A stretch of DNA of 59,419 nucleotides. Origin: a virus. Positions 1 through 59,419 of the stretch are shown here, piece after piece. The position numbers and the translations under genes are program-made. Within the stretch, counting starts at the first letter, position 1. Each line of letters opens with the position of its first letter. The stretch is taken from the IMG/VR virus record IMGVR_UViG_3300042691_005578, positions 1-59,419 of that record; one strand, written 5' to 3'. The notes below the pieces were generated by a model that was not told where the DNA came from, made no database searches, and saw only the letters and a list, made by a program, of their open reading frames with translations.

Positions 1-535
1 CCAAATCTTTGAACATCTGGAGATTGGAAACGGCATCATCAAAGAGACGAGCGCGAGTAAATTTACCAGTGTCAAGGTATTGTTTAATAAAGATTTTCTT
101 GGCTGGAGCAGACGGCATAGCGCCTAGATTGCCAGCACGGTGAACATGGATATCATCAATATCGATACCTTGTTGACGAAATGTATCCAGAAAAATATCA
201 CGGTCATCGAAATCTGACCGAGCGGTAATGACAATCATCTTACTGCCACGGGCCTTAATATTTTTATGCATTGCAATCAATTTGCGAATCGCTTTAGCGA
301 TAGGTTCGCTGGTGTCACGAAAATGCCGGGCGTCCCTAAACTCGCTAAAGTCAAAGGATTCACCCGGCTGTAAATTATATGTATTGTATTGCTTGTTACC
401 CAGTGTCTTGATTATCTTACCGTCTTTGACGATATGGACACGGGCTTTGGTACGGAACAATGTCTCGTCAATATCCCAGATAGTTAATCCGGCACTGTCT
501 TGCGACTCACTTATAAACTCTTTAAAACCAATCAT
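1..535 (-). CDS. HAD-superfamily phosphatase-like protein (3' end cut by window)
   Basis: The frame opens with ATG at 535 and runs off the left edge, giving about 178 residues without a stop. Near the N-terminus is WDIDETLF, the HAD motif I (DxDxT) that supplies the aspartate nucleophile. VITARSD fits motif II, and FDDAVSNL fits the acidic motif IV. HAD enzymes dephosphorylate small molecules, nucleotides or polynucleotide ends in the cytoplasm; T4 polynucleotide kinase has such a domain, but no kinase P-loop is seen here. The substrate is unknown. It lies downstream of the ClpP-like gene, with a T4-late-type TATAAATA box at 575-582, 40 bases before the ATG. I am confident of the fold and not of the role. 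Confidence 0.7.
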   Translation of the reverse strand, partial: MIGFKEFISESQDSAGLTIWDIDETLFRTKARVHIVKDGKIIKTLGNKQYNTYNLQPGESFDFSEFRDARHFRDTSEPIAKAIRKLIAMHKNIKARGSKMIVITARSDFDDRDIFLDTFRQQGIDIDDIHVHRAGNLGAMPSAPAKKIFIKQYLDTGKFTRARLFDDAVSNLQMFKDL

Positions 536-574
536 ATTTATATACTACTCGATTCGTGAGTGAATGTCAAGTAG

Positions 575-582
575 TATTTATA
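575..582 (-). promoter_or_regulatory. T4-type late promoter box upstream of the HAD-like gene
   Basis: The minus strand reads TATAAATACTACTT, close to the T4 late consensus TATAAATA recognised by gp55. It overlaps the stop codon of the ClpP-like gene and lies 40 bases before the next start. A second TATAAATA at 535-542 overlaps the start codon itself and is less likely to be used. Confidence 0.55.
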
Positions 583-1174
583 CAGGCGGGGCTTTCTTTC
601 GAGTTTTCTTGGGCTTTGGAGCCTCTTCTTCTGCGTCTGCTTCGATACGGTTCTTCAAACGCTTGGCAACTTCTTCCGCATCAAGCCAGATGTCCTTGTT
701 ATCAAGCATAGACTTAATTTCTTCTGGCGTCAGGAAGTCTTTATAGAAAGAAGCAAACAACTTCTCAGACCATGCACGGAAGTGTGTGATTTGGTCATAC
801 ATTTCGCCGCCTTTACCAATGGTGCCACTTGAATAGTTGTGAAACATAAACATGGTATGGTCAGATAGTTCAAAGCGGTCCGCACTAAGGAAGATAAGAG
901 TTGCAGCCGACATACAGATGCCTTCTACCGAACAAACGATAGTAGCATTTGATTCTTGAATTGCTCTTACTATCTGGAGAGCGGCAAACAGGTCGCCACC
1001 TTCACTATTGATACGAATGTAGATAGTATCTGTCTCGCCAGCCGCTCGAAATAACTGGAACCATTCTACATATTCTTCGGCAGCTTTAATTTCGCCGCAC
1101 AGATATAGATTTACTACAGTAGCTACAGGTTGCGCAAAGTATCTAGCCTTAGAAGGACCATCAAACTCGTTCAT
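578..1174 (-). CDS. ClpP-like serine protease
   Basis: A 198-residue protein of the ClpP/crotonase fold. In the chosen frame the nucleophile region is GICMSAAT (Ser89), the histidine is in MFMFHNYSSG (His112), and the acid is probably the Asp of DNKDIWLD (Asp161). RINSEGGD fits the oxyanion/strand region. The family forms barrel-shaped peptidases that normally need a ClpX/ClpA-type unfoldase, and none is encoded here, so it may work alone or with host ATPases. The C-terminus is a basic, Lys/Pro-rich tail, which is unusual. I chose ATG at 1174; an upstream TTG at 1216 would extend it by 14 residues into the preceding gene. It could serve head maturation or host takeover. Confidence 0.85.
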   Translation of the reverse strand: MNEFDGPSKARYFAQPVATVVNLYLCGEIKAAEEYVEWFQLFRAAGETDTIYIRINSEGGDLFAALQIVRAIQESNATIVCSVEGICMSAATLIFLSADRFELSDHTMFMFHNYSSGTIGKGGEMYDQITHFRAWSEKLFASFYKDFLTPEEIKSMLDNKDIWLDAEEVAKRLKNRIEADAEEEAPKPKKTRKKAPPV

Positions 1175-1538
1175 AGTATCTTGTGATTGCGGTGATCTTT
1201 TCAATTTGGTTATCAATTATGGGTGTCCTATTCGGCCAGTGGATGTATTCCTTTTCAGGATTTTTCATCAGGTTATACATTAAAGGTAAAATTAAATCTT
1301 CTACCTGCTTCAACTTTTCAGAAACTTCCATTTCTACCAGCCGCTTATGTTCTGAGATAAGTGTTGACTGGTCTACCGTGAGAAGTCTGGCTTCAAGATC
1401 ATAGAGTTTGGCCATAATCTCATCTTTAAGATCGCTGGCACCTATATCGTCGTTAGGATTATATGGTTCTCGAACGTGAACCACAGTTTCGGTTGGGTCT
1501 TCGAATGTAAATCCGAAATCATAGGTTGTGTTGGACAT
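1161..1538 (-). CDS. hypothetical protein, helical, between deformylase and ClpP-like protease
   Basis: A 125-residue protein starting at ATG 1538 and overlapping the end of the peptide deformylase gene by 20 bases and the start of the ClpP-like gene by 14. I do not recognise the family. The N-terminal 35 residues are acidic and probably extended. Residues 36-90 look like a charged helix or coiled coil (KDEIMAKLYDLEARLL, then HKRLVEMEVSEKLKQVEDLI). There is no signal peptide, membrane segment or catalytic motif. The tight overlaps suggest translation coupled to both neighbours, so it may be an accessory to one of them. Confidence 0.75.
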   Translation of the reverse strand: MSNTTYDFGFTFEDPTETVVHVREPYNPNDDIGASDLKDEIMAKLYDLEARLLTVDQSTLISEHKRLVEMEVSEKLKQVEDLILPLMYNLMKNPEKEYIHWPNRTPIIDNQIEKITAITRYYERV

Positions 1539-2034
1539 ATTTTCTAATATACCTTTTTGCTCGTTTTTCTAGTGACTTCATAGCCATCTTCATTTTCATT
1601 TCAGAAGCATGGTCAGAGAAATTCAACCCAAGCATATGATCATATTCATGCTGAAAAATTCTAGCGGGCAATCCCGTGAACTCTTCTACTATATATTCAC
1701 CTTCTACATTCTGATATGAGGCAGTGATGGCGGCTGGGCGTTTGATAGAAAGCCACAGACCAGGATAACTTAGGCAGCCTTCTTTAGCTAGATTGGTTTC
1801 TTCCGACGAGGAAACAATCTTTGGGTTAAATACATTCTTGCGATTATCATCATCTGAACCCATCACAAAAACTTTGGCATCAATTCCTACCTGATTTGCA
1901 GATAAACCTAAACCTCGAAGTTCACGACATTTTGTCCATAGTCTATCTACCAAATCTTTAGCATCTTCTTTGCCAAATTCAAAAGCTGTTGGCTCTACCC
2001 GAAGTGTTGGGTCAGTAAATTTAATTAATTCCAT
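1519..2034 (-). CDS. def: peptide deformylase
   Basis: A 171-residue metalloenzyme that removes the formyl group from N-terminal formyl-methionine of new proteins. All three family motifs are present: GLSANQ (residues 43-48, equivalent to GxGxAAxQ), EGCLS (85-89, with metal ligand Cys87) and HEYDH (129-133, two metal-binding His and the catalytic Glu). The protein is short, lacking an extended C-terminal helix, as is common for phage versions. Deformylases are recurrent in marine T4-like phages, where they are thought to keep nascent proteins, including photosystem D1 in cyanobacterial hosts, maturing during infection; whether that applies here is inference. It follows gene 46 with a 1-base overlap (TAATG). 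Confidence 0.96.
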   Translation of the reverse strand: MELIKFTDPTLRVEPTAFEFGKEDAKDLVDRLWTKCRELRGLGLSANQVGIDAKVFVMGSDDDNRKNVFNPKIVSSSEETNLAKEGCLSYPGLWLSIKRPAAITASYQNVEGEYIVEEFTGLPARIFQHEYDHMLGLNFSDHASEMKMKMAMKSLEKRAKRYIRKYVQHNL

Positions 2035-3749
2035 TATATCACCATTTCACTATAGTTATTTTTCTTTTCAAACTTAATAAGACTGCGGAACTTATCAAAG
2101 AGTTGGTCGCCCTTATGACTGATAACAAATACATTCGTGTCTTCACCCAATGTATCAAGTAGAGACATAACGTAATCGGTACCGTTGTTGTCAAGAGAAC
2201 TATCAAATACCTCGTCCAAGATTAGAAGATTGGTAGCCACGCTGTTCTTCATCTTAGCGATTGTTCGCCACGTAAACAGAAGAGCCAGGTCGATACGTTG
2301 CTTTTCACCTTCCGAGAAGGATGCGTAACTGAAATCGTCACGATGGCGAGATTTGATAGTTTCATCAAACTTCTCATCCAGATTAAACTGCACAAAGAAG
2401 TCCATGGACTGTAGGTATTTATTCACCAGTTTATTGATAACTGGAAGATACTGCCGAATAATCTTAGTCTTAATACCAGTATCCTTGAGGAGAGTGGAGA
2501 CAGCATCCATGTAATGCTTTTCTTCATTCAACTTGGCCTTTTCTTCGTTCTGAGACAGAACTTCCTTAGCATAAGTTTTTAACTTATTTTTCTCAGTATC
2601 TATATTACCGGTTTTAGATGTAATATCAGCCAGTTCCAAATTAAGAGTCTGAATCAATCTCTGTTGAACAATGATTTCATTATTGTGCGTGATAATCTCA
2701 GTATTCAACCCAGAAATTTGTTCGGAAAGAACCTCATTTTCCGCAATGAGTTCTTCAAGTTTTGTAAATTCTTCTTGGAGTTTCTCCATTCCAGAAGAGA
2801 GTTCTTGAATTTTCTCTTGTCTTGATGAGACGATAGTTTCTTTATGGTCGTGGGCAATCCCTTGCTGACATGTAGGACACTCATCTGTTTCCTCGTAGAA
2901 AGCAACCTCTTTTTGAAGATCACGGAGTTGTGCGGAAAATTTGGTTTTAAAGGAGTCGAGTTTCTTTTGCTTGGTCGCGAGGTCTCCAAGATTTTTTTGG
3001 GTTTCTTCAATCGAAACTTTCTGCCCCGCCAGATCATTGGTGAGATTGGTAAGACTCGATATCTTCCCTTCGCCAGTCTCAATACGTTCCAATATTTCAT
3101 CGACTCTCTTCTCTCGATTCGCTTCTAGGGTGTCAACATATTCTTTCTGAATTGATGCTTTCTGCTTTAAAACTTCCAGCTTACCGTCGGCATCTTGTAA
3201 TTGATCTTTAAGAGCATTCATCTTGTCACGCAACACCACATTCATTGTGGTAAAGATTTGAATATCAAGTAGGTCTTCGATGATTTCTCTGCGGGTACCA
3301 GAAGGTAACTGCATGAACGGGGTGAATGACGCCGAACCTAGAATGACAATCTGGGTAAAAGACTTGTAGTTCAACTTGAGAATGGATTCCTCAAGATACT
3401 TTTGATAATCTCTAGCGGCCGCATCTTGATTCAACAGTTCGCCATCAACATAGATTTCAAAAAGACCGGGCTTGATGCCGCGAACAATCTTATACAGTTT
3501 ACTGCCTGTGTGAAATTCTACCTCAACCAGAAGTTGCTTCTTGTTAATGGAGTTTACCAACTGCGGCTTGTTGATGTTGCGAAACGGCTTACCGAAAAGA
3601 GAGAAGCACAATGCATCAAGCATCGTGGACTTGCCGCCGCCGTTTTCACCGACTATGAGGGTACTGGGTGAACGGTCTAGTTTAATTTCAGTAAACTGAT
3701 TGCCCGTGGAAAGAAAGTTCTTCCAACGAATAGTGTTAAAAATAATCAT
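2034..3749 (-). CDS. 46: recombination endonuclease subunit gp46 (SbcC/Rad50-like ATPase)
   Basis: A 571-residue SMC-like ATPase (T4 gp46 is about 560). The Walker A motif is GENGGGKST (34-42). A long charged coiled coil follows, with a zinc-hook CPTC at residues 291-294. The ABC signature SFSEGEKQR lies near 478 and Walker B LLILDEVFD near 505. With gp47 it forms the nuclease complex that resects double-strand ends to make 3' overhangs for recombination-dependent replication and degradation of host DNA. The start overlaps the stop of gene 47 (ATGA), and no good ribosome site is visible, so translation is probably coupled to gene 47. Confidence 0.96.
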   Translation of the reverse strand: MIIFNTIRWKNFLSTGNQFTEIKLDRSPSTLIVGENGGGKSTMLDALCFSLFGKPFRNINKPQLVNSINKKQLLVEVEFHTGSKLYKIVRGIKPGLFEIYVDGELLNQDAAARDYQKYLEESILKLNYKSFTQIVILGSASFTPFMQLPSGTRREIIEDLLDIQIFTTMNVVLRDKMNALKDQLQDADGKLEVLKQKASIQKEYVDTLEANREKRVDEILERIETGEGKISSLTNLTNDLAGQKVSIEETQKNLGDLATKQKKLDSFKTKFSAQLRDLQKEVAFYEETDECPTCQQGIAHDHKETIVSSRQEKIQELSSGMEKLQEEFTKLEELIAENEVLSEQISGLNTEIITHNNEIIVQQRLIQTLNLELADITSKTGNIDTEKNKLKTYAKEVLSQNEEKAKLNEEKHYMDAVSTLLKDTGIKTKIIRQYLPVINKLVNKYLQSMDFFVQFNLDEKFDETIKSRHRDDFSYASFSEGEKQRIDLALLFTWRTIAKMKNSVATNLLILDEVFDSSLDNNGTDYVMSLLDTLGEDTNVFVISHKGDQLFDKFRSLIKFEKKNNYSEMVI

Positions 3750-4843
3750 ACTGTAACGTTCTGTGCCTCAACATAGAGTGTCTGTAGAATAGACTTAATA
3801 CGGTTCTTTTCCAGATCGGTTTGAATAGTGTCAACAAAATCTGAGAGAACAGACATAGTATCTTCTACATTTAACTCTTCATCATCCGTAGCTTCTGTTT
3901 CAAATTCAGAAAAGTCTTCAATGATTTTAAGTTCAATTAGATTTAGGTCATACAGCTTATCAACAAAGCGGTCAAACTTATAGAAGTCTGTCTTCTTCAC
4001 AACTACCAAACGAACACAAGATCCAACCATAGGTAGAAGGTCGATAGCAGAAGGGTCACCATTAGTATCATCATAATAGATTTTATGGAAGATTTTAAAT
4101 GGGTTCTCAAAGAATTCTACCTCATTTGTTTCCGTATCATATAAGTGATAGCCTCTCGGATCATTATAATCATTCCAAGTAAACTCATAGGTATTACCAA
4201 GATAGACAATGTTACCAGACCGACTGCGATGATGGAAATGACCGCTACAAACGAGAGGAAATCTATCAAAGTCAACAGTGTCCATTCCGTGATCATTTTT
4301 ATGCCCACGATACATTTCGAAACCTGAAAACTCAAAGTGTCCAAATACTGCTTGTGCATTGCTTTTCTTTACTACCTCCATAGTTTCTGCATAGTTGCCC
4401 GAACAAATCCATGGAACAAGCAGTAGATTCTTTCCGTCTAATCTGATTTCTTCTGCTTCTGAATATGTAATGATGTTCTCATACTCACGGAGAAGAAGAT
4501 CCAGAGAGTTTACATCATTAGTATTCTTGAAGAAAGTATCGTGATTACCAGCAATCATATGGACATCGATGCCCAAATCACTGGTCTTGTCAAAGAAATA
4601 CTCGCGGCACTTCTTCAAGGTATTATAATTTATAAACTTGCGGCGGTCAAAGACATCGCCAAGGTGAATAATAGTCTTAATGCCTTCACGTTCCAGATGG
4701 GGAAAGAATGTTTCCGTGTAGAACTTTGCAAAGAAGTTATCGAACGGAATGGAATCCGACCTAGCACCGAAGTGAGTGTCCGTTATTAAAGCTATACGCA
4801 AATTATTTATCCTTACATTTATCAAAATGCACTTTGTGTTCAT
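3746..4843 (-). CDS. 47: recombination endonuclease subunit gp47 (SbcD/Mre11-like)
   Basis: A 365-residue calcineurin-type metallophosphoesterase (T4 gp47 is 339). The metal-binding motifs appear in order: DTHFG (22-26), GDVFDRR (62-68), GNHD (99-102), GHFEF near 168 and GHFHHRS near 201. It is the nuclease partner of gp46, acting on DNA ends in replication and recombination. The ATG at 4843 leaves about 15 residues before the first beta-strand, slightly more than usual, so a start further in is possible. The last part is acidic and helical, consistent with the Rad50-binding region. Confidence 0.95.
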   Translation of the reverse strand: MNTKCILINVRINNLRIALITDTHFGARSDSIPFDNFFAKFYTETFFPHLEREGIKTIIHLGDVFDRRKFINYNTLKKCREYFFDKTSDLGIDVHMIAGNHDTFFKNTNDVNSLDLLLREYENIITYSEAEEIRLDGKNLLLVPWICSGNYAETMEVVKKSNAQAVFGHFEFSGFEMYRGHKNDHGMDTVDFDRFPLVCSGHFHHRSRSGNIVYLGNTYEFTWNDYNDPRGYHLYDTETNEVEFFENPFKIFHKIYYDDTNGDPSAIDLLPMVGSCVRLVVVKKTDFYKFDRFVDKLYDLNLIELKIIEDFSEFETEATDDEELNVEDTMSVLSDFVDTIQTDLEKNRIKSILQTLYVEAQNVTV

Positions 4844-4844
4844 T

Positions 4845-5420
4845 CTACTCTATATCAAGAGAATTGTCAATGATTTTTCGTTCATATCTAATTAATTTTC
4901 TCGATATTTCTTCTGCTGAATATCCTTGTTCGTGCCAACTCAGAATATCAGCAGGAGTTTTTCCAGGATCCCATTCGAATACAGTTAATGCAAATCGATC
5001 TTGTATTATTCCCTGCACTACATGAGGTACATCTACTTGTATTTTATGCCACACTCGATCAGGAATGATTTCTTTGTGCTCAAGCAATTTACTATTTGTT
5101 AGATTAAACCAACTAGTAGATACCTTTTCTCCACCCGTATTGATAATATAATTATAACAACTAGTTCGGTTAAAGTCTATATGCTTGGGACTTCTTGACC
5201 TAATTATCTGGTAATAAACCTTCGTAGTAATATCAAAGTCGAAGTAAGGTCTAAGAAATTCTTCGAGATCTTTATTTGCATTCTTTTTAAGCAAGAACCG
5301 CTCTGGGTGCTCATAATTCTGAGGCCAGACTGATTCCAATGCCTCAATTTCTTCTATCGAATCTAGTATCAGGTTATTAGGCACTGATGGAATATTGAGA
5401 TATCTTATATATTCAACCAT
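4845..5420 (-). CDS. putative 2OG-Fe(II) oxygenase-like protein
   Basis: A 191-residue protein with the spacing expected of a double-stranded beta-helix dioxygenase: KHIDF gives an HxD pair (His80, Asp82), PHVV a distal histidine (His133), and QDRFALTVF an arginine (Arg142) where 2-oxoglutarate would bind. About 45 C-terminal residues form a charged helix outside that core. Such enzymes hydroxylate proteins, nucleic acids or small molecules; the substrate is not evident. It has a ribosome site (AAGGA) before ATG 5420 and lies between gene 47 and the SGNH hydrolase. Both genes are visibly AT-richer than genes 46 and 47, which suggests a later insertion. Fold call moderate, function open. Confidence 0.55.
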   Translation of the reverse strand: MVEYIRYLNIPSVPNNLILDSIEEIEALESVWPQNYEHPERFLLKKNANKDLEEFLRPYFDFDITTKVYYQIIRSRSPKHIDFNRTSCYNYIINTGGEKVSTSWFNLTNSKLLEHKEIIPDRVWHKIQVDVPHVVQGIIQDRFALTVFEWDPGKTPADILSWHEQGYSAEEISRKLIRYERKIIDNSLDIE

Positions 5421-5445
5421 GGTTAGTATTTCCTTGCTACATTAT

Positions 5446-6159
5446 TCATAATCTTTTAGCAATTGATTTAGCGGCATTCAAAGTTGTTACTGGTCCAGGA
5501 TGCATCAGATCTCTAGCTTTATCATCCCAACTCAAAAACTTACAATTCAAATCATTTGCAGTAGATTCAAAAAAGGTAACCTCTACATGCGGAATATCTT
5601 TCCATAAAGCAACAGACATTTGTTGCAACATCAACGAAAACGAAAGTGAATGTGTTGGATAAAAGTTCCAAAGTTTGAACAATTCTTTACTAAAATTACT
5701 CTGCGAATGTGCATTTACGTTTACCACTGACTCCTTATTAAAAATGGTCAATCGTTCCATTCCCGTCCACATATTAACAATTGCTTTAGGTTGTTTTATG
5801 TTATGCAACACAAGTTGATTGTATAATGAAAACATCATTGAAGTTCCACCTGCTCCCATATTGATAACTGGGCAACCAAGTAGCAATGAAAGTTGGTGGG
5901 TTATTGTTTCATCTTCTGCCAGTCCGACTCCGAATGCATTCGAGCATCCAAAAACAACAACAGAATCTTCCCAAGAAATATTTCTAAATTCATCTGTTCT
6001 ATAATTTAGTTTGTTCGTTTTATAGTAAATTTCTTTGGTACGATAGTGCCAATCAGCAGGCATTTTTTCTAAATTACTTTTATAATACTCTGCAATATCA
6101 ATTCCTGCAAACGAACCACTACTGGTAATCGGATTGGGCAGAAAGTTTAGTCTATTCAT
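5446..6159 (-). CDS. SGNH/GDSL-family hydrolase-like protein
   Basis: A 237-residue protein with the SGNH layout. VVVFGCSNAFG (67-77) holds the block I serine (Ser73, GCS in place of GDS), NMGAGGTS (101-107) gives the block II glycine, and RDLMHPGP near the C-terminus supplies the Asp217/His220 pair of block V. The family removes acyl or acetyl groups from sugars, lipids or peptidoglycan. I chose ATG 6159 because GGTGAG lies about 8 bases upstream; a TTG at 6174 would add five residues. It sits beside the oxygenase-like gene in an AT-rich pair between gene 47 and the exonuclease. A role in modifying host or virion glycans is inference. Confidence 0.65.
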   Translation of the reverse strand: MNRLNFLPNPITSSGSFAGIDIAEYYKSNLEKMPADWHYRTKEIYYKTNKLNYRTDEFRNISWEDSVVVFGCSNAFGVGLAEDETITHQLSLLLGCPVINMGAGGTSMMFSLYNQLVLHNIKQPKAIVNMWTGMERLTIFNKESVVNVNAHSQSNFSKELFKLWNFYPTHSLSFSLMLQQMSVALWKDIPHVEVTFFESTANDLNCKFLSWDDKARDLMHPGPVTTLNAAKSIAKRL

Positions 6160-6177
6160 CAAATAACTCACCAATTT

Positions 6178-6717
6178 TCATGACTTTAGAATTCCAAGTA
6201 AAGTATTAGTCTGGCTGATTGCATCATCAAGTGCATGGTGATGCGTGTCATTTTCGGCTGCACGAATCTTAGCATTGCTAAGGCCCATAAGATTCATCAC
6301 GGTGCGATAGCACATGATGTTGCTATAGCGCCAAGGATAAGGCAGACTGACTGCCGCATATGCAGACTCCAGAATGGAGATATCAAACGAAGCACCGTTA
6401 CCCCATGGCATTACCTTGTCTCTACCAATCCAGTCAGTGAAACTTAGTAGTGCGTCCACGAGTTGTAGTTGGTCGACAAGAAGAGCATCTCTTGCTGCGG
6501 CACTTTGCTGCATCCACCAATCAATAGTAGACTTGTCAACGTGAAGCCCTGCGGTCTTACAAGATTTGGCATCGATGTTACAGTAGAACTTATCGATAAT
6601 ACCTTCACCAAGAGTGAACTTGGTAGCACCAATAGAAAGAATGGTCGCGTTGGCTCTTGTCGAAAGAGTTTCCAAGTCAATCATTACATGAACGGTATTA
6701 AGATCAGTTACTTTCAT
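6178..6717 (-). CDS. dexA: DEDD-family 3'-5' exonuclease, DexA-like
   Basis: A 179-residue exonuclease. The N-terminal MIDLETL carries the first acidic pair (Asp14, Glu16), FDISILE the second aspartate (Asp112), and HHHALDDA the catalytic His161 with Asp164/165. This DEDDh order and the IDWWMQQ segment match the phage DexA/Rv2179c-like exoribonuclease group. T4 DexA is a 3'-5' exonuclease acting on single-stranded DNA; RNA as substrate cannot be excluded. ATG 6717 overlaps the stop of the small upstream gene (AAATGA), so translation is probably coupled. Confidence 0.8.
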   Translation of the reverse strand: MKVTDLNTVHVMIDLETLSTRANATILSIGATKFTLGEGIIDKFYCNIDAKSCKTAGLHVDKSTIDWWMQQSAAARDALLVDQLQLVDALLSFTDWIGRDKVMPWGNGASFDISILESAYAAVSLPYPWRYSNIMCYRTVMNLMGLSNAKIRAAENDTHHHALDDAISQTNTLLGILKS

Positions 6718-6881
6718 TTACGCTTCTCTTTTGCATATTGTGATAAGGCGTTATCACAATAGTTACGAATATTTTCTACCGTCACCATGTAGTTATGTCT
6801 GATATTAGAAGGCGTTGCCTTGTCCTGCATAGTATCGACCATCTGTTGGACGATTGCAGGAACAATTAGTTCCTTAGTCAT
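6714..6881 (-). CDS. small hypothetical protein (55 residues)
   Basis: A short frame from ATG 6881 to TGA at 6714-6716. It is supported by AAGGT placed 5 bases before the ATG, by filling the gap exactly, and by a 4-base overlap with the exonuclease start. The protein begins MTKELIVPAIVQQMVD and ends in a Lys-rich KEKRK. It is largely helical and has no recognisable motif. Function unknown. Confidence 0.65.
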   Translation of the reverse strand: MTKELIVPAIVQQMVDTMQDKATPSNIRHNYMVTVENIRNYCDNALSQYAKEKRK

Positions 6882-6889
6882 GTTTTACC

Positions 6890-7207
6890 TTACTTTGTAG
6901 TATCAGTTGCGACGGGAATAGCTTTCTCTAGCGCCTGTTCCGCATCAAGCTCTTCGCCTTCTTGAAGGCGAATCAATGTAATTTGACCATCACAAATCAT
7001 GTAGTGCTGACCCTCGCCGAGTTTAGACGATTCAAGGTAGATGCACCCGGCATTCTGAACCGAAATACCCTGAACTTCTTCGCGATGGCCAGCAACGCTA
7101 TTAACAACTGAAATCACAGCGGTAGAAACAACGCCCAACATCAACAGGGAGAACCAGTTATCAGAAACAAACTTAACAGCAGTATTAGTTTTTGGAAAAT
7201 CAATCAT
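6890..7207 (-). CDS. small single-pass membrane protein
   Basis: A 105-residue protein. Residues about 16-38 (WFSLLMLGVVSTAVISVV) form one hydrophobic segment, preceded by a short Lys-containing stretch and followed by a soluble domain with two cysteines (AGCIYLES and MICDGQ). This suggests an inner-membrane anchor with a small beta-rich domain; orientation is not certain. I chose ATG 7207 with AAAGGT just upstream; a TTG at 7222 would add five residues. It follows the late sigma factor gene. Not recognised. Confidence 0.65.
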   Translation of the reverse strand: MIDFPKTNTAVKFVSDNWFSLLMLGVVSTAVISVVNSVAGHREEVQGISVQNAGCIYLESSKLGEGQHYMICDGQITLIRLQEGEELDAEQALEKAIPVATDTTK

Positions 7208-7241
7208 AAATGTACCTTTCAATTAGAGTGATGTTCTCATA

Positions 7242-7826
7242 TTACTCTAAATCTAGTCCCGAGTCAATAGTTTTTTGTTTATCCAGATATTTTGGTCGGC
7301 GCTTAGGAATATTACTGACCTCTGCTGGCTTATCATAGTCTTCTACCAGGTCAATCGTCTTTTTAAGATAGTCAATGAACTCATTTCCATAATCACCGCC
7401 GTCGTGGTCTTGTGTAATCAAATCATGGACATCTAGATTACGAATGTATCGGTACTTTGCAGACTGTTGCTTCTTCTCTTTCGCAATACGGCGTAAGAAG
7501 GCATAATACGTAATCTGTGTGAAGTATGCAAAGGGGTTCTTAGACTTAGCAGGATCGAAGTTATCGATGTAAGTAATGCAATTTTCAATTCCATCTGATA
7601 TCATCTCATCCCGATATGTGTAGTTAATAAAATTGCTTTTATATGCCAAGTGATTGGCAATCTTAAGGAAGCATTCACCCAGATAATTGGGCACACGAGG
7701 CTTCTTACTACTATCATAGTCTGGTTCAGCTTTAGCAGCCAAAACCTTTTCTCTATACTCTGTAATTTTTTCTAGAAACAAGGCGTTATCTACGTAGTGA
7801 ACATTATTTTTTTTATTCTTGGCCAT
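7242..7826 (-). CDS. 55: late-transcription sigma factor gp55
   Basis: A 194-residue sigma-70-family protein (T4 gp55 is 185). The conserved core is the region-2-like stretch EMISDGIENCITYIDNFDP followed by NPFAYFTQITYYAFLRRIAKEKK, where FDP and the aromatic-rich helix bind core RNA polymerase and the late -10 element. With the sliding clamp and gp33, T4 gp55 directs host polymerase to TATAAATA late promoters, and such boxes are present in this window. The ATG at 7826 follows an excellent GGAGGT ribosome site; the reading frame is open 19 codons further up, but that part is poor. A sigma70-like promoter lies 26 bases further upstream, so it is probably expressed before late genes. Confidence 0.93.
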   Translation of the reverse strand: MAKNKKNNVHYVDNALFLEKITEYREKVLAAKAEPDYDSSKKPRVPNYLGECFLKIANHLAYKSNFINYTYRDEMISDGIENCITYIDNFDPAKSKNPFAYFTQITYYAFLRRIAKEKKQQSAKYRYIRNLDVHDLITQDHDGGDYGNEFIDYLKKTIDLVEDYDKPAEVSNIPKRRPKYLDKQKTIDSGLDLE

Positions 7827-7851
7827 TAGGACCTCCATCATGATATAATCT

Positions 7852-7880
7852 GTTATACTACATTTTTTTGTATATGGCAA
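7852..7880 (-). promoter_or_regulatory. sigma70-like promoter for gene 55
   Basis: The minus strand carries TTGCCA, a 17-base spacer and TATAAC. That is 5/6 and 5/6 matches to the -35 and -10 consensus at ideal spacing, just upstream of the gene 55 ribosome site. This is what is expected of an early or middle unit read by host polymerase. Confidence 0.65.
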
Positions 7881-7928
7881 CATTTTTATTAAAAAAAGTA
7901 TTTACAACTAGTGATTCTTGTGGTATAA

Positions 7929-7945
7929 GAAGAGTGTAGCTCTTC
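7929..7945 (-). terminator. hairpin after the 120-residue hypothetical gene, possible weak terminator
   Basis: GAAGAG and CTCTTC form a perfect 6-bp stem with a 5-base loop, 10 bases after the stop of the upstream gene. On the minus strand it is followed by only TTAT, so it would be a weak terminator. It separates that gene from the gene 55 promoter. Confidence 0.35.
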
Positions 7946-7954
7946 AAAAATGAA

Positions 7955-8317
7955 TCAATTAAGTAATCTTTTACTTCTTAGTATTCTTGATTGAAGAATT
8001 TCTATCTCGTTTAACTCTTCAATGTCTTCTATCGGTTCGGGGTAATTGCCCGTGTAAGAGAGATACTGTTGTAGCAGATTTTCTTTTAAAGAGCAAGAGG
8101 TAAGTATCTCTTTGGCACTTAAAAGAAAACTTTTATCCGGCGAAATTCCAATCCATGGTTTCAAGAGAAAAGTTTCTCCGTTTACACCGTCGCGGTTGAC
8201 TTGGACCGCAATGACGGCAATAGGATCGTCTAACCAATAATTATTAGGGTCTGCTAGGCGAACACTTGCTATTAGTGTTTCGCCATTTTTTAACCTCAGA
8301 ACAGTGACTTCGCTCAT
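7955..8317 (-). CDS. hypothetical protein, small beta-barrel-like
   Basis: A 120-residue protein starting at ATG 8317, four bases inside the end of uvsW. The N-terminal half alternates hydrophobic strands (VTVLRLKNGETLIASV, then NYWLDDPIAVIAVQV), reminiscent of an Sm/SH3-like small barrel. The C-terminal 40 residues are acidic, then basic and helical. No catalytic motif is visible. It lies between uvsW and gene 55, so it may belong to the replication/transcription group. The barrel reading is only a pattern impression. Confidence 0.7.
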   Translation of the reverse strand: MSEVTVLRLKNGETLIASVRLADPNNYWLDDPIAVIAVQVNRDGVNGETFLLKPWIGISPDKSFLLSAKEILTSCSLKENLLQQYLSYTGNYPEPIEDIEELNEIEILQSRILRSKRLLN

Positions 8318-9795
8318 AGCTGTATTCTCACTAGTTTATAGTTGAAACCTTCTTCATTATATATCTTAATTCTTTCCACCATATGGGAAAGAGTATAGTT
8401 CTTTCGGCTCTTCCATGTTAGGTCATCACCGATATCAAATAGCCTGCACATTGTTTTGTCGGTACCTTTTCTAAGTCCTCTACCGATTGACTGTAGATTT
8501 CTAATGCGCGATTTGGAAGGTGATGCAAAGATAACGTTGTGCAGATTTCTTATATTTATACCCGTTGAAAACGTGCCGTAGGACGCTATAATGATGGCGT
8601 CTTTTTCTTTTTCAGTAATATCTCTAATCGCTTCTCGCTGTTGTGTGTCTGTACCACCATGGACAAAGAAAACTTGGCGAGTATCTCCGACCTTATTATT
8701 AATTAAATCATACAAAACTTGGCCGTGCTTTTCAATAAACTGAAATAGAACAAGTGTATTACCTTTTTGAGTTGTAGCAAGGTTCTTAATAACGTTGTTG
8801 CGTTTGGGGTGTGTGACCAACCAGTCCATCTCTTCTTGATATGTGTAGGTCTTCAGTACCTTCTTTTCTTCGTCCGTATAGTCCAGTAGAATACAATGAA
8901 TGTCAAGATCAGCAACTGAGCCTTGGTCCATCAGTTCTTTAGTAGAGATAACTTTCTTTACCTTACCGAACAGACCCTCAAGAATAAGTTTATGGGTCTT
9001 CATTCCATCTAATGTTCCGGTGGTACCGATGCGATACTTCGTTTCAGTGCATTTGTCAAAGATGGATGTCAGCGACTTTGCTTTGAATAAGTGTGCTTCG
9101 TCTCCGTAGATAACATCAAACTCGGCAAAAAATTTCTTCGGTAGTTTGTAGATGGACTGCCATGTGGAAATTACAATCGATGCTTCGTTTGACTTTTCAT
9201 GGCCAGCGTAAATCTTGGCGCAGTTCTGAGATACGTACCACTCGGTGTGTGATGCATAGTCTTGAAAATCTTTATACATCTGTTCTACGAGCGAAGTGGT
9301 AGGAACAATAATCAACTGCTTACGACCAAACTGTTGATGATAACGCATTAACAGATAGATGATGAGCGACTTACCAGATGCGGTAGGTGATAGTAGCAGT
9401 GTGCGACCGATACGAATAGCATATTTAACCGCTTCTAACTGGTAGTCTCTTGTCTCAATTGGCTTATCTTGGCTATGTAAGTTCAAAGATTCCGCAAACT
9501 TCTGCACATCTTTCATAGTAACTGGATCACCAATGCGTTCCATGTCAACGTCTACGGTGTAGTCAAGTCGCTCGGCAAACTCTCTGAGATAAGGTAGAAG
9601 ACCAACGTATAGTTCTTTTGTCCATATATTGAACAGTCTGGCTTTACCGTCCCATAGTTTAGCACGATACGTTGGCATGAAACGTGCGCCCGGGACTTCA
9701 AAAGTGAAGTAATCATTTATTTCTTGTGCAATACCTGGGTCACAATCGACCTTCAGATGCACCTCATTTTTCTTGGAAACTTTTAGATCACTCAC
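8314..9795 (-). CDS. uvsW: UvsW RNA-DNA and DNA helicase
   Basis: A 493-residue superfamily 2 helicase (the T4 protein is about 500). The N-terminal domain includes PTYRAKLWDGKARLF, typical of UvsW. Motif I is SPTASGKS (136-143), motif II is DEAH (232-235), and motif VI is QSIGRGLRKG near 445. In T4, UvsW unwinds R-loops and branched recombination intermediates and drives the switch from origin-dependent to recombination-dependent replication. It overlaps uvsY by four bases at its start. A TATAAATA at 8553-8560 inside the gene is not near any start. Confidence 0.95.
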   Translation of the reverse strand: MSDLKVSKKNEVHLKVDCDPGIAQEINDYFTFEVPGARFMPTYRAKLWDGKARLFNIWTKELYVGLLPYLREFAERLDYTVDVDMERIGDPVTMKDVQKFAESLNLHSQDKPIETRDYQLEAVKYAIRIGRTLLLSPTASGKSLIIYLLMRYHQQFGRKQLIIVPTTSLVEQMYKDFQDYASHTEWYVSQNCAKIYAGHEKSNEASIVISTWQSIYKLPKKFFAEFDVIYGDEAHLFKAKSLTSIFDKCTETKYRIGTTGTLDGMKTHKLILEGLFGKVKKVISTKELMDQGSVADLDIHCILLDYTDEEKKVLKTYTYQEEMDWLVTHPKRNNVIKNLATTQKGNTLVLFQFIEKHGQVLYDLINNKVGDTRQVFFVHGGTDTQQREAIRDITEKEKDAIIIASYGTFSTGINIRNLHNVIFASPSKSRIRNLQSIGRGLRKGTDKTMCRLFDIGDDLTWKSRKNYTLSHMVERIKIYNEEGFNYKLVRIQL

Positions 9796-10232
9796 ATCAA
9801 TCCGTTTGTAAATTTAGTCCACTCAATGGCATTCTTAATATCCCATGTTCTACTATTTAGTGAGCGTATAATTTGCTCTAATTGGTAGAGTAAGGCTTTA
9901 ACATATTCTACTTTGTCCATAGCTCGAATGATATCTTCATCACAGTTGATGCGGTCTTCCATATCATGCTTCAATGGCTTTAGGCCTTGATACTGGTTCC
10001 AGCCCTTATCTTGTAGTTCATCTAGGGTCATTTCACCTCGAAAGTATTTTGCTTTATCGCGGCGCAAACGATAGTAATCTGCTTCTGCTTTTCGCAGTTG
10101 CAGTTTAGTATTTGAAAGAATATTCAAATACTTTGCATGTAATTCTGGTGTTTTAGTAGATTCTCTGCCTAGATTTAACTCATCTATTTTAGAATCGCTT
10201 GTCCACATTTCTTGGACTTCTGATAATTTCAT
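9792..10232 (-). CDS. uvsY: recombination mediator UvsY
   Basis: A 146-residue, highly charged, helical protein (T4 UvsY is 137). Its position directly before uvsW, its size and the pattern LQLRKAEADYYRLRRDKAKYFRG, a lysine/arginine- and aromatic-rich segment, match UvsY. The protein forms rings that load the UvsX recombinase onto gp32-coated single-stranded DNA. A good GAGGT site precedes ATG 10232. It lies downstream of the tail-tube-like gene, the same order as in marine T4-like phages. Confidence 0.85.
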   Translation of the reverse strand: MKLSEVQEMWTSDSKIDELNLGRESTKTPELHAKYLNILSNTKLQLRKAEADYYRLRRDKAKYFRGEMTLDELQDKGWNQYQGLKPLKHDMEDRINCDEDIIRAMDKVEYVKALLYQLEQIIRSLNSRTWDIKNAIEWTKFTNGLM

Positions 10233-10248
10233 AATATAACCTCAATAG

Positions 10249-10785
10249 TTATTGAATAAACTTATACATCGTATATTTAAAAGTGACTTGTGCTGTAAGA
10301 TACTGGACATTACCATCACTGATATCAAATTCCAGTCCTTGCAAAGTTGTTGGATAACAATCAATGAATTTAATTTCCATCGCTTTATTTAGATCGGAAT
10401 CTAGAACAACTAATGTTCCATCAGAATAATCACCAGAGCTACTAAAGCCTTTTTCGGTTCCGCCTCTGGCTTGTTTGAATTCTTTATACTGGTTACGCTC
10501 TTCTGGAAAGCCTAGACCAATTAGCCAATCGTGTAACTCAATATAGTTTTGGAAGTTTTCTTGAACGATAAACTTTATGGTCAATTCATCATACGTAAGA
10601 TTGGTACCAGGAACAGTGAAGTCTACCAATGGGTTAGCAATATATGCGTTACCGATTGACAACGCAGGTATGTTTGCCGACTGACAAAAGAACGATACAT
10701 TAGGAAGCGTATCAATATTAAACTGAAAACCATTTGGCCTCAGATAATTTAAAGTATCCGGTGTATCTAAAATTCGCCTTGACAT
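10249..10785 (-). CDS. tail-tube-fold structural protein in the position of gene 3
   Basis: A 178-residue protein resembling the tail-tube fold (gp19/gp54 type), with alternating strands and the stretch FTVPGTNLTYDELTIKFIV followed by YIELHDWLIGLGFP. That pattern recurs in gp19-type proteins as a beta-sandwich with one long helix. It lies where marine T4-like phages carry gene 3, the tail-tube terminator, between gene 23 and uvsY. It could therefore be gp3 or another tube-like protein (gp54/gp48 type); I do not assign a number. It has its own late promoter box at 10802-10809 and a GGAG ribosome site before ATG 10785. Confidence 0.75.
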   Translation of the reverse strand: MSRRILDTPDTLNYLRPNGFQFNIDTLPNVSFFCQSANIPALSIGNAYIANPLVDFTVPGTNLTYDELTIKFIVQENFQNYIELHDWLIGLGFPEERNQYKEFKQARGGTEKGFSSSGDYSDGTLVVLDSDLNKAMEIKFIDCYPTTLQGLEFDISDGNVQYLTAQVTFKYTMYKFIQ

Positions 10786-10801
10786 ATCTTTCTCCGTCTA
10801 T

Positions 10802-10809
10802 TATTTATA
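10802..10809 (-). promoter_or_regulatory. T4-type late promoter box for the tail-tube-fold gene
   Basis: The minus strand reads TATAAATAATAGACGGAG, so the box ends 17 bases before the ATG at 10785 with the ribosome site between them. It lies directly after the terminator that follows gene 23, so this gene starts a new transcription unit. Confidence 0.7.
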
Positions 10810-10812
10810 ACG

Positions 10813-10841
10813 AAAAAGGGGAGAGCATTTCTGCTCCCCCC
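10813..10841 (-). terminator. Rho-independent terminator after gene 23
   Basis: On the minus strand a 10-bp stem (GGGGGGAGCA with TGCTCTCCCC, one G-U pair) closes a GAAA tetraloop and is followed by TTTTT. This is a textbook terminator, 38 bases past the gene 23 stop. On the plus strand the same stem is followed by AG and TTTTTT, so it could also stop antisense transcription. Confidence 0.92.
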
Positions 10842-10879
10842 AGTTTTTTGCAACCCTTCCTCTAATGGGAAGGTATCGA

Positions 10880-12163
10880 TTACATAAGGTTCGTAACCTT
10901 AACGCGACGATAGTATTGGTTACGGTTGGCAGTGAATGTATCACCGTCAGTTGTGCCGTTCGACTGTGTTACGAATGGGTTAGCGATCATGCCATAACGT
11001 GTCTTGAAACCAATCTTTGGTTGGAAGCTGTTAGGATCGATAGCACGAACCATTTGTAGTGGAACGTATGGGCAATAGAAGAGACCAGCATCATATGCTG
11101 TAGCGCCCTTATAACCAACAACGTAGAACTGGCTAGCAGCGCCTGTGTTAGCTGAGTAAGGATCGATATAAACCTTCTTACCACTGATTGTACCAACAAA
11201 GGTGTTACCTGTGTCGTCCGACTCAAGTGAACCTGGACCCTTTAGAGCGAGACCGGTGTCAAGAACACCAGCCATAGATAGAGCAGCCGCAACATCTGAC
11301 GAACAGATGATGAAGTTACCTTTACCACGACGGGTATCTTGTGCGATTACGTTAGCGTCACGTTCCATGTTGAACAGAAGACCCTTGAAACGCTCAACGC
11401 TCCAACGACCATTCGAGTCAACGTCAAGATCGAAAGTACCAGCTGTTGCAGTTGAAGCAGCACCTGTCTTAGCGACCTTGTAGATTGTGCGGATAACTTC
11501 GCGGTTGATTTCGTTCAGAATTTCTTGTGAAAGAATGTTCGAAAGTTCTGATTCAGCATCAAGACCGTGAATAGCCTTAAGATCCTGTGCCAGTTCAACT
11601 GTGTATTCTGCTTTAAGAGCGCGTGTCTTAGCAGTAACAGTTGTCTTTTCGATGCTGAATGCCATTTCACCAAAATCGGTTCCGCCAGATTCGCCAAGTT
11701 GCTCGGCATCAACTGTTGCAATACCAGTACCTGTGGTGTAGCTACCGTCAACTGGGTTCGAACCAGCGTGAGTACCAGCACCAGAGAAGTCTGTGTCGGC
11801 TTCGTTGAAGAGAGCTTCTGTGCCAGCTTGTGTGGTGTAGTTTGACTTCATTGCGAAGATCAAGCCAGTTGGGCCAGTCATTGGCTGAACGCCAGCAACG
11901 TCATACGCCATTAGGTTAGGAAGGGCGCGACGAACAAGCGAGATCAAGATTGGATCATACTTGTCGATGTTTGAAGCACCAGTACCACCGATGTTATTTG
12001 CCGGTGTTTCGAAAAGTGCCTCTTTTTCTTCGCGTAGGGCCTTTTCTTGGTTTTCAAGAACGACGGCTGTAACTGCGCGACGGTAGTTGTCTTTAATCGC
12101 GCCGAGTCCGCCGTGATTTAGAACAGGTTCCCACTTCTTTTGTAGTTGTTCTGAAAGAAACAT
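10880..12163 (-). CDS. 23: major capsid protein gp23
   Basis: A 427-residue HK97-fold capsid protein, shorter than T4 gp23 (521) and near the marine T4-like length. SLVRRALPNLMAYDVAGVQPM and GLIFAMKSNY are hallmark gp23 segments. The N-terminal 50 residues are a charged helical propeptide. LFE (50-52) followed by TPANNIGG fits the gp21 cleavage rule ([LI]xE), so the mature protein would start at Thr53. The ATG follows AAGGAG at ideal distance, with a late box at 12194-12201. Single-gene termination by the strong downstream hairpin suits very high expression. Confidence 0.97.
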   Translation of the reverse strand: MFLSEQLQKKWEPVLNHGGLGAIKDNYRRAVTAVVLENQEKALREEKEALFETPANNIGGTGASNIDKYDPILISLVRRALPNLMAYDVAGVQPMTGPTGLIFAMKSNYTTQAGTEALFNEADTDFSGAGTHAGSNPVDGSYTTGTGIATVDAEQLGESGGTDFGEMAFSIEKTTVTAKTRALKAEYTVELAQDLKAIHGLDAESELSNILSQEILNEINREVIRTIYKVAKTGAASTATAGTFDLDVDSNGRWSVERFKGLLFNMERDANVIAQDTRRGKGNFIICSSDVAAALSMAGVLDTGLALKGPGSLESDDTGNTFVGTISGKKVYIDPYSANTGAASQFYVVGYKGATAYDAGLFYCPYVPLQMVRAIDPNSFQPKIGFKTRYGMIANPFVTQSNGTTDGDTFTANRNQYYRRVKVTNLM

Positions 12164-12193
12164 GTAGTTTTCTCCTTGTGTGTCAATATCTTT

Positions 12194-12201
12194 TATTTAT
12201 A
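12194..12201 (-). promoter_or_regulatory. T4-type late promoter box for gene 23
   Basis: The minus strand reads TATAAATAAAAGATA, 31 bases before the gene 23 ATG, in the short gap after gene 22. Confidence 0.8.
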
Positions 12202-12207
12202 AAAAAA

Positions 12208-13368
12208 TTAGTTTTGAGCAGCAATCTTATCCAGTGCTTGGACATACTTACTGACTGTCGATTCGTCTAAGACTTCCACGCCTTCATCTTCTAGTTTGTC
12301 TTCCACGATAGTAGTTGACTTAGAAGCAGGGAAATAATTTTCCTTGATGACGTTTAACTTTTCTTCAAAGATGTCTGCGTTCTCGAATTCTACATCAGCT
12401 ACCAACGACTTAAACTTTTCAGCATCGGTCTTTGCAAGGTCCTCAGAAACAACGGCGAAAACGCCATGCTTCAAAAGAGCTACATTGTTATTGTGCAGTT
12501 CTACATTTGCAGAAATTTGTTCGTCCAACTTAGCAGATACTTCTTCTAGTTGGGCTTGCATTTCACCAAGCACATCATATTTCTCTTCGGGAACATCAAT
12601 ATAATGTTCTGCGAACAGGTTTTTCATGCTGTTGATGAATGATTCCGCGATGTCGGTGCGAAGACCATTTTCAACAGCAAGTGCGTTGTCTTCAACCCAC
12701 TTTTCAATTACATAACCAAGATAAGAATCGACCTTCTCGGTCAAGTCGGCCTTGAACTCTTCCATCAATTCAGCCGCTTCGGAGATTAGACTTTCTTCGA
12801 TTTGCTGAACTTGATTGGATACACGGGCAGTTACCATTGCTTCAAAGAGCGACGATGCTTTGCCACGGAATTCTTCTGATAGGTCTTCGTTACCATCAAA
12901 GAGAGTAGCAAGATCGGCAGTGAAATCTTCTTCAATCATTTCGCCATCTTCCTCTGTTTCTTCTTGATGAACATTACCCTTTGACGATGCCATGTTTACA
13001 ACCGAAGTTGGGTCACTATGGGTCGTGAAGTTAGGTGCATTACCTGCGCCGCCCTGAGAAAGTGTAGCCTGGTTGCTGGAAACTGGAGCAGCTTCCTTGG
13101 CACCTGGATTATCAGTTTCTTCATCACGTTCGCTGGAAATTGGAGCATCCTGGGAATCACCTTGGCGAGGTTGTGTTTGATCGCCTGCAACCTTAGCTGG
13201 GATGGATGTATCCTTACCACCGGCAGCGCCTAGTTTGCCAGCAGCAGGTGCGTCTTCGGAAGAACCCTGCTTAGGGTTGGTTGCATCACCTGCAACCTTC
13301 TCATCTAGAACTTCCTCGGATAGTTGCTTCTTAGTTAGCAACTCTCTGATTTTGTTTTCTACACTCAT
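12208..13368 (-). CDS. 22: prohead core scaffold protein gp22
   Basis: A 386-residue acidic scaffold, longer than T4 gp22 (269). The N-terminal third is a low-complexity linker with a repeated unit: VAGDATNPKQG and later VAGDQTQPRQG, each followed by an acidic stretch ending in DAP. The rest is helical, Glu-rich coiled coil (FTADLATLFDGNEDLSEEF, then LIEEFKADL-like heptads). gp22 forms the inner core on which gp23 assembles and is chopped by gp21 at [LI]xE sites. The position between 21 and 23 is decisive. A TAGGAGA site precedes the ATG, with a late box at 13398-13405. Confidence 0.9.
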   Translation of the reverse strand: MSVENKIRELLTKKQLSEEVLDEKVAGDATNPKQGSSEDAPAAGKLGAAGGKDTSIPAKVAGDQTQPRQGDSQDAPISSERDEETDNPGAKEAAPVSSNQATLSQGGAGNAPNFTTHSDPTSVVNMASSKGNVHQEETEEDGEMIEEDFTADLATLFDGNEDLSEEFRGKASSLFEAMVTARVSNQVQQIEESLISEAAELMEEFKADLTEKVDSYLGYVIEKWVEDNALAVENGLRTDIAESFINSMKNLFAEHYIDVPEEKYDVLGEMQAQLEEVSAKLDEQISANVELHNNNVALLKHGVFAVVSEDLAKTDAEKFKSLVADVEFENADIFEEKLNVIKENYFPASKSTTIVEDKLEDEGVEVLDESTVSKYVQALDKIAAQN

Positions 13369-13397
13369 TTGCGTCTCCTAAATGGATTTTTATATTC

Positions 13398-13405
13398 TAT
13401 TTATA
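13398..13405 (-). promoter_or_regulatory. T4-type late promoter box for gene 22
   Basis: The minus strand reads TATAAATAGAATATA in the gap between genes 21 and 22, 29 bases before the gene 22 ATG. Confidence 0.75.
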
Positions 13406-13411
13406 AAAATA

Positions 13412-14068
13412 TTACTTTGAAGAAAGATGACGCAAGAAACGTTCAAAGACTTGAATCTTTGCTTCTTCGAGTTGTTTCTTACTTGCTTTCTTAATATACT
13501 TCTTGGACATATCGCAATGCTGTTCGGTCCAAACACCATTCACAACTACCCATTCTTTATTTTCCATGATGCCACGAACAAAGGCATCTGGTGCTGAGGG
13601 GTCAGCTACGATATCAGCCGCTGTCGCTAGATGAAAGTCATCTTGCACAACTTGAACACCGTCTCTGTTTTCCTTCAAAGTACCGAGGCCTCTTGACGAA
13701 ACGCCAAGTTGACCGCCAGACTCAATTAGACCACGAGCGATATTGCCCATTGGTGTTTCTGTCAGCTTCGCTTTACCAACCCAGTTATCGCCATCTTGAC
13801 GAAGTTCTGTAATGATATGCGATACTCTATCTAAATTGATTGATGGACCATCCGGATGTCCTAATTCACCGAAGGCTCTATTATTCTCTACTGCTTCCTT
13901 CATGTAACGATTGATTTCTTTACCCATGATTTCCGATGGATACATACGACCGTTACGATTTTTAATGTTGGACTGCAGGAAAACGCCCTCAATATAGAGT
14001 GCTTTCTTACCGTTCTTTTCTTCTGTGATATAACGAACTTGTTCGTTGACTTCGGTAATAAGTTTCAT
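13412..14068 (-). CDS. 21: prohead core protease gp21
   Basis: A 218-residue serine protease of the herpesvirus-assemblin/T4 gp21 type (T4: 212). GELGHPDGPS (68-76) carries the catalytic His71, and LGVSSRGLG (121-129) the nucleophile Ser124 or Ser125. Downstream is ADIVADPSAPDAF, the conserved strand after it. It cleaves gp23, gp22 and other core proteins after [LI]xE during head maturation, then itself. The start overlaps the previous stop (TAATG), with GGAGAC upstream. Confidence 0.95.
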   Translation of the reverse strand: MKLITEVNEQVRYITEEKNGKKALYIEGVFLQSNIKNRNGRMYPSEIMGKEINRYMKEAVENNRAFGELGHPDGPSINLDRVSHIITELRQDGDNWVGKAKLTETPMGNIARGLIESGGQLGVSSRGLGTLKENRDGVQVVQDDFHLATAADIVADPSAPDAFVRGIMENKEWVVVNGVWTEQHCDMSKKYIKKASKKQLEEAKIQVFERFLRHLSSK

Positions 14069-14445
14069 TAGCCTAGGTCTCCTTGATTTTGATGTTGTTG
14101 TGAACCATAACCGGAAACCTTAGCAAGTTCTAGAACTACTGCGCCAGTACCTGAGGAAAAATCTACAACAATATCTGAACCGTTTTCTTCGTTATCCGAC
14201 CATCCCATAAATTCCATCTTACCCGAACCGGAAAGATAATATAGAACTTCGCTGTCTCTAGTAATAGTAGCAGTAGAGCCTACTGACAACGCCCAGTGAA
14301 GTGTGCGAATGTTCACTCTAGGTGAAGACTGTGTTTCAGATGACTTCTTTAGGTCAGTAGCAAGGGCAATAGTGGCGTTCCCAGTCCCGCGCACTTTGAC
14401 CACGCCGTGAACTTGTGTTAACTTTAGTACCGTTTTCGTTGCCAT
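14068..14445 (-). CDS. hypothetical beta-rich protein in the head gene cluster
   Basis: A 125-residue protein rich in beta-strand patterns (KLTQVHGVVKVRGTGNATIALAT, then TLHWALSVGSTATITR and GAVVLELAKVSGYG), with no charged coiled coil. It lies between the modular core protein and gp21, where marine T4-like phages carry small structural genes. AAAGGG lies 8 bases before the ATG. It may be a capsid-associated protein. I do not recognise a named family. Confidence 0.75.
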   Translation of the reverse strand: MATKTVLKLTQVHGVVKVRGTGNATIALATDLKKSSETQSSPRVNIRTLHWALSVGSTATITRDSEVLYYLSGSGKMEFMGWSDNEENGSDIVVDFSSGTGAVVLELAKVSGYGSQQHQNQGDLG

Positions 14446-14464
14446 TTACTATTCCCTTTACTTG

Positions 14465-15370
14465 TTAGCCGACATGCTGTGTCGAATGCGTGACGTCCGC
14501 ACGATGCACATCCATACCAGCTGTACCTTTTTTCGTTTTCCAATGAGCGGCCGCATTCTTAGCAGCCTCATATGTAGAACCCGCATGAGTCTCAAACTTA
14601 CCATGCTTGGCGTGAACCACGATGAATGGCTTTAAATCAGAAGACTCTTCAACTTTCTTCTTCGAACGAAGAAGTTTAAAATCGTGGCCGTCAACTTTAC
14701 CATTCTTATTAGCGTCAATCTTATGTTGATCACCCTTTAGTTCTTCCGACTTTAGAGCAGACTGCATCTCTTGCTTTGACTTCCTGTGTTTGGCTTTGAA
14801 ACCTTTATCGTCCATGGAGTTAATGTCCATGGCAATCTCTTTCATACGACCTTCGTCAAGTTCAACTTCTTCACCATACATTTTATCAAGAGCGCGGTTG
14901 ACACCGATCTTGCGATTCTGCATTTTCTTTAGTTGACCGTCATACCCCATCTTAGGTTTACGAGCATCAAAGTCGGCTGCGGCTTTCTTTGTGTAAGAAC
15001 CCATAGTTGAATTGGAAAGCTCTTCTAGTTCTTCGACTTCTTCGTTTGCCAGTTTCTTGACAACATACTTGCCGCCGGCTTGGTCGATAGAATTGCCACG
15101 CTTGGCATGAGCATCTGCCTTTACCTTATCACTAAAGATTGAAGAACTATTGACATGCTCGCCCTTCTTGTTATAATAGTGAACCTGAAACTTTTCATCA
15201 AGTTCGACTTCTTCGTTTGACAACTTAGCAGCAATCGCCATCTGGCGGCGCTTTTCGTCCGACTTGCCCTTGAATTGAGGAGCATCGGAGTCCTGGAAGT
15301 CCTTGATGACATCACCCATCTTGGCTTTCGCCATGTTGATGCGCTCTTGAAGTTGCTTATAGGTCTTCAT
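14465..15370 (-). CDS. modular LDE-punctuated protein of the prohead core region
   Basis: A 301-residue, very charged protein built of short cassettes. They are separated by the acidic punctuation EEVELDE (53-59), EEVEELEEL (110-118) and EEVELDE (167-173). Cassettes include FKGKSDEKRRQMAIAAKL (33-50), a small beta unit HYYNKKG to KYVVKKL (64-107), SYTKKAAADFDARKP (125-139), an EF-hand/dockerin-like DANKNGKVDGHDFKLLR (219-235), and a C-terminal unit (248-290). LDE and LEE fit the gp21 rule [LI]xE, so it is likely processed into fragments inside the head. Its slot matches T4 gene 68, but sequence identity with gp68 is not claimed. It overlaps the preceding gene by 14 bases. Confidence 0.8.
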   Translation of the reverse strand: MKTYKQLQERINMAKAKMGDVIKDFQDSDAPQFKGKSDEKRRQMAIAAKLSNEEVELDEKFQVHYYNKKGEHVNSSSIFSDKVKADAHAKRGNSIDQAGGKYVVKKLANEEVEELEELSNSTMGSYTKKAAADFDARKPKMGYDGQLKKMQNRKIGVNRALDKMYGEEVELDEGRMKEIAMDINSMDDKGFKAKHRKSKQEMQSALKSEELKGDQHKIDANKNGKVDGHDFKLLRSKKKVEESSDLKPFIVVHAKHGKFETHAGSTYEAAKNAAAHWKTKKGTAGMDVHRADVTHSTQHVG

Positions 15371-15617
15371 CGGTGTCCTCTATTTCTTCTAAATCGCCAT
15401 GGTCATTTTCGTCGGTGATTTCGTAGTGATCGAAATCTTCAACATCATTATCTTCTGGCGTGTCGTTATAAATTCCGGCTGCCATATCTTGTCGCATTTG
15501 ATCTAACTGTTCGCCTGCTTTAAGGTCCATAATATCATTAAAAACTTGTTCAGCATCTGCAAAGGTGCCGCTTTCAATGTTATTTATTAAGTCACTAATG
15601 TTACTGTTGTCCATCAT
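15357..15617 (-). CDS. 67: prohead core protein gp67-like
   Basis: An 86-residue acidic protein between portal and protease, the place and size of T4 gp67 (80). The first 45 residues form a helix (DLINNIESGTFADAEQVFND then IMDLKAGEQLDQMRQDMAAG). The last 40 are strongly acidic (for example DNDVEDFDHY, then EEIEDTDEDL), as in gp67. In T4 it is an abundant core component needed for head length and is degraded by gp21. Two ATG codons are adjacent (15617 and 15614) behind AAGGA, and the gene overlaps the end of gene 20 by 17 bases. Confidence 0.75.
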   Translation of the reverse strand: MMDNSNISDLINNIESGTFADAEQVFNDIMDLKAGEQLDQMRQDMAAGIYNDTPEDNDVEDFDHYEITDENDHGDLEEIEDTDEDL

Positions 15618-17175
15618 CTTGTCCTTGATTTTGCTGTTGAACCTCTGCTGGAGGTTCGCCTTCTAGTGGTGAATAGTCGGGCGGCGAAACTTCAGGAGGA
15701 CTTGCATCATTTTGCTTCTTAATCTCTTCAATTTCGTCGTCTGACAATTTAAGAATTTTATCTTGAACATATTCTTTACTATACATTGTGCCGATAAACG
15801 GTGCAACACCTTGAAGAATTTCAACTCTAGATTGTAGAATTTGTTGTTCTTTGGATTCTGTATAGAAAGCATCTGTTGCAAAAACATACTTGATATTATA
15901 TCTCATCTTTTCCCAGTCGGCCTCGGTAATGATACCTTTGAGAATAAGTTGTGTCTTTAGTAGATCATCAAATAGAAGTGTGAAACGACGGCGCAGTTTA
16001 GAAATAAACTTCGTAAACTTCCATTCGTCTCTATTGATTTCGGCAGCACGACCAAAGTTCAGGCCAGTTTGCTGTTCAAGTCTTGACATCGGAACGTTCA
16101 ACGCTTGATATAGTTTGCGCTGGAAGTATTCAATGTCTCCCATTTCGCCTAGACCCTGACCACCTGGTAGAGTTTCAATCTGTGTTCCTCTGCCACCTTC
16201 GCGGCGAGGCAACCAGAAATCTTCAAGCATTGACATAAACTTTTTATCGTCACGGATTTCACCAGTCTGAGAATCGTAAACAACCTTGTTACGATACTGG
16301 TTCATGATACCCTTGAGATACTGTTCGGCTTTAATCTTTGGAAGATTGCCAACGTCAACGTAGAATACGCGGCGCTCTGGAGCTCTCGTGATACGATAGA
16401 TGACTGCGGCATTTTCCATCATACGCAACTGATTTGCTGGGCGAATAGCCTTGTGCAAAAAAGATAACGGCATGTTTCTGTCCATGTCCTTCAAGCCAGA
16501 AGGAACAAAGCAGATAGAATCTTTTTCGATGCGCATGGTGGCACCGGCGGTAGAAGAGATAGAGGCAGCTGGCGTGAAAGTTTTGTTTGGAACTAGACCG
16601 CGTTCATTGTAGATAAAATATTCTTTAATCTCTTTAATGAACTCTACACCCGTTTTTGTATCCTTTTCTTTTAGGATCTCTCTCATCTTCTTAATTTTTC
16701 TTGGGTCAATATAGCGAATGTCTGCTAGACCCTTCTTTAGATTTGCAGTATCAACAACTTTATGGAAGAACAATCTTCCGTCAATGTACCAGTGTCTAAA
16801 GTAATCTTGCGCTCTCAGATTGAAGTCCAACATGTTAAGTAGCAGTTGAAATTCATCTTGCACCATTTTTTTAATATTCTTTGACAATTCTACTTCATCA
16901 AGATCAATTTTTACTGGAGCTTCATCGTCAAGATTTGCAATTGAATCGTTTACGATATCATCAATAGCAGTATCGATATCTGCCATCATAGAAATCTCAC
17001 GATACTTACGAATTAATTCTATTTCATTATTTGCGGTGCCGTCGATATCGATGTATGTGCCATAGTAGCCACCGGCTCTGATAGTTTCTACGCCACCATC
17101 GTCCGTTGGCGCCACAAACGATTTCTCAGTTTGTGACGCCGTAGACCTTTCAATTTTATAACCAAATATCTGCAT
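15601..17175 (-). CDS. 20: portal protein gp20
   Basis: A 524-residue portal protein, the same length as in T4. Diagnostic segments are the N-terminal MADIDTAIDDIVNDSI region, FVPSGLKDMDRNMPLSFLHKA, APERRVFYVDVGNLP and RNKVVYDSQTGEIRDD, followed by WLPRREGGRGTQIETLPGG. It forms the dodecameric ring at the head vertex through which gp17 pumps DNA, and it initiates prohead assembly. A Pro/Gln-rich tail ends the protein. It lies 23 bases after gene 19. Confidence 0.97.
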   Translation of the reverse strand: MQIFGYKIERSTASQTEKSFVAPTDDGGVETIRAGGYYGTYIDIDGTANNEIELIRKYREISMMADIDTAIDDIVNDSIANLDDEAPVKIDLDEVELSKNIKKMVQDEFQLLLNMLDFNLRAQDYFRHWYIDGRLFFHKVVDTANLKKGLADIRYIDPRKIKKMREILKEKDTKTGVEFIKEIKEYFIYNERGLVPNKTFTPAASISSTAGATMRIEKDSICFVPSGLKDMDRNMPLSFLHKAIRPANQLRMMENAAVIYRITRAPERRVFYVDVGNLPKIKAEQYLKGIMNQYRNKVVYDSQTGEIRDDKKFMSMLEDFWLPRREGGRGTQIETLPGGQGLGEMGDIEYFQRKLYQALNVPMSRLEQQTGLNFGRAAEINRDEWKFTKFISKLRRRFTLLFDDLLKTQLILKGIITEADWEKMRYNIKYVFATDAFYTESKEQQILQSRVEILQGVAPFIGTMYSKEYVQDKILKLSDDEIEEIKKQNDASPPEVSPPDYSPLEGEPPAEVQQQNQGQDDGQQ

Positions 17176-17198
17176 TAAATTATCCTAGTTGGATGGAA

Positions 17199-17711
17199 TT
17201 ATGCAGTCAGATAATGTGAGTAGTTAAAGGTTACGGTGAACTCTTCAATTACGTCATTCTGACCATACTGTAAACCAATTTCCGACATGTTAATCGGGAA
17301 AGCATTATAAAGAACATAAGTCATAAGTGGATCGTCATTACGATCTAGATGTTCTACTGACATATCAACTTGATAGTCAATTGGATTTAGAATACCAGTG
17401 TTGGCTTCTAAATCATTCATACCATTCATCCATTCTTCGAATGGACGACGAAGTGACATCGCAGTGTCGTTGACAACTGTGATTGTGAACGGATCAAAGA
17501 TACGCTCACCTGCCAACTTAACTTCGCGGCCGCGGTATTGAATGATTGTTGGGTTTACTGTTGACGCAGGAAGTGCTGCACCAGTAACTAGTAACGAGTA
17601 TTCTGTATCCGGCACCGAAGAAACGTAGCCTGGGAATGTCAGAATAACACGGAACTGGTTTGGTCTAGCACCGCCAGCCCCTAGTAACCCTTTAAATTTT
17701 GAAATATCCAT
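17199..17711 (-). CDS. 19: tail tube protein gp19
   Basis: A 170-residue protein (T4 gp19: 163) with the marine gp19 pattern: ARPNQFRVILTFP near the start, PASTVNPTIIQYRGREVKLAGER in the middle, and EEFTVTFNYSHY at the end. It stacks as hexameric rings forming the inner tube through which DNA passes. An AGGAG site lies 8 bases before the ATG. It follows gene 18 by 33 bases and is probably read from the gene 18 promoter. Confidence 0.95.
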   Translation of the reverse strand: MDISKFKGLLGAGGARPNQFRVILTFPGYVSSVPDTEYSLLVTGAALPASTVNPTIIQYRGREVKLAGERIFDPFTITVVNDTAMSLRRPFEEWMNGMNDLEANTGILNPIDYQVDMSVEHLDRNDDPLMTYVLYNAFPINMSEIGLQYGQNDVIEEFTVTFNYSHYLTA

Positions 17712-17744
17712 TTATAAATCTCCTATTTCTATTTAGTCGGGTTA

Positions 17745-19427
17745 TTAGGCGCCAACTTCTGTGAACGATACTGAGGTACGAACCGCAACAAAGTTCAGAT
17801 AGATGAAGTTAATCGAACGTGCTGGCTTGATGTAGATATCAGCAACAAATTCGTTGCGGTCGATAACTTCGCCGGTGTTGTTTGTTTCATCGCAAACAAC
17901 GCGGAAGTCAAAGATACCACGGCGACCGCGAACGTCACGTAGGAATGGTTCAACCATCGAACGGAACTGTGCGCGACTAAAGACATCGTTGAACTCAAAG
18001 AGTTGATACTTGGCCGCAGTTGCGATAGCCTTTTCAAGAACAATGAATAGACGGCGAACATTGATACGGTCGAAGGCGCTTGGCTTAGCAAGAAGTGTCT
18101 TATCACCATACAGTAGAGTGCCTTCACCTGGGAAGGTAGCTACTGGGTTAACACCATTCTTATAAAGTGTGTCGCGTTCTGTCTGATTTGGAGACCAAAC
18201 TAACTTAACAACATTCTTGAGTTGGCCGCGATTGAAGCCAGCAGGTGACCACCAGGCATCGTTTGTCTGGTCTGTGCGGGCACAAAGACCAGCAGTATCA
18301 GCGTTCAAAGGAACATTGATGTATTGGTCGTTGTAGCGGTCATACTGGCGCTTCCAGCCAGAATCCATAACGGCGTATGAAGTGTTACGGTTAATATCGG
18401 TTTGACGATAATCAACTACATCCGCAGCTTCACTGCCAGCGTTGTTGTATACAGCGGCAAGGGGTGGTGATAGGAATACAACGCAATCTAAACGAGCTAA
18501 TGCTACGTTATCGATTACGTGATTTACTACTGCGGCCGCGTGACCACCGGTTAGGACAAGTGAAATATCAACAATTTCTTTGTTTGCAAACAGGCTGTAA
18601 GCATCTTGTAGATCGCCAGTTGTCGGCGTAGCAACATTACCACCACGTAAGTCCAAAACTAGCGCGTCTTGGCCAGCGGTTTGACCATCTTGTTCTGTAC
18701 CATCGAATGCAGTTGCAGAAGTAGCACCCCAGTTTCTACCTGATGGGTGATTCATCCACCAGACATATTGTGATTGTTGGTTGAGAACTTCCTTGTAGTA
18801 GTTGTTTGTACCATCAGCCAGTTTGTTACCAACCTGCTTAGAAGCAAAGGCAAATCTTTCAACTACTGTATCGACCGCACCAGAAAAAAGACCAAGTGTA
18901 TCGATAACTACAATGTGTAGTTCGTCATTCGAACAACCAGCCGCGGTGGCCTGGGCACTTGTGCCAGGGGCACCATCAAAGAATGAAGCATATTCCCAGC
19001 CAGCGAACGAAGTTGCGTCGGCATATTGAACTTCAAGGCTATTGCCATAAAGACCAGGGTATTTAGCAGCTACATCACCATTCGGGGTACCACCGTTTGC
19101 ATAAGTGGCTTCATAAGCGTCTTGATTGGGAATGTAAACACCGCTACCTTCAGAGGTAGCATTCTCTGCGGCTGAGCCTACAGCACGAACAAGCTGAAGG
19201 TTGTTGCCATATGCCAAGAAGTTGGCAGCAGTGAACCAGTCAGTAGTGTTTAATGGTAGACCAAAATACTTGCGTAGTTCATTTTCTGAACCTACGGTAA
19301 AAATTTCTTCTACAGGACCCCAGTTAAAGGTACCAACAAACGCGCCTGCCGAAGTCGATACGGCTGGAATAACGTTTGTTAGATCCTTTTCTGCTACTAG
19401 GACACCTGGCGATAATTGAAAAGCCAT
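17745..19427 (-). CDS. 18: contractile tail sheath protein gp18
   Basis: A 560-residue sheath protein (T4: 659). The N-terminus FQLSPGVLVAEKDLTNVIP and GAFVGTFNWGPVEE are typical. The C-terminal domain INVRRLFIVLEKAIATAAKYQLFEFND and GIFDFRVVCDETNNT form the conserved sheath core, with extended arms at both ends that link neighbouring subunits. The shorter length than T4 implies missing outer domains, as in other marine relatives. It has its own late box at 19487-19494 in the gap after gene 17. Confidence 0.97.
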   Translation of the reverse strand: MAFQLSPGVLVAEKDLTNVIPAVSTSAGAFVGTFNWGPVEEIFTVGSENELRKYFGLPLNTTDWFTAANFLAYGNNLQLVRAVGSAAENATSEGSGVYIPNQDAYEATYANGGTPNGDVAAKYPGLYGNSLEVQYADATSFAGWEYASFFDGAPGTSAQATAAGCSNDELHIVVIDTLGLFSGAVDTVVERFAFASKQVGNKLADGTNNYYKEVLNQQSQYVWWMNHPSGRNWGATSATAFDGTEQDGQTAGQDALVLDLRGGNVATPTTGDLQDAYSLFANKEIVDISLVLTGGHAAAVVNHVIDNVALARLDCVVFLSPPLAAVYNNAGSEAADVVDYRQTDINRNTSYAVMDSGWKRQYDRYNDQYINVPLNADTAGLCARTDQTNDAWWSPAGFNRGQLKNVVKLVWSPNQTERDTLYKNGVNPVATFPGEGTLLYGDKTLLAKPSAFDRINVRRLFIVLEKAIATAAKYQLFEFNDVFSRAQFRSMVEPFLRDVRGRRGIFDFRVVCDETNNTGEVIDRNEFVADIYIKPARSINFIYLNFVAVRTSVSFTEVGA

Positions 19428-19486
19428 ATTCTTCTCCTCGTTGTAAACTTGACAATATTAACTTGTCGTTTTATGTTTTATGCTTT

Positions 19487-19494
19487 TATTTATA
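19487..19494 (-). promoter_or_regulatory. T4-type late promoter box for genes 18-19
   Basis: The minus strand reads TATAAATAAAAGCAT in the 79-base gap between genes 17 and 18, 60 bases before the gene 18 ATG. Confidence 0.75.
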
Positions 19495-19506
19495 AAAATG
19501 TAAAAG

Positions 19507-21147
19507 TTACAGTAGCCAACCTTCTCGTCGAGGCTCATCCTCATCAGATACTTTCCATAGATCACCATTTGATACGAAATAGTCTTCTTGGTGCCCATTA
19601 CTTATTGTCCCAAATGGAGTTAGCTCATCCTCTATACTATCCATTTGGTCCTTATACATTCTTTCTCTGATATCAACATTCGTCATATCTTTGAAGTATG
19701 GATTACTTGTCATCCAAGCTAATAGAACTAGACTCATTACAAGGTCATCAAAATAACCTTCATCTGCCATCCAACTTCCCTGCTTTTCGATGAAAGTAGA
19801 GAACTCAGAAATAGTTTCGGCATCAAATACTAATAATTTTTGTTCTTCAAGTAGAGACTTCAAGGCAAAACAACCCTGCCTCTTTACTTGTTTGGTCATT
19901 CTAACGCCGCGCTGAGTCTTTGTACCAAATCCAGGCGATAGATATTGCTTTAAAGCAGTTTTTACAGTAGTCAGAATATTATCATACTCTAACTCCATGT
20001 GTAGAATATCTGCCACTTGTTGGCCGATATCATTGATTTCAACAAGAATATATGCCTTATTGTAGTCAGTACCTACTTTAGCTACGATATTGGGAAACAA
20101 CATCGGTGCAATTTTATTATCACGATATTTTACAACCAGTCTGTATGGCGCTTCTGTAACATCTAAAACTGTGAAAGCAGAATAGTCACCGCCAATACCT
20201 CGTGCCGTATCTACACCCATAGCATAGATATGACCATCTATAGGCTCTTCAAAAATATCCAGACCATCTCGTGTGTGAATAGGGTCGATAGAACTCATTG
20301 CGGCCAAAGTTTTGGCTGAGACAAGAGTGTTACTTGAACCAAGAAACTCACATAATACTTCTTGGTTAAACTTCAGTTCTCCGAGCAAACGAAGTTGTTC
20401 TTCTGCCCATGCTTCATCTCTACCAGGAATTCTGTGATAAGGAATAAACATGGGCACAAAGCCGTTGTTGCCTTTTTCAGCCTCGTTCCAGAATTTCCAG
20501 AAGTGATTGTAACCAAGTGGAGTTGATGTCAGAAGAATCTTTGTTGTTTGACCGGCAGAAATCGTAGGATAAACAGAAGCAAAGAATTGTTCTGCGACGG
20601 TGTTTGGAATGATCGCGGCTTCATCGATGTATAGCCAGTTAACAGACTTACCACGAATACCAGATGCAGTTGTAGCAGCGGTGAAAATCTTAGAGCCGTT
20701 CTCAAGTTCTACGTCACCCTTGTTCCAGGTCTTGACGCCTTGTTGCATCCACAAAGGCAAATGCTCATACATGCCTTGATAACGTGCCATAACTTCACGG
20801 GCTGCGGCCGTTTTGTTAGCCATGATAGCAACTGTTTTTGAATCTTGAAAGAGTGTGTACCACAGAATACAAGCAGCCGAAGTAATTGTCTTACCCTGCT
20901 GGCGACCTTCCATAAGAATCGCTTTACGATTGTCTAGAATATGTTTTACTTTTTCTTTCTGACAATCATACAACTTAAATAACTGGAGACCATAATCCAG
21001 TGTGACAATCATACAATAATTTTCAATAAAGTAAATAGGATCTTCCTGGCACTTTTCAATTTCTGCCAGCTGTTCGAATGTAAAGTTATGCTTATGACCA
21101 ATCGGCTTTAAGTTAATATTACCGTGATACGAGGATTCCTCACTCAT
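19507..21147 (-). CDS. 17: terminase large subunit gp17
   Basis: A 546-residue packaging motor (T4: 610). The ATPase Walker A variant is GRQQGKT (81-87), Walker B is WLYIDEAA near 175 and the coupling motif LTSTP follows. The RNase H-like nuclease domain begins around MGVDTARGIGGDYSA near 310 with its first aspartate, and FDDLVMSLVL near 465 supplies the last. It docks on gp20, cuts concatemeric DNA and pumps it into the head. It overlaps gene 16 by 8 bases. No interrupting intron or intein is seen. Confidence 0.97.
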   Translation of the reverse strand: MSEESSYHGNINLKPIGHKHNFTFEQLAEIEKCQEDPIYFIENYCMIVTLDYGLQLFKLYDCQKEKVKHILDNRKAILMEGRQQGKTITSAACILWYTLFQDSKTVAIMANKTAAAREVMARYQGMYEHLPLWMQQGVKTWNKGDVELENGSKIFTAATTASGIRGKSVNWLYIDEAAIIPNTVAEQFFASVYPTISAGQTTKILLTSTPLGYNHFWKFWNEAEKGNNGFVPMFIPYHRIPGRDEAWAEEQLRLLGELKFNQEVLCEFLGSSNTLVSAKTLAAMSSIDPIHTRDGLDIFEEPIDGHIYAMGVDTARGIGGDYSAFTVLDVTEAPYRLVVKYRDNKIAPMLFPNIVAKVGTDYNKAYILVEINDIGQQVADILHMELEYDNILTTVKTALKQYLSPGFGTKTQRGVRMTKQVKRQGCFALKSLLEEQKLLVFDAETISEFSTFIEKQGSWMADEGYFDDLVMSLVLLAWMTSNPYFKDMTNVDIRERMYKDQMDSIEDELTPFGTISNGHQEDYFVSNGDLWKVSDEDEPRREGWLL

Positions 21148-21604
21148 GTTCTATCACTTTGGCTTTTTCGGCTTTCAATGCCTTAAGTAAATCAGATGTG
21201 GAACCAGAAAAGATGATATTGTTTTGTGTATCAATATTCTGTTTCTTTGGTTCTTCTTCTCGCAACTTCTTTTTCTTTGCTTGCAAATCAAGAAGGTCTT
21301 TGGCTGCATCACCTGTGGTCTTAATCAACTGACCTACTACTTCATATGCACGAGGACTATCACTAGCTAGAGCAACATTCAACATACCATCAAGAGCCTG
21401 CTGGCTGGTACCAATCAAATCGTTTAGTTTTTTTCTTGCGGCCAGATAGTCATCTTCAATATCATCACCCGTAGATATGATTTCTGGCAGCAATGGTTCT
21501 TCCACCACTACTGGTAGTTTTTCTTCTTTCGAACTCAGAACTTCATCCATATGTGTGCCAAAAATGGCATCTAATTTATCGTATTGATTATTCGTAGGCT
21601 TCAT
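21140..21604 (-). CDS. 16: terminase small subunit gp16
   Basis: A 154-residue helical protein (T4: 164) with the acidic N-terminal linker and central helices DDYLAARKKLNDLIGTSQQAL and AYEVVGQLIKTTGDAAKDLL, matching gp16, which forms rings that regulate gp17. I chose ATG 21604 because GGAG stands 8 bases upstream; an ATG at 21619 would add five residues overlapping gene 15 further. It is followed immediately by gene 17, as expected. Confidence 0.93.
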   Translation of the reverse strand: MKPTNNQYDKLDAIFGTHMDEVLSSKEEKLPVVVEEPLLPEIISTGDDIEDDYLAARKKLNDLIGTSQQALDGMLNVALASDSPRAYEVVGQLIKTTGDAAKDLLDLQAKKKKLREEEPKKQNIDTQNNIIFSGSTSDLLKALKAEKAKVIEHE

Positions 21605-22364
21605 CAAATTGCTCCACATAATTCCAATCGTCTAGATAGGATGCATCATTAGGCGTATAGGTTACTTGATACTTAATTTTTTCCAACGTGTCCACACTAG
21701 GATTAATGGCTGCATACGTATTAGCAATTGCAGTTTTAATATAACCCTGCATATCAACTGGACCGTAGAAGTTTATACCAAGATTAAAGGTTAGATTCCA
21801 TACAATAGATTGTCTTTGTGTAAACTCACCTTCATAATTGTCTTCGTATGAGACATTCTCCAATATAATTTGCAAGTCTCTTTTGATTCCCATTTCTGGG
21901 ATATCAGTTATGGACACACAAAAATCTGGATTGAAGAACGGTAAAATCTGTTCGATGATTTGAAGTCCATCATCTTGATTTTTTGTTACGATAAAAAGGG
22001 ATATCGATAAAGTATATGGGGTGCTAGTATACTGCACTCTTACTTTATCTGCATCGTCACCCACACCCACTGCGATATTCTTTGTAAGAATATTCAATTT
22101 CTGTTGTGGATTATATTGAAGACCAGTAATCTCGAAACCAATTCTAGGTAATGTGATTGCAACCGACGCGGGATCATTTCCAGGTACCGCGGCAACTCTT
22201 GCCAGAAATTTATCTTTAGGTCCGTATGCAAGAGGCACTCGAATGGACTGAGCCACTTCCCCCGCAGAGTTTTTACGCTCTACGGTTAGTTGATTGAATA
22301 TCGTTCCAAAAGCAATGATAGCTTTACGAATGTGCTGGTGATAAAAATGCTGCTTCAAAAACAT
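21588..22364 (-). CDS. 15: tail sheath terminator/tail completion protein gp15
   Basis: A 258-residue protein (T4: 272). The N-terminus FLKQHFYHQHIRKAIIAFGTIF and the segment VPLAYGPKDKFLARV are the signature of gp15, as is ITDIPEMGIKRDLQIILENVSY. It caps the sheath and tube so the tail can join the neck. The ATG overlaps the gene 14 stop by one base, and gene 16 starts inside its last codons. Confidence 0.95.
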   Translation of the reverse strand: MFLKQHFYHQHIRKAIIAFGTIFNQLTVERKNSAGEVAQSIRVPLAYGPKDKFLARVAAVPGNDPASVAITLPRIGFEITGLQYNPQQKLNILTKNIAVGVGDDADKVRVQYTSTPYTLSISLFIVTKNQDDGLQIIEQILPFFNPDFCVSITDIPEMGIKRDLQIILENVSYEDNYEGEFTQRQSIVWNLTFNLGINFYGPVDMQGYIKTAIANTYAAINPSVDTLEKIKYQVTYTPNDASYLDDWNYVEQFDEAYE

Positions 22365-23119
22365 TATGCCGCTGTCCTTACTTGAACTTCACCGAATGGA
22401 TTGAATGCTGTGAAATCTAAGAACTCGCCCGCTTCGTTTTCAAACTCATTAGTCTGATCTAAAGAATCAACGTTTGTTGTACCACTTTCTTGTAGGATAA
22501 TTGAGTCGCCGGTATTCGACAGAACAAAATCACCAGACTCCATGATAAGTTGCCAATCAAAAATGTCTTGAGTTAAGCCATCGGTAATACCATCAATTTC
22601 TTCAAGGCCAGTATCGATAGTTTCAGAACTAAATTCAAATACTTGGCATGACATTCTATATGTGTAAATCTTCCCTAACTGGTAGAAAGGATTTAAAAAG
22701 TCCACGTAGTTGATTTGAAAAAACGTCTTTGTTTTAGGAAAGAATAATAGATCGCCTTCAGATGGTCGCTCTGGTAACTGTAAATTTTCTGCATTTCTAC
22801 CAACAGATTCTTCCCAACGGCGTCTCGCGACAACAAAAGTTGCGGTCGATCTAAACTCAAAGCCGAACTTTGTTAGTAGTTCACCTTGACCTTCGAAGCC
22901 CTCTGTGTTTTCAAGATACATTTCCAATGGATATGCTTGGGTAAAATATGAAAGCGCATCTTCAAATAGAATTGGATCTTGGTTTGCTATGGTTCTAGGT
23001 AGATAGTAAACATCATGCCCATAAATCTTCATGCTTTCGATAATAAGGTCCTCCAACAAACGTTGTTCGTTTGTTGAACCTGATGTATTCCCTGATTGAA
23101 AGTAGAAATTGGTAGGCAT
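22364..23119 (-). CDS. 14: neck protein gp14
   Basis: A 251-residue protein (T4: 256). EQRLLEDLIIESMKIYGHDVYYLPR is the family signature, followed by LFEDALSYFTQAYPLEMYLE. With gp13 it builds the neck below the portal and provides the platform for the collar. It overlaps gene 15 by one base and follows gene 13 by 3 bases. Confidence 0.95.
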   Translation of the reverse strand: MPTNFYFQSGNTSGSTNEQRLLEDLIIESMKIYGHDVYYLPRTIANQDPILFEDALSYFTQAYPLEMYLENTEGFEGQGELLTKFGFEFRSTATFVVARRRWEESVGRNAENLQLPERPSEGDLLFFPKTKTFFQINYVDFLNPFYQLGKIYTYRMSCQVFEFSSETIDTGLEEIDGITDGLTQDIFDWQLIMESGDFVLSNTGDSIILQESGTTNVDSLDQTNEFENEAGEFLDFTAFNPFGEVQVRTAA

Positions 23120-23122
23120 ATC

Positions 23123-24091
23123 TTATCCCACCATGAAATCGACGGGAAGTTCCGAGCTAAGTTGCATGTCTTGTTGAATCATCCGAATTTCTTCCACCGC
23201 TTCATCATAGACTTGTTGGCCGTTCATGACGATACCGCCCGGTAGTAGCATACCACCAAACTTCTTCATGTTATCACCCCATTGCTTTTTGATTAGCGCA
23301 GTTGCATACGTTTTTAGAAAACGGTCATCATATACTTGTGTATATGTATTTGGGTCAAGAATACGGTAGCATTCGACAATAATGAAATCGCCAGGATCAA
23401 AAACATCTTCCCAGTTGCAATGAATTTCTAATTTGTCAGTCTTACGATTATATGCAAACGACCTATCGCCCACTAGAAGCATGTCTAGCATCGAAAGGTA
23501 TTGCTTCATCTGTGTATAATAAATCATGTCCGCGGATAAAAGATTATACATATCATTCATGCGGAATTGATATACAACATCAAACATGTTGTTTGCATTA
23601 TTCATACCAGAGCTAGGTCCATTTACTGGCAATACTCTGATTACACCAATAACCGCATCAGGAATGGTAACATATCCATTCTGAATATCACCGGGAGTAT
23701 AAAAAGCGGTTGGTGCTAATGTTCTACTAAAGCCAGACGTTTCACCTGTAACTGTTTCACTGGCGATAAATGTTCCAGATACTTTACTAATACTTAAAGT
23801 TGTGCCGTTAATAGAAACAACTTTACATCTTGCACCTGACGTTGCGCCAATCAGCATTTCGCCGTCTTCAAATGAGGGCGCAGATAGACCAGAAAATTTA
23901 AGTGTTGCGCCCGTAACCTGGTGTTGAAGATAAATTCTTTCCACACCATCAAAATGAAACTCTTGGAAATACTGCAATGCGTCATCGATGCGATCTTGTA
24001 TTTGATCGTCATCGACATTAATTTCAATTACTGGAAAACCGAGTCTACGGAGACAGTAATCTATTAACCCTTGTCTTGATGAAATTGCCAT
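23123..24091 (-). CDS. 13: neck protein gp13
   Basis: A 322-residue protein (T4: 309). QGLIDYCLRRLGFPVIEINVD followed by QIQDRIDDALQYFQEFHFDGVER is the gp13 head-completion signature. Residues about 58-135 include an inserted beta module (FEDGEMLIGATSGARCKVVS and GTFIASETVTGETSG) absent from T4, a common feature of marine relatives. AGAGGA stands 7 bases before the ATG and a late box at 24111-24118 starts this transcript, which probably continues through genes 14-17. Confidence 0.95.
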   Translation of the reverse strand: MAISSRQGLIDYCLRRLGFPVIEINVDDDQIQDRIDDALQYFQEFHFDGVERIYLQHQVTGATLKFSGLSAPSFEDGEMLIGATSGARCKVVSINGTTLSISKVSGTFIASETVTGETSGFSRTLAPTAFYTPGDIQNGYVTIPDAVIGVIRVLPVNGPSSGMNNANNMFDVVYQFRMNDMYNLLSADMIYYTQMKQYLSMLDMLLVGDRSFAYNRKTDKLEIHCNWEDVFDPGDFIIVECYRILDPNTYTQVYDDRFLKTYATALIKKQWGDNMKKFGGMLLPGGIVMNGQQVYDEAVEEIRMIQQDMQLSSELPVDFMVG

Positions 24092-24110
24092 AACGTGTCC
24101 TCTTTAGGAC

Positions 24111-24118
24111 TATTTATA
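24111..24118 (-). promoter_or_regulatory. T4-type late promoter box for genes 13-17
   Basis: The minus strand reads TATAAATAGTCCTAA, 19 bases before the gene 13 ATG. It overlaps the stop codon of the preceding small fibre gene. Confidence 0.75.
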
Positions 24119-24356
24119 ATGAACCCATATCGTAAACAGAGGGACTTGTGCCAGCAATATCTCCCAGGTCGATAGTTCCTGGAATTGTGAAAAAGTCTGG
24201 ATTATATCCGCCAACTTCGATAATACTACCATCAGTCTTCTTTGAATATAGCGCACCATCTGCCAAATTAACAGCAAGCTCTCCCACTGCGATGTCAACG
24301 GTGCTTGGTATCGCACCAGTTGTTTCGCTTCTTTTAAGTTGGACTACAGTTCCCAT
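24114..24356 (-). CDS. short fibre-associated protein with tropism-determinant-like N-terminus
   Basis: An 80-residue protein made of one small beta domain: TVVQLKRSETTGAIP, then VGELAVNLADGALYSKKTDGS. This pattern (QxKR followed by GELAxN and a K-K-DG turn) is that of the N-terminal domain of phage fibres and the major tropism determinant. It has no receptor-binding domain and ends with SVYDMGSL, resembling the end of the protein at 26381-26731. Its ATG overlaps the stop of the long fibre gene (TAATG), so it is coupled to it. It may be a fibre adaptor or competitor. Confidence 0.75.
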   Translation of the reverse strand: MGTVVQLKRSETTGAIPSTVDIAVGELAVNLADGALYSKKTDGSIIEVGGYNPDFFTIPGTIDLGDIAGTSPSVYDMGSL

Positions 24357-26152
24357 TAGTTTAATAGTGTCCCAGCTGAATCATAGATGTTGATACGGAA
24401 ATATGCACTTGAATTGCCGTCTAGTAAATCTGCATCAAGTCCTGACCCTGCGCCATCTACGGTCTTAATTGCATCAAGCATATTAGTTGCGGTGAATGCA
24501 CCACCTAGAGATACGGATGTACCAGCAAGAGTGATTGCACTATTTGTCAGAGAACCATTACCGATATTCGATAGTGTATTTGATGCACCGCTGATTGTCT
24601 TGTTGGTAAGAGTTTCTGTACCAGCAAGTGTCGCTAGAGTGCCAGTAGTTGGTAATGTTACATTAGTTGCAGCAGTGGCAGTTAGAGTTGTGCTAAACGC
24701 ACCAGAAGTTGCTAGAGTAGAACCATTGGCAAGTGTTAGAGTAGAACCAGTTGCTGGAGCAGTAATCGCAACCTTGTTAACAGATGTGGCAGTTGCTACG
24801 CCAATAGTTGGAGTAACCAATGTCGGACTGGTTGCAAATACGGCAGCACCAGTACCAGTTTCATCAGTTAAGGCTGCTAGGAGTTGAGCAGAAGTGAATG
24901 ATCCAAGTACCGCTGCGTTGCCTACCGATGTGATATGCCCAGTTAAGTTCGCATTGGTCGTTACATTACCAGCAGTTAATCCAGAAGCTGTACCAGTTAC
25001 ATTGGTCATTACACCAGAAGCAGGAGTACCTAATGCTGGTGTTGTTAGTGTTGGACTGGTAAGTGTCTTGTTTGTAAGAGTTTGCGTTGCAGTAGTACCA
25101 ACAACTGGAATATAGTTGGTGCCGTCTACTGTGTATTCCCAGACATCACTAGTTTCATTCCATTGAAGGGCCACGTTAGTAGAACTGCCACGTTCAACTT
25201 CGATACCCGCATTCTGACTTGGGATGCCAGTTTCATTACTATTAAGTGTAATGATATTATCAGCAAGATTGATTGTTTCAGTATTTACTGTAGTTGTAGT
25301 TCCAGAAACAGTAAGATTGCCACTAACAGTTAAATCATTGAATGTAACGTTAGAACCAGTTCCAACTGCCTGACCAATAGCAACTGCACCATCAGTGATA
25401 GTAACACCTGTTCCTGCGCTGAAGTGAGCGCGGACATCTGTTGCACTTGGACCAGTATATGTAATTACACCAGTTGTATTGTTGTATGCTAGTGATCCAT
25501 CGCCGCCACTATCTGTTACAGATACCGCACCACGCGCAAGAGCATCTGTATACTGTGTGATTGTTGTTGCGATAGCACCTGAAGTGATCGTGATACCTGT
25601 GCCGGCGCTAAAGTGTGCGCGAACATCGGTAGCAGATGGCCCCGTATAAGTGATTACACCCGTAGTGGAATTGTATGCTAATGCACCGTCGCCACCGCTG
25701 TCTGTTACCGAGACTGCGCCTCTAGCGAGTGCATCTGTGTATTGGGTAATAGAAGTAGAGATAGCACCATCAGTAATAGAAATACCAGTGCTTGCGCTAA
25801 AGTGTGCGCGAACATCTGTTGCGCTTGGTCCTGTGTAAGTAATTACACCAGTTGTGCTATTATATGCAACTGAGCCATCGCCGCCGGAATCTGTTACCGA
25901 GACTGCGCCTCTTGCTCTTGTATTTGTAAAGTAGAGGTTTGTTGAACCTTCTGTAATCTCGTCACTGTTATCTTTAGTCTGAATTGCCGAAGTAACATAT
26001 GCTTCTGTTGCCAGAGGTTTACCACCTGCGGTAGTACCATCATGAACAACTACTGTATCTTTTGTTGTGTCGACCGTGACTTCACCCACTGCACCAGTAA
26101 AGGTTGAGTGCTGAACCGTAGTCCCTCGTCTAAGTTGTAAAATCGTTGCCAT
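24356..26152 (-). CDS. tail fibre protein with three 63-residue repeats
   Basis: A 598-residue fibre. Residues 1-50 form a tropism-determinant-type N-terminal domain ([16 protein letters not shown], then [21 protein letters not shown]). Three almost identical 63-residue repeats follow (about 80-258; each starts [14 protein letters not shown] and contains [11 protein letters not shown]). Next comes [20 protein letters not shown], a motif shared with the fibre at 27033-28724, then Thr/Ala/Leu-rich segments such as TLTNKT that suggest a trimeric beta-structured shaft. There is no obvious enzymatic domain. An AGGAG site precedes the ATG. It should bind host surface receptors, but the specificity is unknown. 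Confidence 0.85.
25379..25915 (-). repeat. three tandem 189-bp repeats in a fibre gene
   Basis: The coding sequence for residues 80-258 of the fibre consists of three in-frame units of exactly 63 codons. Protein identity is very high while many third codon positions differ, so these are old duplications held by selection rather than a recent copy. Confidence 0.85.
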
Positions 26153-26174
26153 TTGTATCTCCTAGTCCACCATT

Positions 26175-26381
26175 TTAGGTACTATATGTTCCACCATCAA
26201 GAATGGCACCGTCTTTTATGTTTGCCAGAGTAGTTTTTAACAACTCATGTCCACCAGCAGTTGTCCCGTCATGCACTCTTATCGAATTGTTTGTTGTGTC
26301 TACGGTGATTTCTGCTTGTGCACCAGTAAAGGTATTGTGCTGAGTTGAAGTACCTCTTCTCAGTTTGACTCTTGCTGCCAT
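26175..26381 (-). CDS. short stand-alone fibre N-terminal domain protein ending DGGTY
   Basis: A 68-residue protein that matches, almost residue for residue, the first 50 residues of the long fibre next door (VKLRRGTSTQHNTFTGA, then [21 protein letters not shown]). It then ends ILDGGTYST. Its ATG overlaps the stop of the upstream gene (TGATG) and follows GGAGCATCTG. It looks like a fibre anchor domain without a shaft. It may cap, adapt or compete with the fibre. Confidence 0.75.
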   Translation of the reverse strand: MAARVKLRRGTSTQHNTFTGAQAEITVDTTNNSIRVHDGTTAGGHELLKTTLANIKDGAILDGGTYST

Positions 26382-26731
26382 CAGATGCTCCCGTAATCAA
26401 TTGAGTTATACGCCAAAACATTATCTGTAATTAGACCGTAATCTAAATCTGCGTTTTGATTTAGGCGAACAACTGCGACACCTGGAGTTGTTGTGGTATC
26501 AACAGCGAAATCACCGAAGATGGTATCAGCAAATGAAATCGTTGCCACTGATGTTGCTGCACCACCATCGTTTACTTCAACTCCGCCAAGACTAACAACA
26601 GTACCATCAGTTTTTTTCGAGAAAATTTTCTTGTCTGTTAAATTTACCGCAAGTTCACCTACTGCCAGATCCGCACCAACTGGTGCCACACCGGCAACCT
26701 CATTTCTTTTGATTTGAACTACTGTTGACAT
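26381..26731 (-). CDS. short fibre-associated protein with tropism-determinant-like N-terminus
   Basis: A 116-residue protein. Residues 1-50 share the pattern VVQIKRNEVAGVAPVGADLA then VGELAVNLTDKKIFSKKTDG with the protein at 24114-24356. A second small beta unit follows (SVATISFADTIFGDFAVD), and the end NSIDYGSI parallels the YDMGSL end of that paralogue. It is overlapped by the next small gene, consistent with a polycistronic fibre cluster. Function unknown beyond probable virion attachment. Confidence 0.75.
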   Translation of the reverse strand: MSTVVQIKRNEVAGVAPVGADLAVGELAVNLTDKKIFSKKTDGTVVSLGGVEVNDGGAATSVATISFADTIFGDFAVDTTTTPGVAVVRLNQNADLDYGLITDNVLAYNSIDYGSI

Positions 26732-26740
26732 TCGCTAATC

Positions 26741-26977
26741 CTATCCGTCTTTTGTAAAGTTCGATTCTTTCCAGTCAGGCTCCTTGGCTTTCTTTTCAGG
26801 TGTAGTAGACGCAAGATTTGCTGCCTCTTCTAATTCCTGAATCTTGGCTGTCAATTCAGCCACGGCCTCGTTTGCTAAATTTAACTGAGTCTTTACCATG
26901 ATATTATCAAGAGTAATTGCTTTAAGTTGTTCTGCCAAATTATTAATATACGAATTGATGAACTTAGTTTGATCCAT
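26741..26977 (-). CDS. small coiled-coil protein in the fibre cluster
   Basis: A 78-residue protein: a helix with heptads (NNLAEQLKAITLDNIMVKTQ, then LNLANEAVAELTAKIQELEE) and a Lys-rich tail. I chose ATG 26977 because GGAG lies 8 bases upstream. The open frame reaches 14 codons further, but that part runs through the hairpin at 26996-27016 and is unlikely to be coding. It could be a fibre assembly chaperone (such proteins are often small coiled coils beside fibre genes) or a trimerising linker. Confidence 0.7.
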   Translation of the reverse strand: MDQTKFINSYINNLAEQLKAITLDNIMVKTQLNLANEAVAELTAKIQELEEAANLASTTPEKKAKEPDWKESNFTKDG

Positions 26978-26995
26978 TATGTATCTCCACAGAGT

Positions 26996-27016
26996 TGGGG
27001 TGGGACAGTCCCACCC
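26996..27016 (-). other. perfect GC-rich hairpin between two fibre genes
   Basis: A perfect 9-bp inverted repeat (GGGGTGGGA with TCCCACCCC, 3-base loop) in the 55-base gap after the long fibre gene. No U-tract follows on the minus strand, and only ATTCTTAT on the plus strand, so it is not a canonical terminator. An RNA-stability or processing element, or a late attenuator, is possible. Confidence 0.7.
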
Positions 27017-27032
27017 CATTCTTATCTATTTA

Positions 27033-28724
27033 TTAGTATGTTCCACCGTCGATATTACCGAACGAAGGAGCAACGCCTGAACCACCAGATTTTAGAACTT
27101 GTCCAGCAGTTCCAACTGCGGTTGCTTGGATAGCAGAAGTTCCGCTACCGAAGAGAACACCATTAGCAGTCAGAGTTGACGCGCCAGTACCACCGTTTCC
27201 AACTGTGATTGCAGACGCGAGAGACGAAATTGTTCCGCCTTCAAGGTTAGCAACAAGAGTAGCAATGGTATAACCAGTTGCCGCTGTGTTAACTGTTGTT
27301 GTTGGAGCAGCTTGTGAGTCCTTGAAGAGTCTCCACTTACCGTCCGAAGCATCGCGGAAGATACCTGAGTAAAGGTCTAGCGAACCGCTGGTATCATACA
27401 TACCGAACAGACCGATGTCAACTGCGTCAGTTGCGTTATTGTCGTTACCAACAAATACGAGAGGGTCGGTTACAGACAGAGTTGTCGAGTTGACAGTAGT
27501 TGTTGTTCCCGAAACTGTAAGGTTACCAGCAACTGTTACGTTAGCACCCGAAAGTGTAAGAGCAGTTGTGCCACCCGATGACTTAATGTCATTTCCGGTA
27601 ACTGTTAGGTCACCAGCAACAGCAACGTCTGCACCCGAAAGCGTCAGAGCAGTAGCAGTAGATGACTTAATGTCATTACCAGTTACGGTAAGATCGCCAG
27701 CAATAGCAACGTTTGCAGCATCAAGTGTAATAGCAGTTGCAGAAGATGACTTAATGTCATTTCCAGTAACTGTCAGGTCACCAGCAACAGCAACATCTGC
27801 ACCCGAAAGAGTGATAGAAGTTGTTCCGCCATTTGCCTTAATGTCGTTACCGCCAACTGTTAGGTCACCAACAAGGGTAACATTTTCTGTAAGAGCAACA
27901 GTTACGCCAGCATCTTCAGAACCTGAACCTGTGATAGCAATTTGGTTTGCAGTTCCAGCAACAGTAGCAACATAGTTACCAGTTGTGTCGGTTCCAAGAG
28001 CAACCGAGTTGGCAGCAATCGAGGCAACACCTGTTTCGCTGATTGTAATGTCGCCAGAAACGGCAGCATAGATGTAATCGCCAATATCTTCAGCAGTAAT
28101 CTTCTTGTTTGCAGTTGCCGAAGCATCATAAACAAGGAATTCGTCTGCATCAGCAAGTGATGTCAGAGCAGCAGCACCAGTAATATCAGCAGCGATACCA
28201 ACTTGGTTGTCAGAAATCGTTGTCTTGATACCACCTGAACCAGCAAAAGTCAGAGTTCCACCAGTCGAGAAGGAATCCGTATTTGGAGTTCCTTGGTTGT
28301 CGCTGATTGTGAACGAAGACGAAGCAGGTGAGGAGAATGCGAGTTGACCTGAACCGTTTGTGGTAAGAATCTGACCGTTTGAACCGTCTGCGGTTGGAAG
28401 GATCAGAGTAAGATCAGCAGCAAGCGAATCTGGTGCCTTTAGAGTTACTTTGTTGGAACCATTATTTGTTGCTTCAGCAAAGGTTGCTTTGCCAGCAACT
28501 GTTGTTGTTGCGTCCACAAGACGAGCATCAACCTTGTCTGTGAAGTATTTACCACCGACAGCATGAATTGCGGCAGAACCACCTTCCATTGATTCGATGT
28601 AAAGTTTTGCACTTGCGCCGCTATTGCTTGCGTCTTGTGCGTATGCCATTTCACCTTCTAGGAGGTCCGTGGTTGCAGGAGCAGTTGCACCCGAGCTTCT
28701 TTTAATTTGAATAATTGTTGACAT
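27033..28724 (-). CDS. tail fibre protein with GDLTVTGNDIK repeats, ending DGGTY
   Basis: A 563-residue fibre. The N-terminal domain (TIIQIKRSSGATAPATTDLL, then EGEMAYAQDASNSGASAKLY) is the tropism-determinant type. Residues 286-414 hold four 28-29-residue units beginning GDLTV[TG]GNDIK, and then [20 protein letters not shown]. The distal part includes FVGNDNNATDAVDIGLFGMY and KWRLFKDSQ, seen in marine phage fibres, and it ends GNIDGGTY. AAGGA precedes the ATG. It is probably a trimeric receptor-binding or fibre-shaft protein. Confidence 0.85.
   Translation of the reverse strand: MSTIIQIKRSSGATAPATTDLLEGEMAYAQDASNSGASAKLYIESMEGGSAAIHAVGGKYFTDKVDARLVDATTTVAGKATFAEATNNGSNKVTLKAPDSLAADLTLILPTADGSNGQILTTNGSGQLAFSSPASSSFTISDNQGTPNTDSFSTGGTLTFAGSGGIKTTISDNQVGIAADITGAAALTSLADADEFLVYDASATANKKITAEDIGDYIYAAVSGDITISETGVASIAANSVALGTDTTGNYVATVAGTANQIAITGSGSEDAGVTVALTENVTLVGDLTVGGNDIKANGGTTSITLSGADVAVAGDLTVTGNDIKSSSATAITLDAANVAIAGDLTVTGNDIKSSTATALTLSGADVAVAGDLTVTGNDIKSSGGTTALTLSGANVTVAGNLTVSGTTTTVNSTTLSVTDPLVFVGNDNNATDAVDIGLFGMYDTSGSLDLYSGIFRDASDGKWRLFKDSQAAPTTTVNTAATGYTIATLVANLEGGTISSLASAITVGNGGTGASTLTANGVLFGSGTSAIQATAVGTAGQVLKSGGSGVAPSFGNIDGGTY
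27483..27869 (-). repeat. tandem 28-29-codon repeats in a fibre gene
   Basis: Four to five in-frame units encode GDLTV..GNDIK followed by a LxLSGA[DN]V strand. The DNA units are similar but diverged at third positions. They probably form successive turns of a beta-helical shaft. Confidence 0.75.
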
Positions 28725-28759
28725 TTTAGACTATTCCTTTTTAGTTATTGTCTTTAGTA

Positions 28760-28975
28760 TTAATAAGTTCCGCCGTCAATGGACAAAGGAGCAACATTTG
28801 TGGAAGGATCTACTGCTTCCCATTTTAGAGTCTCTGAGTTATAAATCAATGTATATCCATCCTGTAATCCTGCTGCATCAACATTCGCCAAAGTCTCCAC
28901 CTTTTGAGCTCCGCGTGTGCTAACTACATTCGTATTTATAGTTTTAGAATTTGGAACGGTTACTTTTATAGCCAT
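28760..28975 (-). CDS. short fibre-associated protein ending DGGTY
   Basis: A 71-residue protein with the conserved phage-fibre turn DGYTLIYNSETLKWEAVD (residues about 39-56) and the terminus LSIDGGTY, shared with the fibre at 27033-28724 and the small protein at 26175-26381. The N-terminus differs from the tropism-determinant group. Its ATG overlaps the previous stop (TAATG), with GAGGT upstream. A small virion or fibre accessory protein is the best reading. Confidence 0.7.
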   Translation of the reverse strand: MAIKVTVPNSKTINTNVVSTRGAQKVETLANVDAAGLQDGYTLIYNSETLKWEAVDPSTNVAPLSIDGGTY

Positions 28976-29304
28976 TATTTTGTTACCTCTGGATTAACTA
29001 CTACAATTCCTTCGAGAACTCTGATAGTTTCTTCATCACTCACCACTTCAATATCGTAAACATATCTTCCTGCTTTAATTTCGGAAGTTTCTTCTGCCGT
29101 CAAAGATATAGTTACTTCTCCATCTAAGGGAGAAGTAATGGCTGCGGTAAAATCTATTGCGGTGTTTGTATAAAAAGACTTGCGCATCTGAGATGCGGCA
29201 GTATAATCAGAGAGATCCTTCGCATCTCCGTATTGATCACTGACTTCTATAGCAAAACTAAAGGTCGTTCCTTGATCAATATAAATATTTTGAACCTGCG
29301 CCAT
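28975..29304 (-). CDS. Ig-like/beta-sandwich fibre accessory protein
   Basis: A 109-residue protein with a beta-sandwich pattern: IYIDQGTTFSFAIEVSDQYG, then AASQMRKSFYT, GEVTISLTAEETSEI and RYVYDIEVVSDEETIRVLEG. This resembles the N-terminal domain of baseplate upper proteins and small marine-phage structural proteins that precede fibre genes. It is the first gene of the minus-strand fibre unit, behind a late box at 29332-29339. Exact role unknown. Confidence 0.7.
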   Translation of the reverse strand: MAQVQNIYIDQGTTFSFAIEVSDQYGDAKDLSDYTAASQMRKSFYTNTAIDFTAAITSPLDGEVTISLTAEETSEIKAGRYVYDIEVVSDEETIRVLEGIVVVNPEVTK

Positions 29305-29313
29305 AAGAACCCT

Positions 29314-29321
29314 TATAAATG
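29314..29321 (+). promoter_or_regulatory. late-promoter-like box for the glycosyltransferase island
   Basis: The plus strand reads TATAAATGTATTTG, seven of eight bases of the late box, 32 bases before the first plus-strand gene. It overlaps the leader of the divergent minus-strand fibre unit. Confidence 0.45.
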
Positions 29322-29331
29322 TATTTGAACT

Positions 29332-29339
29332 TATTTATA
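29332..29339 (-). promoter_or_regulatory. T4-type late promoter box for the fibre cluster
   Basis: The minus strand reads TATAAATAAGTTCAA, 27 bases before the ATG at 29304. Together with the plus-strand box at 29314-29321 it makes a compact divergent promoter region of 49 bases. Confidence 0.7.
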
Positions 29340-29353
29340 ATTTTAGGTGAACT

Positions 29354-30031
29354 ATGAAAACGATATTGATGCTAAAATATGGCACAAAATATTCCAAAGA
29401 AGATGTAGATCGTATTATCGAAGCCACTGGTGGCAAGTATAATTATGCCTGTATAACCGACGATACTACTCTTGATCCAAGAGTTAAAATAATTCCATTA
29501 CCAGAAGACGTTGACGGAACTTTTATTAAAATATGGATGTATGGATTAGAAGACTTGGGCGATGTTCTTTACTTTGACCTTGATATTAGAATACAAAAAG
29601 ATGTTGATAATTTATGGAATTATCTTGACGAACGCCCAACTATATGCTATACTTATTGGAAGAATATAAGTTGGGTGGATAAAAATGCTCGTTCTTATAG
29701 CGAACAATACTTGAGTAACTATAATTCTAGTGCCGTTCTATGGCGCTCCGGTAGTCCAAAAGCCAAAGAGATTTGGGAACATTTTAAAAAGGACATGGAC
29801 TATTATATGATCAAGTATTGGGGTGACGATAGATTTTTATGGCATGAGAAGTTTGATTTTAAGTGGTTTCCAAAAGGCGAGTTTTATTCTTTTCTCTATG
29901 GTGCAGACTACTACGACCCAGAGAAGAGAATTGTAGACAGATACCGACCAGAGTATACAGTATGTTTACTCAATGGTTTAGATTATTTTCCAGGATATGA
30001 TAAGAAATATGATGAACTTTCTAACAATTAA
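29354..30031 (+). CDS. glycosyltransferase-like protein 1 of a tandem array
   Basis: A 225-residue protein of GT-A type. MLKYGTKYSKEDVDRI starts it, YFDLDIRIQKDVD (74-86) carries the DxD metal/nucleotide-sugar motif, and NSSAVLWRSG and DDRFLW follow. These landmarks recur in the next three genes, showing tandem duplication. Such enzymes move a sugar from a nucleotide donor to a protein, lipid or glycan in the cytoplasm; the acceptor is unknown, and fibre or capsid proteins are candidates because the genes lie among fibre genes. An AGGTG site lies 5 bases before the ATG. Confidence 0.75.
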   Translation: MKTILMLKYGTKYSKEDVDRIIEATGGKYNYACITDDTTLDPRVKIIPLPEDVDGTFIKIWMYGLEDLGDVLYFDLDIRIQKDVDNLWNYLDERPTICYTYWKNISWVDKNARSYSEQYLSNYNSSAVLWRSGSPKAKEIWEHFKKDMDYYMIKYWGDDRFLWHEKFDFKWFPKGEFYSFLYGADYYDPEKRIVDRYRPEYTVCLLNGLDYFPGYDKKYDELSNN

Positions 30032-30767
30032 ATGGGGTGACAAATACTCATCTGATTATGTGAACAATCTTTATCACATGGTAAAGAAGAATTATACCGG
30101 AGAGTTTAGATTTATTTGCTATACGGATGATGCCACTGACCTAGAGTGTGAAGTTCATCCTATTCCAGATGATGACTTACTACACCCAAAATACTACTTT
30201 GGAAAAGAAGCATTTTGTTTTGATAGAGCCAAGTTTTTAATTTTTAATTCAGAAGAATGGCTAGATTGCGAAGAAGAAGATAAGTTCTGCTATTTGGATT
30301 TGGATGTAGTAGTTCAAAATAACATCGATGAGATTGATATCTTGGCCGAGAAACCTAGAATAATTCACTGCTTATGGCAGCCAGAAAATCAAATAGATGA
30401 TAGGTTCTTCATCGAAACAAGAGGTACATTTTTCAACTCTAGTATGATGCTGTGGTCATATGGTCAATGCCAACATATATATTATGATGTCTACGATAAT
30501 AATGAAATAGTTTTCAAAACATTTTTTAAGGGTAGTGATAACTATCATTATTGGCGTCAAAGAGACTTCTGGAAAAACATTCCAGAAAGTTGGGTATACT
30601 CTTGGAACAGAGGACGATATTATCCAGATGATGTAGTGCGTTTTAAATTTAGAGATGATGCCAAAATCTGCTTATTTAATACAGATAATGTTCCTCATCC
30701 ATCTACTAAAGATCACGTTGAATTATCTGAATGTCATGACAAAAATATTATTGGATTGTGGAAATGA
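30009..30767 (+). CDS. glycosyltransferase-like protein 2 of a tandem array
   Basis: A 252-residue paralogue of its neighbours: LTIKWGDKYSSDYVNNLY at the start, YLDLDVVVQNNID with DxD at 97-99, NSSMMLWSYG, DNYHYWRQRDFW and YSWNRGRYY near the end. I chose ATG 30009 (another ATG is at 30012) because all four family members begin just before the KWG motif; an ATG at 29997 would add four residues. It overlaps the preceding gene by 23 bases, so expression is coupled. Confidence 0.7.
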   Translation: MMNFLTIKWGDKYSSDYVNNLYHMVKKNYTGEFRFICYTDDATDLECEVHPIPDDDLLHPKYYFGKEAFCFDRAKFLIFNSEEWLDCEEEDKFCYLDLDVVVQNNIDEIDILAEKPRIIHCLWQPENQIDDRFFIETRGTFFNSSMMLWSYGQCQHIYYDVYDNNEIVFKTFFKGSDNYHYWRQRDFWKNIPESWVYSWNRGRYYPDDVVRFKFRDDAKICLFNTDNVPHPSTKDHVELSECHDKNIIGLWK

Positions 30768-31582
30768 GAGTCAATTACGTTTGTTGTAAATGGGGTACCA
30801 AATACGATGCCGAGTTTGTCAACCGACTTTATCGGATGGCAAAGAAGCATACTCCAGATAATTTTGAGTTTCACTTCTATTGCTATACAGATAACAGTGA
30901 GGGATTTGACGCCGAGATTAAAGTTATCGACTTCCCAGATATTCCCAACATCCATCCGAAATACTGGTTTGGTTCAGATGATTTTAAATACGGTATGGCA
31001 CGTTGTTGGGACAGACCAAAGACGTTCATCTTCAATACACACAACTTCGCAGACGATAAACCAACTGGAAGATTTGTCTTCTTCGACCTTGATGTTATCA
31101 TCCAAAACGATTTGTCGCCAATCATCACTTACGACCTAGAGAATCCTACCAAGTTGCGCTCATGGTGGCAAGACCCTCGTCCGATGAAGTCGCGTAATTT
31201 CAAGTTATCGCATGGTGCATATACAAATGGTAGTTGCATGGTATGGTCAGATGATCAGACAGAATGCATCTGGCAGGATGTTTTAGAACATCAAGAGCGT
31301 ATCTGGTTTACATTTACAGATGGTACAGACAACTATCATAGTTGGCGATGGGGAGAATTTAGCAATACCCCTCTGTGGAAACATTTTCCAAACACCTTTG
31401 CTTACTCATACAATCGTGGTCGTGACTGGCATGAAGACGATTTGGGTGTCGGCATATATAGAAAAGACTGTATTGTTTGTGTTTTTAATGTGGATCTACT
31501 TCCATTCACAGACAATAGCAGAGGAAAAGTGAAACAGGAATCCTTGGTCGATCCTGATCTTTTAGAGCATTGGAATGTTTGA
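30764..31582 (+). CDS. glycosyltransferase-like protein 3 of a tandem array
   Basis: A 272-residue protein, the longest of the four. It shows VCCKWGTKYDAEFVNRLYRM, FFDLDVIIQNDL with DxD at 108-110, NGSCMVWSDD, TDNYHSWRWGEF and YSYNRGRDW. It is closest to protein 2. The ATG at 30764 overlaps the stop of gene 2 (AAATGA); a GTG two codons earlier is less likely. The metal-binding DLD is intact, so the enzyme is probably active. Confidence 0.75.
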   Translation: MRVNYVCCKWGTKYDAEFVNRLYRMAKKHTPDNFEFHFYCYTDNSEGFDAEIKVIDFPDIPNIHPKYWFGSDDFKYGMARCWDRPKTFIFNTHNFADDKPTGRFVFFDLDVIIQNDLSPIITYDLENPTKLRSWWQDPRPMKSRNFKLSHGAYTNGSCMVWSDDQTECIWQDVLEHQERIWFTFTDGTDNYHSWRWGEFSNTPLWKHFPNTFAYSYNRGRDWHEDDLGVGIYRKDCIVCVFNVDLLPFTDNSRGKVKQESLVDPDLLEHWNV

Positions 31583-32265
31583 TGATTAGTATTTACACAG
31601 TGAAGTGGGGAACAAAATATAATGTTGACCATGTTAATAAAATACTTGAGCAATGCAGAGAACACATAACAACTGATTTTGATTTTTACTGTTTGACCGA
31701 ACATACCATCGGTTTACATTCTGACGTTATCGTAATTCCTTTTCCAGAAGATAATTACTATGAAAAATGGTGGAATAAATTATACTTATTCGATAAGCAA
31801 GTTGTATCTCAGCGCGGAGAAAAACTATTTCTGGATCTTGATATAGTTATTCAAAACAATATCGATTGCATAGTAGACCATGACCCAGAAGATGGTTTGA
31901 CATTTGTTCGCACTCACTGGCACAACATGAAGAAAATGAAACGCGATACGCAAGATATTCCTCGTGCATATACCGATCTAAATTCTAGTGTGTTAAGATG
32001 GAATGATAGATTGGATATCGATAAGATTACCAAGTTTGTTACAGACTATCCCGACCAAATGTTTTTTCATTATCGGGGCCTTGATAATCTTTTCGGACAT
32101 CAGCGCGACCGTTTATTGAAAATTGATTTTTTCCCATCTGGTTGGGTGTATAGTTACAACTACGGATATATGTGGCCAATCGATACTAGAGAACAAATTA
32201 TCCGAACCGAACCACTAATTTGCTTATATGATTCAATGGAAAGACCACAAGATGTTAAACTATAA
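31582..32265 (+). CDS. glycosyltransferase-like protein 4 of a tandem array
   Basis: A 227-residue paralogue: ISIYTVKWGTKYNVDHVNKI, FLDLDIVIQNNID with DxD at 85-87, NSSVLRWNDR, LDNLFGHQRDR and YSYNYGYMW. It lacks the loop before DxD that lengthens proteins 2 and 3, and so resembles protein 1 in size. I chose ATG 31582, where the previous stop overlaps (TGATG) and GGA lies upstream. Substrate unknown. Confidence 0.75.
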   Translation: MISIYTVKWGTKYNVDHVNKILEQCREHITTDFDFYCLTEHTIGLHSDVIVIPFPEDNYYEKWWNKLYLFDKQVVSQRGEKLFLDLDIVIQNNIDCIVDHDPEDGLTFVRTHWHNMKKMKRDTQDIPRAYTDLNSSVLRWNDRLDIDKITKFVTDYPDQMFFHYRGLDNLFGHQRDRLLKIDFFPSGWVYSYNYGYMWPIDTREQIIRTEPLICLYDSMERPQDVKL

Positions 32266-32908
32266 TTTTTTGAATAATCATCGGTATTGGGGCGAAGGAT
32301 TAGATAAAATCAATCACGAACTACCATGGAAACATGAAGACTTTCGTAAGTCTCTAAATCCGAATACTATGGATGCTGCTATTTGGTTAGTAGAAGAACT
32401 ACTGAAAGTAGAAGATATCCCAGAAGAATTGAATATTACAATTTTGAATTCATGGTTAGGATTTCCTCTGCTACCGTTACTCTGCGAAAATTTAAATGTC
32501 AAGAAGATTAATTTGATTGATATTGATAAAGATGCGTTGGAACTATCAAAAGTATTCAATCGGTTTTATAGCGATAGTGGTATAGAGTTAGACCACATCA
32601 ACTGGGATGTTCCTTTCGCATATCATGATATAAATGCATTAGAAACTGATATAGTAATTTCTATTGGGTGCGAGGCGATGTATCCGTTAAAGAAAATGAC
32701 GACCGCAAACAAGGATTGTATCTTTGCTTGTCAGTCGTCAAATGTTTTTAGAGAGATGTATGGTATCAATTGTGTTCCAACAATTGAAGAGCACATTGAA
32801 AATGTTGGAGTTACTGATGTTTCGTATGAAGGATCAATTAAACAATCATACTATAGTTGGGACGGTAAGGTCGAGTTCGATCGTTTTATGGTAATAGGAA
32901 GGAAGTAA
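32252..32908 (+). CDS. class I methyltransferase-like protein
   Basis: A 218-residue protein with a weak Rossmann pattern: ITILNSWLGFPLLPLLC (62-78) in the place of motif I, INLIDIDKDALELSK (87-101) as the acidic adenosine-binding loop, and DIVISIGCEAMYPL as a later strand. Motif I lacks the usual GxGxG, so SAM binding is not certain. Position directly after four glycosyltransferases suggests it methylates a sugar or the same acceptor. I chose ATG 32252 (14-base overlap); ATG 32228 would add eight residues. Confidence 0.5.
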   Translation: MLNYNFLNNHRYWGEGLDKINHELPWKHEDFRKSLNPNTMDAAIWLVEELLKVEDIPEELNITILNSWLGFPLLPLLCENLNVKKINLIDIDKDALELSKVFNRFYSDSGIELDHINWDVPFAYHDINALETDIVISIGCEAMYPLKKMTTANKDCIFACQSSNVFREMYGINCVPTIEEHIENVGVTDVSYEGSIKQSYYSWDGKVEFDRFMVIGRK

Positions 32909-32909
32909 T

Positions 32910-33647
32910 ATGGGAAGAGCGAGAGTTGTTGCACCTCCACCTGAGGATTATACACCAGAACCTTTAGTATCACTTCCGCTGGCGCCCGTTGAGGTAGTTG
33001 CGGAAGAGTGGATTGATGGAAACTTCCAAGAAGAAATTATTGAAGTTGTGAACGATGAGCCTTCTCAAGAAGAACTTGATAGAGAAAAAATCGCACAAGA
33101 AAAGCACGAAGAATTGCAGAGACAAAAACTTTTCGCCGAAGAGGAATCGAAAGTTGCCGCAGAAATAGTTGCTAAAGCAAAAGAGATTTTAGAAAATCCT
33201 CCTGTGAAAATTGAGACTGTAGTCGAAACAGTTATAGAAACCGTTCACGTTATAGACCCAAAATTGGTAGAAGAATTACAAGTTCTTACGGCAGCAAATG
33301 AAAAACTTACCAGAGAAAATGAAGCAGCGGCAAGAGTAAAAGAAGAACAAATTTTAAAGGCGCGACAACAGGCAACTGATCAACGCAGCAATCAACACAT
33401 GATTCAATTAAACATGACGCCAAAAATTCCATCGTTAATTAGTAAAATCAAAACATTATTTCGAAATCGCCGAATTAAGTCTGCTACTAATGTTGGAATT
33501 AAAAACTATGAAACTGCAATCCTCGAGAGAGCAAGAATTGCAGTTCCCAAGTTATTGGATGATATTGAAAACATGCACGAGCAGTTGACCATACTAGAAG
33601 ACCTGCTCACAAAATATAGTGAAGTTAAAAGCAATCAAGAAAGGTGA
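32910..33647 (+). CDS. acidic coiled-coil protein closing the plus-strand island
   Basis: A 245-residue protein of unknown family. The first 45 residues are Pro/Val-rich. A long charged helix follows (about 50-165, for example EELDREKIAQEKHEELQRQK), interrupted by VETVVETVIETVHVID-like beta/hydrophobic repeats. A basic segment (ISKIKTLFRNRRIKSATN) precedes a last helix with heptads (MHEQLTILEDLLTKYSEV). There is no membrane segment. A strong AAGGAAG precedes the ATG. It ends convergently with the oxygenase-like gene, overlapping it by 13 bases. It may be structural or organise the modification enzymes. Confidence 0.7.
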   Translation: MGRARVVAPPPEDYTPEPLVSLPLAPVEVVAEEWIDGNFQEEIIEVVNDEPSQEELDREKIAQEKHEELQRQKLFAEEESKVAAEIVAKAKEILENPPVKIETVVETVIETVHVIDPKLVEELQVLTAANEKLTRENEAAARVKEEQILKARQQATDQRSNQHMIQLNMTPKIPSLISKIKTLFRNRRIKSATNVGIKNYETAILERARIAVPKLLDDIENMHEQLTILEDLLTKYSEVKSNQER

Positions 33648-34285
33648 GAGGTATTCTCCCCTGTAATATCTTCAACCATTGATTTCCAGAGGTCCTCATG
33701 AGGAATGACATAACCGAGAGTGAGTCGCTTGCTGCGACTCCCAGCACAATGATAGAAGACTTTATCAGGCTCACTCCGCCTACCGAAGTAACCGACCTTG
33801 ACAGACCAGCCCTTGGGGTCCCAAAGAGTGACCATTTCTTTTGTTATTGGATCTAGATATCTAAAGAAACCACCATTCTCTTCTGTATTATAAGAAAGAA
33901 GAATGTTGTAGCCGCTTGCATTCCAGTTAGTGTGCCATCCCATAAATCCATTCTCGGGATAGTAAACATGTACCGCATTGTTTTTAGCGCCAAGAAAAGA
34001 AATTAATTCACGATTGAGTTTCTGTTGCTTCTCGCGGTGAGTGGTCGGGACAGAATCTACCAGTCCGATATCACAACAGAAAGCAGTTTCTGGATACCCC
34101 TCATGTTCACCGTCTTTCCCCACCAGCTCATTCATATACTTTTCAGAGGTGCCAGTATCAATATCAAAGCCTCGGCGTCTATCTGGCTCTCTCAATTTGT
34201 CGTGGTCTGTTTGTGAAAAGAACCACTCCGCATAAGGAGTAAGAATTTCCAGTAGTTCTGGATTTATATTTTTAGAAACCTTCAT
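33635..34285 (-). CDS. 2OG-Fe(II) oxygenase-like protein with HxN in place of HxD
   Basis: A 216-residue protein with a prolyl-hydroxylase-like core: VHVYYPENGFMGWHTNWNASGYNILLSYN (about 105-133), GGFFRYLDP, then VFYHCAGSRSKRLTLGYVIP. His118 and distal His179 would bind iron and Arg187 2-oxoglutarate. The usual acidic ligand is asparagine (Asn120) here, which is unusual. The enzyme may be active with a changed site, be a halogenase-like variant, or be inactive. It overlaps the next glycosyltransferase at its start (ATAATG), with GGACAAATA upstream. Confidence 0.6.
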   Translation of the reverse strand: MKVSKNINPELLEILTPYAEWFFSQTDHDKLREPDRRRGFDIDTGTSEKYMNELVGKDGEHEGYPETAFCCDIGLVDSVPTTHREKQQKLNRELISFLGAKNNAVHVYYPENGFMGWHTNWNASGYNILLSYNTEENGGFFRYLDPITKEMVTLWDPKGWSVKVGYFGRRSEPDKVFYHCAGSRSKRLTLGYVIPHEDLWKSMVEDITGENTSHLS

Positions 34286-34983
34286 TATTTGTCCAATACG
34301 GATGGCGGTAACGTATAGTGATAGATGACAATCTCTTGTCCTTGCAATTCTTCTTGTTTATAACCAATGACAAAATTCCACTTTGCATCTGGATCAGGAA
34401 ATCTTCCTGTCTTTACACCCATATCCCCATAAGTCAATAAGCGCCACATTGTAAATGTGTCCCACTGTAGTGCTTCTTTTGGATAGTGCTGTCTGTCGTA
34501 GCCGGGTTCATTCTGCTTACAATATTCGCCCCACCAAGCACTCATCAATTTGAGTGTTTGTTCATTATTACGATAGACAAATAGACCGCAATGCTCCGTC
34601 ATTTCCTCTGTTTCGGAAAGTTTAGTTAGTGCAGCGTTATACGGACGATTAGCAGTAAAGATTACATCCACATCATCTGGTATCTGTTCAAAGATTTTTC
34701 GAATATCGTCGTGTTGAACTTCTGTATCACAGTCCATATAAACTGTCAAGTCATACGGAGTTTTATCTAGCGCCCAGAGTTTGGCTCTCTTATGATATGG
34801 AACACCATCGGTAATAATGTTCTCAAAGATTTCTTCATCGCCTGGTTCTATCCATTCTGGATGAGTAAACAATGTAATTTTTGCATCTGGCCAATAGTCT
34901 AGAAGTGATAGTGCAGAGTTTTTCGCGGCTCTATAGTAACCTCTACGAAGAGATGCTACATAAACAAATCCGTTATTCTGCAT
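34285..34983 (-). CDS. glycosyltransferase-like protein (minus strand)
   Basis: A 232-residue GT-A-like protein: GFVYVASLRRGYYRAAKNSALSL at the start, YDLTVYMDCDTEVQ (77-90) with DxD at 84-86, CGLFVYRNN and a distal WDTFTMWRLL. It differs clearly from the plus-strand array (no KWGTKY start), so it is a separate family member. It lies between the oxygenase-like gene and a coiled-coil protein. Acceptor unknown; with the opposite-strand array it makes five potential sugar transferases in 6 kb. Confidence 0.7.
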   Translation of the reverse strand: MQNNGFVYVASLRRGYYRAAKNSALSLLDYWPDAKITLFTHPEWIEPGDEEIFENIITDGVPYHKRAKLWALDKTPYDLTVYMDCDTEVQHDDIRKIFEQIPDDVDVIFTANRPYNAALTKLSETEEMTEHCGLFVYRNNEQTLKLMSAWWGEYCKQNEPGYDRQHYPKEALQWDTFTMWRLLTYGDMGVKTGRFPDPDAKWNFVIGYKQEELQGQEIVIYHYTLPPSVLDK

Positions 34984-35440
34984 TCTTTTCTTCTTCCATG
35001 ATCAGCATGGTAGCATAGGCCATAACTTCAAGCGCAGACTTCGATCTACGAATCTTAGTTTTTAAGGCTTTGTTCGTGGAATTTTTTATAATAGCTACTT
35101 CAAAGGCTTCCAACTTGGCTTCGAAAAGAGTCTCGTCTTTACGGCGTTGCTGGTCTACTTTTGAACGTTCCATGCGCTGGCGAACTTCTTCTGCACGGCG
35201 CTCTTCGCGAAGACGAGTGTTCTCATCGATATCTTCTTCGGTGAACTTTTCCATGATAGCAATATAGTCTGGATTGCCACCCTCGCCTGATACCGATGCT
35301 GGCAGTCTCTTACCATCTGGATAGATGATAATTACCATTACTTGCTTTAGTTCTTTATTTAACCAAAAAGGTTCTTCGTAATCTTTAGTTTCGGCAATAA
35401 TGGCCGAATCCAATACGATGGCTTCTTCATCCACAATCAT
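34973..35440 (-). CDS. hypothetical charged helical protein
   Basis: A 155-residue protein: an N-terminal beta-like part (VMVIIIYPDGKRLPASVS), then a strongly charged helix (ENTRLREERRAEEVRQRMER, then KVDQQRRKDETLFEAKLEAF) and a basic second helix. It follows the RTYS-repeat protein gene by 45 bases. GGAGAG precedes the ATG. A fibre chaperone or assembly factor is possible from its place beside a fibre-type gene; I do not recognise the family. Confidence 0.7.
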   Translation of the reverse strand: MIVDEEAIVLDSAIIAETKDYEEPFWLNKELKQVMVIIIYPDGKRLPASVSGEGGNPDYIAIMEKFTEEDIDENTRLREERRAEEVRQRMERSKVDQQRRKDETLFEAKLEAFEVAIIKNSTNKALKTKIRRSKSALEVMAYATMLIMEEEKNAE

Positions 35441-35484
35441 TCAACTCTCCATAAAAAGAAATAATATAAAGTATATAGTATAGT

Positions 35485-36918
35485 TTAAGCGGTGCGAACC
35501 CAGAGAGATACTGTTGATACTGTATCTTTAGTTGCTTGAATTGTATCGCCCGCATATGTGCCAGAATATGTTCCAGAATAGGTTCTAGAACCGGAATAGT
35601 TTCCTGAGTAAGTTCTCGAACCTGCAAATGAGTTTGCGTATGAACCGGAATAAGTTCTGGAACCAGAATAGTTGGCGGAGTATGTTCTAGAACCGGCAAA
35701 TGAACCGGCAAAATTTGTTGGCACCGATACATATCCTGCGTTCGAATATGTTCTAGTACCTGCAAATGTCCCGGTAAAATTGGTTGAAGCCGATACATAG
35801 CTTGTTGAGTATGTGCGCGAACCCGCAAAGGTGCCACCAACAAAACCACCGAAATATCGAATATAGTTGGCAGAATATGTTCTTGAACCTGCAAAGGGTC
35901 TAGTCCCCGCGAAGTTGGTCGCATAAGATCCAGAATATGTTCTAGAACCGGCAAACGTTCTAGTACCAGAGAAGTTAGTCACATAAGATGTAGAATATGT
36001 TCTAGACCCGCCATATGCTACGTTAGAATATGTTCTGGTACCCGCAAAAGTATTTGCATATCCCGCTGGTGTATAAGTTCTAGTCCCAGCATATGCTACG
36101 TTAGAATATGTTCTGGTACCACCATAAGAGCCTGTATAGTTTACGGATGCGACTTGTTCACGAGTATCAGAAGCTGAACCCATGCTAACCCAGGTGCCAG
36201 GAGATGGCGATGATGCTTGGATCTTATATGTACCAATACTGGTGCTGATAATGCGATTTCTGAAATAAGGAATCATTTCCTGAATTTCAGTATCGGTCAT
36301 TTGCTTTACGTTATTGCCACTATATGTTTTCAGTGGACGAAAATCGGCATTCGGTGATGTTGTAGCCGCAGTCTTCTGCCAAATATAATAAGTTGTGTTA
36401 CCACCATTTGCAACATCGGTGATGGTGTAACGCGAGGTCCATGTACCGCCACTTGGCGCCGAGCCAGCAAGACGATACTGTCCCGCAGTATACTCTGATT
36501 CAGTAACCATTGCTGTGACCGCTTGGTCAATAATATCATTACGGATCTGAGCATCTGTCATTTGCTGAATTGCAGTGTCATATTGCAAAGGACGGTTTGT
36601 GATTGTACCAGTATCATTAGCAGTAATTTGCTTTGCATAATACGTTACGGTGGCTATAGCACCAGTAGCTGGGTGAGTACCAGTCGCTTCTGTTCTGTCC
36701 GTGTCAGCAAAAGTGCCGATTGCGGTACCAGAAAGTGCGTTTGCTGTATCAATATTAAGGTCAGCCGTATTAGAACCATTACTTGCCGCGCCAGCAAATC
36801 CTACTGTGATCTTATTTGCAATATAATTTTTGACTTCCGTATTTGACATGGTTTGCAAACCCTGAAAGTTTGCGGAAGTAATTGGTGTAGCAGATGCTTT
36901 GAGCTTTAAAGGATTCAT
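35485..36918 (-). CDS. RTYS-repeat virion or fibre protein
   Basis: A 477-residue protein in two parts. Residues about 20-260 contain three related modules, each opening like TMSNTEVKNYIANKI (23-37), QMTDAQIRNDIIDQAV (119-134) or QMTDTEIQEMIPYFRNRI (206-223); the last two continue with a GTW-containing strand. Residues 261-457 are a low-complexity domain with 14 copies of G[ST]R[TP][YF], spaced by Tyr/Ser/Asn/Phe-rich linkers (YSGSRTYSGSYANSFAGSRTYSG is a representative pattern, in 20-residue-type units). It has no charged residues other than regularly spaced Arg. It lies among fibre genes, so a flexible adhesive or fibre shaft is likely. AAGGC stands before the ATG. Confidence 0.8.
   Translation of the reverse strand: MNPLKLKASATPITSANFQGLQTMSNTEVKNYIANKITVGFAGAASNGSNTADLNIDTANALSGTAIGTFADTDRTEATGTHPATGAIATVTYYAKQITANDTGTITNRPLQYDTAIQQMTDAQIRNDIIDQAVTAMVTESEYTAGQYRLAGSAPSGGTWTSRYTITDVANGGNTTYYIWQKTAATTSPNADFRPLKTYSGNNVKQMTDTEIQEMIPYFRNRIISTSIGTYKIQASSPSPGTWVSMGSASDTREQVASVNYTGSYGGTRTYSNVAYAGTRTYTPAGYANTFAGTRTYSNVAYGGSRTYSTSYVTNFSGTRTFAGSRTYSGSYATNFAGTRPFAGSRTYSANYIRYFGGFVGGTFAGSRTYSTSYVSASTNFTGTFAGTRTYSNAGYVSVPTNFAGSFAGSRTYSANYSGSRTYSGSYANSFAGSRTYSGNYSGSRTYSGTYSGTYAGDTIQATKDTVSTVSLWVRTA
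35548..36138 (-). repeat. G[ST]RTYS coding repeat domain
   Basis: About 590 bases encode 14 copies of G[ST]R[TP][YF] separated by 6-18 residues. On the plus strand it appears as repeated gttctagaacc- or gttctggaacc-like blocks within gaatatgttct. Confidence 0.85.
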
Positions 36919-36929
36919 TTTCTATAGCC

Positions 36930-37412
36930 TTAATTTAGTCTAGTGCCGGTTGAATCAAATACCAACAGAGGGGTCAGTGAATACCAATCTGTAGCATCCT
37001 TAGCAACAAAAGTAGCAGATGATCCAGCAGCCACCGTTACAGCAACGTTAACCGTTCCGCCGTTAATCTTGTCTGATACGTTTGGATAAACTAGAAGATT
37101 TGTTGCAGTAGTATTAACAACTGTATAGGTCAACGAGGCTGCGGCTGTTGGGAGTTTAACACCTGCTCCAGAACCCACCGTAGTGACAATATTATAAACA
37201 TCCGAGAGTTCTGTTGCACCAGACTGATTTGTGCCTGCTGCGGAAACAGTAGCAGAGATGGAAGGCTTTAGATCGCCCGTTAGAGTAAGATTACCAAACG
37301 TAGGATTGTCACCCGATTGATACTTGTCAGTATTAAGATTGTTGAAGTTATTATCGACTTCGGTATTTGTAAGTGGCGATCCCTTTTCGGATCTAAGTGT
37401 AATTGTGGCCAT
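36930..37412 (-). CDS. fibre-type protein with GSPLTNTEVDNNF N-terminus
   Basis: A 160-residue protein. The N-terminal ITLRSEKGSPLTNTEVDNNF and NLNTDKYQ are the recurrent anchor sequence of marine-phage fibre/collar proteins. NPTFGNLTLTGDLKPSI follows, then a beta-rich domain whose LPTAAASLTYTVVNTTATNLLVYP pattern is typical of small trimeric tail proteins. AAGGT precedes the ATG. It probably attaches to the baseplate or fibre base and is co-transcribed with its neighbours. Confidence 0.75.
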   Translation of the reverse strand: MATITLRSEKGSPLTNTEVDNNFNNLNTDKYQSGDNPTFGNLTLTGDLKPSISATVSAAGTNQSGATELSDVYNIVTTVGSGAGVKLPTAAASLTYTVVNTTATNLLVYPNVSDKINGGTVNVAVTVAAGSSATFVAKDATDWYSLTPLLVFDSTGTRLN

Positions 37413-37414
37413 AT

Positions 37415-37648
37415 CTATCTACCTTGGTTCTGTAATATTTGCTGCAACAACAATTTGATATCTAGCATCTCTTGTTTCACACTATTTATATCATTTTCAA
37501 ATTGTCGAAGCTGATTTGTTTGTTCTCGATCTTTGTTTTTTCTAGCTTTGTATGCTGATAATCCAGCAACATCGGTAGAAATAATGGCTTTTGAATGGCC
37601 ATCTCTAACATATTTAGTTGTGTCGTCCAGATGATATCTTTGTCCCAT
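37415..37648 (-). CDS. small coiled-coil protein beside the giant baseplate gene
   Basis: A 77-residue protein: a basic N-terminal half (YHLDDTTKYVRDGHSKAIIS) and a C-terminal coiled coil (NQLRQFENDINSVKQEMLDI, then KLLLQQILQNQ). CAGGT precedes the ATG, and the gene abuts its neighbours with only two bases between. Not recognised; perhaps an oligomerising linker or chaperone for the adjacent structural proteins. Confidence 0.7.
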   Translation of the reverse strand: MGQRYHLDDTTKYVRDGHSKAIISTDVAGLSAYKARKNKDREQTNQLRQFENDINSVKQEMLDIKLLLQQILQNQGR

Positions 37649-37649
37649 A

Positions 37650-40600
37650 TTATACCTGTAGAGCTATTGCACGAAGTTCGCGACATTTTGGAACAACACT
37701 GGTTTGATTTGAAAGAAGAACCACTTTAACTGCGAAAGTTTTGTAGCCCGTGTAAGTTACGCCGTCAGTTGTATATTCCAACACACCATCACCATTCAAT
37801 TCAGTTGATGGAATATCATATGTATACTCAACGAAGCTAGATGAAGTGACAGTCGGCGGAGTAGTTGTTAATTCGATCCAATCTTTTTCTTCAAACGATG
37901 CTGGATCACTTTGATGTAGGAATCTGCCATATACCTTTACGTCTGTTCCATTTGGAACATACTGACTTAGATATACTCTAAGGTCTTCTGCTTCTTGTCC
38001 ATCATCTAGAACAACTTGACGAGAAACATACTTCGATCTTGCCTCACCAATACCAATATCTTCGTCTGTCGCATCATTGTTAACGTCATTTGCGATTACA
38101 ATCATAGAACATTTTCTAAGATCGATAACAGGCGAAACAGTAGACGTTTGTGATGACATACCAAGTTGAATTTTAAACGACTTGTCTCCATCGAGATCAT
38201 TTTGCTCATTTGAATATGAGCGAATAGCAGCATCGATAGTCAACTCTGTGGTTTTATCTGGCACAAAATTCTCATACGATGTCGATGCTCTTGTTTCGGA
38301 ACCAGTATTTGTCGTGGCAGAATATGAAAAAATAAGTTGACATGGAGTATGATCCATATATGCAAGATTCGCACCCAATGCATTCAACACCTTATCTTCA
38401 AGTTCTGCTATTAGAGCATGAGAAGAGCCGTTGCCTACTCGGTCATTGACAGTGAAGTTTCCGCTCTCGACATAAATCTTAGCAACGTTATATAGAGTAT
38501 CGTAAGTATGAGCAAAGCCGGAATTAAGAGTAACACCGATATTTGCATTCGATCCGCCAGTCATAGTCAAAGTTGGATTGCTGGTGTATCCAGCGCCGGG
38601 ATTTGTCACTGCTACATTAGTCACTGCACCACCGGTAACAGTAACTGCAACCGTAGCATTGGTTGTTGCACCACCACCTGAAAGAGTGCGAGAAACAACC
38701 GTTGCAACTGTGTATGTTAGGCCTGTTAGTGTGCCAGCAGTAGTTGCGATTGCGGCACCAGCTTGAGTTGTTAGCGTGAATCCAGTAACAGCGCCAACCG
38801 AACCGGTAACAGCAGAAACCTTATAGACAGTTCCTGTGGCATAACCAGATATTGTAGCAGTACCACCTAGAGTACCAGTGATAGTTACGAGATCACCAAC
38901 AACAAGTTTCGAAGCGCCGCAAGTAAACTGTCCTGCGGTTCCAGAAACAGCAACAGTAGCAACAAGGGCACTACCATAACCAGTGCCTGCGTTGATTATA
39001 TTAAACGAGAATCCATGAATTTTATCGCCTGGAGAAAATTCAGAACTTGAGAAGGAATCAAATTTTGCGTAGTCGATATCGTGAGTATTCAGTGCAACCG
39101 TACCAGTTGTGCCGATTGCAAAGTTTGCTCTCTGTAAACTAAACTTGATATCTTCTGCTTGATATGCTGTCCAAGTTCTGTTGTTCGCTGAGGTAAATAG
39201 AACGCCGATATTAGGTTGTTCTGAAATACGAGTTGTTGTATTAAGTTGGTTTTCACCCAATTCAGACACCCAAATTTCATAGTTAGGGTCATTACCCGCA
39301 GGAAGAAGAACAAAACAATATTCGGTATTGTTTTGCAAGAATACTGGCGACGGGAAAGTAAACTTAGTTGACGTAGCACCATTTTCGGCATCGATGTTTA
39401 CCTGACCAGGAGATAATGTTACTTCACCGAAAGGAATTACTCTATCACCCGGATAACCATTTACCACTTCTCGTAGTTGCATGGTAATAGGATTTGTGGT
39501 AGATTTTTTCTTAAAGTAGGTATCTATAGAAGTCACATAACATCCGAACGGCACATCAGAAACCATAAACGTCTGAGCGATTGGGTCGAGGTTTGGTCTA
39601 CCGCGTCCTGTTGGGCGCGGCTGGTCGTCAAACATTGGTGGGTCTGGCACAACGGGTGGGTCAGGTTGAACAACTGGGGGCGGCTGAACAGGTGGAGCAG
39701 GATCGGGAGCAGTTACCTGAGTAACATTAGTTATCTCAGTGATGTTATTGGTAACGTTGGTCACAGATGTATTATTGATGTTTTGTGTAACCTGAGTGAC
39801 TTCGGTAACATTTGTGGTATTATTGATTGTAGTAAATGTATTATTTACTACTGTTGTTTGAACAACACCAACTGCTCTTTCGCCTAGTCGATTTGTTGTC
39901 GTATTGCTATCGGAAACTGATCTGCTATCCGACAGATTTGAGGTTGCCAGATTAGCAACTCTTGTAGAAATAACAGTATCTTGAACGCTTTGTGATAAAC
40001 CATTCGCAGAGAATGTCATCGAGGCAGCGGTAGTAATAAACTTGAGTCTGTTTTTAGAATCATCGGTAAGTCTGAATAGCTTTTCTCCGACGCGGAAAGT
40101 ACCAGCAGGAATTCTGAATTGACCAAAGCATTCACCTGCCGCATTCGTAATTAGTGGTGCGCCATAACTGCCAGCAAGAGATGAGTTTTGAACCGAATTT
40201 GTTGTACCACTAACAATCCCAGACAGTGGGCGACAATGAGCCTCAACAGTAGCACCGTCAAAGAATGGATATACACGAGTAAGCGGCTTCATTCTCGTTG
40301 CTTTAAACGTCACAATAATAGAACGCATAAACGGAACGATAGAAGTATTTGTTACTCTAGGACCAATTCGTTGAGTTTGTGTTTCCGGCGTTACAGTAAG
40401 TTGAACGCCCTGACGAGTTTGTCTTTGTTCTGTTGTCGTTGTTACGATAGCAATATCTTCTTGGAATAGAGTATCGCCTCGTATGGCAGTGTTACCCGCT
40501 GCCGTTTGTGTGTTTGTAGTAACTCTACCCGTTCCGGTATCTTGCCAATCTTCCCACTGAGTGCCCCATGCATCGGCAAGAGTTTCCCAAGCATCATAGT

Positions 40601-43600
40601 TACCATCAAAATTAGCAGAAATATCAGGAAGAACAGAAGTGTCTGTCCAGTTATCAACAGGAGGATCCAGTTCTATTTCACCGATATATGTAAATAGTAG
40701 GTCGCCCGTGCAATTACGGAACTTAGATGCTTGTAATTGAGACATCATCGTAAATTCTGTATACGGTAGTGTCAGTAGATCGCCGGTTTTTGTAATATTG
40801 GTAGAGTTTGCTGAATCATATTGCAGGTCCACATTTTCCATGAAGAAGAATGGACGCATTTCTTTTGCGTTCGGATCAATAGCAATATGGTATTCATTAC
40901 TTAAAACATTGCCGACATTATGCCCGGTGAATGCATCTACAAGAATACCGTTCTTAAAGCGATCTAGGCCGTTGGTATCAGTAATACTCAAATCACTGGC
41001 AGATTTTTCTAGTAGATTTAGCGAAGTGTAGTATTCCAGTCGATTCAGTCGTTGTTCTAGCTGACCAATATCGCGCATTGTATAACGACGATTATCAATC
41101 GTCTTATACTTAACCCCATAATCCGGTCTACCCACAGATTTAGCAACGTTGGGTGCCAGAGAAGGATACGGCGGAATATCTACAACCGCGATAGATAAAG
41201 AATTCTCCGGTTCTACTGGTTCAAGTGGACTTAAAGAAGATACACCATATACAGAGGAAAATACACCCTCGTCGTCCATAACAATTCTATCTTTACGTCC
41301 CAGATAATACTCAATGTCCGTAGTAAATTGTTCTGTTGGGAAAGGTGTTATAATAGCCGCGCCAGTAGGACCACTAGGTGAAGAACCTACTGCAGGATTA
41401 ACTGTCGCTGAGCCAGGGCTTGTCGTGAATGTAATAGTATCATCCCAGCGAGGACGAAAATCTAGTGTGTCGCGAAGATCATATGTGACCCCGGAAGTTG
41501 TAGAGGTATAAATTGGAATTTGTTCTGTGCGAATTTTGCCCGCCGGTGTAGTTTCGTCATCTACCTGATATGAATCAACGGTGTAGAAGTTGTATACAGT
41601 AGATGGAGAACCACCATGAGTAAAATAGTCAAATGTCACAACCAACTTTTTGTCTGTTAGCGTAAGACTTGCACCTGGTTTTTTAACAATTCTGGCGTTC
41701 GCATAGAAGCCGTCTCGTTGACCATTATCAAAGTTGAACAACGAAGTCACATCTGTTCCGCTTGCCTGAATATCTGCCGCGGCATCATCGAACTCACCGA
41801 TCTTGACCGTGCGAAGTTTGTAACCATCAGACGCACCTAAATTATATGTACCTGTGGTGTTGCCACTATCTTCTGTGTCCAGAACAACAACTGCACTTTC
41901 TTTAAGTTCCTTGGTTACTTTATTTGCACCTGCAACTTGCACCTTACAGTGAACGCGAATGTTTGTGGCCGCGTTGATTGTTCCTGGGAAAGTTATTGTA
42001 ATCTGTGTTCCGGTATTAGTTACAGTTACACTAGCAGTAGATTGTAGATTTAATACTGAACCAATTTCATATGCCACATTATTAATAGTGCAAGCGGCCT
42101 TGGTAGTAATTAAGATATTATCTAGAATTTCTGTGTTAGTCAGTGTTCCAACAGTAAACGGAAAACTCTCAGGTGAACTTACCGAGAATGTAATAGTGTT
42201 GCTGCCATCAATAGTGTCATCAAATTGTTTGCTATAGACAAAACTATTGTCAACAGAAACAGGATTTGTAGTCTTCAATGCTCTAGCAGGAAACTTGAAA
42301 AGAAGGCTGTTGAACTTACTCTCGTATAGGTATGCTTTGCTATCCACGAGAACAACATTCGCATGACCATCGGCAGTGGTATCATAGTAAACGCCCTTAA
42401 CATCTTCAAAGTTAAATGAAGATGTCATTTGAATGTCGTAGAGATACATGCGGAATTGCGTATTATATGCACCTGGTGTGCCAGTCTCGTGAGCAATATG
42501 GCGGACTCTAGCTGTACCGATTTGTGATCCTGGTGCGCCTGTAGCAGATTGTGCTCCGTTAGTTGCCGAAGATGGCAGGGAAGCGCCAGTGCCTATAGCA
42601 TTTGCCGCAGCACTGCGGAGTGAAACAGTATCACCCGCTGCAATATCCCAGTTACCGCAGAAGTTGTCAACTAAAATGTAGTTACCAAATGCAGTAGAAA
42701 TAGGAACTTCATTTACAACCTTAGTTGTATTTCCTTTTGGAACAACTATATATTCTGTTTGTCTGGTTTCGTATGCATAACCGCGAACATATGCTTTACC
42801 TGCTTCGATACCAATTGCTAAAAGTGTCTCATCACCACCGGCTGCGGGGGTTGTCGCATTATATGGTATTAGACCGCTATTGGTTCCGGTGTCGAGGTGT
42901 TCCTTGATTAAAATAGGAAACGCTTTTACGGTATAGTTACCAGATTCATCGAAAGTGCGCTTTGCAAGATTGCGACCAAGGTCGGCATAAATGCGGTCTT
43001 CGCTCATAACATTTTGTAACTGACCAGCAACAACTGTTATATACTCAGAGAACTCGTCACCTGGCGTGGCATCAAGCGCATATTTAACCAGAGATGCGGT
43101 CGTCACATATCTGTCGGCACCTGGCGCGGCATAGTTGAATGTACCTTGTGCGGGATCCAAAAGATCGGGGTCAGTTTCATGTGTGACGATACTTTCTACA
43201 ACCTCAAAACCAATTCTAAAATAGGGATCTGCATTATATTTTAGTAGTTCGAGAGTAGTTTTAGTAAAAGGAAGAAACTTACCATCTAGAAAAATAATAC
43301 CATCATCTAGAGTTACAAATGACCCTCTACCATAATAATAATTGCCTTCCTCAAAAGAATCATCTACTACAAAAGTATCAGTAACTTGAGCGGCGGTTTC
43401 AGATTCTATTACACGGATTGTTTCACCGGGAGAAAAGTGAACTGCGTCTGTGGATCCATCACCCGTAAGATATCTTAAATAAAGTGTGTTAAGATCGGGC
43501 GAGTCCTCTTCCGAACCGCCGCTCACATAAATAATTTCTGCTTGTATCGAAGATGTTAAGCCAATTACTTTAGCACCGACATAATCCTCAATATCTTGAA

Positions 43601-43865
43601 TCAAAAATCCAGAAGCATCTTCATCTAGAACTTTAACGAAATCCCGAGCGGTGTCAAGTTTGAACTCACACCCAGCAACTACCGACCCATTTTTAAAAAC
43701 ATGGTTGCCGAATTTTCCAACCTGATCCTGAAGAATGGATTGAAGTTGTGTTAATTCTCTTGCCTGAACAGCATAACCCGGCTTGAACAGAATTCTATTA
43801 TAATTGTTTGCAATCGCATCCGCAGCATCATCATAATACGGGGATACATTTAAGTCCAAGGCCAT
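37650..43865 (-). CDS. giant DUF4815-like baseplate/virion structural protein
   Basis: At 2,071 residues this is the largest gene here. The N-terminus (MALDLNVSPYYDDAADAIAN, then LFKPGYAVQARELTQLQSIL) and the following 1,000 residues match the DUF4815 structural family of marine T4-like phages. At about residues 1325-1384 an Asn/Thr/Val-rich trimeric coiled-coil pattern (VTNVTNNITEITNVTQ) is followed by a Pro-rich linker (APDPAPPVQPPPVVQPDPP). A second region starts NLDPIAQTFMVSDVPFGCYV. GTGY beta modules occur near residues 1620-1780. It lies beside gene 8, so a place in the baseplate periphery is likely, possibly holding fibres. The ribosome site is weak (AGAAAG). Confidence 0.85.
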   Translation of the reverse strand: MALDLNVSPYYDDAADAIANNYNRILFKPGYAVQARELTQLQSILQDQVGKFGNHVFKNGSVVAGCEFKLDTARDFVKVLDEDASGFLIQDIEDYVGAKVIGLTSSIQAEIIYVSGGSEEDSPDLNTLYLRYLTGDGSTDAVHFSPGETIRVIESETAAQVTDTFVVDDSFEEGNYYYGRGSFVTLDDGIIFLDGKFLPFTKTTLELLKYNADPYFRIGFEVVESIVTHETDPDLLDPAQGTFNYAAPGADRYVTTASLVKYALDATPGDEFSEYITVVAGQLQNVMSEDRIYADLGRNLAKRTFDESGNYTVKAFPILIKEHLDTGTNSGLIPYNATTPAAGGDETLLAIGIEAGKAYVRGYAYETRQTEYIVVPKGNTTKVVNEVPISTAFGNYILVDNFCGNWDIAAGDTVSLRSAAANAIGTGASLPSSATNGAQSATGAPGSQIGTARVRHIAHETGTPGAYNTQFRMYLYDIQMTSSFNFEDVKGVYYDTTADGHANVVLVDSKAYLYESKFNSLLFKFPARALKTTNPVSVDNSFVYSKQFDDTIDGSNTITFSVSSPESFPFTVGTLTNTEILDNILITTKAACTINNVAYEIGSVLNLQSTASVTVTNTGTQITITFPGTINAATNIRVHCKVQVAGANKVTKELKESAVVVLDTEDSGNTTGTYNLGASDGYKLRTVKIGEFDDAAADIQASGTDVTSLFNFDNGQRDGFYANARIVKKPGASLTLTDKKLVVTFDYFTHGGSPSTVYNFYTVDSYQVDDETTPAGKIRTEQIPIYTSTTSGVTYDLRDTLDFRPRWDDTITFTTSPGSATVNPAVGSSPSGPTGAAIITPFPTEQFTTDIEYYLGRKDRIVMDDEGVFSSVYGVSSLSPLEPVEPENSLSIAVVDIPPYPSLAPNVAKSVGRPDYGVKYKTIDNRRYTMRDIGQLEQRLNRLEYYTSLNLLEKSASDLSITDTNGLDRFKNGILVDAFTGHNVGNVLSNEYHIAIDPNAKEMRPFFFMENVDLQYDSANSTNITKTGDLLTLPYTEFTMMSQLQASKFRNCTGDLLFTYIGEIELDPPVDNWTDTSVLPDISANFDGNYDAWETLADAWGTQWEDWQDTGTGRVTTNTQTAAGNTAIRGDTLFQEDIAIVTTTTEQRQTRQGVQLTVTPETQTQRIGPRVTNTSIVPFMRSIIVTFKATRMKPLTRVYPFFDGATVEAHCRPLSGIVSGTTNSVQNSSLAGSYGAPLITNAAGECFGQFRIPAGTFRVGEKLFRLTDDSKNRLKFITTAASMTFSANGLSQSVQDTVISTRVANLATSNLSDSRSVSDSNTTTNRLGERAVGVVQTTVVNNTFTTINNTTNVTEVTQVTQNINNTSVTNVTNNITEITNVTQVTAPDPAPPVQPPPVVQPDPPVVPDPPMFDDQPRPTGRGRPNLDPIAQTFMVSDVPFGCYVTSIDTYFKKKSTTNPITMQLREVVNGYPGDRVIPFGEVTLSPGQVNIDAENGATSTKFTFPSPVFLQNNTEYCFVLLPAGNDPNYEIWVSELGENQLNTTTRISEQPNIGVLFTSANNRTWTAYQAEDIKFSLQRANFAIGTTGTVALNTHDIDYAKFDSFSSSEFSPGDKIHGFSFNIINAGTGYGSALVATVAVSGTAGQFTCGASKLVVGDLVTITGTLGGTATISGYATGTVYKVSAVTGSVGAVTGFTLTTQAGAAIATTAGTLTGLTYTVATVVSRTLSGGGATTNATVAVTVTGGAVTNVAVTNPGAGYTSNPTLTMTGGSNANIGVTLNSGFAHTYDTLYNVAKIYVESGNFTVNDRVGNGSSHALIAELEDKVLNALGANLAYMDHTPCQLIFSYSATTNTGSETRASTSYENFVPDKTTELTIDAAIRSYSNEQNDLDGDKSFKIQLGMSSQTSTVSPVIDLRKCSMIVIANDVNNDATDEDIGIGEARSKYVSRQVVLDDGQEAEDLRVYLSQYVPNGTDVKVYGRFLHQSDPASFEEKDWIELTTTPPTVTSSSFVEYTYDIPSTELNGDGVLEYTTDGVTYTGYKTFAVKVVLLSNQTSVVPKCRELRAIALQV

Positions 43866-43879
43866 ATGTAACTTCTTTC

Positions 43880-45439
43880 TTAAAAGTTAATAACTGTTCT
43901 AATATTTTCTACTTGATCTGCTTGTCTATTAATAGGCAGACGATTTTCTATATAAAGAATTTCGCCTGTAGTATTAATAACATCCGGACTAGTTAGACTA
44001 TTTATAGTCAATGCAGTAACGCTCGTTCTATTATTTGTCAAAACAGAATCTACTGTGATAACTGGAATTACGGGAAGAAGGTATACTTGATCTGTAGCTT
44101 CTTTAATCTGAGCAACAATAAATCTACCGCCATTGTCTGTCGAAATGGAATCATCATTTGAATAAACGGTAGTATCATCAACTGTAATTACATAACAGGT
44201 AGTGCCAGTGTCTGCCATAAAATTGGCCAGTCCATCGTCTAGTGGATTTTTAACAATACCAAGTTGACGAAAATCGTTGTTGTAAAAGTAATCCGATGTA
44301 TCGTTAGTTAAATTAACTGAAAGACACACTGTTTTAGCATATAGTTCTTTTACTGGATTTGCGCCGTGGCCATAATACGGCGAAACGGTAGCTGTTGCTG
44401 TTGCGCCAGAACCGAAACCAAGAATATTACTAAATGATATCTCGGCAAAAGTATATCCTGTACCAGGGTTAGTAATATCAACACGTTCAATTCTACCCAA
44501 ATCATCTACAAATGCCACTGCTTCTGCGCCAGATCCATCACCGGATATGGTAACAAGAACGTCTCCTGAAGAATAATTCTGTCCAAGTTGTAGTAAATTA
44601 ATTCTATCTACAGTGCCTGGAACTGCCGCAGCCTCGATGTTTTCTTGGTCTAAAGAAACTGGCTCATTACCTAAGGATACTTCTGCGGCGGCGCCAGCAC
44701 CCGTTTCATTATCTACAATTTCAATATATGCAAACGAATAGCCTCTGCCCTGATTAGTAATGGTAATATCTGTAATTGCACCTGCGGTAACTACCGGAAC
44801 CGCTGTAGCTCCTACACCGTCACCCTGAATAAGAACTGTCGGTAAATCTCCTGAGACGTATCCTGAGCCGCCAGAAGTTACGGTGATATCATCAATTTCG
44901 CCATTGATGTCGAATAACGGAACACCTACTCCTGCCATCTTACGAACTGGAATAAAATCGGGAGTAAGAAACTTTAATTCATCTGACGCTTCTACCTTAA
45001 ACATGTATTTCCATACATAACCATCTGAAAGTATGAATGCATTAGTAACATCTGTGCTGTTGGGTTTATTAAAACTTGGCGCACCATCGTTATTGTTCAA
45101 ACATTTGTATACACGCATATCATCTGTCAGGACATAGAAGTTCTTTGTTGACAAATCATCAACGTCATCGTAATGATCATAAATGGTACCAGCCACCCAA
45201 TTGATACGACGAATCATCATAACAGCATCCGAGGCTTGGACACGTTTAACAAACATCATATTTCTATGTGTTTGACTGTTATAAGACTCGGTATCGAGTG
45301 GGGTTTCTGGTGTGCCGACAACTGGCCATTCTGTGGTTTTACCCACAAAGAAATAAAAGAAGTCGTTCTCGTTAGCTACGTCACGATAGAAACTTCTTGC
45401 TAGTTCATTTCTAGCCAATGTTCTTAGCAATAGAGCCAC
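43880..45439 (-). CDS. 8: baseplate wedge protein gp8
   Basis: A 519-residue protein with the gp8 core (T4: 334). Landmarks are FFYFFVGKTTEWP, FVKRVQASDAVMMIRRINW and SDGYVWKYMFKVEASDELKF. Residues about 181-352 are inserted repeats with GxGY turns (TSGGSGYVSGDLPTVLIQGDGVGATA, NQGRGY, NPGTGY), which account for the extra length. It forms part of the wedge with gp6, gp7 and gp10-type proteins. The start is GTG at 45439 with AGGTAA 8 bases upstream; no ATG lies close. Confidence 0.85.
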   Translation of the reverse strand: MALLLRTLARNELARSFYRDVANENDFFYFFVGKTTEWPVVGTPETPLDTESYNSQTHRNMMFVKRVQASDAVMMIRRINWVAGTIYDHYDDVDDLSTKNFYVLTDDMRVYKCLNNNDGAPSFNKPNSTDVTNAFILSDGYVWKYMFKVEASDELKFLTPDFIPVRKMAGVGVPLFDINGEIDDITVTSGGSGYVSGDLPTVLIQGDGVGATAVPVVTAGAITDITITNQGRGYSFAYIEIVDNETGAGAAAEVSLGNEPVSLDQENIEAAAVPGTVDRINLLQLGQNYSSGDVLVTISGDGSGAEAVAFVDDLGRIERVDITNPGTGYTFAEISFSNILGFGSGATATATVSPYYGHGANPVKELYAKTVCLSVNLTNDTSDYFYNNDFRQLGIVKNPLDDGLANFMADTGTTCYVITVDDTTVYSNDDSISTDNGGRFIVAQIKEATDQVYLLPVIPVITVDSVLTNNRTSVTALTINSLTSPDVINTTGEILYIENRLPINRQADQVENIRTVINF

Positions 45440-45452
45440 AGTTTATTACCTA

Positions 45453-45896
45453 TTATTCTACAGTGACAGTCCAAGTGATTGTCATCGAGTCACCTGCAGC
45501 CTTGTTGATAACTGCAAACTCGGTACGGCAAAGCATTGTGCCCGCCGATGAAGCGTTGAAAATGCCTGCTTCTGTAACAGCACCCGTGCCGGTACCAGCT
45601 GGGAACGCAGCAACATATTCTACGGAGTTGCTTGTAACTGTAGTAGAAAATAGCGTGACGCGCGCCAGTTGTGTTTGTAGGGCAGTATCACCGGCAGCAG
45701 GATCAGTTGTACCCGAGCCGATTGCCATGTGAGACATTGCTGTTGCAGTGGCGTCCTTCATGCGCGATGCGATGTAGTCTAGGCCTGCATCAACAACGAG
45801 GTTGGTTACATTAAGTTCTTGCTTAAGGTTGCCTGTATTGTCATTGACAACGATAGACAGCTTACCTGTAGCTGAAAGAAAATCCTTATTTCTCAT
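45453..45896 (-). CDS. small beta-structured fibre/baseplate protein
   Basis: A 147-residue protein. LSIVVNDNTGNLKQELNVTNLV, MSHMAIGSGTTDPAAGDTAL, then VTEAGIFNASSAGTMLCRTEF and SMTITWTVTVE match a small tail protein family common in diverse phages, often beside fibre genes. The fold is beta-rich, with no membrane segment. A GAAGGT site precedes the ATG. A TATAAATA at 46000-46007, within the end of gene 7 and 104 bases upstream, might provide a separate transcript. Exact role unknown. Confidence 0.75.
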   Translation of the reverse strand: MRNKDFLSATGKLSIVVNDNTGNLKQELNVTNLVVDAGLDYIASRMKDATATAMSHMAIGSGTTDPAAGDTALQTQLARVTLFSTTVTSNSVEYVAAFPAGTGTGAVTEAGIFNASSAGTMLCRTEFAVINKAAGDSMTITWTVTVE

Positions 45897-45919
45897 GAGT
45901 ATTATACCTTCTTCTTGTG

Positions 45920-48889
45920 TTAAATAGAATTGTTACTTCCAACGTAATCGCCTGCTTCATAAGCGCCAGAAGTGTAATCGTATGACCAGTATTCTTGTAT
46001 ATTTATATTGCCAATTTCACTTGCGGTAGAAATTTCTACTAGATTTTTACTGATACTAGAGTGCGTATCTTCCATGGTGTGAAGCGTAGACTGTGCAGCC
46101 TTGCCGGGTTCAATAATTTCGATGTTCTCATTGACACCATTTGGTAAACTATCGCTGGGTGCTTTATTTACCAATAGTGAATTATTATCCGAGACAGAAA
46201 CACCATCGATTAATGTTTTTGTAAACGAAGTTTCTAAAACATCCGTGACTGTAGGTTCATCATTTGGTATAGGTTGTGTGGAATAAATTGAGTTGATAGT
46301 TTCGGTTGCAATTACGGTTTCATTAATTAACTTAGTAATTACCATATATGGTATACTATCACCCGATGCAACTGTTTCTGTTAGACCTTTACCCGCTTGG
46401 ATGGATGCGGTATCAGAAGAAGTAACAATATCATCACCAGATATATGCTCAAAAGTAGTTCCTCCAATTGAAACATAATAACCAAATGGCATTGTAGCAC
46501 CAGAAATAATAGTAATAGCACCTTCGTTATCGATACTAATAGTCATAGTATAAAGACCACCATCTTTAGTTATATCAAAGGTGGTGCCATAAAACGCACT
46601 GGCGTTATCAAACGGAGTAACATAAGAAAATGATACGTTCTTACCGACATGAGATACATGTTGCTCCTCGGCAAGATATGTATCATTAAGTGTCTTTCTA
46701 AACACCACTGCAATATCATAATCTACACCGAGAGTTTCAACTGCATGAAGATTTTCAATTGGGAATTCGTAGAAGTGAATTGGTTGACGAGCAACTTCAA
46801 ATGACACACCCAATTCTAGGGTGCTTCTAATTAATAGTTCACTGAATACGGCCATACCTGCTGGGTGCACAGTGTTTTTCACCATTGTCATCCAGTTAAC
46901 AGACGGCACAGTGGAACGAAGAACATACGAATAATTTTGATAATAGTAATTGTCTTGAAGTTTATTAACATCCGACAACATACCTTGACGATTCTGGAAT
47001 CCTTCTTGTATCGAAGTTATTGCTCCAGTAGTGAAGCTAAGAACACAATTTGATCCAGATGTCGATGTTATCGTAGTTGTAAAGTTCTCTGCTTCAAATC
47101 CACTGCCACTTGATAAGATTCTTACCTTCGTGGGTTTCCCCTGAGCATCAACGCTATCAATAATAATGCTGGCTCTATTATCAATTCCAAACTGGACATA
47201 ATCGCCAGCAAAATAATTTAGAGCCGTATCTGGGAAACTGAATACATATTGTCCAGTCGATCCACTTTCAAAAATTGAGTATACTTCACCTTGTAAGAAG
47301 CCGTAATTCGGTGTACCAGAAATGCTAACAATATCTACAATGTCTGTAATGCTACGAGTAAGATAACCATACTTATCTGTAAACTCATCAATATAAACAA
47401 ACGACCGTATGGTATCGGTACTAAACGATACGATAGTGGATTCTTCTGTGTATCCAGTTCCTTCAGTTAACATCGAAACATATTCGATACCACCGGTGCC
47501 ATTTAGATACGCTTGCGCTGTTGCTCCAGTAGCTCCAATATCGGAAATGAATGTAACGACTGGAATTGCATTGTAGCCACTACCAGCTGCATCCATGGCA
47601 TCGATGAAACGCTGTTCGTCGCCAGTACCTGCAGAGGTAAAATTGATAAAGTATTCTTCAGATAACACATGAAAATTACCGACGCCCGCCGAGGTAAGAT
47701 TCAATTCATTATATGTAGTAATAGTTACATAATCACCAGCAAAATAAGTGTCATCTAAACAATATCTTGGATCACTATCGAATAGAGATTCCGCAAGTTT
47801 GATTGTATTGTTATCAATTTTAATAACATAATACACACCGGAATCATCCAGCCCGCCAATTTCGGTAGAATCTGCCTTATATACCACCAGATCACCGGTA
47901 TTATAACCATGTGCCGCTATCGTTATAGTATTAGTTGAAATGTTTACATTAGCACTTCTAACAAAAGTCTTGATAGGAGCTTGTTGCAACGCAATTTTGT
48001 CACGATACAATCGAAAATATCTATTATCAATTACTTTAACAAAATATTGTCTGTATGGAATTAATCCGCCAATTGCCGAGCCTTCCATAGGATCATAGAT
48101 AACACAATCACCAGTTGTGAACCCATGGTCTGGAATATAAAATCTGGCATATATGTCAAAGTTTTCAGTCGGATCAAAAACTCTAGAAGAAACTGCCGGG
48201 TCACCAGTAATGGCCTTTATTTCACCATCAACAACAAGGGGCCCGGCACTTGCGCCTGCACCGGGAAGAATGATTACATCATTTTCTTCTTGCTTAACAT
48301 AAAGTTCATATGTTGGAACAGTAGAGTATGCTAGTCTCGTTACTTCATCAACTGTAATATTGTATGTCTCAAACGTAGAAACGCTACCAATATCAATGTG
48401 TGAGTAAATCTTGGCCCTTTTACCCTTTAAATCAAACGGGTCCAATAAGATAGTATCGTCTGTTGTGATACGCATCTTTTCGCGATTTACCCATATACCA
48501 TCAGATGGTTTTAATACAAACTTTGATGGATATATAATCTCAACATGTTCGTTAAAGAAAGTTCTAAAAATGAATAGAATACTTTCTTCTGACCCCTTTG
48601 CTTCATAAAACTCTCTAATGAATTTTATAAGGCGACGATCCGTAATAAGCGAATCTTTAGGAAACATCTGTAGATATTGTTCACGAAACGAGGGAATAAA
48701 GGTTTCAAGTGTATTATTGATATCGGAAAACGAGCTGGCATTCAATAGAACATTATTCACCTCTCCATCCTGATCTAGAAACTCATAGTATTTTTCTAGA
48801 AAAAGAACGAATTGCGGGAATTCGGCTCTGATATAATCTGGAACTTGATTTGCAATCAAATATGCCAGAGAATTTTTGAAATCCGACAT
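45920..48889 (-). CDS. 7: baseplate wedge initiator gp7-like
   Basis: A 989-residue protein (T4 gp7: 1,032). The first 125 residues, with FPQFVLFLEKYYEFLDQDGEV and RRLIKFIREFYEAKGSEESILFIFRTFFNEHVEI, resemble the C-terminal region of T4 gp7, where FFESRSYDFYSTKGIEASYKFLFKVLYNEEVEI occurs. Beta-rich segments with GxGY turns follow (SGYNAIPVVTF, GTGYTEEST). The HPAGMAVFSELLI segment recalls the FVHPVGFGF of T4. The domain order differs from T4, so this is a rearranged gp7. It is flanked by genes 6 and 8 in the T4 order. Confidence 0.8.
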   Translation of the reverse strand: MSDFKNSLAYLIANQVPDYIRAEFPQFVLFLEKYYEFLDQDGEVNNVLLNASSFSDINNTLETFIPSFREQYLQMFPKDSLITDRRLIKFIREFYEAKGSEESILFIFRTFFNEHVEIIYPSKFVLKPSDGIWVNREKMRITTDDTILLDPFDLKGKRAKIYSHIDIGSVSTFETYNITVDEVTRLAYSTVPTYELYVKQEENDVIILPGAGASAGPLVVDGEIKAITGDPAVSSRVFDPTENFDIYARFYIPDHGFTTGDCVIYDPMEGSAIGGLIPYRQYFVKVIDNRYFRLYRDKIALQQAPIKTFVRSANVNISTNTITIAAHGYNTGDLVVYKADSTEIGGLDDSGVYYVIKIDNNTIKLAESLFDSDPRYCLDDTYFAGDYVTITTYNELNLTSAGVGNFHVLSEEYFINFTSAGTGDEQRFIDAMDAAGSGYNAIPVVTFISDIGATGATAQAYLNGTGGIEYVSMLTEGTGYTEESTIVSFSTDTIRSFVYIDEFTDKYGYLTRSITDIVDIVSISGTPNYGFLQGEVYSIFESGSTGQYVFSFPDTALNYFAGDYVQFGIDNRASIIIDSVDAQGKPTKVRILSSGSGFEAENFTTTITSTSGSNCVLSFTTGAITSIQEGFQNRQGMLSDVNKLQDNYYYQNYSYVLRSTVPSVNWMTMVKNTVHPAGMAVFSELLIRSTLELGVSFEVARQPIHFYEFPIENLHAVETLGVDYDIAVVFRKTLNDTYLAEEQHVSHVGKNVSFSYVTPFDNASAFYGTTFDITKDGGLYTMTISIDNEGAITIISGATMPFGYYVSIGGTTFEHISGDDIVTSSDTASIQAGKGLTETVASGDSIPYMVITKLINETVIATETINSIYSTQPIPNDEPTVTDVLETSFTKTLIDGVSVSDNNSLLVNKAPSDSLPNGVNENIEIIEPGKAAQSTLHTMEDTHSSISKNLVEISTASEIGNINIQEYWSYDYTSGAYEAGDYVGSNNSI

Positions 48890-48892
48890 GTA

Positions 48893-50758
48893 TTAAGTTC
48901 CGATTATATTGATTGTAGTGCCTGTGATATAATTTCCAGTACCAGAGATAGTAGAAGTATCTTGTGCTAAAACTAAATTCTTATTTGCATACGGGGTGAC
49001 CGCATACGTATAGGAAATATCCTCATTTACTGGTGCCATAATGATGTCCGGCGATGACCCGTGTGGCTTAATATAAATTCTAAGATAAAGATCCGTACCA
49101 GAAATAGTATTAATATACAAACTAGGTATCAAGATTTTACCTGTTTGATAATCTATTGTTCCTACGGCAGTTGATATCAGAAGATTGTTTTCGTCATATA
49201 AATCTAATACACCCGGCAGCGAATCATCTTCGGTATAACTGTCTCGAAGATAACATGTTACTTGCTTGCCCGATGGTAATATCGTGGTAAAAAGGTTTGA
49301 TCTTACACTATTAGGTGTGATTGTAGTATTGTATGCAAATGAAATTCTATTATTTTCGGCCGTGAATGGCTCATATGCTCTATGTAGATTCATTTCTATA
49401 TTGGTGGCATAGATAGAAGTTGAAACAGAATTTAATAATTCTAACAATTCTGAATAGTAAAAGTTCTTTTTTACTTTAGAAGTTGTATTTACAAAATAAC
49501 TCGCTAAGTATTCAGACATAGTATTCTGAATAACAGAAGCCGACACTGACGTATTATTTTTTAAATATCTGGCTGTTATATTAAAACTAACATACAGATA
49601 TGAAGGGTCCACAAATACTGGCTGAATTCCAACGACACCTCTAGGCTTTAGAATGTCCCGTGCAATAGATGTCTTATCGGATTCCGTGATAACACTATTT
49701 GGCAGAGGCTCAATTGAAACGAAAACTTTACCGTAAATAGGGGGGTCATTATCTTCTCCGCCCCAAACAGCTATCGAATTGATGTTGGCGAATTGACTCT
49801 CGATTAGTGCTGTGTAGTCCTCAGCGGTTACGGCTCTATTCTTTGTAGCATTGAATTTAGGTGCAATGAAGCGAATTGAATCAGTTGATTGGGCTTCTGC
49901 GCCGCCAAATGCAGTGGCGGCCGAAACAGAAATTATTTCTCCTGTTCCAAGAATTACAGATTTTGCGGATAATCCTGTGACAGAGTTTGCGCCTATCCCA
50001 CCACTTACAATATAGTCTATAGTAACAATATTACCGACTGTTAATTTTTTACCCAAAACGTTATCACCAAAACGAACTTCAATTAATCCATTTGCATTTT
50101 CTTCCACAAAGAATGCTCTTGAAGTTTCCGTGAGTGAAACGATGTTCTGATTTTGAACGAATGTTTGAAGGTCTAATTCAGATGAAGATGTTTGGACTCT
50201 ACATACTATTGTAGAAGTGTCAACATTTCTATTTAAAAGTTCGAACGGCCCAGACACAGTATCTGCCGTAACGGTAAAGAAGTTATTGGTTCTTACACCT
50301 TCGATTAGAGTTACAACGAAAGTAAAAGTTCCGTCTGCTTTTGTTGCAGTAATATCGTCTTCAGGATAAAATGTATACGTAACACCATCTGAACCAACTC
50401 CCTTAAACCCTAGGTTTTTACTTAGAGTTGCCGTGCTGGATGTATACGATGCCGGAGGAGTTATTTCAATTGTGGCCTCAACTCTAGCGGAACGAATTGA
50501 GCGAGGATTATATCCAAGAGACTTAGAAATCGAAACGACAGACGATCTTTTTACCGCACTGTCTATGAACATTTCATTTGCGAGAAGGTGGGCAAGCGTT
50601 GCGTTATAGTGAGTATTATACGCAAGTAGGTCAATTAAAACTGATAGACCAGATCCATCAAAGTTGTAGTCCGCAAACTCAGTTTGACTTTGTAGATATG
50701 TCTTTAGATTTTCTCTAATGCCAAAGAAATCTAGTTCGGTAACATTTAATTGAGCCAT
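48893..50758 (-). CDS. 6: baseplate wedge protein gp6
   Basis: A 621-residue protein (T4: 660). IRENLKTYLQSQTEFADYNFDGSGLSVLIDLLAYNTHYNATLAHLLANEMF is the gp6 signature, followed by RSSVVSISKSLGYNPRS. The middle shows FNATKNRAVTAEDYTALIESQFANI and VFVSIEPLP, the Baseplate_J-like part shared by contractile tails. It forms the dimeric iris that dilates as the sheath contracts. The gene starts 2 bases after gene 25; the ribosome site is weak (AAGAAG), so coupling to gene 25 is likely. Confidence 0.95.
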   Translation of the reverse strand: MAQLNVTELDFFGIRENLKTYLQSQTEFADYNFDGSGLSVLIDLLAYNTHYNATLAHLLANEMFIDSAVKRSSVVSISKSLGYNPRSIRSARVEATIEITPPASYTSSTATLSKNLGFKGVGSDGVTYTFYPEDDITATKADGTFTFVVTLIEGVRTNNFFTVTADTVSGPFELLNRNVDTSTIVCRVQTSSSELDLQTFVQNQNIVSLTETSRAFFVEENANGLIEVRFGDNVLGKKLTVGNIVTIDYIVSGGIGANSVTGLSAKSVILGTGEIISVSAATAFGGAEAQSTDSIRFIAPKFNATKNRAVTAEDYTALIESQFANINSIAVWGGEDNDPPIYGKVFVSIEPLPNSVITESDKTSIARDILKPRGVVGIQPVFVDPSYLYVSFNITARYLKNNTSVSASVIQNTMSEYLASYFVNTTSKVKKNFYYSELLELLNSVSTSIYATNIEMNLHRAYEPFTAENNRISFAYNTTITPNSVRSNLFTTILPSGKQVTCYLRDSYTEDDSLPGVLDLYDENNLLISTAVGTIDYQTGKILIPSLYINTISGTDLYLRIYIKPHGSSPDIIMAPVNEDISYTYAVTPYANKNLVLAQDTSTISGTGNYITGTTINIIGT

Positions 50759-50759
50759 A

Positions 50760-51158
50760 TTATCTGCTTCTTCTTAGAATAGTTGAAAAGTTAAAAGGAC
50801 CTTCAATACCAAAGACATAAAAAGTAATGTTTACCGTAAAAGCATTTGCATCATATTCAGGAATAACCTCTATGTCTTGCGCTCTAACTCTTGGCTCATA
50901 TTTGTTAATCAATATTTCAAGTTCTAGTTGTAATCTATTGGCCGTAATAACATCGATATTTTCAAACAATAATGCATATATGGGAGACCCTAATTTAGGT
51001 TGAAAAGGTCGCTCATAGAATCTAGTAAGCACTAGAGTTTTAAGAGATTGTTTAACTGCATTGACATCATATTTCTTCGCAACATCACCCGTCACAGGAT
51101 TAGCTGCAAATGAAAGATCGAAGTCTGAGTATATTCTGTTTACTTTTTTAATAGCCAT
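50760..51158 (-). CDS. 25: baseplate wedge protein gp25
   Basis: A 132-residue protein, the same length as T4 gp25. YSDFDLSFAANPVTGDVAKKYD followed by LKTLVLTRFYERPFQPKLGSPIYALLFE is the lysozyme-like-family signature of gp25/TssE proteins, which attach the wedge to the sheath and start its contraction. Curiously, no ribosome site is visible before ATG 51158, and a TATAAATA box lies only 6 bases upstream (51164-51171). Confidence 0.95.
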   Translation of the reverse strand: MAIKKVNRIYSDFDLSFAANPVTGDVAKKYDVNAVKQSLKTLVLTRFYERPFQPKLGSPIYALLFENIDVITANRLQLELEILINKYEPRVRAQDIEVIPEYDANAFTVNITFYVFGIEGPFNFSTILRRSR

Positions 51159-51163
51159 AAGTA

Positions 51164-51171
51164 TATTTATA
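51164..51171 (-). promoter_or_regulatory. late-promoter-like box abutting gene 25
   Basis: The minus strand reads TATAAATATACTTATG, with the box ending 5 bases before the gene 25 ATG. If used, initiation would fall at or next to the start codon and give a leaderless or nearly leaderless message. It may also be chance in AT-rich DNA. Confidence 0.4.
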
Positions 51172-51178
51172 CATTAAA

Positions 51179-52048
51179 TTAGCCTCTGAGACCAGGCATT
51201 TGATCAAATTGGCCTTTCTTTCCATACGCTTTGTCCTCATAGAAACTTTGTGCCCAGCCTCTAACAGCCAATGTTGAAGGTTGTCTTAATCCAACGTGAA
51301 CCCATGGACCATTACAACGCGACGGCGCATGTTCGTAAAGGAGCTGATCATAAGGAATCCCCAATCCTGCAATAATATTTGCAACATCGCGGTGTCTACC
51401 GCCTCCATATCCGCAACTTGCGAACTGCATATCAATCCCCCAGCCAACATTATGGGCTGAGCCATTTGTTTTTGGGCGTAGAGTTGATGTAATCACAAAA
51501 CCTTTACCGAAACGTTCTCTAATAGGATCGACACAAAGAACAAAAAGATCCCGCAAGTTTTGAACTATTTGATATGCCGTCCATCTTCTACCTGCGCAAG
51601 ATTTTGAGCCAGGAATACTAGCTGAGCCTAGTGCAGTGTTTAAGGCACCTTGTAATGTGTAGTAGTGAGATAGCTTAATACTAGATGCCAGGGCATTATA
51701 GTTACCAGTTGAGGGAATTGCCGGTAGCTTATTTCCTTTAAAATCTGTGGCAGTGCTTCTAAGTCCGGCTGCAGGTGGCACCGGAGTGCCTGGTTCGGTA
51801 GATGTCGGTGCGCCACCTTCATCGCCCATGAAACTAGGACTACCGTCACTGTTAGCGCCTGCACAACCAGCATCCTCATAAGCAGATTCATTTGTACCAG
51901 GTGCTTGAGTAGTTTCTGTCGGTTGAGTGGCGGGGGCGGCGGGGGCGGAAGATGGGGCAGTAGGGGCACCACCAGCCGGAGGCGCCATCGTAGTTGTTGG
52001 CGTATTAGAGTTTGCTGCCGGTGGATTTGTTGGTGGTGTTTCTGCCAT
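51179..52048 (-). CDS. M15-type peptidase with Pro/Thr/Ala-rich N-terminus
   Basis: A 289-residue protein. Residues 1-95 are a low-complexity Pro/Ala/Thr linker. Residues about 120-275 form a VanY/M15 peptidase: ITSTLRPKTNGSAHNVGWGIDMQF holds SxHxxGxxxD (Ser197, His199, Asp206), and WVHVGL the third zinc ligand His251. These D,D-carboxy- or endopeptidases cut the peptide part of peptidoglycan. It lies between the spike gene and gene 25, so it is probably carried on the virion and opens the wall during injection rather than lysing the cell. No signal peptide or holin is seen. AGAGGA precedes the ATG. Confidence 0.8.
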   Translation of the reverse strand: MAETPPTNPPAANSNTPTTTMAPPAGGAPTAPSSAPAAPATQPTETTQAPGTNESAYEDAGCAGANSDGSPSFMGDEGGAPTSTEPGTPVPPAAGLRSTATDFKGNKLPAIPSTGNYNALASSIKLSHYYTLQGALNTALGSASIPGSKSCAGRRWTAYQIVQNLRDLFVLCVDPIRERFGKGFVITSTLRPKTNGSAHNVGWGIDMQFASCGYGGGRHRDVANIIAGLGIPYDQLLYEHAPSRCNGPWVHVGLRQPSTLAVRGWAQSFYEDKAYGKKGQFDQMPGLRG

Positions 52049-52057
52049 ATATTCCTC

Positions 52058-55000
52058 TTATGCCAACGATGTATTGGGATTTAATGCCGTATCGTCGTTG
52101 ATTGTCGCTTGTTCTGGGAAGGAGATTCCACCCGCTGAATTTAGAAGCTGACTACTACCGCCTGACCCCGCCGAAGTAAGACCATCTGGACCACCGATAA
52201 TAGGTGATGCCGAGACAGATACTGGCTTTTCAATAGGAATTGGATTTGCAAGTGTTGCAATCTTAGCGCCAGTTGCTTCACTTGCAGGATCCGCAGAATT
52301 TGCATTACCAGCAGTTACCGCTGATCCTGGTTCGGTAACAGAAGCAGATGTAGGACCAGATATCGGAAGATCGTGAGTGCTTCCACCATTAGTACCAGTA
52401 TCAGTTCCAGTTGCTCGAAGATTTGTGCTACCAGCATTCAGTGTGGAGACATTCGCAGTTGTAACGTCAAGAGTTGGTGTATCAATTGCTGAAGAAGCAA
52501 CAAGAGGTGCCTTAAGATTGATATTGCCCACACCCTCTACGTTGACAGCAGCGCCAGACTTGACGTTGGTTGCTGCCGCAGAGTTAACATTCACTGCATT
52601 ACCAGACTTGACATTAACTGAATCCGCTGCTTGTGCGTTTATCACATTTGCGGACTTGATATTTGTAGAAGCAATGGATTCTGTATTAACCGAACCAGCA
52701 GACTTGATGTTTGTATTACCAAGCGATTCGATGTTTGTATGTGTACCAGACTTACTATCGATAGTTACGGCGGCCTTGCTCAAGATTGAACCATCTGTGT
52801 CTTGATTGATATTGCCAACAGATGTATGATAAGAAACTCCAGATACCTTAACATGATAATCACCCTTAGATGTTACTTTATAACCGCTTGCGGTAAGGTT
52901 ATGAGTGCCATCAATTGTCGAATTGAAGTTGCCTGCACCATGTATTTGCATGTCGCCTTTATTATCGTGCGAGAATACACCATCGTTTCTAATGAAGATA
53001 CCGCCGCCTACAGATAGACCAAAGTGGCCAGCAACGTTTAGATTGAAGTCATTATGAACATCCATGTTGACCTTACCATTCATAGTAAGATTTGCATCGC
53101 CCATAATCATAACATTACATTCACCTGCAACGTGAACATTCGCCCGGCCTTCAATTAAAATATATCCGTTGTTGTCGATAATTGTATAGTTATCACCAAC
53201 AACGCGAGTTACTTGTGTTCCGTCAGGGCCGATTTCATTAAATGATCCTGATTTATGTGCAGTATGAATACGTTCTGCACCAGGAGTATCGTCGATTTCT
53301 TGAACGTGACCCGACTCGGATGCAGTAACCTTATTAAACGGATACTGTGCGGCATATGCAGTCTTGGGTTGCGACCAAGATCCACCGTTTCTACCCGCTT
53401 TTGGAATATCTCTTTTGCGAAGAGCATTCTTGGCTGCCGGAGATGCACCAGAACTTAGACTTTCCTGATTTGCACCCTGTGATGTCGGGTTATTTTGAAT
53501 ATGAGGAGAATTTATGCCCACCGCAAGAGGATTAGTATCTGGTTTACCACCGAGAGACTTCTTGGGATATTGGCCTCTTGGATCACCGAAGCCGTTTTCA
53601 GTATCATTTGTTACTGGAATATTCGCAGCATCCGATGGGGCTTGTGTCAATGACTGCGCGGTATCTGCCGCGGCGGGATGTTCTACGCTATCTGCTTGTA
53701 GTGGATTTGTATTCGGAGGAGCTGTTGCGATAGGCGGAGCAACTCTCGTCACTTCTTTTTGTGAAGACGCGAACCCTTTTTGATCTTCTACAATTGTAGT
53801 TGTTACTACAGAACCATCGCCATATTTTTCGGTGACAACAGTAGTCGTTGAACCGTCTTCACCTGGTTTACTTGCACCCTGAGAGGCTACTGGAGTATTA
53901 TTACTAAAAGTTTTCTTGACTTTCTCAAGATTTGTAGTATACTCACCGGCAATGCCAGACTTGGCACTAATAAGATCATTTGATAGTGCAGTATCTGGTC
54001 CAAGTGGAGGATTATTAGTATCTCTAACCCATTTATTATAGTTAAAGATGATGTCTTTTTGTTCTCTCTTTAGAGAAGTAATAACATCAAGCCATGCTTC
54101 TGCGGTAGGAAGATCCCACTTAGCTGTTGACGTATCGCCCGCGGAAACCTCTTGCGTCAATTCAACAATGTCTCGCATCGTGGATTCAATTTCGCGAGTT
54201 AATTGGGCGTCAATACTTTCCTGCCATTCAGGTCTGTTCAGAGATATAATATATTTTGTTCTATCTGGTTGATAGTTTATCGGTTTTAGTCCGTCGACCT
54301 GTATTGCGTAGTTACCTCCAAACGGAATAACTGTGGCAATTATTGGAATCTCTCTGAGTGGCAGCGCCCCGCTATTTTGAGGATAAAGAGCATTTCCAAG
54401 ATTTTGTTCAAAGATTTTAGGTGTTTTTGGAGTATAGTTATTGATACGTTCTTGCTTAATTGCACCATCAATAGCAGAAATCAGTATCGAATATTGAGGA
54501 GTTTTTATATCTGTCTTATCAATCAAGTTTACAGAAGCAATCGGTTCACCTTTAGATGATAGTGTGACAACACCATTAGATGCTGTCCATTGATATGAAA
54601 CTTCAACTGAGCCATATGTAGACTTCATTGGATTGGGGTCGACAGGCGGCGAAGAAGCCTGCGTTGGTCCTCCTACCGCAGCCGCAATTTGCGTAGACGG
54701 TAGCGCAGGAACTGCATCCGCAGACGCTGCACCTGTTTGAGGAGTTGGAGGAACAGAAGCGGGGGATACCGGCAAGAACGACGAAACAATTTCACCTTCT
54801 GCTGGCTTTTCGGTGGTGGTAGGTGAAGAACCGCCCAACATTCCTGAAACATTTGATGCTGCATTTGACAACGCACTTGTAACGTTGCCCGTGGCAGAGT
54901 TGAGTGCTCCTTGTGCGTTACCAGCTATACCCGAAACCGCGCCAGTTGCCGCTGATACAGCGCCCGTAACATTTGATACCGCAGAAGCACCAAGGGCAGC

Positions 55001-57274
55001 GGCGGCGGCGGATGGATTACTTGCACCGGCTGTAACAGCCGTAAGATTGTTTGCCAGATCAAGGCCGGATGCGACGGTCGTGCTGGAATTAAGTAATCCA
55101 CTTGCCGCTGCGTTGGCCTGGTTCCTCAATGTTTCCATCGAAGCAGAACCAGCACTACTAATGAGCGCAGTCAATTCTGGCTTACTTACACCGATTGCGC
55201 TAATAGAGGCTGCTTTTGCCTGTTCAAACTTATCAAGTAATCCCGGTTTAGCACCCGTCTGTTCTATCAACGTAGTATTAAGTGCTGGAATAGCCGCGCC
55301 TACGTTGCCCATCTTGTTAGTTTCGGATGCGATTAGGTCAGAAATTTTCGCGGGATCGGTAACACCATCAATTGCGGCACGAAGAAGTGCGGTTGCACCC
55401 GGAGGACACATACCGCGACGATTTAATTCATTGATTACCGCAGTCTGCGAATCGTTGGCTAGACCAAATCCAGACTTTAGAGATTCACCAATAAAACTTA
55501 ACGATGCCGGATCTACTTTGCCGCTTGCCCCTGCCGCACCGAGTGCAGCACCTACTGCTTCTGTGGCAGTATTTTCAACATCGGCTGCCAGCGCGGTAAT
55601 CTGTCTTGCGAGTGATGTATTAGATGCGGCAGAACTTGCCGTAGTAGTCACGCCATTTCTAACAGCAAGGGTATTAATAGATGGAACCCTACTGGTAACT
55701 CCACTAACAGAAGATGAAATGTTTGATATCGATCTCAATGCAGAAGTAGTATTTGCTGGCAATATACTTGACGCCGCGGCCAAAGCATCTTTAGCCTTAT
55801 TGATTTCGCTGAGTTTATCTTTGATTGTTGATGCTGCTATTCCCAGTCCAGCATCTAGTATACCACCAATATCAGCAGGAATAATTCCATTTTTAACTAG
55901 TCCAGAAATGACTCCGTTTATATTTTTACCAGATAGAACATCAGCCAGATCTTTAGCAGTTTCTATTAGAGCCTTGGTACTTATTTCTGTTGTTGGTGCT
56001 CTTACGCCGGATTTTAGTAATGGCTTATCGCTATTAGTCTCTTTTGGTTTTTCAGCGACCGAGTTATATCCAATATCATACCAATACTTCGAGTTGATGC
56101 CATCCGAATTGGATTTAATAACACCTTGGGCAAAACTAATAGCATCATCTAATTTTCCACAAAGCGCAACGGAAAGTAAGCCTGCTACAGTTTCCTTAGA
56201 AGTGTTTTCATTTACAATCTTCGCATTGCTTAAATCTACGTATGCTTTCTTTAGATAGTAGTATGCCGCCTTATCTTGCATTTCTTCCGATGTTACGAAA
56301 GAAATCATACTTCTTACGGCAGCCTCATGGTTTAGAGGAATAGGATTATATAAGAAGAAATACTGGATATTATTGGCGGCTTCTCTCTTGTAAGGCGCGA
56401 AGTCATATTCACCCGCAGTATCTTGAACTGCCTCTGCGTATGACTTAACTCTTTCGGCGGCACCCGGGCGACTGCCATTAATCTGAATACAATCTTCTGC
56501 CCATTCTTGTATTTCTGGTTTTAGAAAATCAATATCAATAAGTTGTGATATCGTCATTCTATATGCGCCGTATTCACCGCGATTGTGAACTTTGCGCCAT
56601 ATGTTTCTCTTACCGCTGACAACATATTTTCTAGAAATTGCTTGTTGACATGCTACGAGAACTTTTACACAGTCTTCTTTTGTTAATTTACCGGGCGAAC
56701 CGATATCTGGCAATTTTGCTGTAGTAGTTTGATATCCAGAACTTGCCTTAGAAGTTTCAATCGTAGTGGGAACAGCCCTTAATACTTCGGTTGCTGCTTT
56801 AGAAACATTGAGAGGAACATCTGCAATTTTTAATGCACCGGTTATCACACCAGAAATATTTCCATTTGATGCCGCAGTAAGAATGCTTAACCCATTTGAT
56901 AATAATTTGCTAGTAGTTTTATCGATAACTCCACTCTTAGTAAGAGTTGTGAGCAACTTATTTGCATTAGAAACTGTATTTCCTGGTAGAGATGACGAAG
57001 AGACATTAATCTGTTTAGTTAAACTATTTGCGCCGGTCTTTGATAGCAAGCCTACTGCCGCTAATCCACTAGTTACCGCAGATAAACTCGGAGTTTTTCC
57101 TTGTTCGATTGTGTTTGCTAAAGATAAACCAGACTTGACTGCCTTGGCTTGATCTCGCGACAAAACGCCAGCTGAAGACAGTGCATTTACCGTTGATGAT
57201 AAATCAGGAAGTTTACCAGTTTTGACAGACTTGACTGCCGATGTGATTAGACTGGTTGCTTGTAATAATGACAT
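52058..57274 (-). CDS. 5: gp5 C-terminal-type spike protein with beta-helix, separate from its lysozyme
   Basis: A 1,738-residue protein. Residues 1-180 are Ala/Ser/Leu-rich repeats (SAGVLSRDQAKAVKSGLSLA). About 198-410 form a globular domain (CVKVLVACQQAISRKYVVSG, then EYGAYRMTISQLIDIDFL). 430-880 are low-complexity Ala/Ser/Thr, and 881-1080 another folded region. About 1295-1620 hold the gp5-type beta-helix: YPFNKVTASESGHVQEIDDT, GAERIHTAHKSGSFNEIGPDG, RVVGDNYTIIDNNGYILIEG, then many short V/N/G-rich strands. It lacks the OB-fold and lysozyme of T4 gp5, which are in the next gene upstream. It is probably the cell-puncturing spike with large additions. CGGAG precedes the ATG. Confidence 0.8.
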   Translation of the reverse strand: MSLLQATSLITSAVKSVKTGKLPDLSSTVNALSSAGVLSRDQAKAVKSGLSLANTIEQGKTPSLSAVTSGLAAVGLLSKTGANSLTKQINVSSSSLPGNTVSNANKLLTTLTKSGVIDKTTSKLLSNGLSILTAASNGNISGVITGALKIADVPLNVSKAATEVLRAVPTTIETSKASSGYQTTTAKLPDIGSPGKLTKEDCVKVLVACQQAISRKYVVSGKRNIWRKVHNRGEYGAYRMTISQLIDIDFLKPEIQEWAEDCIQINGSRPGAAERVKSYAEAVQDTAGEYDFAPYKREAANNIQYFFLYNPIPLNHEAAVRSMISFVTSEEMQDKAAYYYLKKAYVDLSNAKIVNENTSKETVAGLLSVALCGKLDDAISFAQGVIKSNSDGINSKYWYDIGYNSVAEKPKETNSDKPLLKSGVRAPTTEISTKALIETAKDLADVLSGKNINGVISGLVKNGIIPADIGGILDAGLGIAASTIKDKLSEINKAKDALAAASSILPANTTSALRSISNISSSVSGVTSRVPSINTLAVRNGVTTTASSAASNTSLARQITALAADVENTATEAVGAALGAAGASGKVDPASLSFIGESLKSGFGLANDSQTAVINELNRRGMCPPGATALLRAAIDGVTDPAKISDLIASETNKMGNVGAAIPALNTTLIEQTGAKPGLLDKFEQAKAASISAIGVSKPELTALISSAGSASMETLRNQANAAASGLLNSSTTVASGLDLANNLTAVTAGASNPSAAAAALGASAVSNVTGAVSAATGAVSGIAGNAQGALNSATGNVTSALSNAASNVSGMLGGSSPTTTEKPAEGEIVSSFLPVSPASVPPTPQTGAASADAVPALPSTQIAAAVGGPTQASSPPVDPNPMKSTYGSVEVSYQWTASNGVVTLSSKGEPIASVNLIDKTDIKTPQYSILISAIDGAIKQERINNYTPKTPKIFEQNLGNALYPQNSGALPLREIPIIATVIPFGGNYAIQVDGLKPINYQPDRTKYIISLNRPEWQESIDAQLTREIESTMRDIVELTQEVSAGDTSTAKWDLPTAEAWLDVITSLKREQKDIIFNYNKWVRDTNNPPLGPDTALSNDLISAKSGIAGEYTTNLEKVKKTFSNNTPVASQGASKPGEDGSTTTVVTEKYGDGSVVTTTIVEDQKGFASSQKEVTRVAPPIATAPPNTNPLQADSVEHPAAADTAQSLTQAPSDAANIPVTNDTENGFGDPRGQYPKKSLGGKPDTNPLAVGINSPHIQNNPTSQGANQESLSSGASPAAKNALRKRDIPKAGRNGGSWSQPKTAYAAQYPFNKVTASESGHVQEIDDTPGAERIHTAHKSGSFNEIGPDGTQVTRVVGDNYTIIDNNGYILIEGRANVHVAGECNVMIMGDANLTMNGKVNMDVHNDFNLNVAGHFGLSVGGGIFIRNDGVFSHDNKGDMQIHGAGNFNSTIDGTHNLTASGYKVTSKGDYHVKVSGVSYHTSVGNINQDTDGSILSKAAVTIDSKSGTHTNIESLGNTNIKSAGSVNTESIASTNIKSANVINAQAADSVNVKSGNAVNVNSAAATNVKSGAAVNVEGVGNINLKAPLVASSAIDTPTLDVTTANVSTLNAGSTNLRATGTDTGTNGGSTHDLPISGPTSASVTEPGSAVTAGNANSADPASEATGAKIATLANPIPIEKPVSVSASPIIGGPDGLTSAGSGGSSQLLNSAGGISFPEQATINDDTALNPNTSLA

Positions 57275-57286
57275 TAAATGCTCCGA

Positions 57287-58306
57287 TTATGCTTTAGCAG
57301 ACAACATTGCTGGTGTATATTTTTTAGAGAATTTATCAACTTTGGCAAAATTTTCTCTACCAAAGGCAGAACCGGTGCTAAAGTTGTCTCTGCCTCCAGT
57401 TGCATCAGTAATGATTTTGTTTGCTTCACTCTGACTTCTCGCCGTTTTTCTGCCTCGAACCACTCCTCCACCCAAGCCTCGATATTGATAGAAGGCAAAA
57501 AACGCCTTAACCGCCACATCTTGATCAGTAACCAACAAATCTGGATTAGCTATGATATCAACGCCAATAATTTGTTTAATCGCGGCATAGTTTGCTCTAC
57601 CCGTCAACTGATTTAGACCCTTACCTCTGTAATTCCATCCGTCGTTTCCACCTTTATTACCATTTACGGTAGCATAGATGAAGTTGGCCAGACCCTGTGG
57701 ATTATTGGCATATTTAACTGCCTGATCTGCTCTTTTCGGCCACACTTCTCTAATTCTTGCCGCTGAATAACCCATTTGTTCTGCCTTAGGTGTAAGACCA
57801 CATTCTTTTTCTGCAAGTGCGACAAATGCGATACTCATATAGTCATCATAACCAAGACTTTTTGCTGTTTGGAAAATCTTTTGAGCCATGCCTTTGGCAC
57901 TACCGGATACTTGAATATCTTGAGGCGCGCCTGCTGGATCAGAAGCACTGTTGCCCCCTGCAGGTATACAATCGTCGCCGTCAAGACCGCCAGGTACCGC
58001 ACCGACTGTACCAAAAAACATTGGATGCTGTCCGTCTGAGCCGTCTGCAAAAAAACCTACGACCCACGTTCCGGTCACTACGCCGTTCGCCGAGCCGCCG
58101 ACTCCAGATATTGAGGGATTATTTGCGGGCATAATTGGGACAGCCCACGGCAAATCTTCTGTTGGTAGTAGCTCTTTACTATCTATGTGATAGCCCATAA
58201 TACGAACACGACATCTGCCCATACGTAAAGGGTCGTCGCGATCTTCAACCACGCCGAACCACCAGTAAAACTGACCAACATTATTAGTTGTTCTATTATC
58301 CATCAT
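57287..58306 (-). CDS. 5: baseplate hub OB-fold protein fused to GH19-type lysozyme
   Basis: A 339-residue protein. Residues 1-110 (FYWWFGVVEDRDDPLRMGRC, then GTWVVGFFADGSDGQHPMFFGTV) are the gp5 N-terminal OB-fold. After a Gly/Pro linker, residues about 137-335 are a GH19 chitinase/lysozyme: FVALAEKECG with the probable catalytic Glu168 (E of the usual HES position), and GWNYRGKGLNQLTGRANY (223-240). T4 gp5 has an OB-fold, a T4-type lysozyme and a beta-helix in one chain; here the OB and lysozyme are one gene and the beta-helix another. It cuts peptidoglycan glycan strands during injection. Two ATGs (58306, 58303) follow GGAG. Confidence 0.88.
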   Translation of the reverse strand: MMDNRTTNNVGQFYWWFGVVEDRDDPLRMGRCRVRIMGYHIDSKELLPTEDLPWAVPIMPANNPSISGVGGSANGVVTGTWVVGFFADGSDGQHPMFFGTVGAVPGGLDGDDCIPAGGNSASDPAGAPQDIQVSGSAKGMAQKIFQTAKSLGYDDYMSIAFVALAEKECGLTPKAEQMGYSAARIREVWPKRADQAVKYANNPQGLANFIYATVNGNKGGNDGWNYRGKGLNQLTGRANYAAIKQIIGVDIIANPDLLVTDQDVAVKAFFAFYQYRGLGGGVVRGRKTARSQSEANKIITDATGGRDNFSTGSAFGRENFAKVDKFSKKYTPAMLSAKA

Positions 58307-58331
58307 AGTATAAGTAACTCCATTAATCTAT

Positions 58332-59419
58332 TTATTTGCTTGGAGCCGGGGCTGGAGCCGGTGAAGGAGGATTAGTTGTTGCTGGCGCGGCGGCAGGAGC
58401 AGCCGATGCTTCTTCGGCTACAAGTTCTTTCAAATAAGAATCCTTAGCAATTTCGCAAATCATATTATGTCTCAATTTTGTAATTTGATGATGTATCGCA
58501 GTTATCATATAATATCCACTTATCCATATATCTTTAACACTCTCCTCATCCGTTTCACCATTTCTACCAGACCCCACGGAAGGATAATCAAAATCTACGA
58601 TTGTACCAACTTCCATGTCTGTTCTACCAGGAATAGTAATTTTCATTTTCATGGTAGAAATGTCGGAAAATAGACTATTTCGTTGTTGAACATATTTTTC
58701 AGGATGAAGATTCATCAATTCCGGGTCTGTGCTATCTAGAACACCAGGATGTATTGACTCAATAAAAACTTTACTGTCGGATGAGCGAATGACTGTAGCC
58801 GGAAAAATTGAATTATATTTCTTGCTTTCATCCTGGACAAGACCCGTTTGACCGGGCGCAGATTTATAACTACCTAAATGAGGATATTTCTGAAACTCAA
58901 ACCCGTGATCGTATGACGTTGCCACATATTCTTTCTTGACTACATCTAATGTGAAAAGAGAGCTTGCGAAATGCCCTAAGTCTTGACCTTTAAGAACATC
59001 AACGTTTGATAGAAACTCTAGATTTTCAACGTGAGAATACGCCAAACGAATTGCATTTTCTCCTAGTTGTTCTGCCTCATATTTCTTACGATACTTCAAC
59101 TTCGACATAATAAAGCCAACGGACATCTGCGATCTAATTAGATCGTTTATAGAACACATGTAAAAACCTTTGGTAGTCTCATAAAATAGAAATGTCGGTG
59201 CATCGGTAACATTTGTTCCCAATGCTCGTTTTGATAGATAACCCATTATTTGAAATGGTGTCCACATAGGAGGTAATAATGAAACCTTAGAAGTATGTGG
59301 AGTATCGCCGATAGTAAAGTCAGATTTGGGAGCAGTCGCCGCTGTGTTTTTATCGTTCAAGTATCTAGGAATATCCTTGAACGAATCCTCAAAAACTTTT
59401 GCTGCTATTTCATCTGTTG
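58332..59419 (-). CDS. 27: baseplate hub protein gp27-like (5' end cut by window)
   Basis: The frame is open to the right edge, giving about 362 residues with the start missing; an internal TTG at 59360 is not the true start. The segment LLPPMWTPFQIMGYLSKRAL with PTFLFYETTKGFYMCSINDL corresponds to the gp27 region around its PWTSTFENYLSYV and FVFVWQD sequence, and the later IWISGYYMITAIHHQITKLR matches the gp27 C-terminal beta domain. The Ala/Pro-rich tail is specific to this phage. gp27 makes the hub to which the spike attaches; its place directly before the OB-fold/lysozyme gene fits. Confidence 0.78.
   Translation of the reverse strand, partial: TDEIAAKVFEDSFKDIPRYLNDKNTAATAPKSDFTIGDTPHTSKVSLLPPMWTPFQIMGYLSKRALGTNVTDAPTFLFYETTKGFYMCSINDLIRSQMSVGFIMSKLKYRKKYEAEQLGENAIRLAYSHVENLEFLSNVDVLKGQDLGHFASSLFTLDVVKKEYVATSYDHGFEFQKYPHLGSYKSAPGQTGLVQDESKKYNSIFPATVIRSSDSKVFIESIHPGVLDSTDPELMNLHPEKYVQQRNSLFSDISTMKMKITIPGRTDMEVGTIVDFDYPSVGSGRNGETDEESVKDIWISGYYMITAIHHQITKLRHNMICEIAKDSYLKELVAEEASAAPAAAPATTNPPSPAPAPAPSK

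Follow-up and report, generated by a model that had tools for sequence, protein, structure and literature searches.

The window analyzed here (positions 1 to 59,419 of the IMG/VR record IMGVR_UViG_3300042691_005578) derives from an uncultured T4-like phage, whose genome it covers in part. It carries genes for the major head protein, scaffold, portal, sheath, and terminase, along with gp14-type head closure, baseplate wedge, and gp5-type genes. Among the matches listed, cyanophage homologues share no more than ∼39% identity with the scaffold protein, and the G+C content of the window is 41%, compared with about 31 to 35% in pelagimyophage genomes tabulated in PMC7029224. On the minus strand, an open reading frame (ORF) of 477 amino acids (35485..36918), represented by full-length relatives in IMG/VR, lies between the baseplate genes and gp5 (52058-57274) and gp14 (22364-23119), a location typical of phage receptor-binding proteins and tail fibers. 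The variable region from gp5 and the baseplate genes to gp14 has been described as the host recognition cluster of pelagimyophages (PMC7029224).

The putative fiber gene has syntenic neighbors, all on the minus strand. Upstream, a gene encoding a 160-aa protein (36930..37412) occupies the same place in the mapped relatives. Downstream follow a gene for a 155-aa protein that may be an assembly factor (34973..35440) and for which Pfam and PHROG returned no family match; a glycosyltransferase-like gene (34285..34983; sub-threshold Pfam GT2 hit, E = 0.003); and a gene recognized in alignments by an HxN...H...R pattern (33635..34285), possibly 2OG-oxygenase-like. The product of the last gene has no Pfam hit; its invariant HxN and HCAG...R resemble the 2OG-oxygenase triad, with Asn replacing Asp. 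A convergent block of glycosyltransferase-like genes (29354-32265) is also conserved beside the fiber gene; among the glycosyltransferase-like genes, two match phrog_1962 and one shows the sub-threshold GT2 hit. The order of the neighbors is kept in the mapped relatives, Arg-bearing or not, with some local losses and insertions. It is possible that the glycosyltransferase-like and HxN...H...R genes modify the fiber or the host surface, and modification of the host surface is among the proposals made in PMC7029224.

The stretch at 35548-36138, which encodes residues 261 to 457, had been noted for 14 G[ST]R[TP][YF] units and a near absence of acidic residues, and both observations were confirmed. 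Exactly 14 units are found within residues 267 to 447, whereas 2,000 shuffles of the repeat region produced at most 2 (mean, 0.06), and the 197-aa repeat includes 41 Tyr/Phe, 15 Arg, and no Asp or Glu. Differences from close relatives within the repeat are mostly synonymous (pN/pS of 0.05 to 0.17), so that the protein sequence is under purifying selection; given this and the conservation of the ORF in >200 loci, the reading frame is real. A 175-aa minus-strand ORF covers the repeat in another frame (35427-35954) and appears to be a by-product of the repeat, with no support as a gene.

The repeat units do not form a single tandem array but are divided between two arms that surround a conserved nonrepeat tip. 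The protein starts with a conserved head (residues 1 to 260; 36139..36918) that is predicted to consist of tandem helix-plus-β-hairpin modules, judging from family alignments, the AlphaFold2 (AF2) model of a relative (L112), and hhalign, by which modules 2 and 3 are alike (E-values from a single comparison). The N-arm (residues 261 to 355, 95 aa; 35854..36138) contains 8 of the 14 GxR[TP][YF] units, and the C-arm (residues 360 to 455, 96 aa; 35554..35841) contains 6. The tip motif RYFGGF (residues 354 to 359; 35842..35859) is located mid-domain and shares its first two residues with the end of the N-arm. The C-terminal segment AGDTIQATKDTVSTVSLWVRTA (35488..35553), conserved in the relatives, is the putative closing strand of module 3: its end weakly resembles the last strand of module 2 by hhalign, and the equivalent segment forms the final strand of the long hairpin modeled for L112. 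All these features are on the minus strand.

Scans of IMG/VR yielded overlapping sets of 36, 210, and 286 confirmed stretches or loci (from the latter two, the best 80 of 210 and the best 80 of 286). These relatives have conserved heads and a conserved closing C-terminal segment, but the intervening repeat is not conserved. Most of the >200 relatives have a Y-x-G-x repeat with almost no Arg, and in some, acidic residues make up 10 to 11% of the part analyzed. Arg is therefore a feature of a clade rather than of the function; as these comparisons indicate, it is a trait of one clade and, separately, of the type represented by Phage C48C1 (Kyanoviridae). The latter was the only match of the window protein in INPHARED (28% identity, tblastn E = 3e-11, residues 4 to 354); the INPHARED phages included no cultured carrier of the close family, and no relative was found in bacterial genome contigs. 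Pfam and PHROG profiles gave no hit for the window protein, Pfam gave none for the isolated repeat, and searches of PDB sequences with the protein, its profile, the C48C1 protein, and the pure repeat returned no match.

A strict tip pattern, [LRIVPQA][YFND][YF][GSA]G[FYV], occurs once in 52 of the 57 distinct repeat domains, always mid-domain, and sequences with exactly one match were used to measure the arms. The N-arm, from DTR to the tip motif, spans 42 to 118 aa and the C-arm, from the tip motif to LW, 51 to 127 aa, with a correlation of r = 0.998 across the 52 sequences. The C-arm exceeds the N-arm by 5 to 11 aa, mostly 9, an offset that results from the choice of anchors. On the head tree, the length of the N-arm changed at least 28 times and that of the C-arm at least 30 times; among 19 independent pairs differing in N-arm length, the C-arm differed in the same direction in 18 and was unchanged in one (r = 0.997). 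In most of the pairs of close relatives tested, indels are of equal size in both arms (22/22, 44/44, 8/8, 12/12, 10/10, and 16+4/16+4). Pairwise alignments place these mostly at mirrored positions, for example, 12 aa at −64..−53 and +60..+71, 22 aa at −74..−53 and +54..+75, and 10 aa at −70..−61 and +60..+69, indel placement within repeats being approximate. In some pairs, such as the window protein versus L055 or L063, the indel positions chosen by the aligner were not mirrored, but the sizes were still equal. Among the relatives compared for indels, no intermediate was seen whose arms differed in length by more than a few residues. In the Arg-poor proteins listed, furthermore, the best mirror axis obtained from Tyr pairing, without reference to the tip, lies at the tip motif; in the Arg clade, this axis is not sharp because of bulges and Tyr-Arg pairing.

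The two arms also complement each other in composition. In Arg-poor relatives, the repeat contains six-residue steps of two kinds, K (Y.G.K.Y) and T (Y.GTS.Y), and for 72 of the 78 K units, the mirrored position in the other arm is occupied by a T unit, to within one residue; the remaining 6 (in L064 and L066) are two residues off a T unit, and none is opposite another K. Shifting the mirror by 2 to 16 residues leaves 0 to 14 K/T matches, the 14 being obtained at a sum shift of +2. Mirror complementarity holds for all 36 proteins with K and T units around a single tip, for example, L070, with the unit string KKTTKKK|TTTKKTT. Symmetry of this kind might also result if one arm had simply been copied by direct duplication, and the KT|KT patterns of 25 proteins are compatible with both ideas. 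However, KKT|KTT, KKKT|KTTT, and KKTTKKK|TTTKKTT fit only mirror complementarity: all 11 proteins able to discriminate fit the mirror and none fits direct duplication, which the mirror-paired indels also contradict. Direct duplication was rejected on the strength of these 11 proteins, and its probability is close to nil. The Lys/Thr-Ser code is absent in the distant long-repeat relatives L206 to L216; L206, L207, L209, L212, and L216 are proteins of 660 to 750 aa with Gly/Pro-rich repeats.

In the Arg clade, an alignment-free count that was anchored at the base and continued up to the first odd gap placed 44 of 44 Arg residues opposite Tyr/Phe, as follows from RTY being its own complement; this count assumes the register set by the base, since in a neighboring register the facing residue would be Gly, Arg, or once more Tyr, and for most Arg-type proteins only the first, conserved unit enters the count. 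An automatic face-based alignment of the arms of long Arg-type proteins, crude and noisy, with gaps treated as bulges, showed no enrichment of Arg-Tyr (88/196), so that confidence in the Arg-Tyr code is confined to the region near the base and to L063, which has no bulges.

Within each arm, the gaps between consecutive aromatic residues are mostly even (30 of 40 in the window protein and 237 of 266 in the C48C1 protein), beyond what is seen in shuffles, and even spacing reaches z above 3 in 40 of 61 distinct relatives. Between the aromatics, Gly and Arg/Lys fall on one face and Ser/Thr/Ala/Asn fall on the other, an alternation characteristic of a β-strand. AF2 was uninformative for the window protein (monomer pLDDT of 34; 16 close relatives included). 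For L112, the shortest relative (330 aa; 59 sequences), AF2 reached a pLDDT of 88 and a pTM of 0.81, with pLDDT values of 87 to 98 across the head part. The L112 model consists of helix-plus-hairpin modules, the last of which is lengthened into strands 249-279 and 290-328; that the hairpin extends a head module is thus supported by prediction. The center of the hairpin turn, 284.5, is the mirror center computed from the other sequences (i + j = n − 7); L112 lacks the strict tip motif, and its own motif played no part in predicting the center. The repeat core, or outer ribbon, of L112 is modeled at a pLDDT of 37 to 62 only, and given this low confidence, as for the window protein, the evidence for a long ribbon comes mainly from the sequences. 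A Foldseek search of PDB and BFVD with the L112 monomer model, including its low-confidence ribbon core, yielded nothing at E ≤ 0.001.

The length-matched, mirror-complementary arms imply antiparallel pairing, and we consider it very probable that the repeat domain is a long antiparallel β-hairpin with unit-by-unit pairing, probably serving as the trimeric shaft of a baseplate fiber for host recognition. The ribbon would grow from the hairpin of the last helix/β-hairpin module of the head; the chain would run out for ∼95 residues, turn at the conserved aromatic/Gly tip, and return to the closing C-terminal strand. The repeat would then act as a pairing code, with one face made of Tyr/Phe, Gly, and Arg/Lys and the other made of Ser/Thr/Ala/Asn: in the clade of the window protein, RTY would stand opposite RTY (Arg-Tyr, Thr-Thr, Tyr-Arg), and in the Arg-poor clade, Lys units would stand opposite Thr-Ser units. 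Because units would pair one by one, the arms would have to stay equal in length and indels would have to occur in both. Several such ribbons, probably three, may lie side by side with their aromatic faces inward, forming the shaft of a baseplate-associated fiber that would hold the tip off the particle for host recognition. At 0.33 nm per residue, 95 residues would give a ribbon of about 31 nm in the window phage.

The preliminary description had instead proposed a disordered domain in which Arg and Tyr act as stickers, driving condensation or binding DNA or anionic polymers. The low complexity, the richness in Arg and Tyr without acidic residues, and the very low AF2 confidence for the window protein monomer would all suit such a domain. 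However, Arg and Tyr are not jointly conserved, as Arg is lost in most relatives while the architecture is kept, and some relatives are 10 to 11% acidic in the part analyzed. Moreover, the two-face parity speaks against disorder, which also leaves unexplained the matched arm lengths, the paired indels, and the complementary units, all pointing to a fixed register; a sticker domain is thus highly improbable. The Arg/Tyr contacts themselves probably occur, but within the fold. The outcome that had been named as incompatible with disorder, a regular β-solenoid with a buried Tyr/Arg ladder, is approached in spirit, in that a regular β-structure with an aromatic/Arg ladder is indicated; the predicted structure is a hairpin ribbon, not a solenoid. 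The same length matching and complementarity around a shared tip axis would also be expected if each N-arm paired with the C-arm of a partner subunit or if the arms formed a closed multistrand barrel. This arrangement is unlikely, given that AF2 closes the L112 hairpin within one predicted chain and that the base strands are part of a single small module.

The suggestion that this is a virion or fiber protein has fared better. The protein could be a hairpin that is not part of a virion fiber, that is, a secreted or intracellular phage protein, an assembly scaffold, or a substrate of the glycosyltransferase- and oxygenase-like enzymes, and the synteny of those genes in relatives with and without Arg would be in keeping with the last variant. 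The location in the fiber region of T4-like phages, from gp5 to gp14, as delineated for the cluster in PMC7029224, the baseplate- and fiber-type neighbors, and the large globular inserts in relatives, including an FG-GAP domain, argue for a fiber and leave a nonfiber hairpin only a small chance. A fiber is the best-supported general class for the hairpin ribbon.

The C48C1 protein (OQ984149, WJE88074.1) is a giant of 3,347 aa that is annotated only as hypothetical, and 26 further loci of that type were found in IMG/VR. It shares with the window protein a homologous head and alternating aromatic/Gly/Arg repeats and, together with its IMG/VR relatives, a closing strand (...YTLYVRVA) and a mid-domain tip insert, but proteins of this type differ in size (850 to 3,347 aa), in the presence of several globular inserts, and in their repeat units. 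The homologous head and the LW/LY-x-R closing strand that mark the C48C1-type fiber superfamily, as defined here, are both present in the window protein, and the window protein and the giant relatives alike have a central tip flanked by two repeat arms of equal length. In 11 complete C48C1-type proteins (850 to 2,059 aa), a nonrepeat insert lies within 0 to 24 aa of the repeat midpoint, and in C48C1 itself, 1,002 of the 2,004 repeat residues precede an insert that by eye resembles the tip domain of the others (boundaries approximate). One giant relative carries an FG-GAP domain (E = 8e-17). Tyr-Tyr mirror scores single out no register in the C48C1 type, so the position of the insert relative to the midpoint was the only evidence used. 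The midpoint inserts make it likely that an out-and-back plan with an exchangeable tip is general across the giant relatives, at the level of the midpoint rather than of residue pairing. In the 3,347-aa C48C1 protein at L218:2012-12055, several globular inserts are found, most of them after the presumed tip and in the second arm only.

Elongated β-rich shafts made of short repeats are known from the long and short tail fibers of T4 (gp34-37, gp12) and from the triple β-spiral of adenovirus. The window protein would share this general design, but in those fibers the chain runs from base to tip once, whereas here it would go out and back, with the C-terminus returning to the head and the arm lengths matched. 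CdiA-type sticks extend outward, present a receptor-binding tip, and come back, as would be the case here; CdiA uses β-helical parts in a cell-surface toxin system, and no sequence or fold match was found for the phage protein. The host recognition clusters of cyano- and pelagimyophages resemble the locus in that fiber genes and several glycosyltransferases occur in the structural region of T4-like phages, but neither a hairpin fiber nor a mirror code figures in the description of these clusters in PMC7029224. The GNVTGNLTG repeats in a structural protein of Synechococcus phage S-RIM2 share a four-residue period (x-T-G-x) and gave a weak tblastn match; with valine/leucine instead of tyrosine and another head, S-RIM2 was rejected as a relative, the match being judged compositional on inspection of the sequence. 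Enterococcus phage Riverwalk was matched in the same search. Titles and abstracts on tyrosine-rich or hairpin phage fibers included nothing matching.

It is a realistic possibility that the fold of the shaft constitutes a new class. We lean, with some reserve, towards a class of fibrous proteins built as giant coded β-ribbons, in which compensatory mirror indels would occur as in RNA stems and the host-recognition tips would be exchangeable, the ribbon measuring about 30 nm here and, by extrapolation, possibly hundreds of nanometers in relatives. Tyr/Gly/Arg low-complexity repeats are usually called disordered or sticky, yet here comparative sequence analysis alone points to a precise fold, through paired indels and a complementarity code, neither of them usual in proteins. 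Confirmation of this fold would establish a new fiber-shaft architecture in aquatic phages, suggestive of a modular material of adjustable length; provide a sequence-based search rule (equal arms around a tip); supply candidate host-binding tip domains; and pose the puzzle of what keeps the lengths of two widely separated parts of a gene in step.

Other repeat- and fiber-related genes are found in the same window. A 598-aa gene containing a 189-nt tandem repeat (25386-25912) encodes a major tropism determinant N-terminal domain (Mtd_N, E = 8e-15), and an 84-nt tandem repeat (27513-27874) lies in a gene of structural type (27033-28724; 563 aa) that has a weak β-helix hit. Finally, a 109-aa protein akin to L-shaped tail fiber assembly proteins (phrog_3304; 28975-29304) is conserved beside the fiber block.
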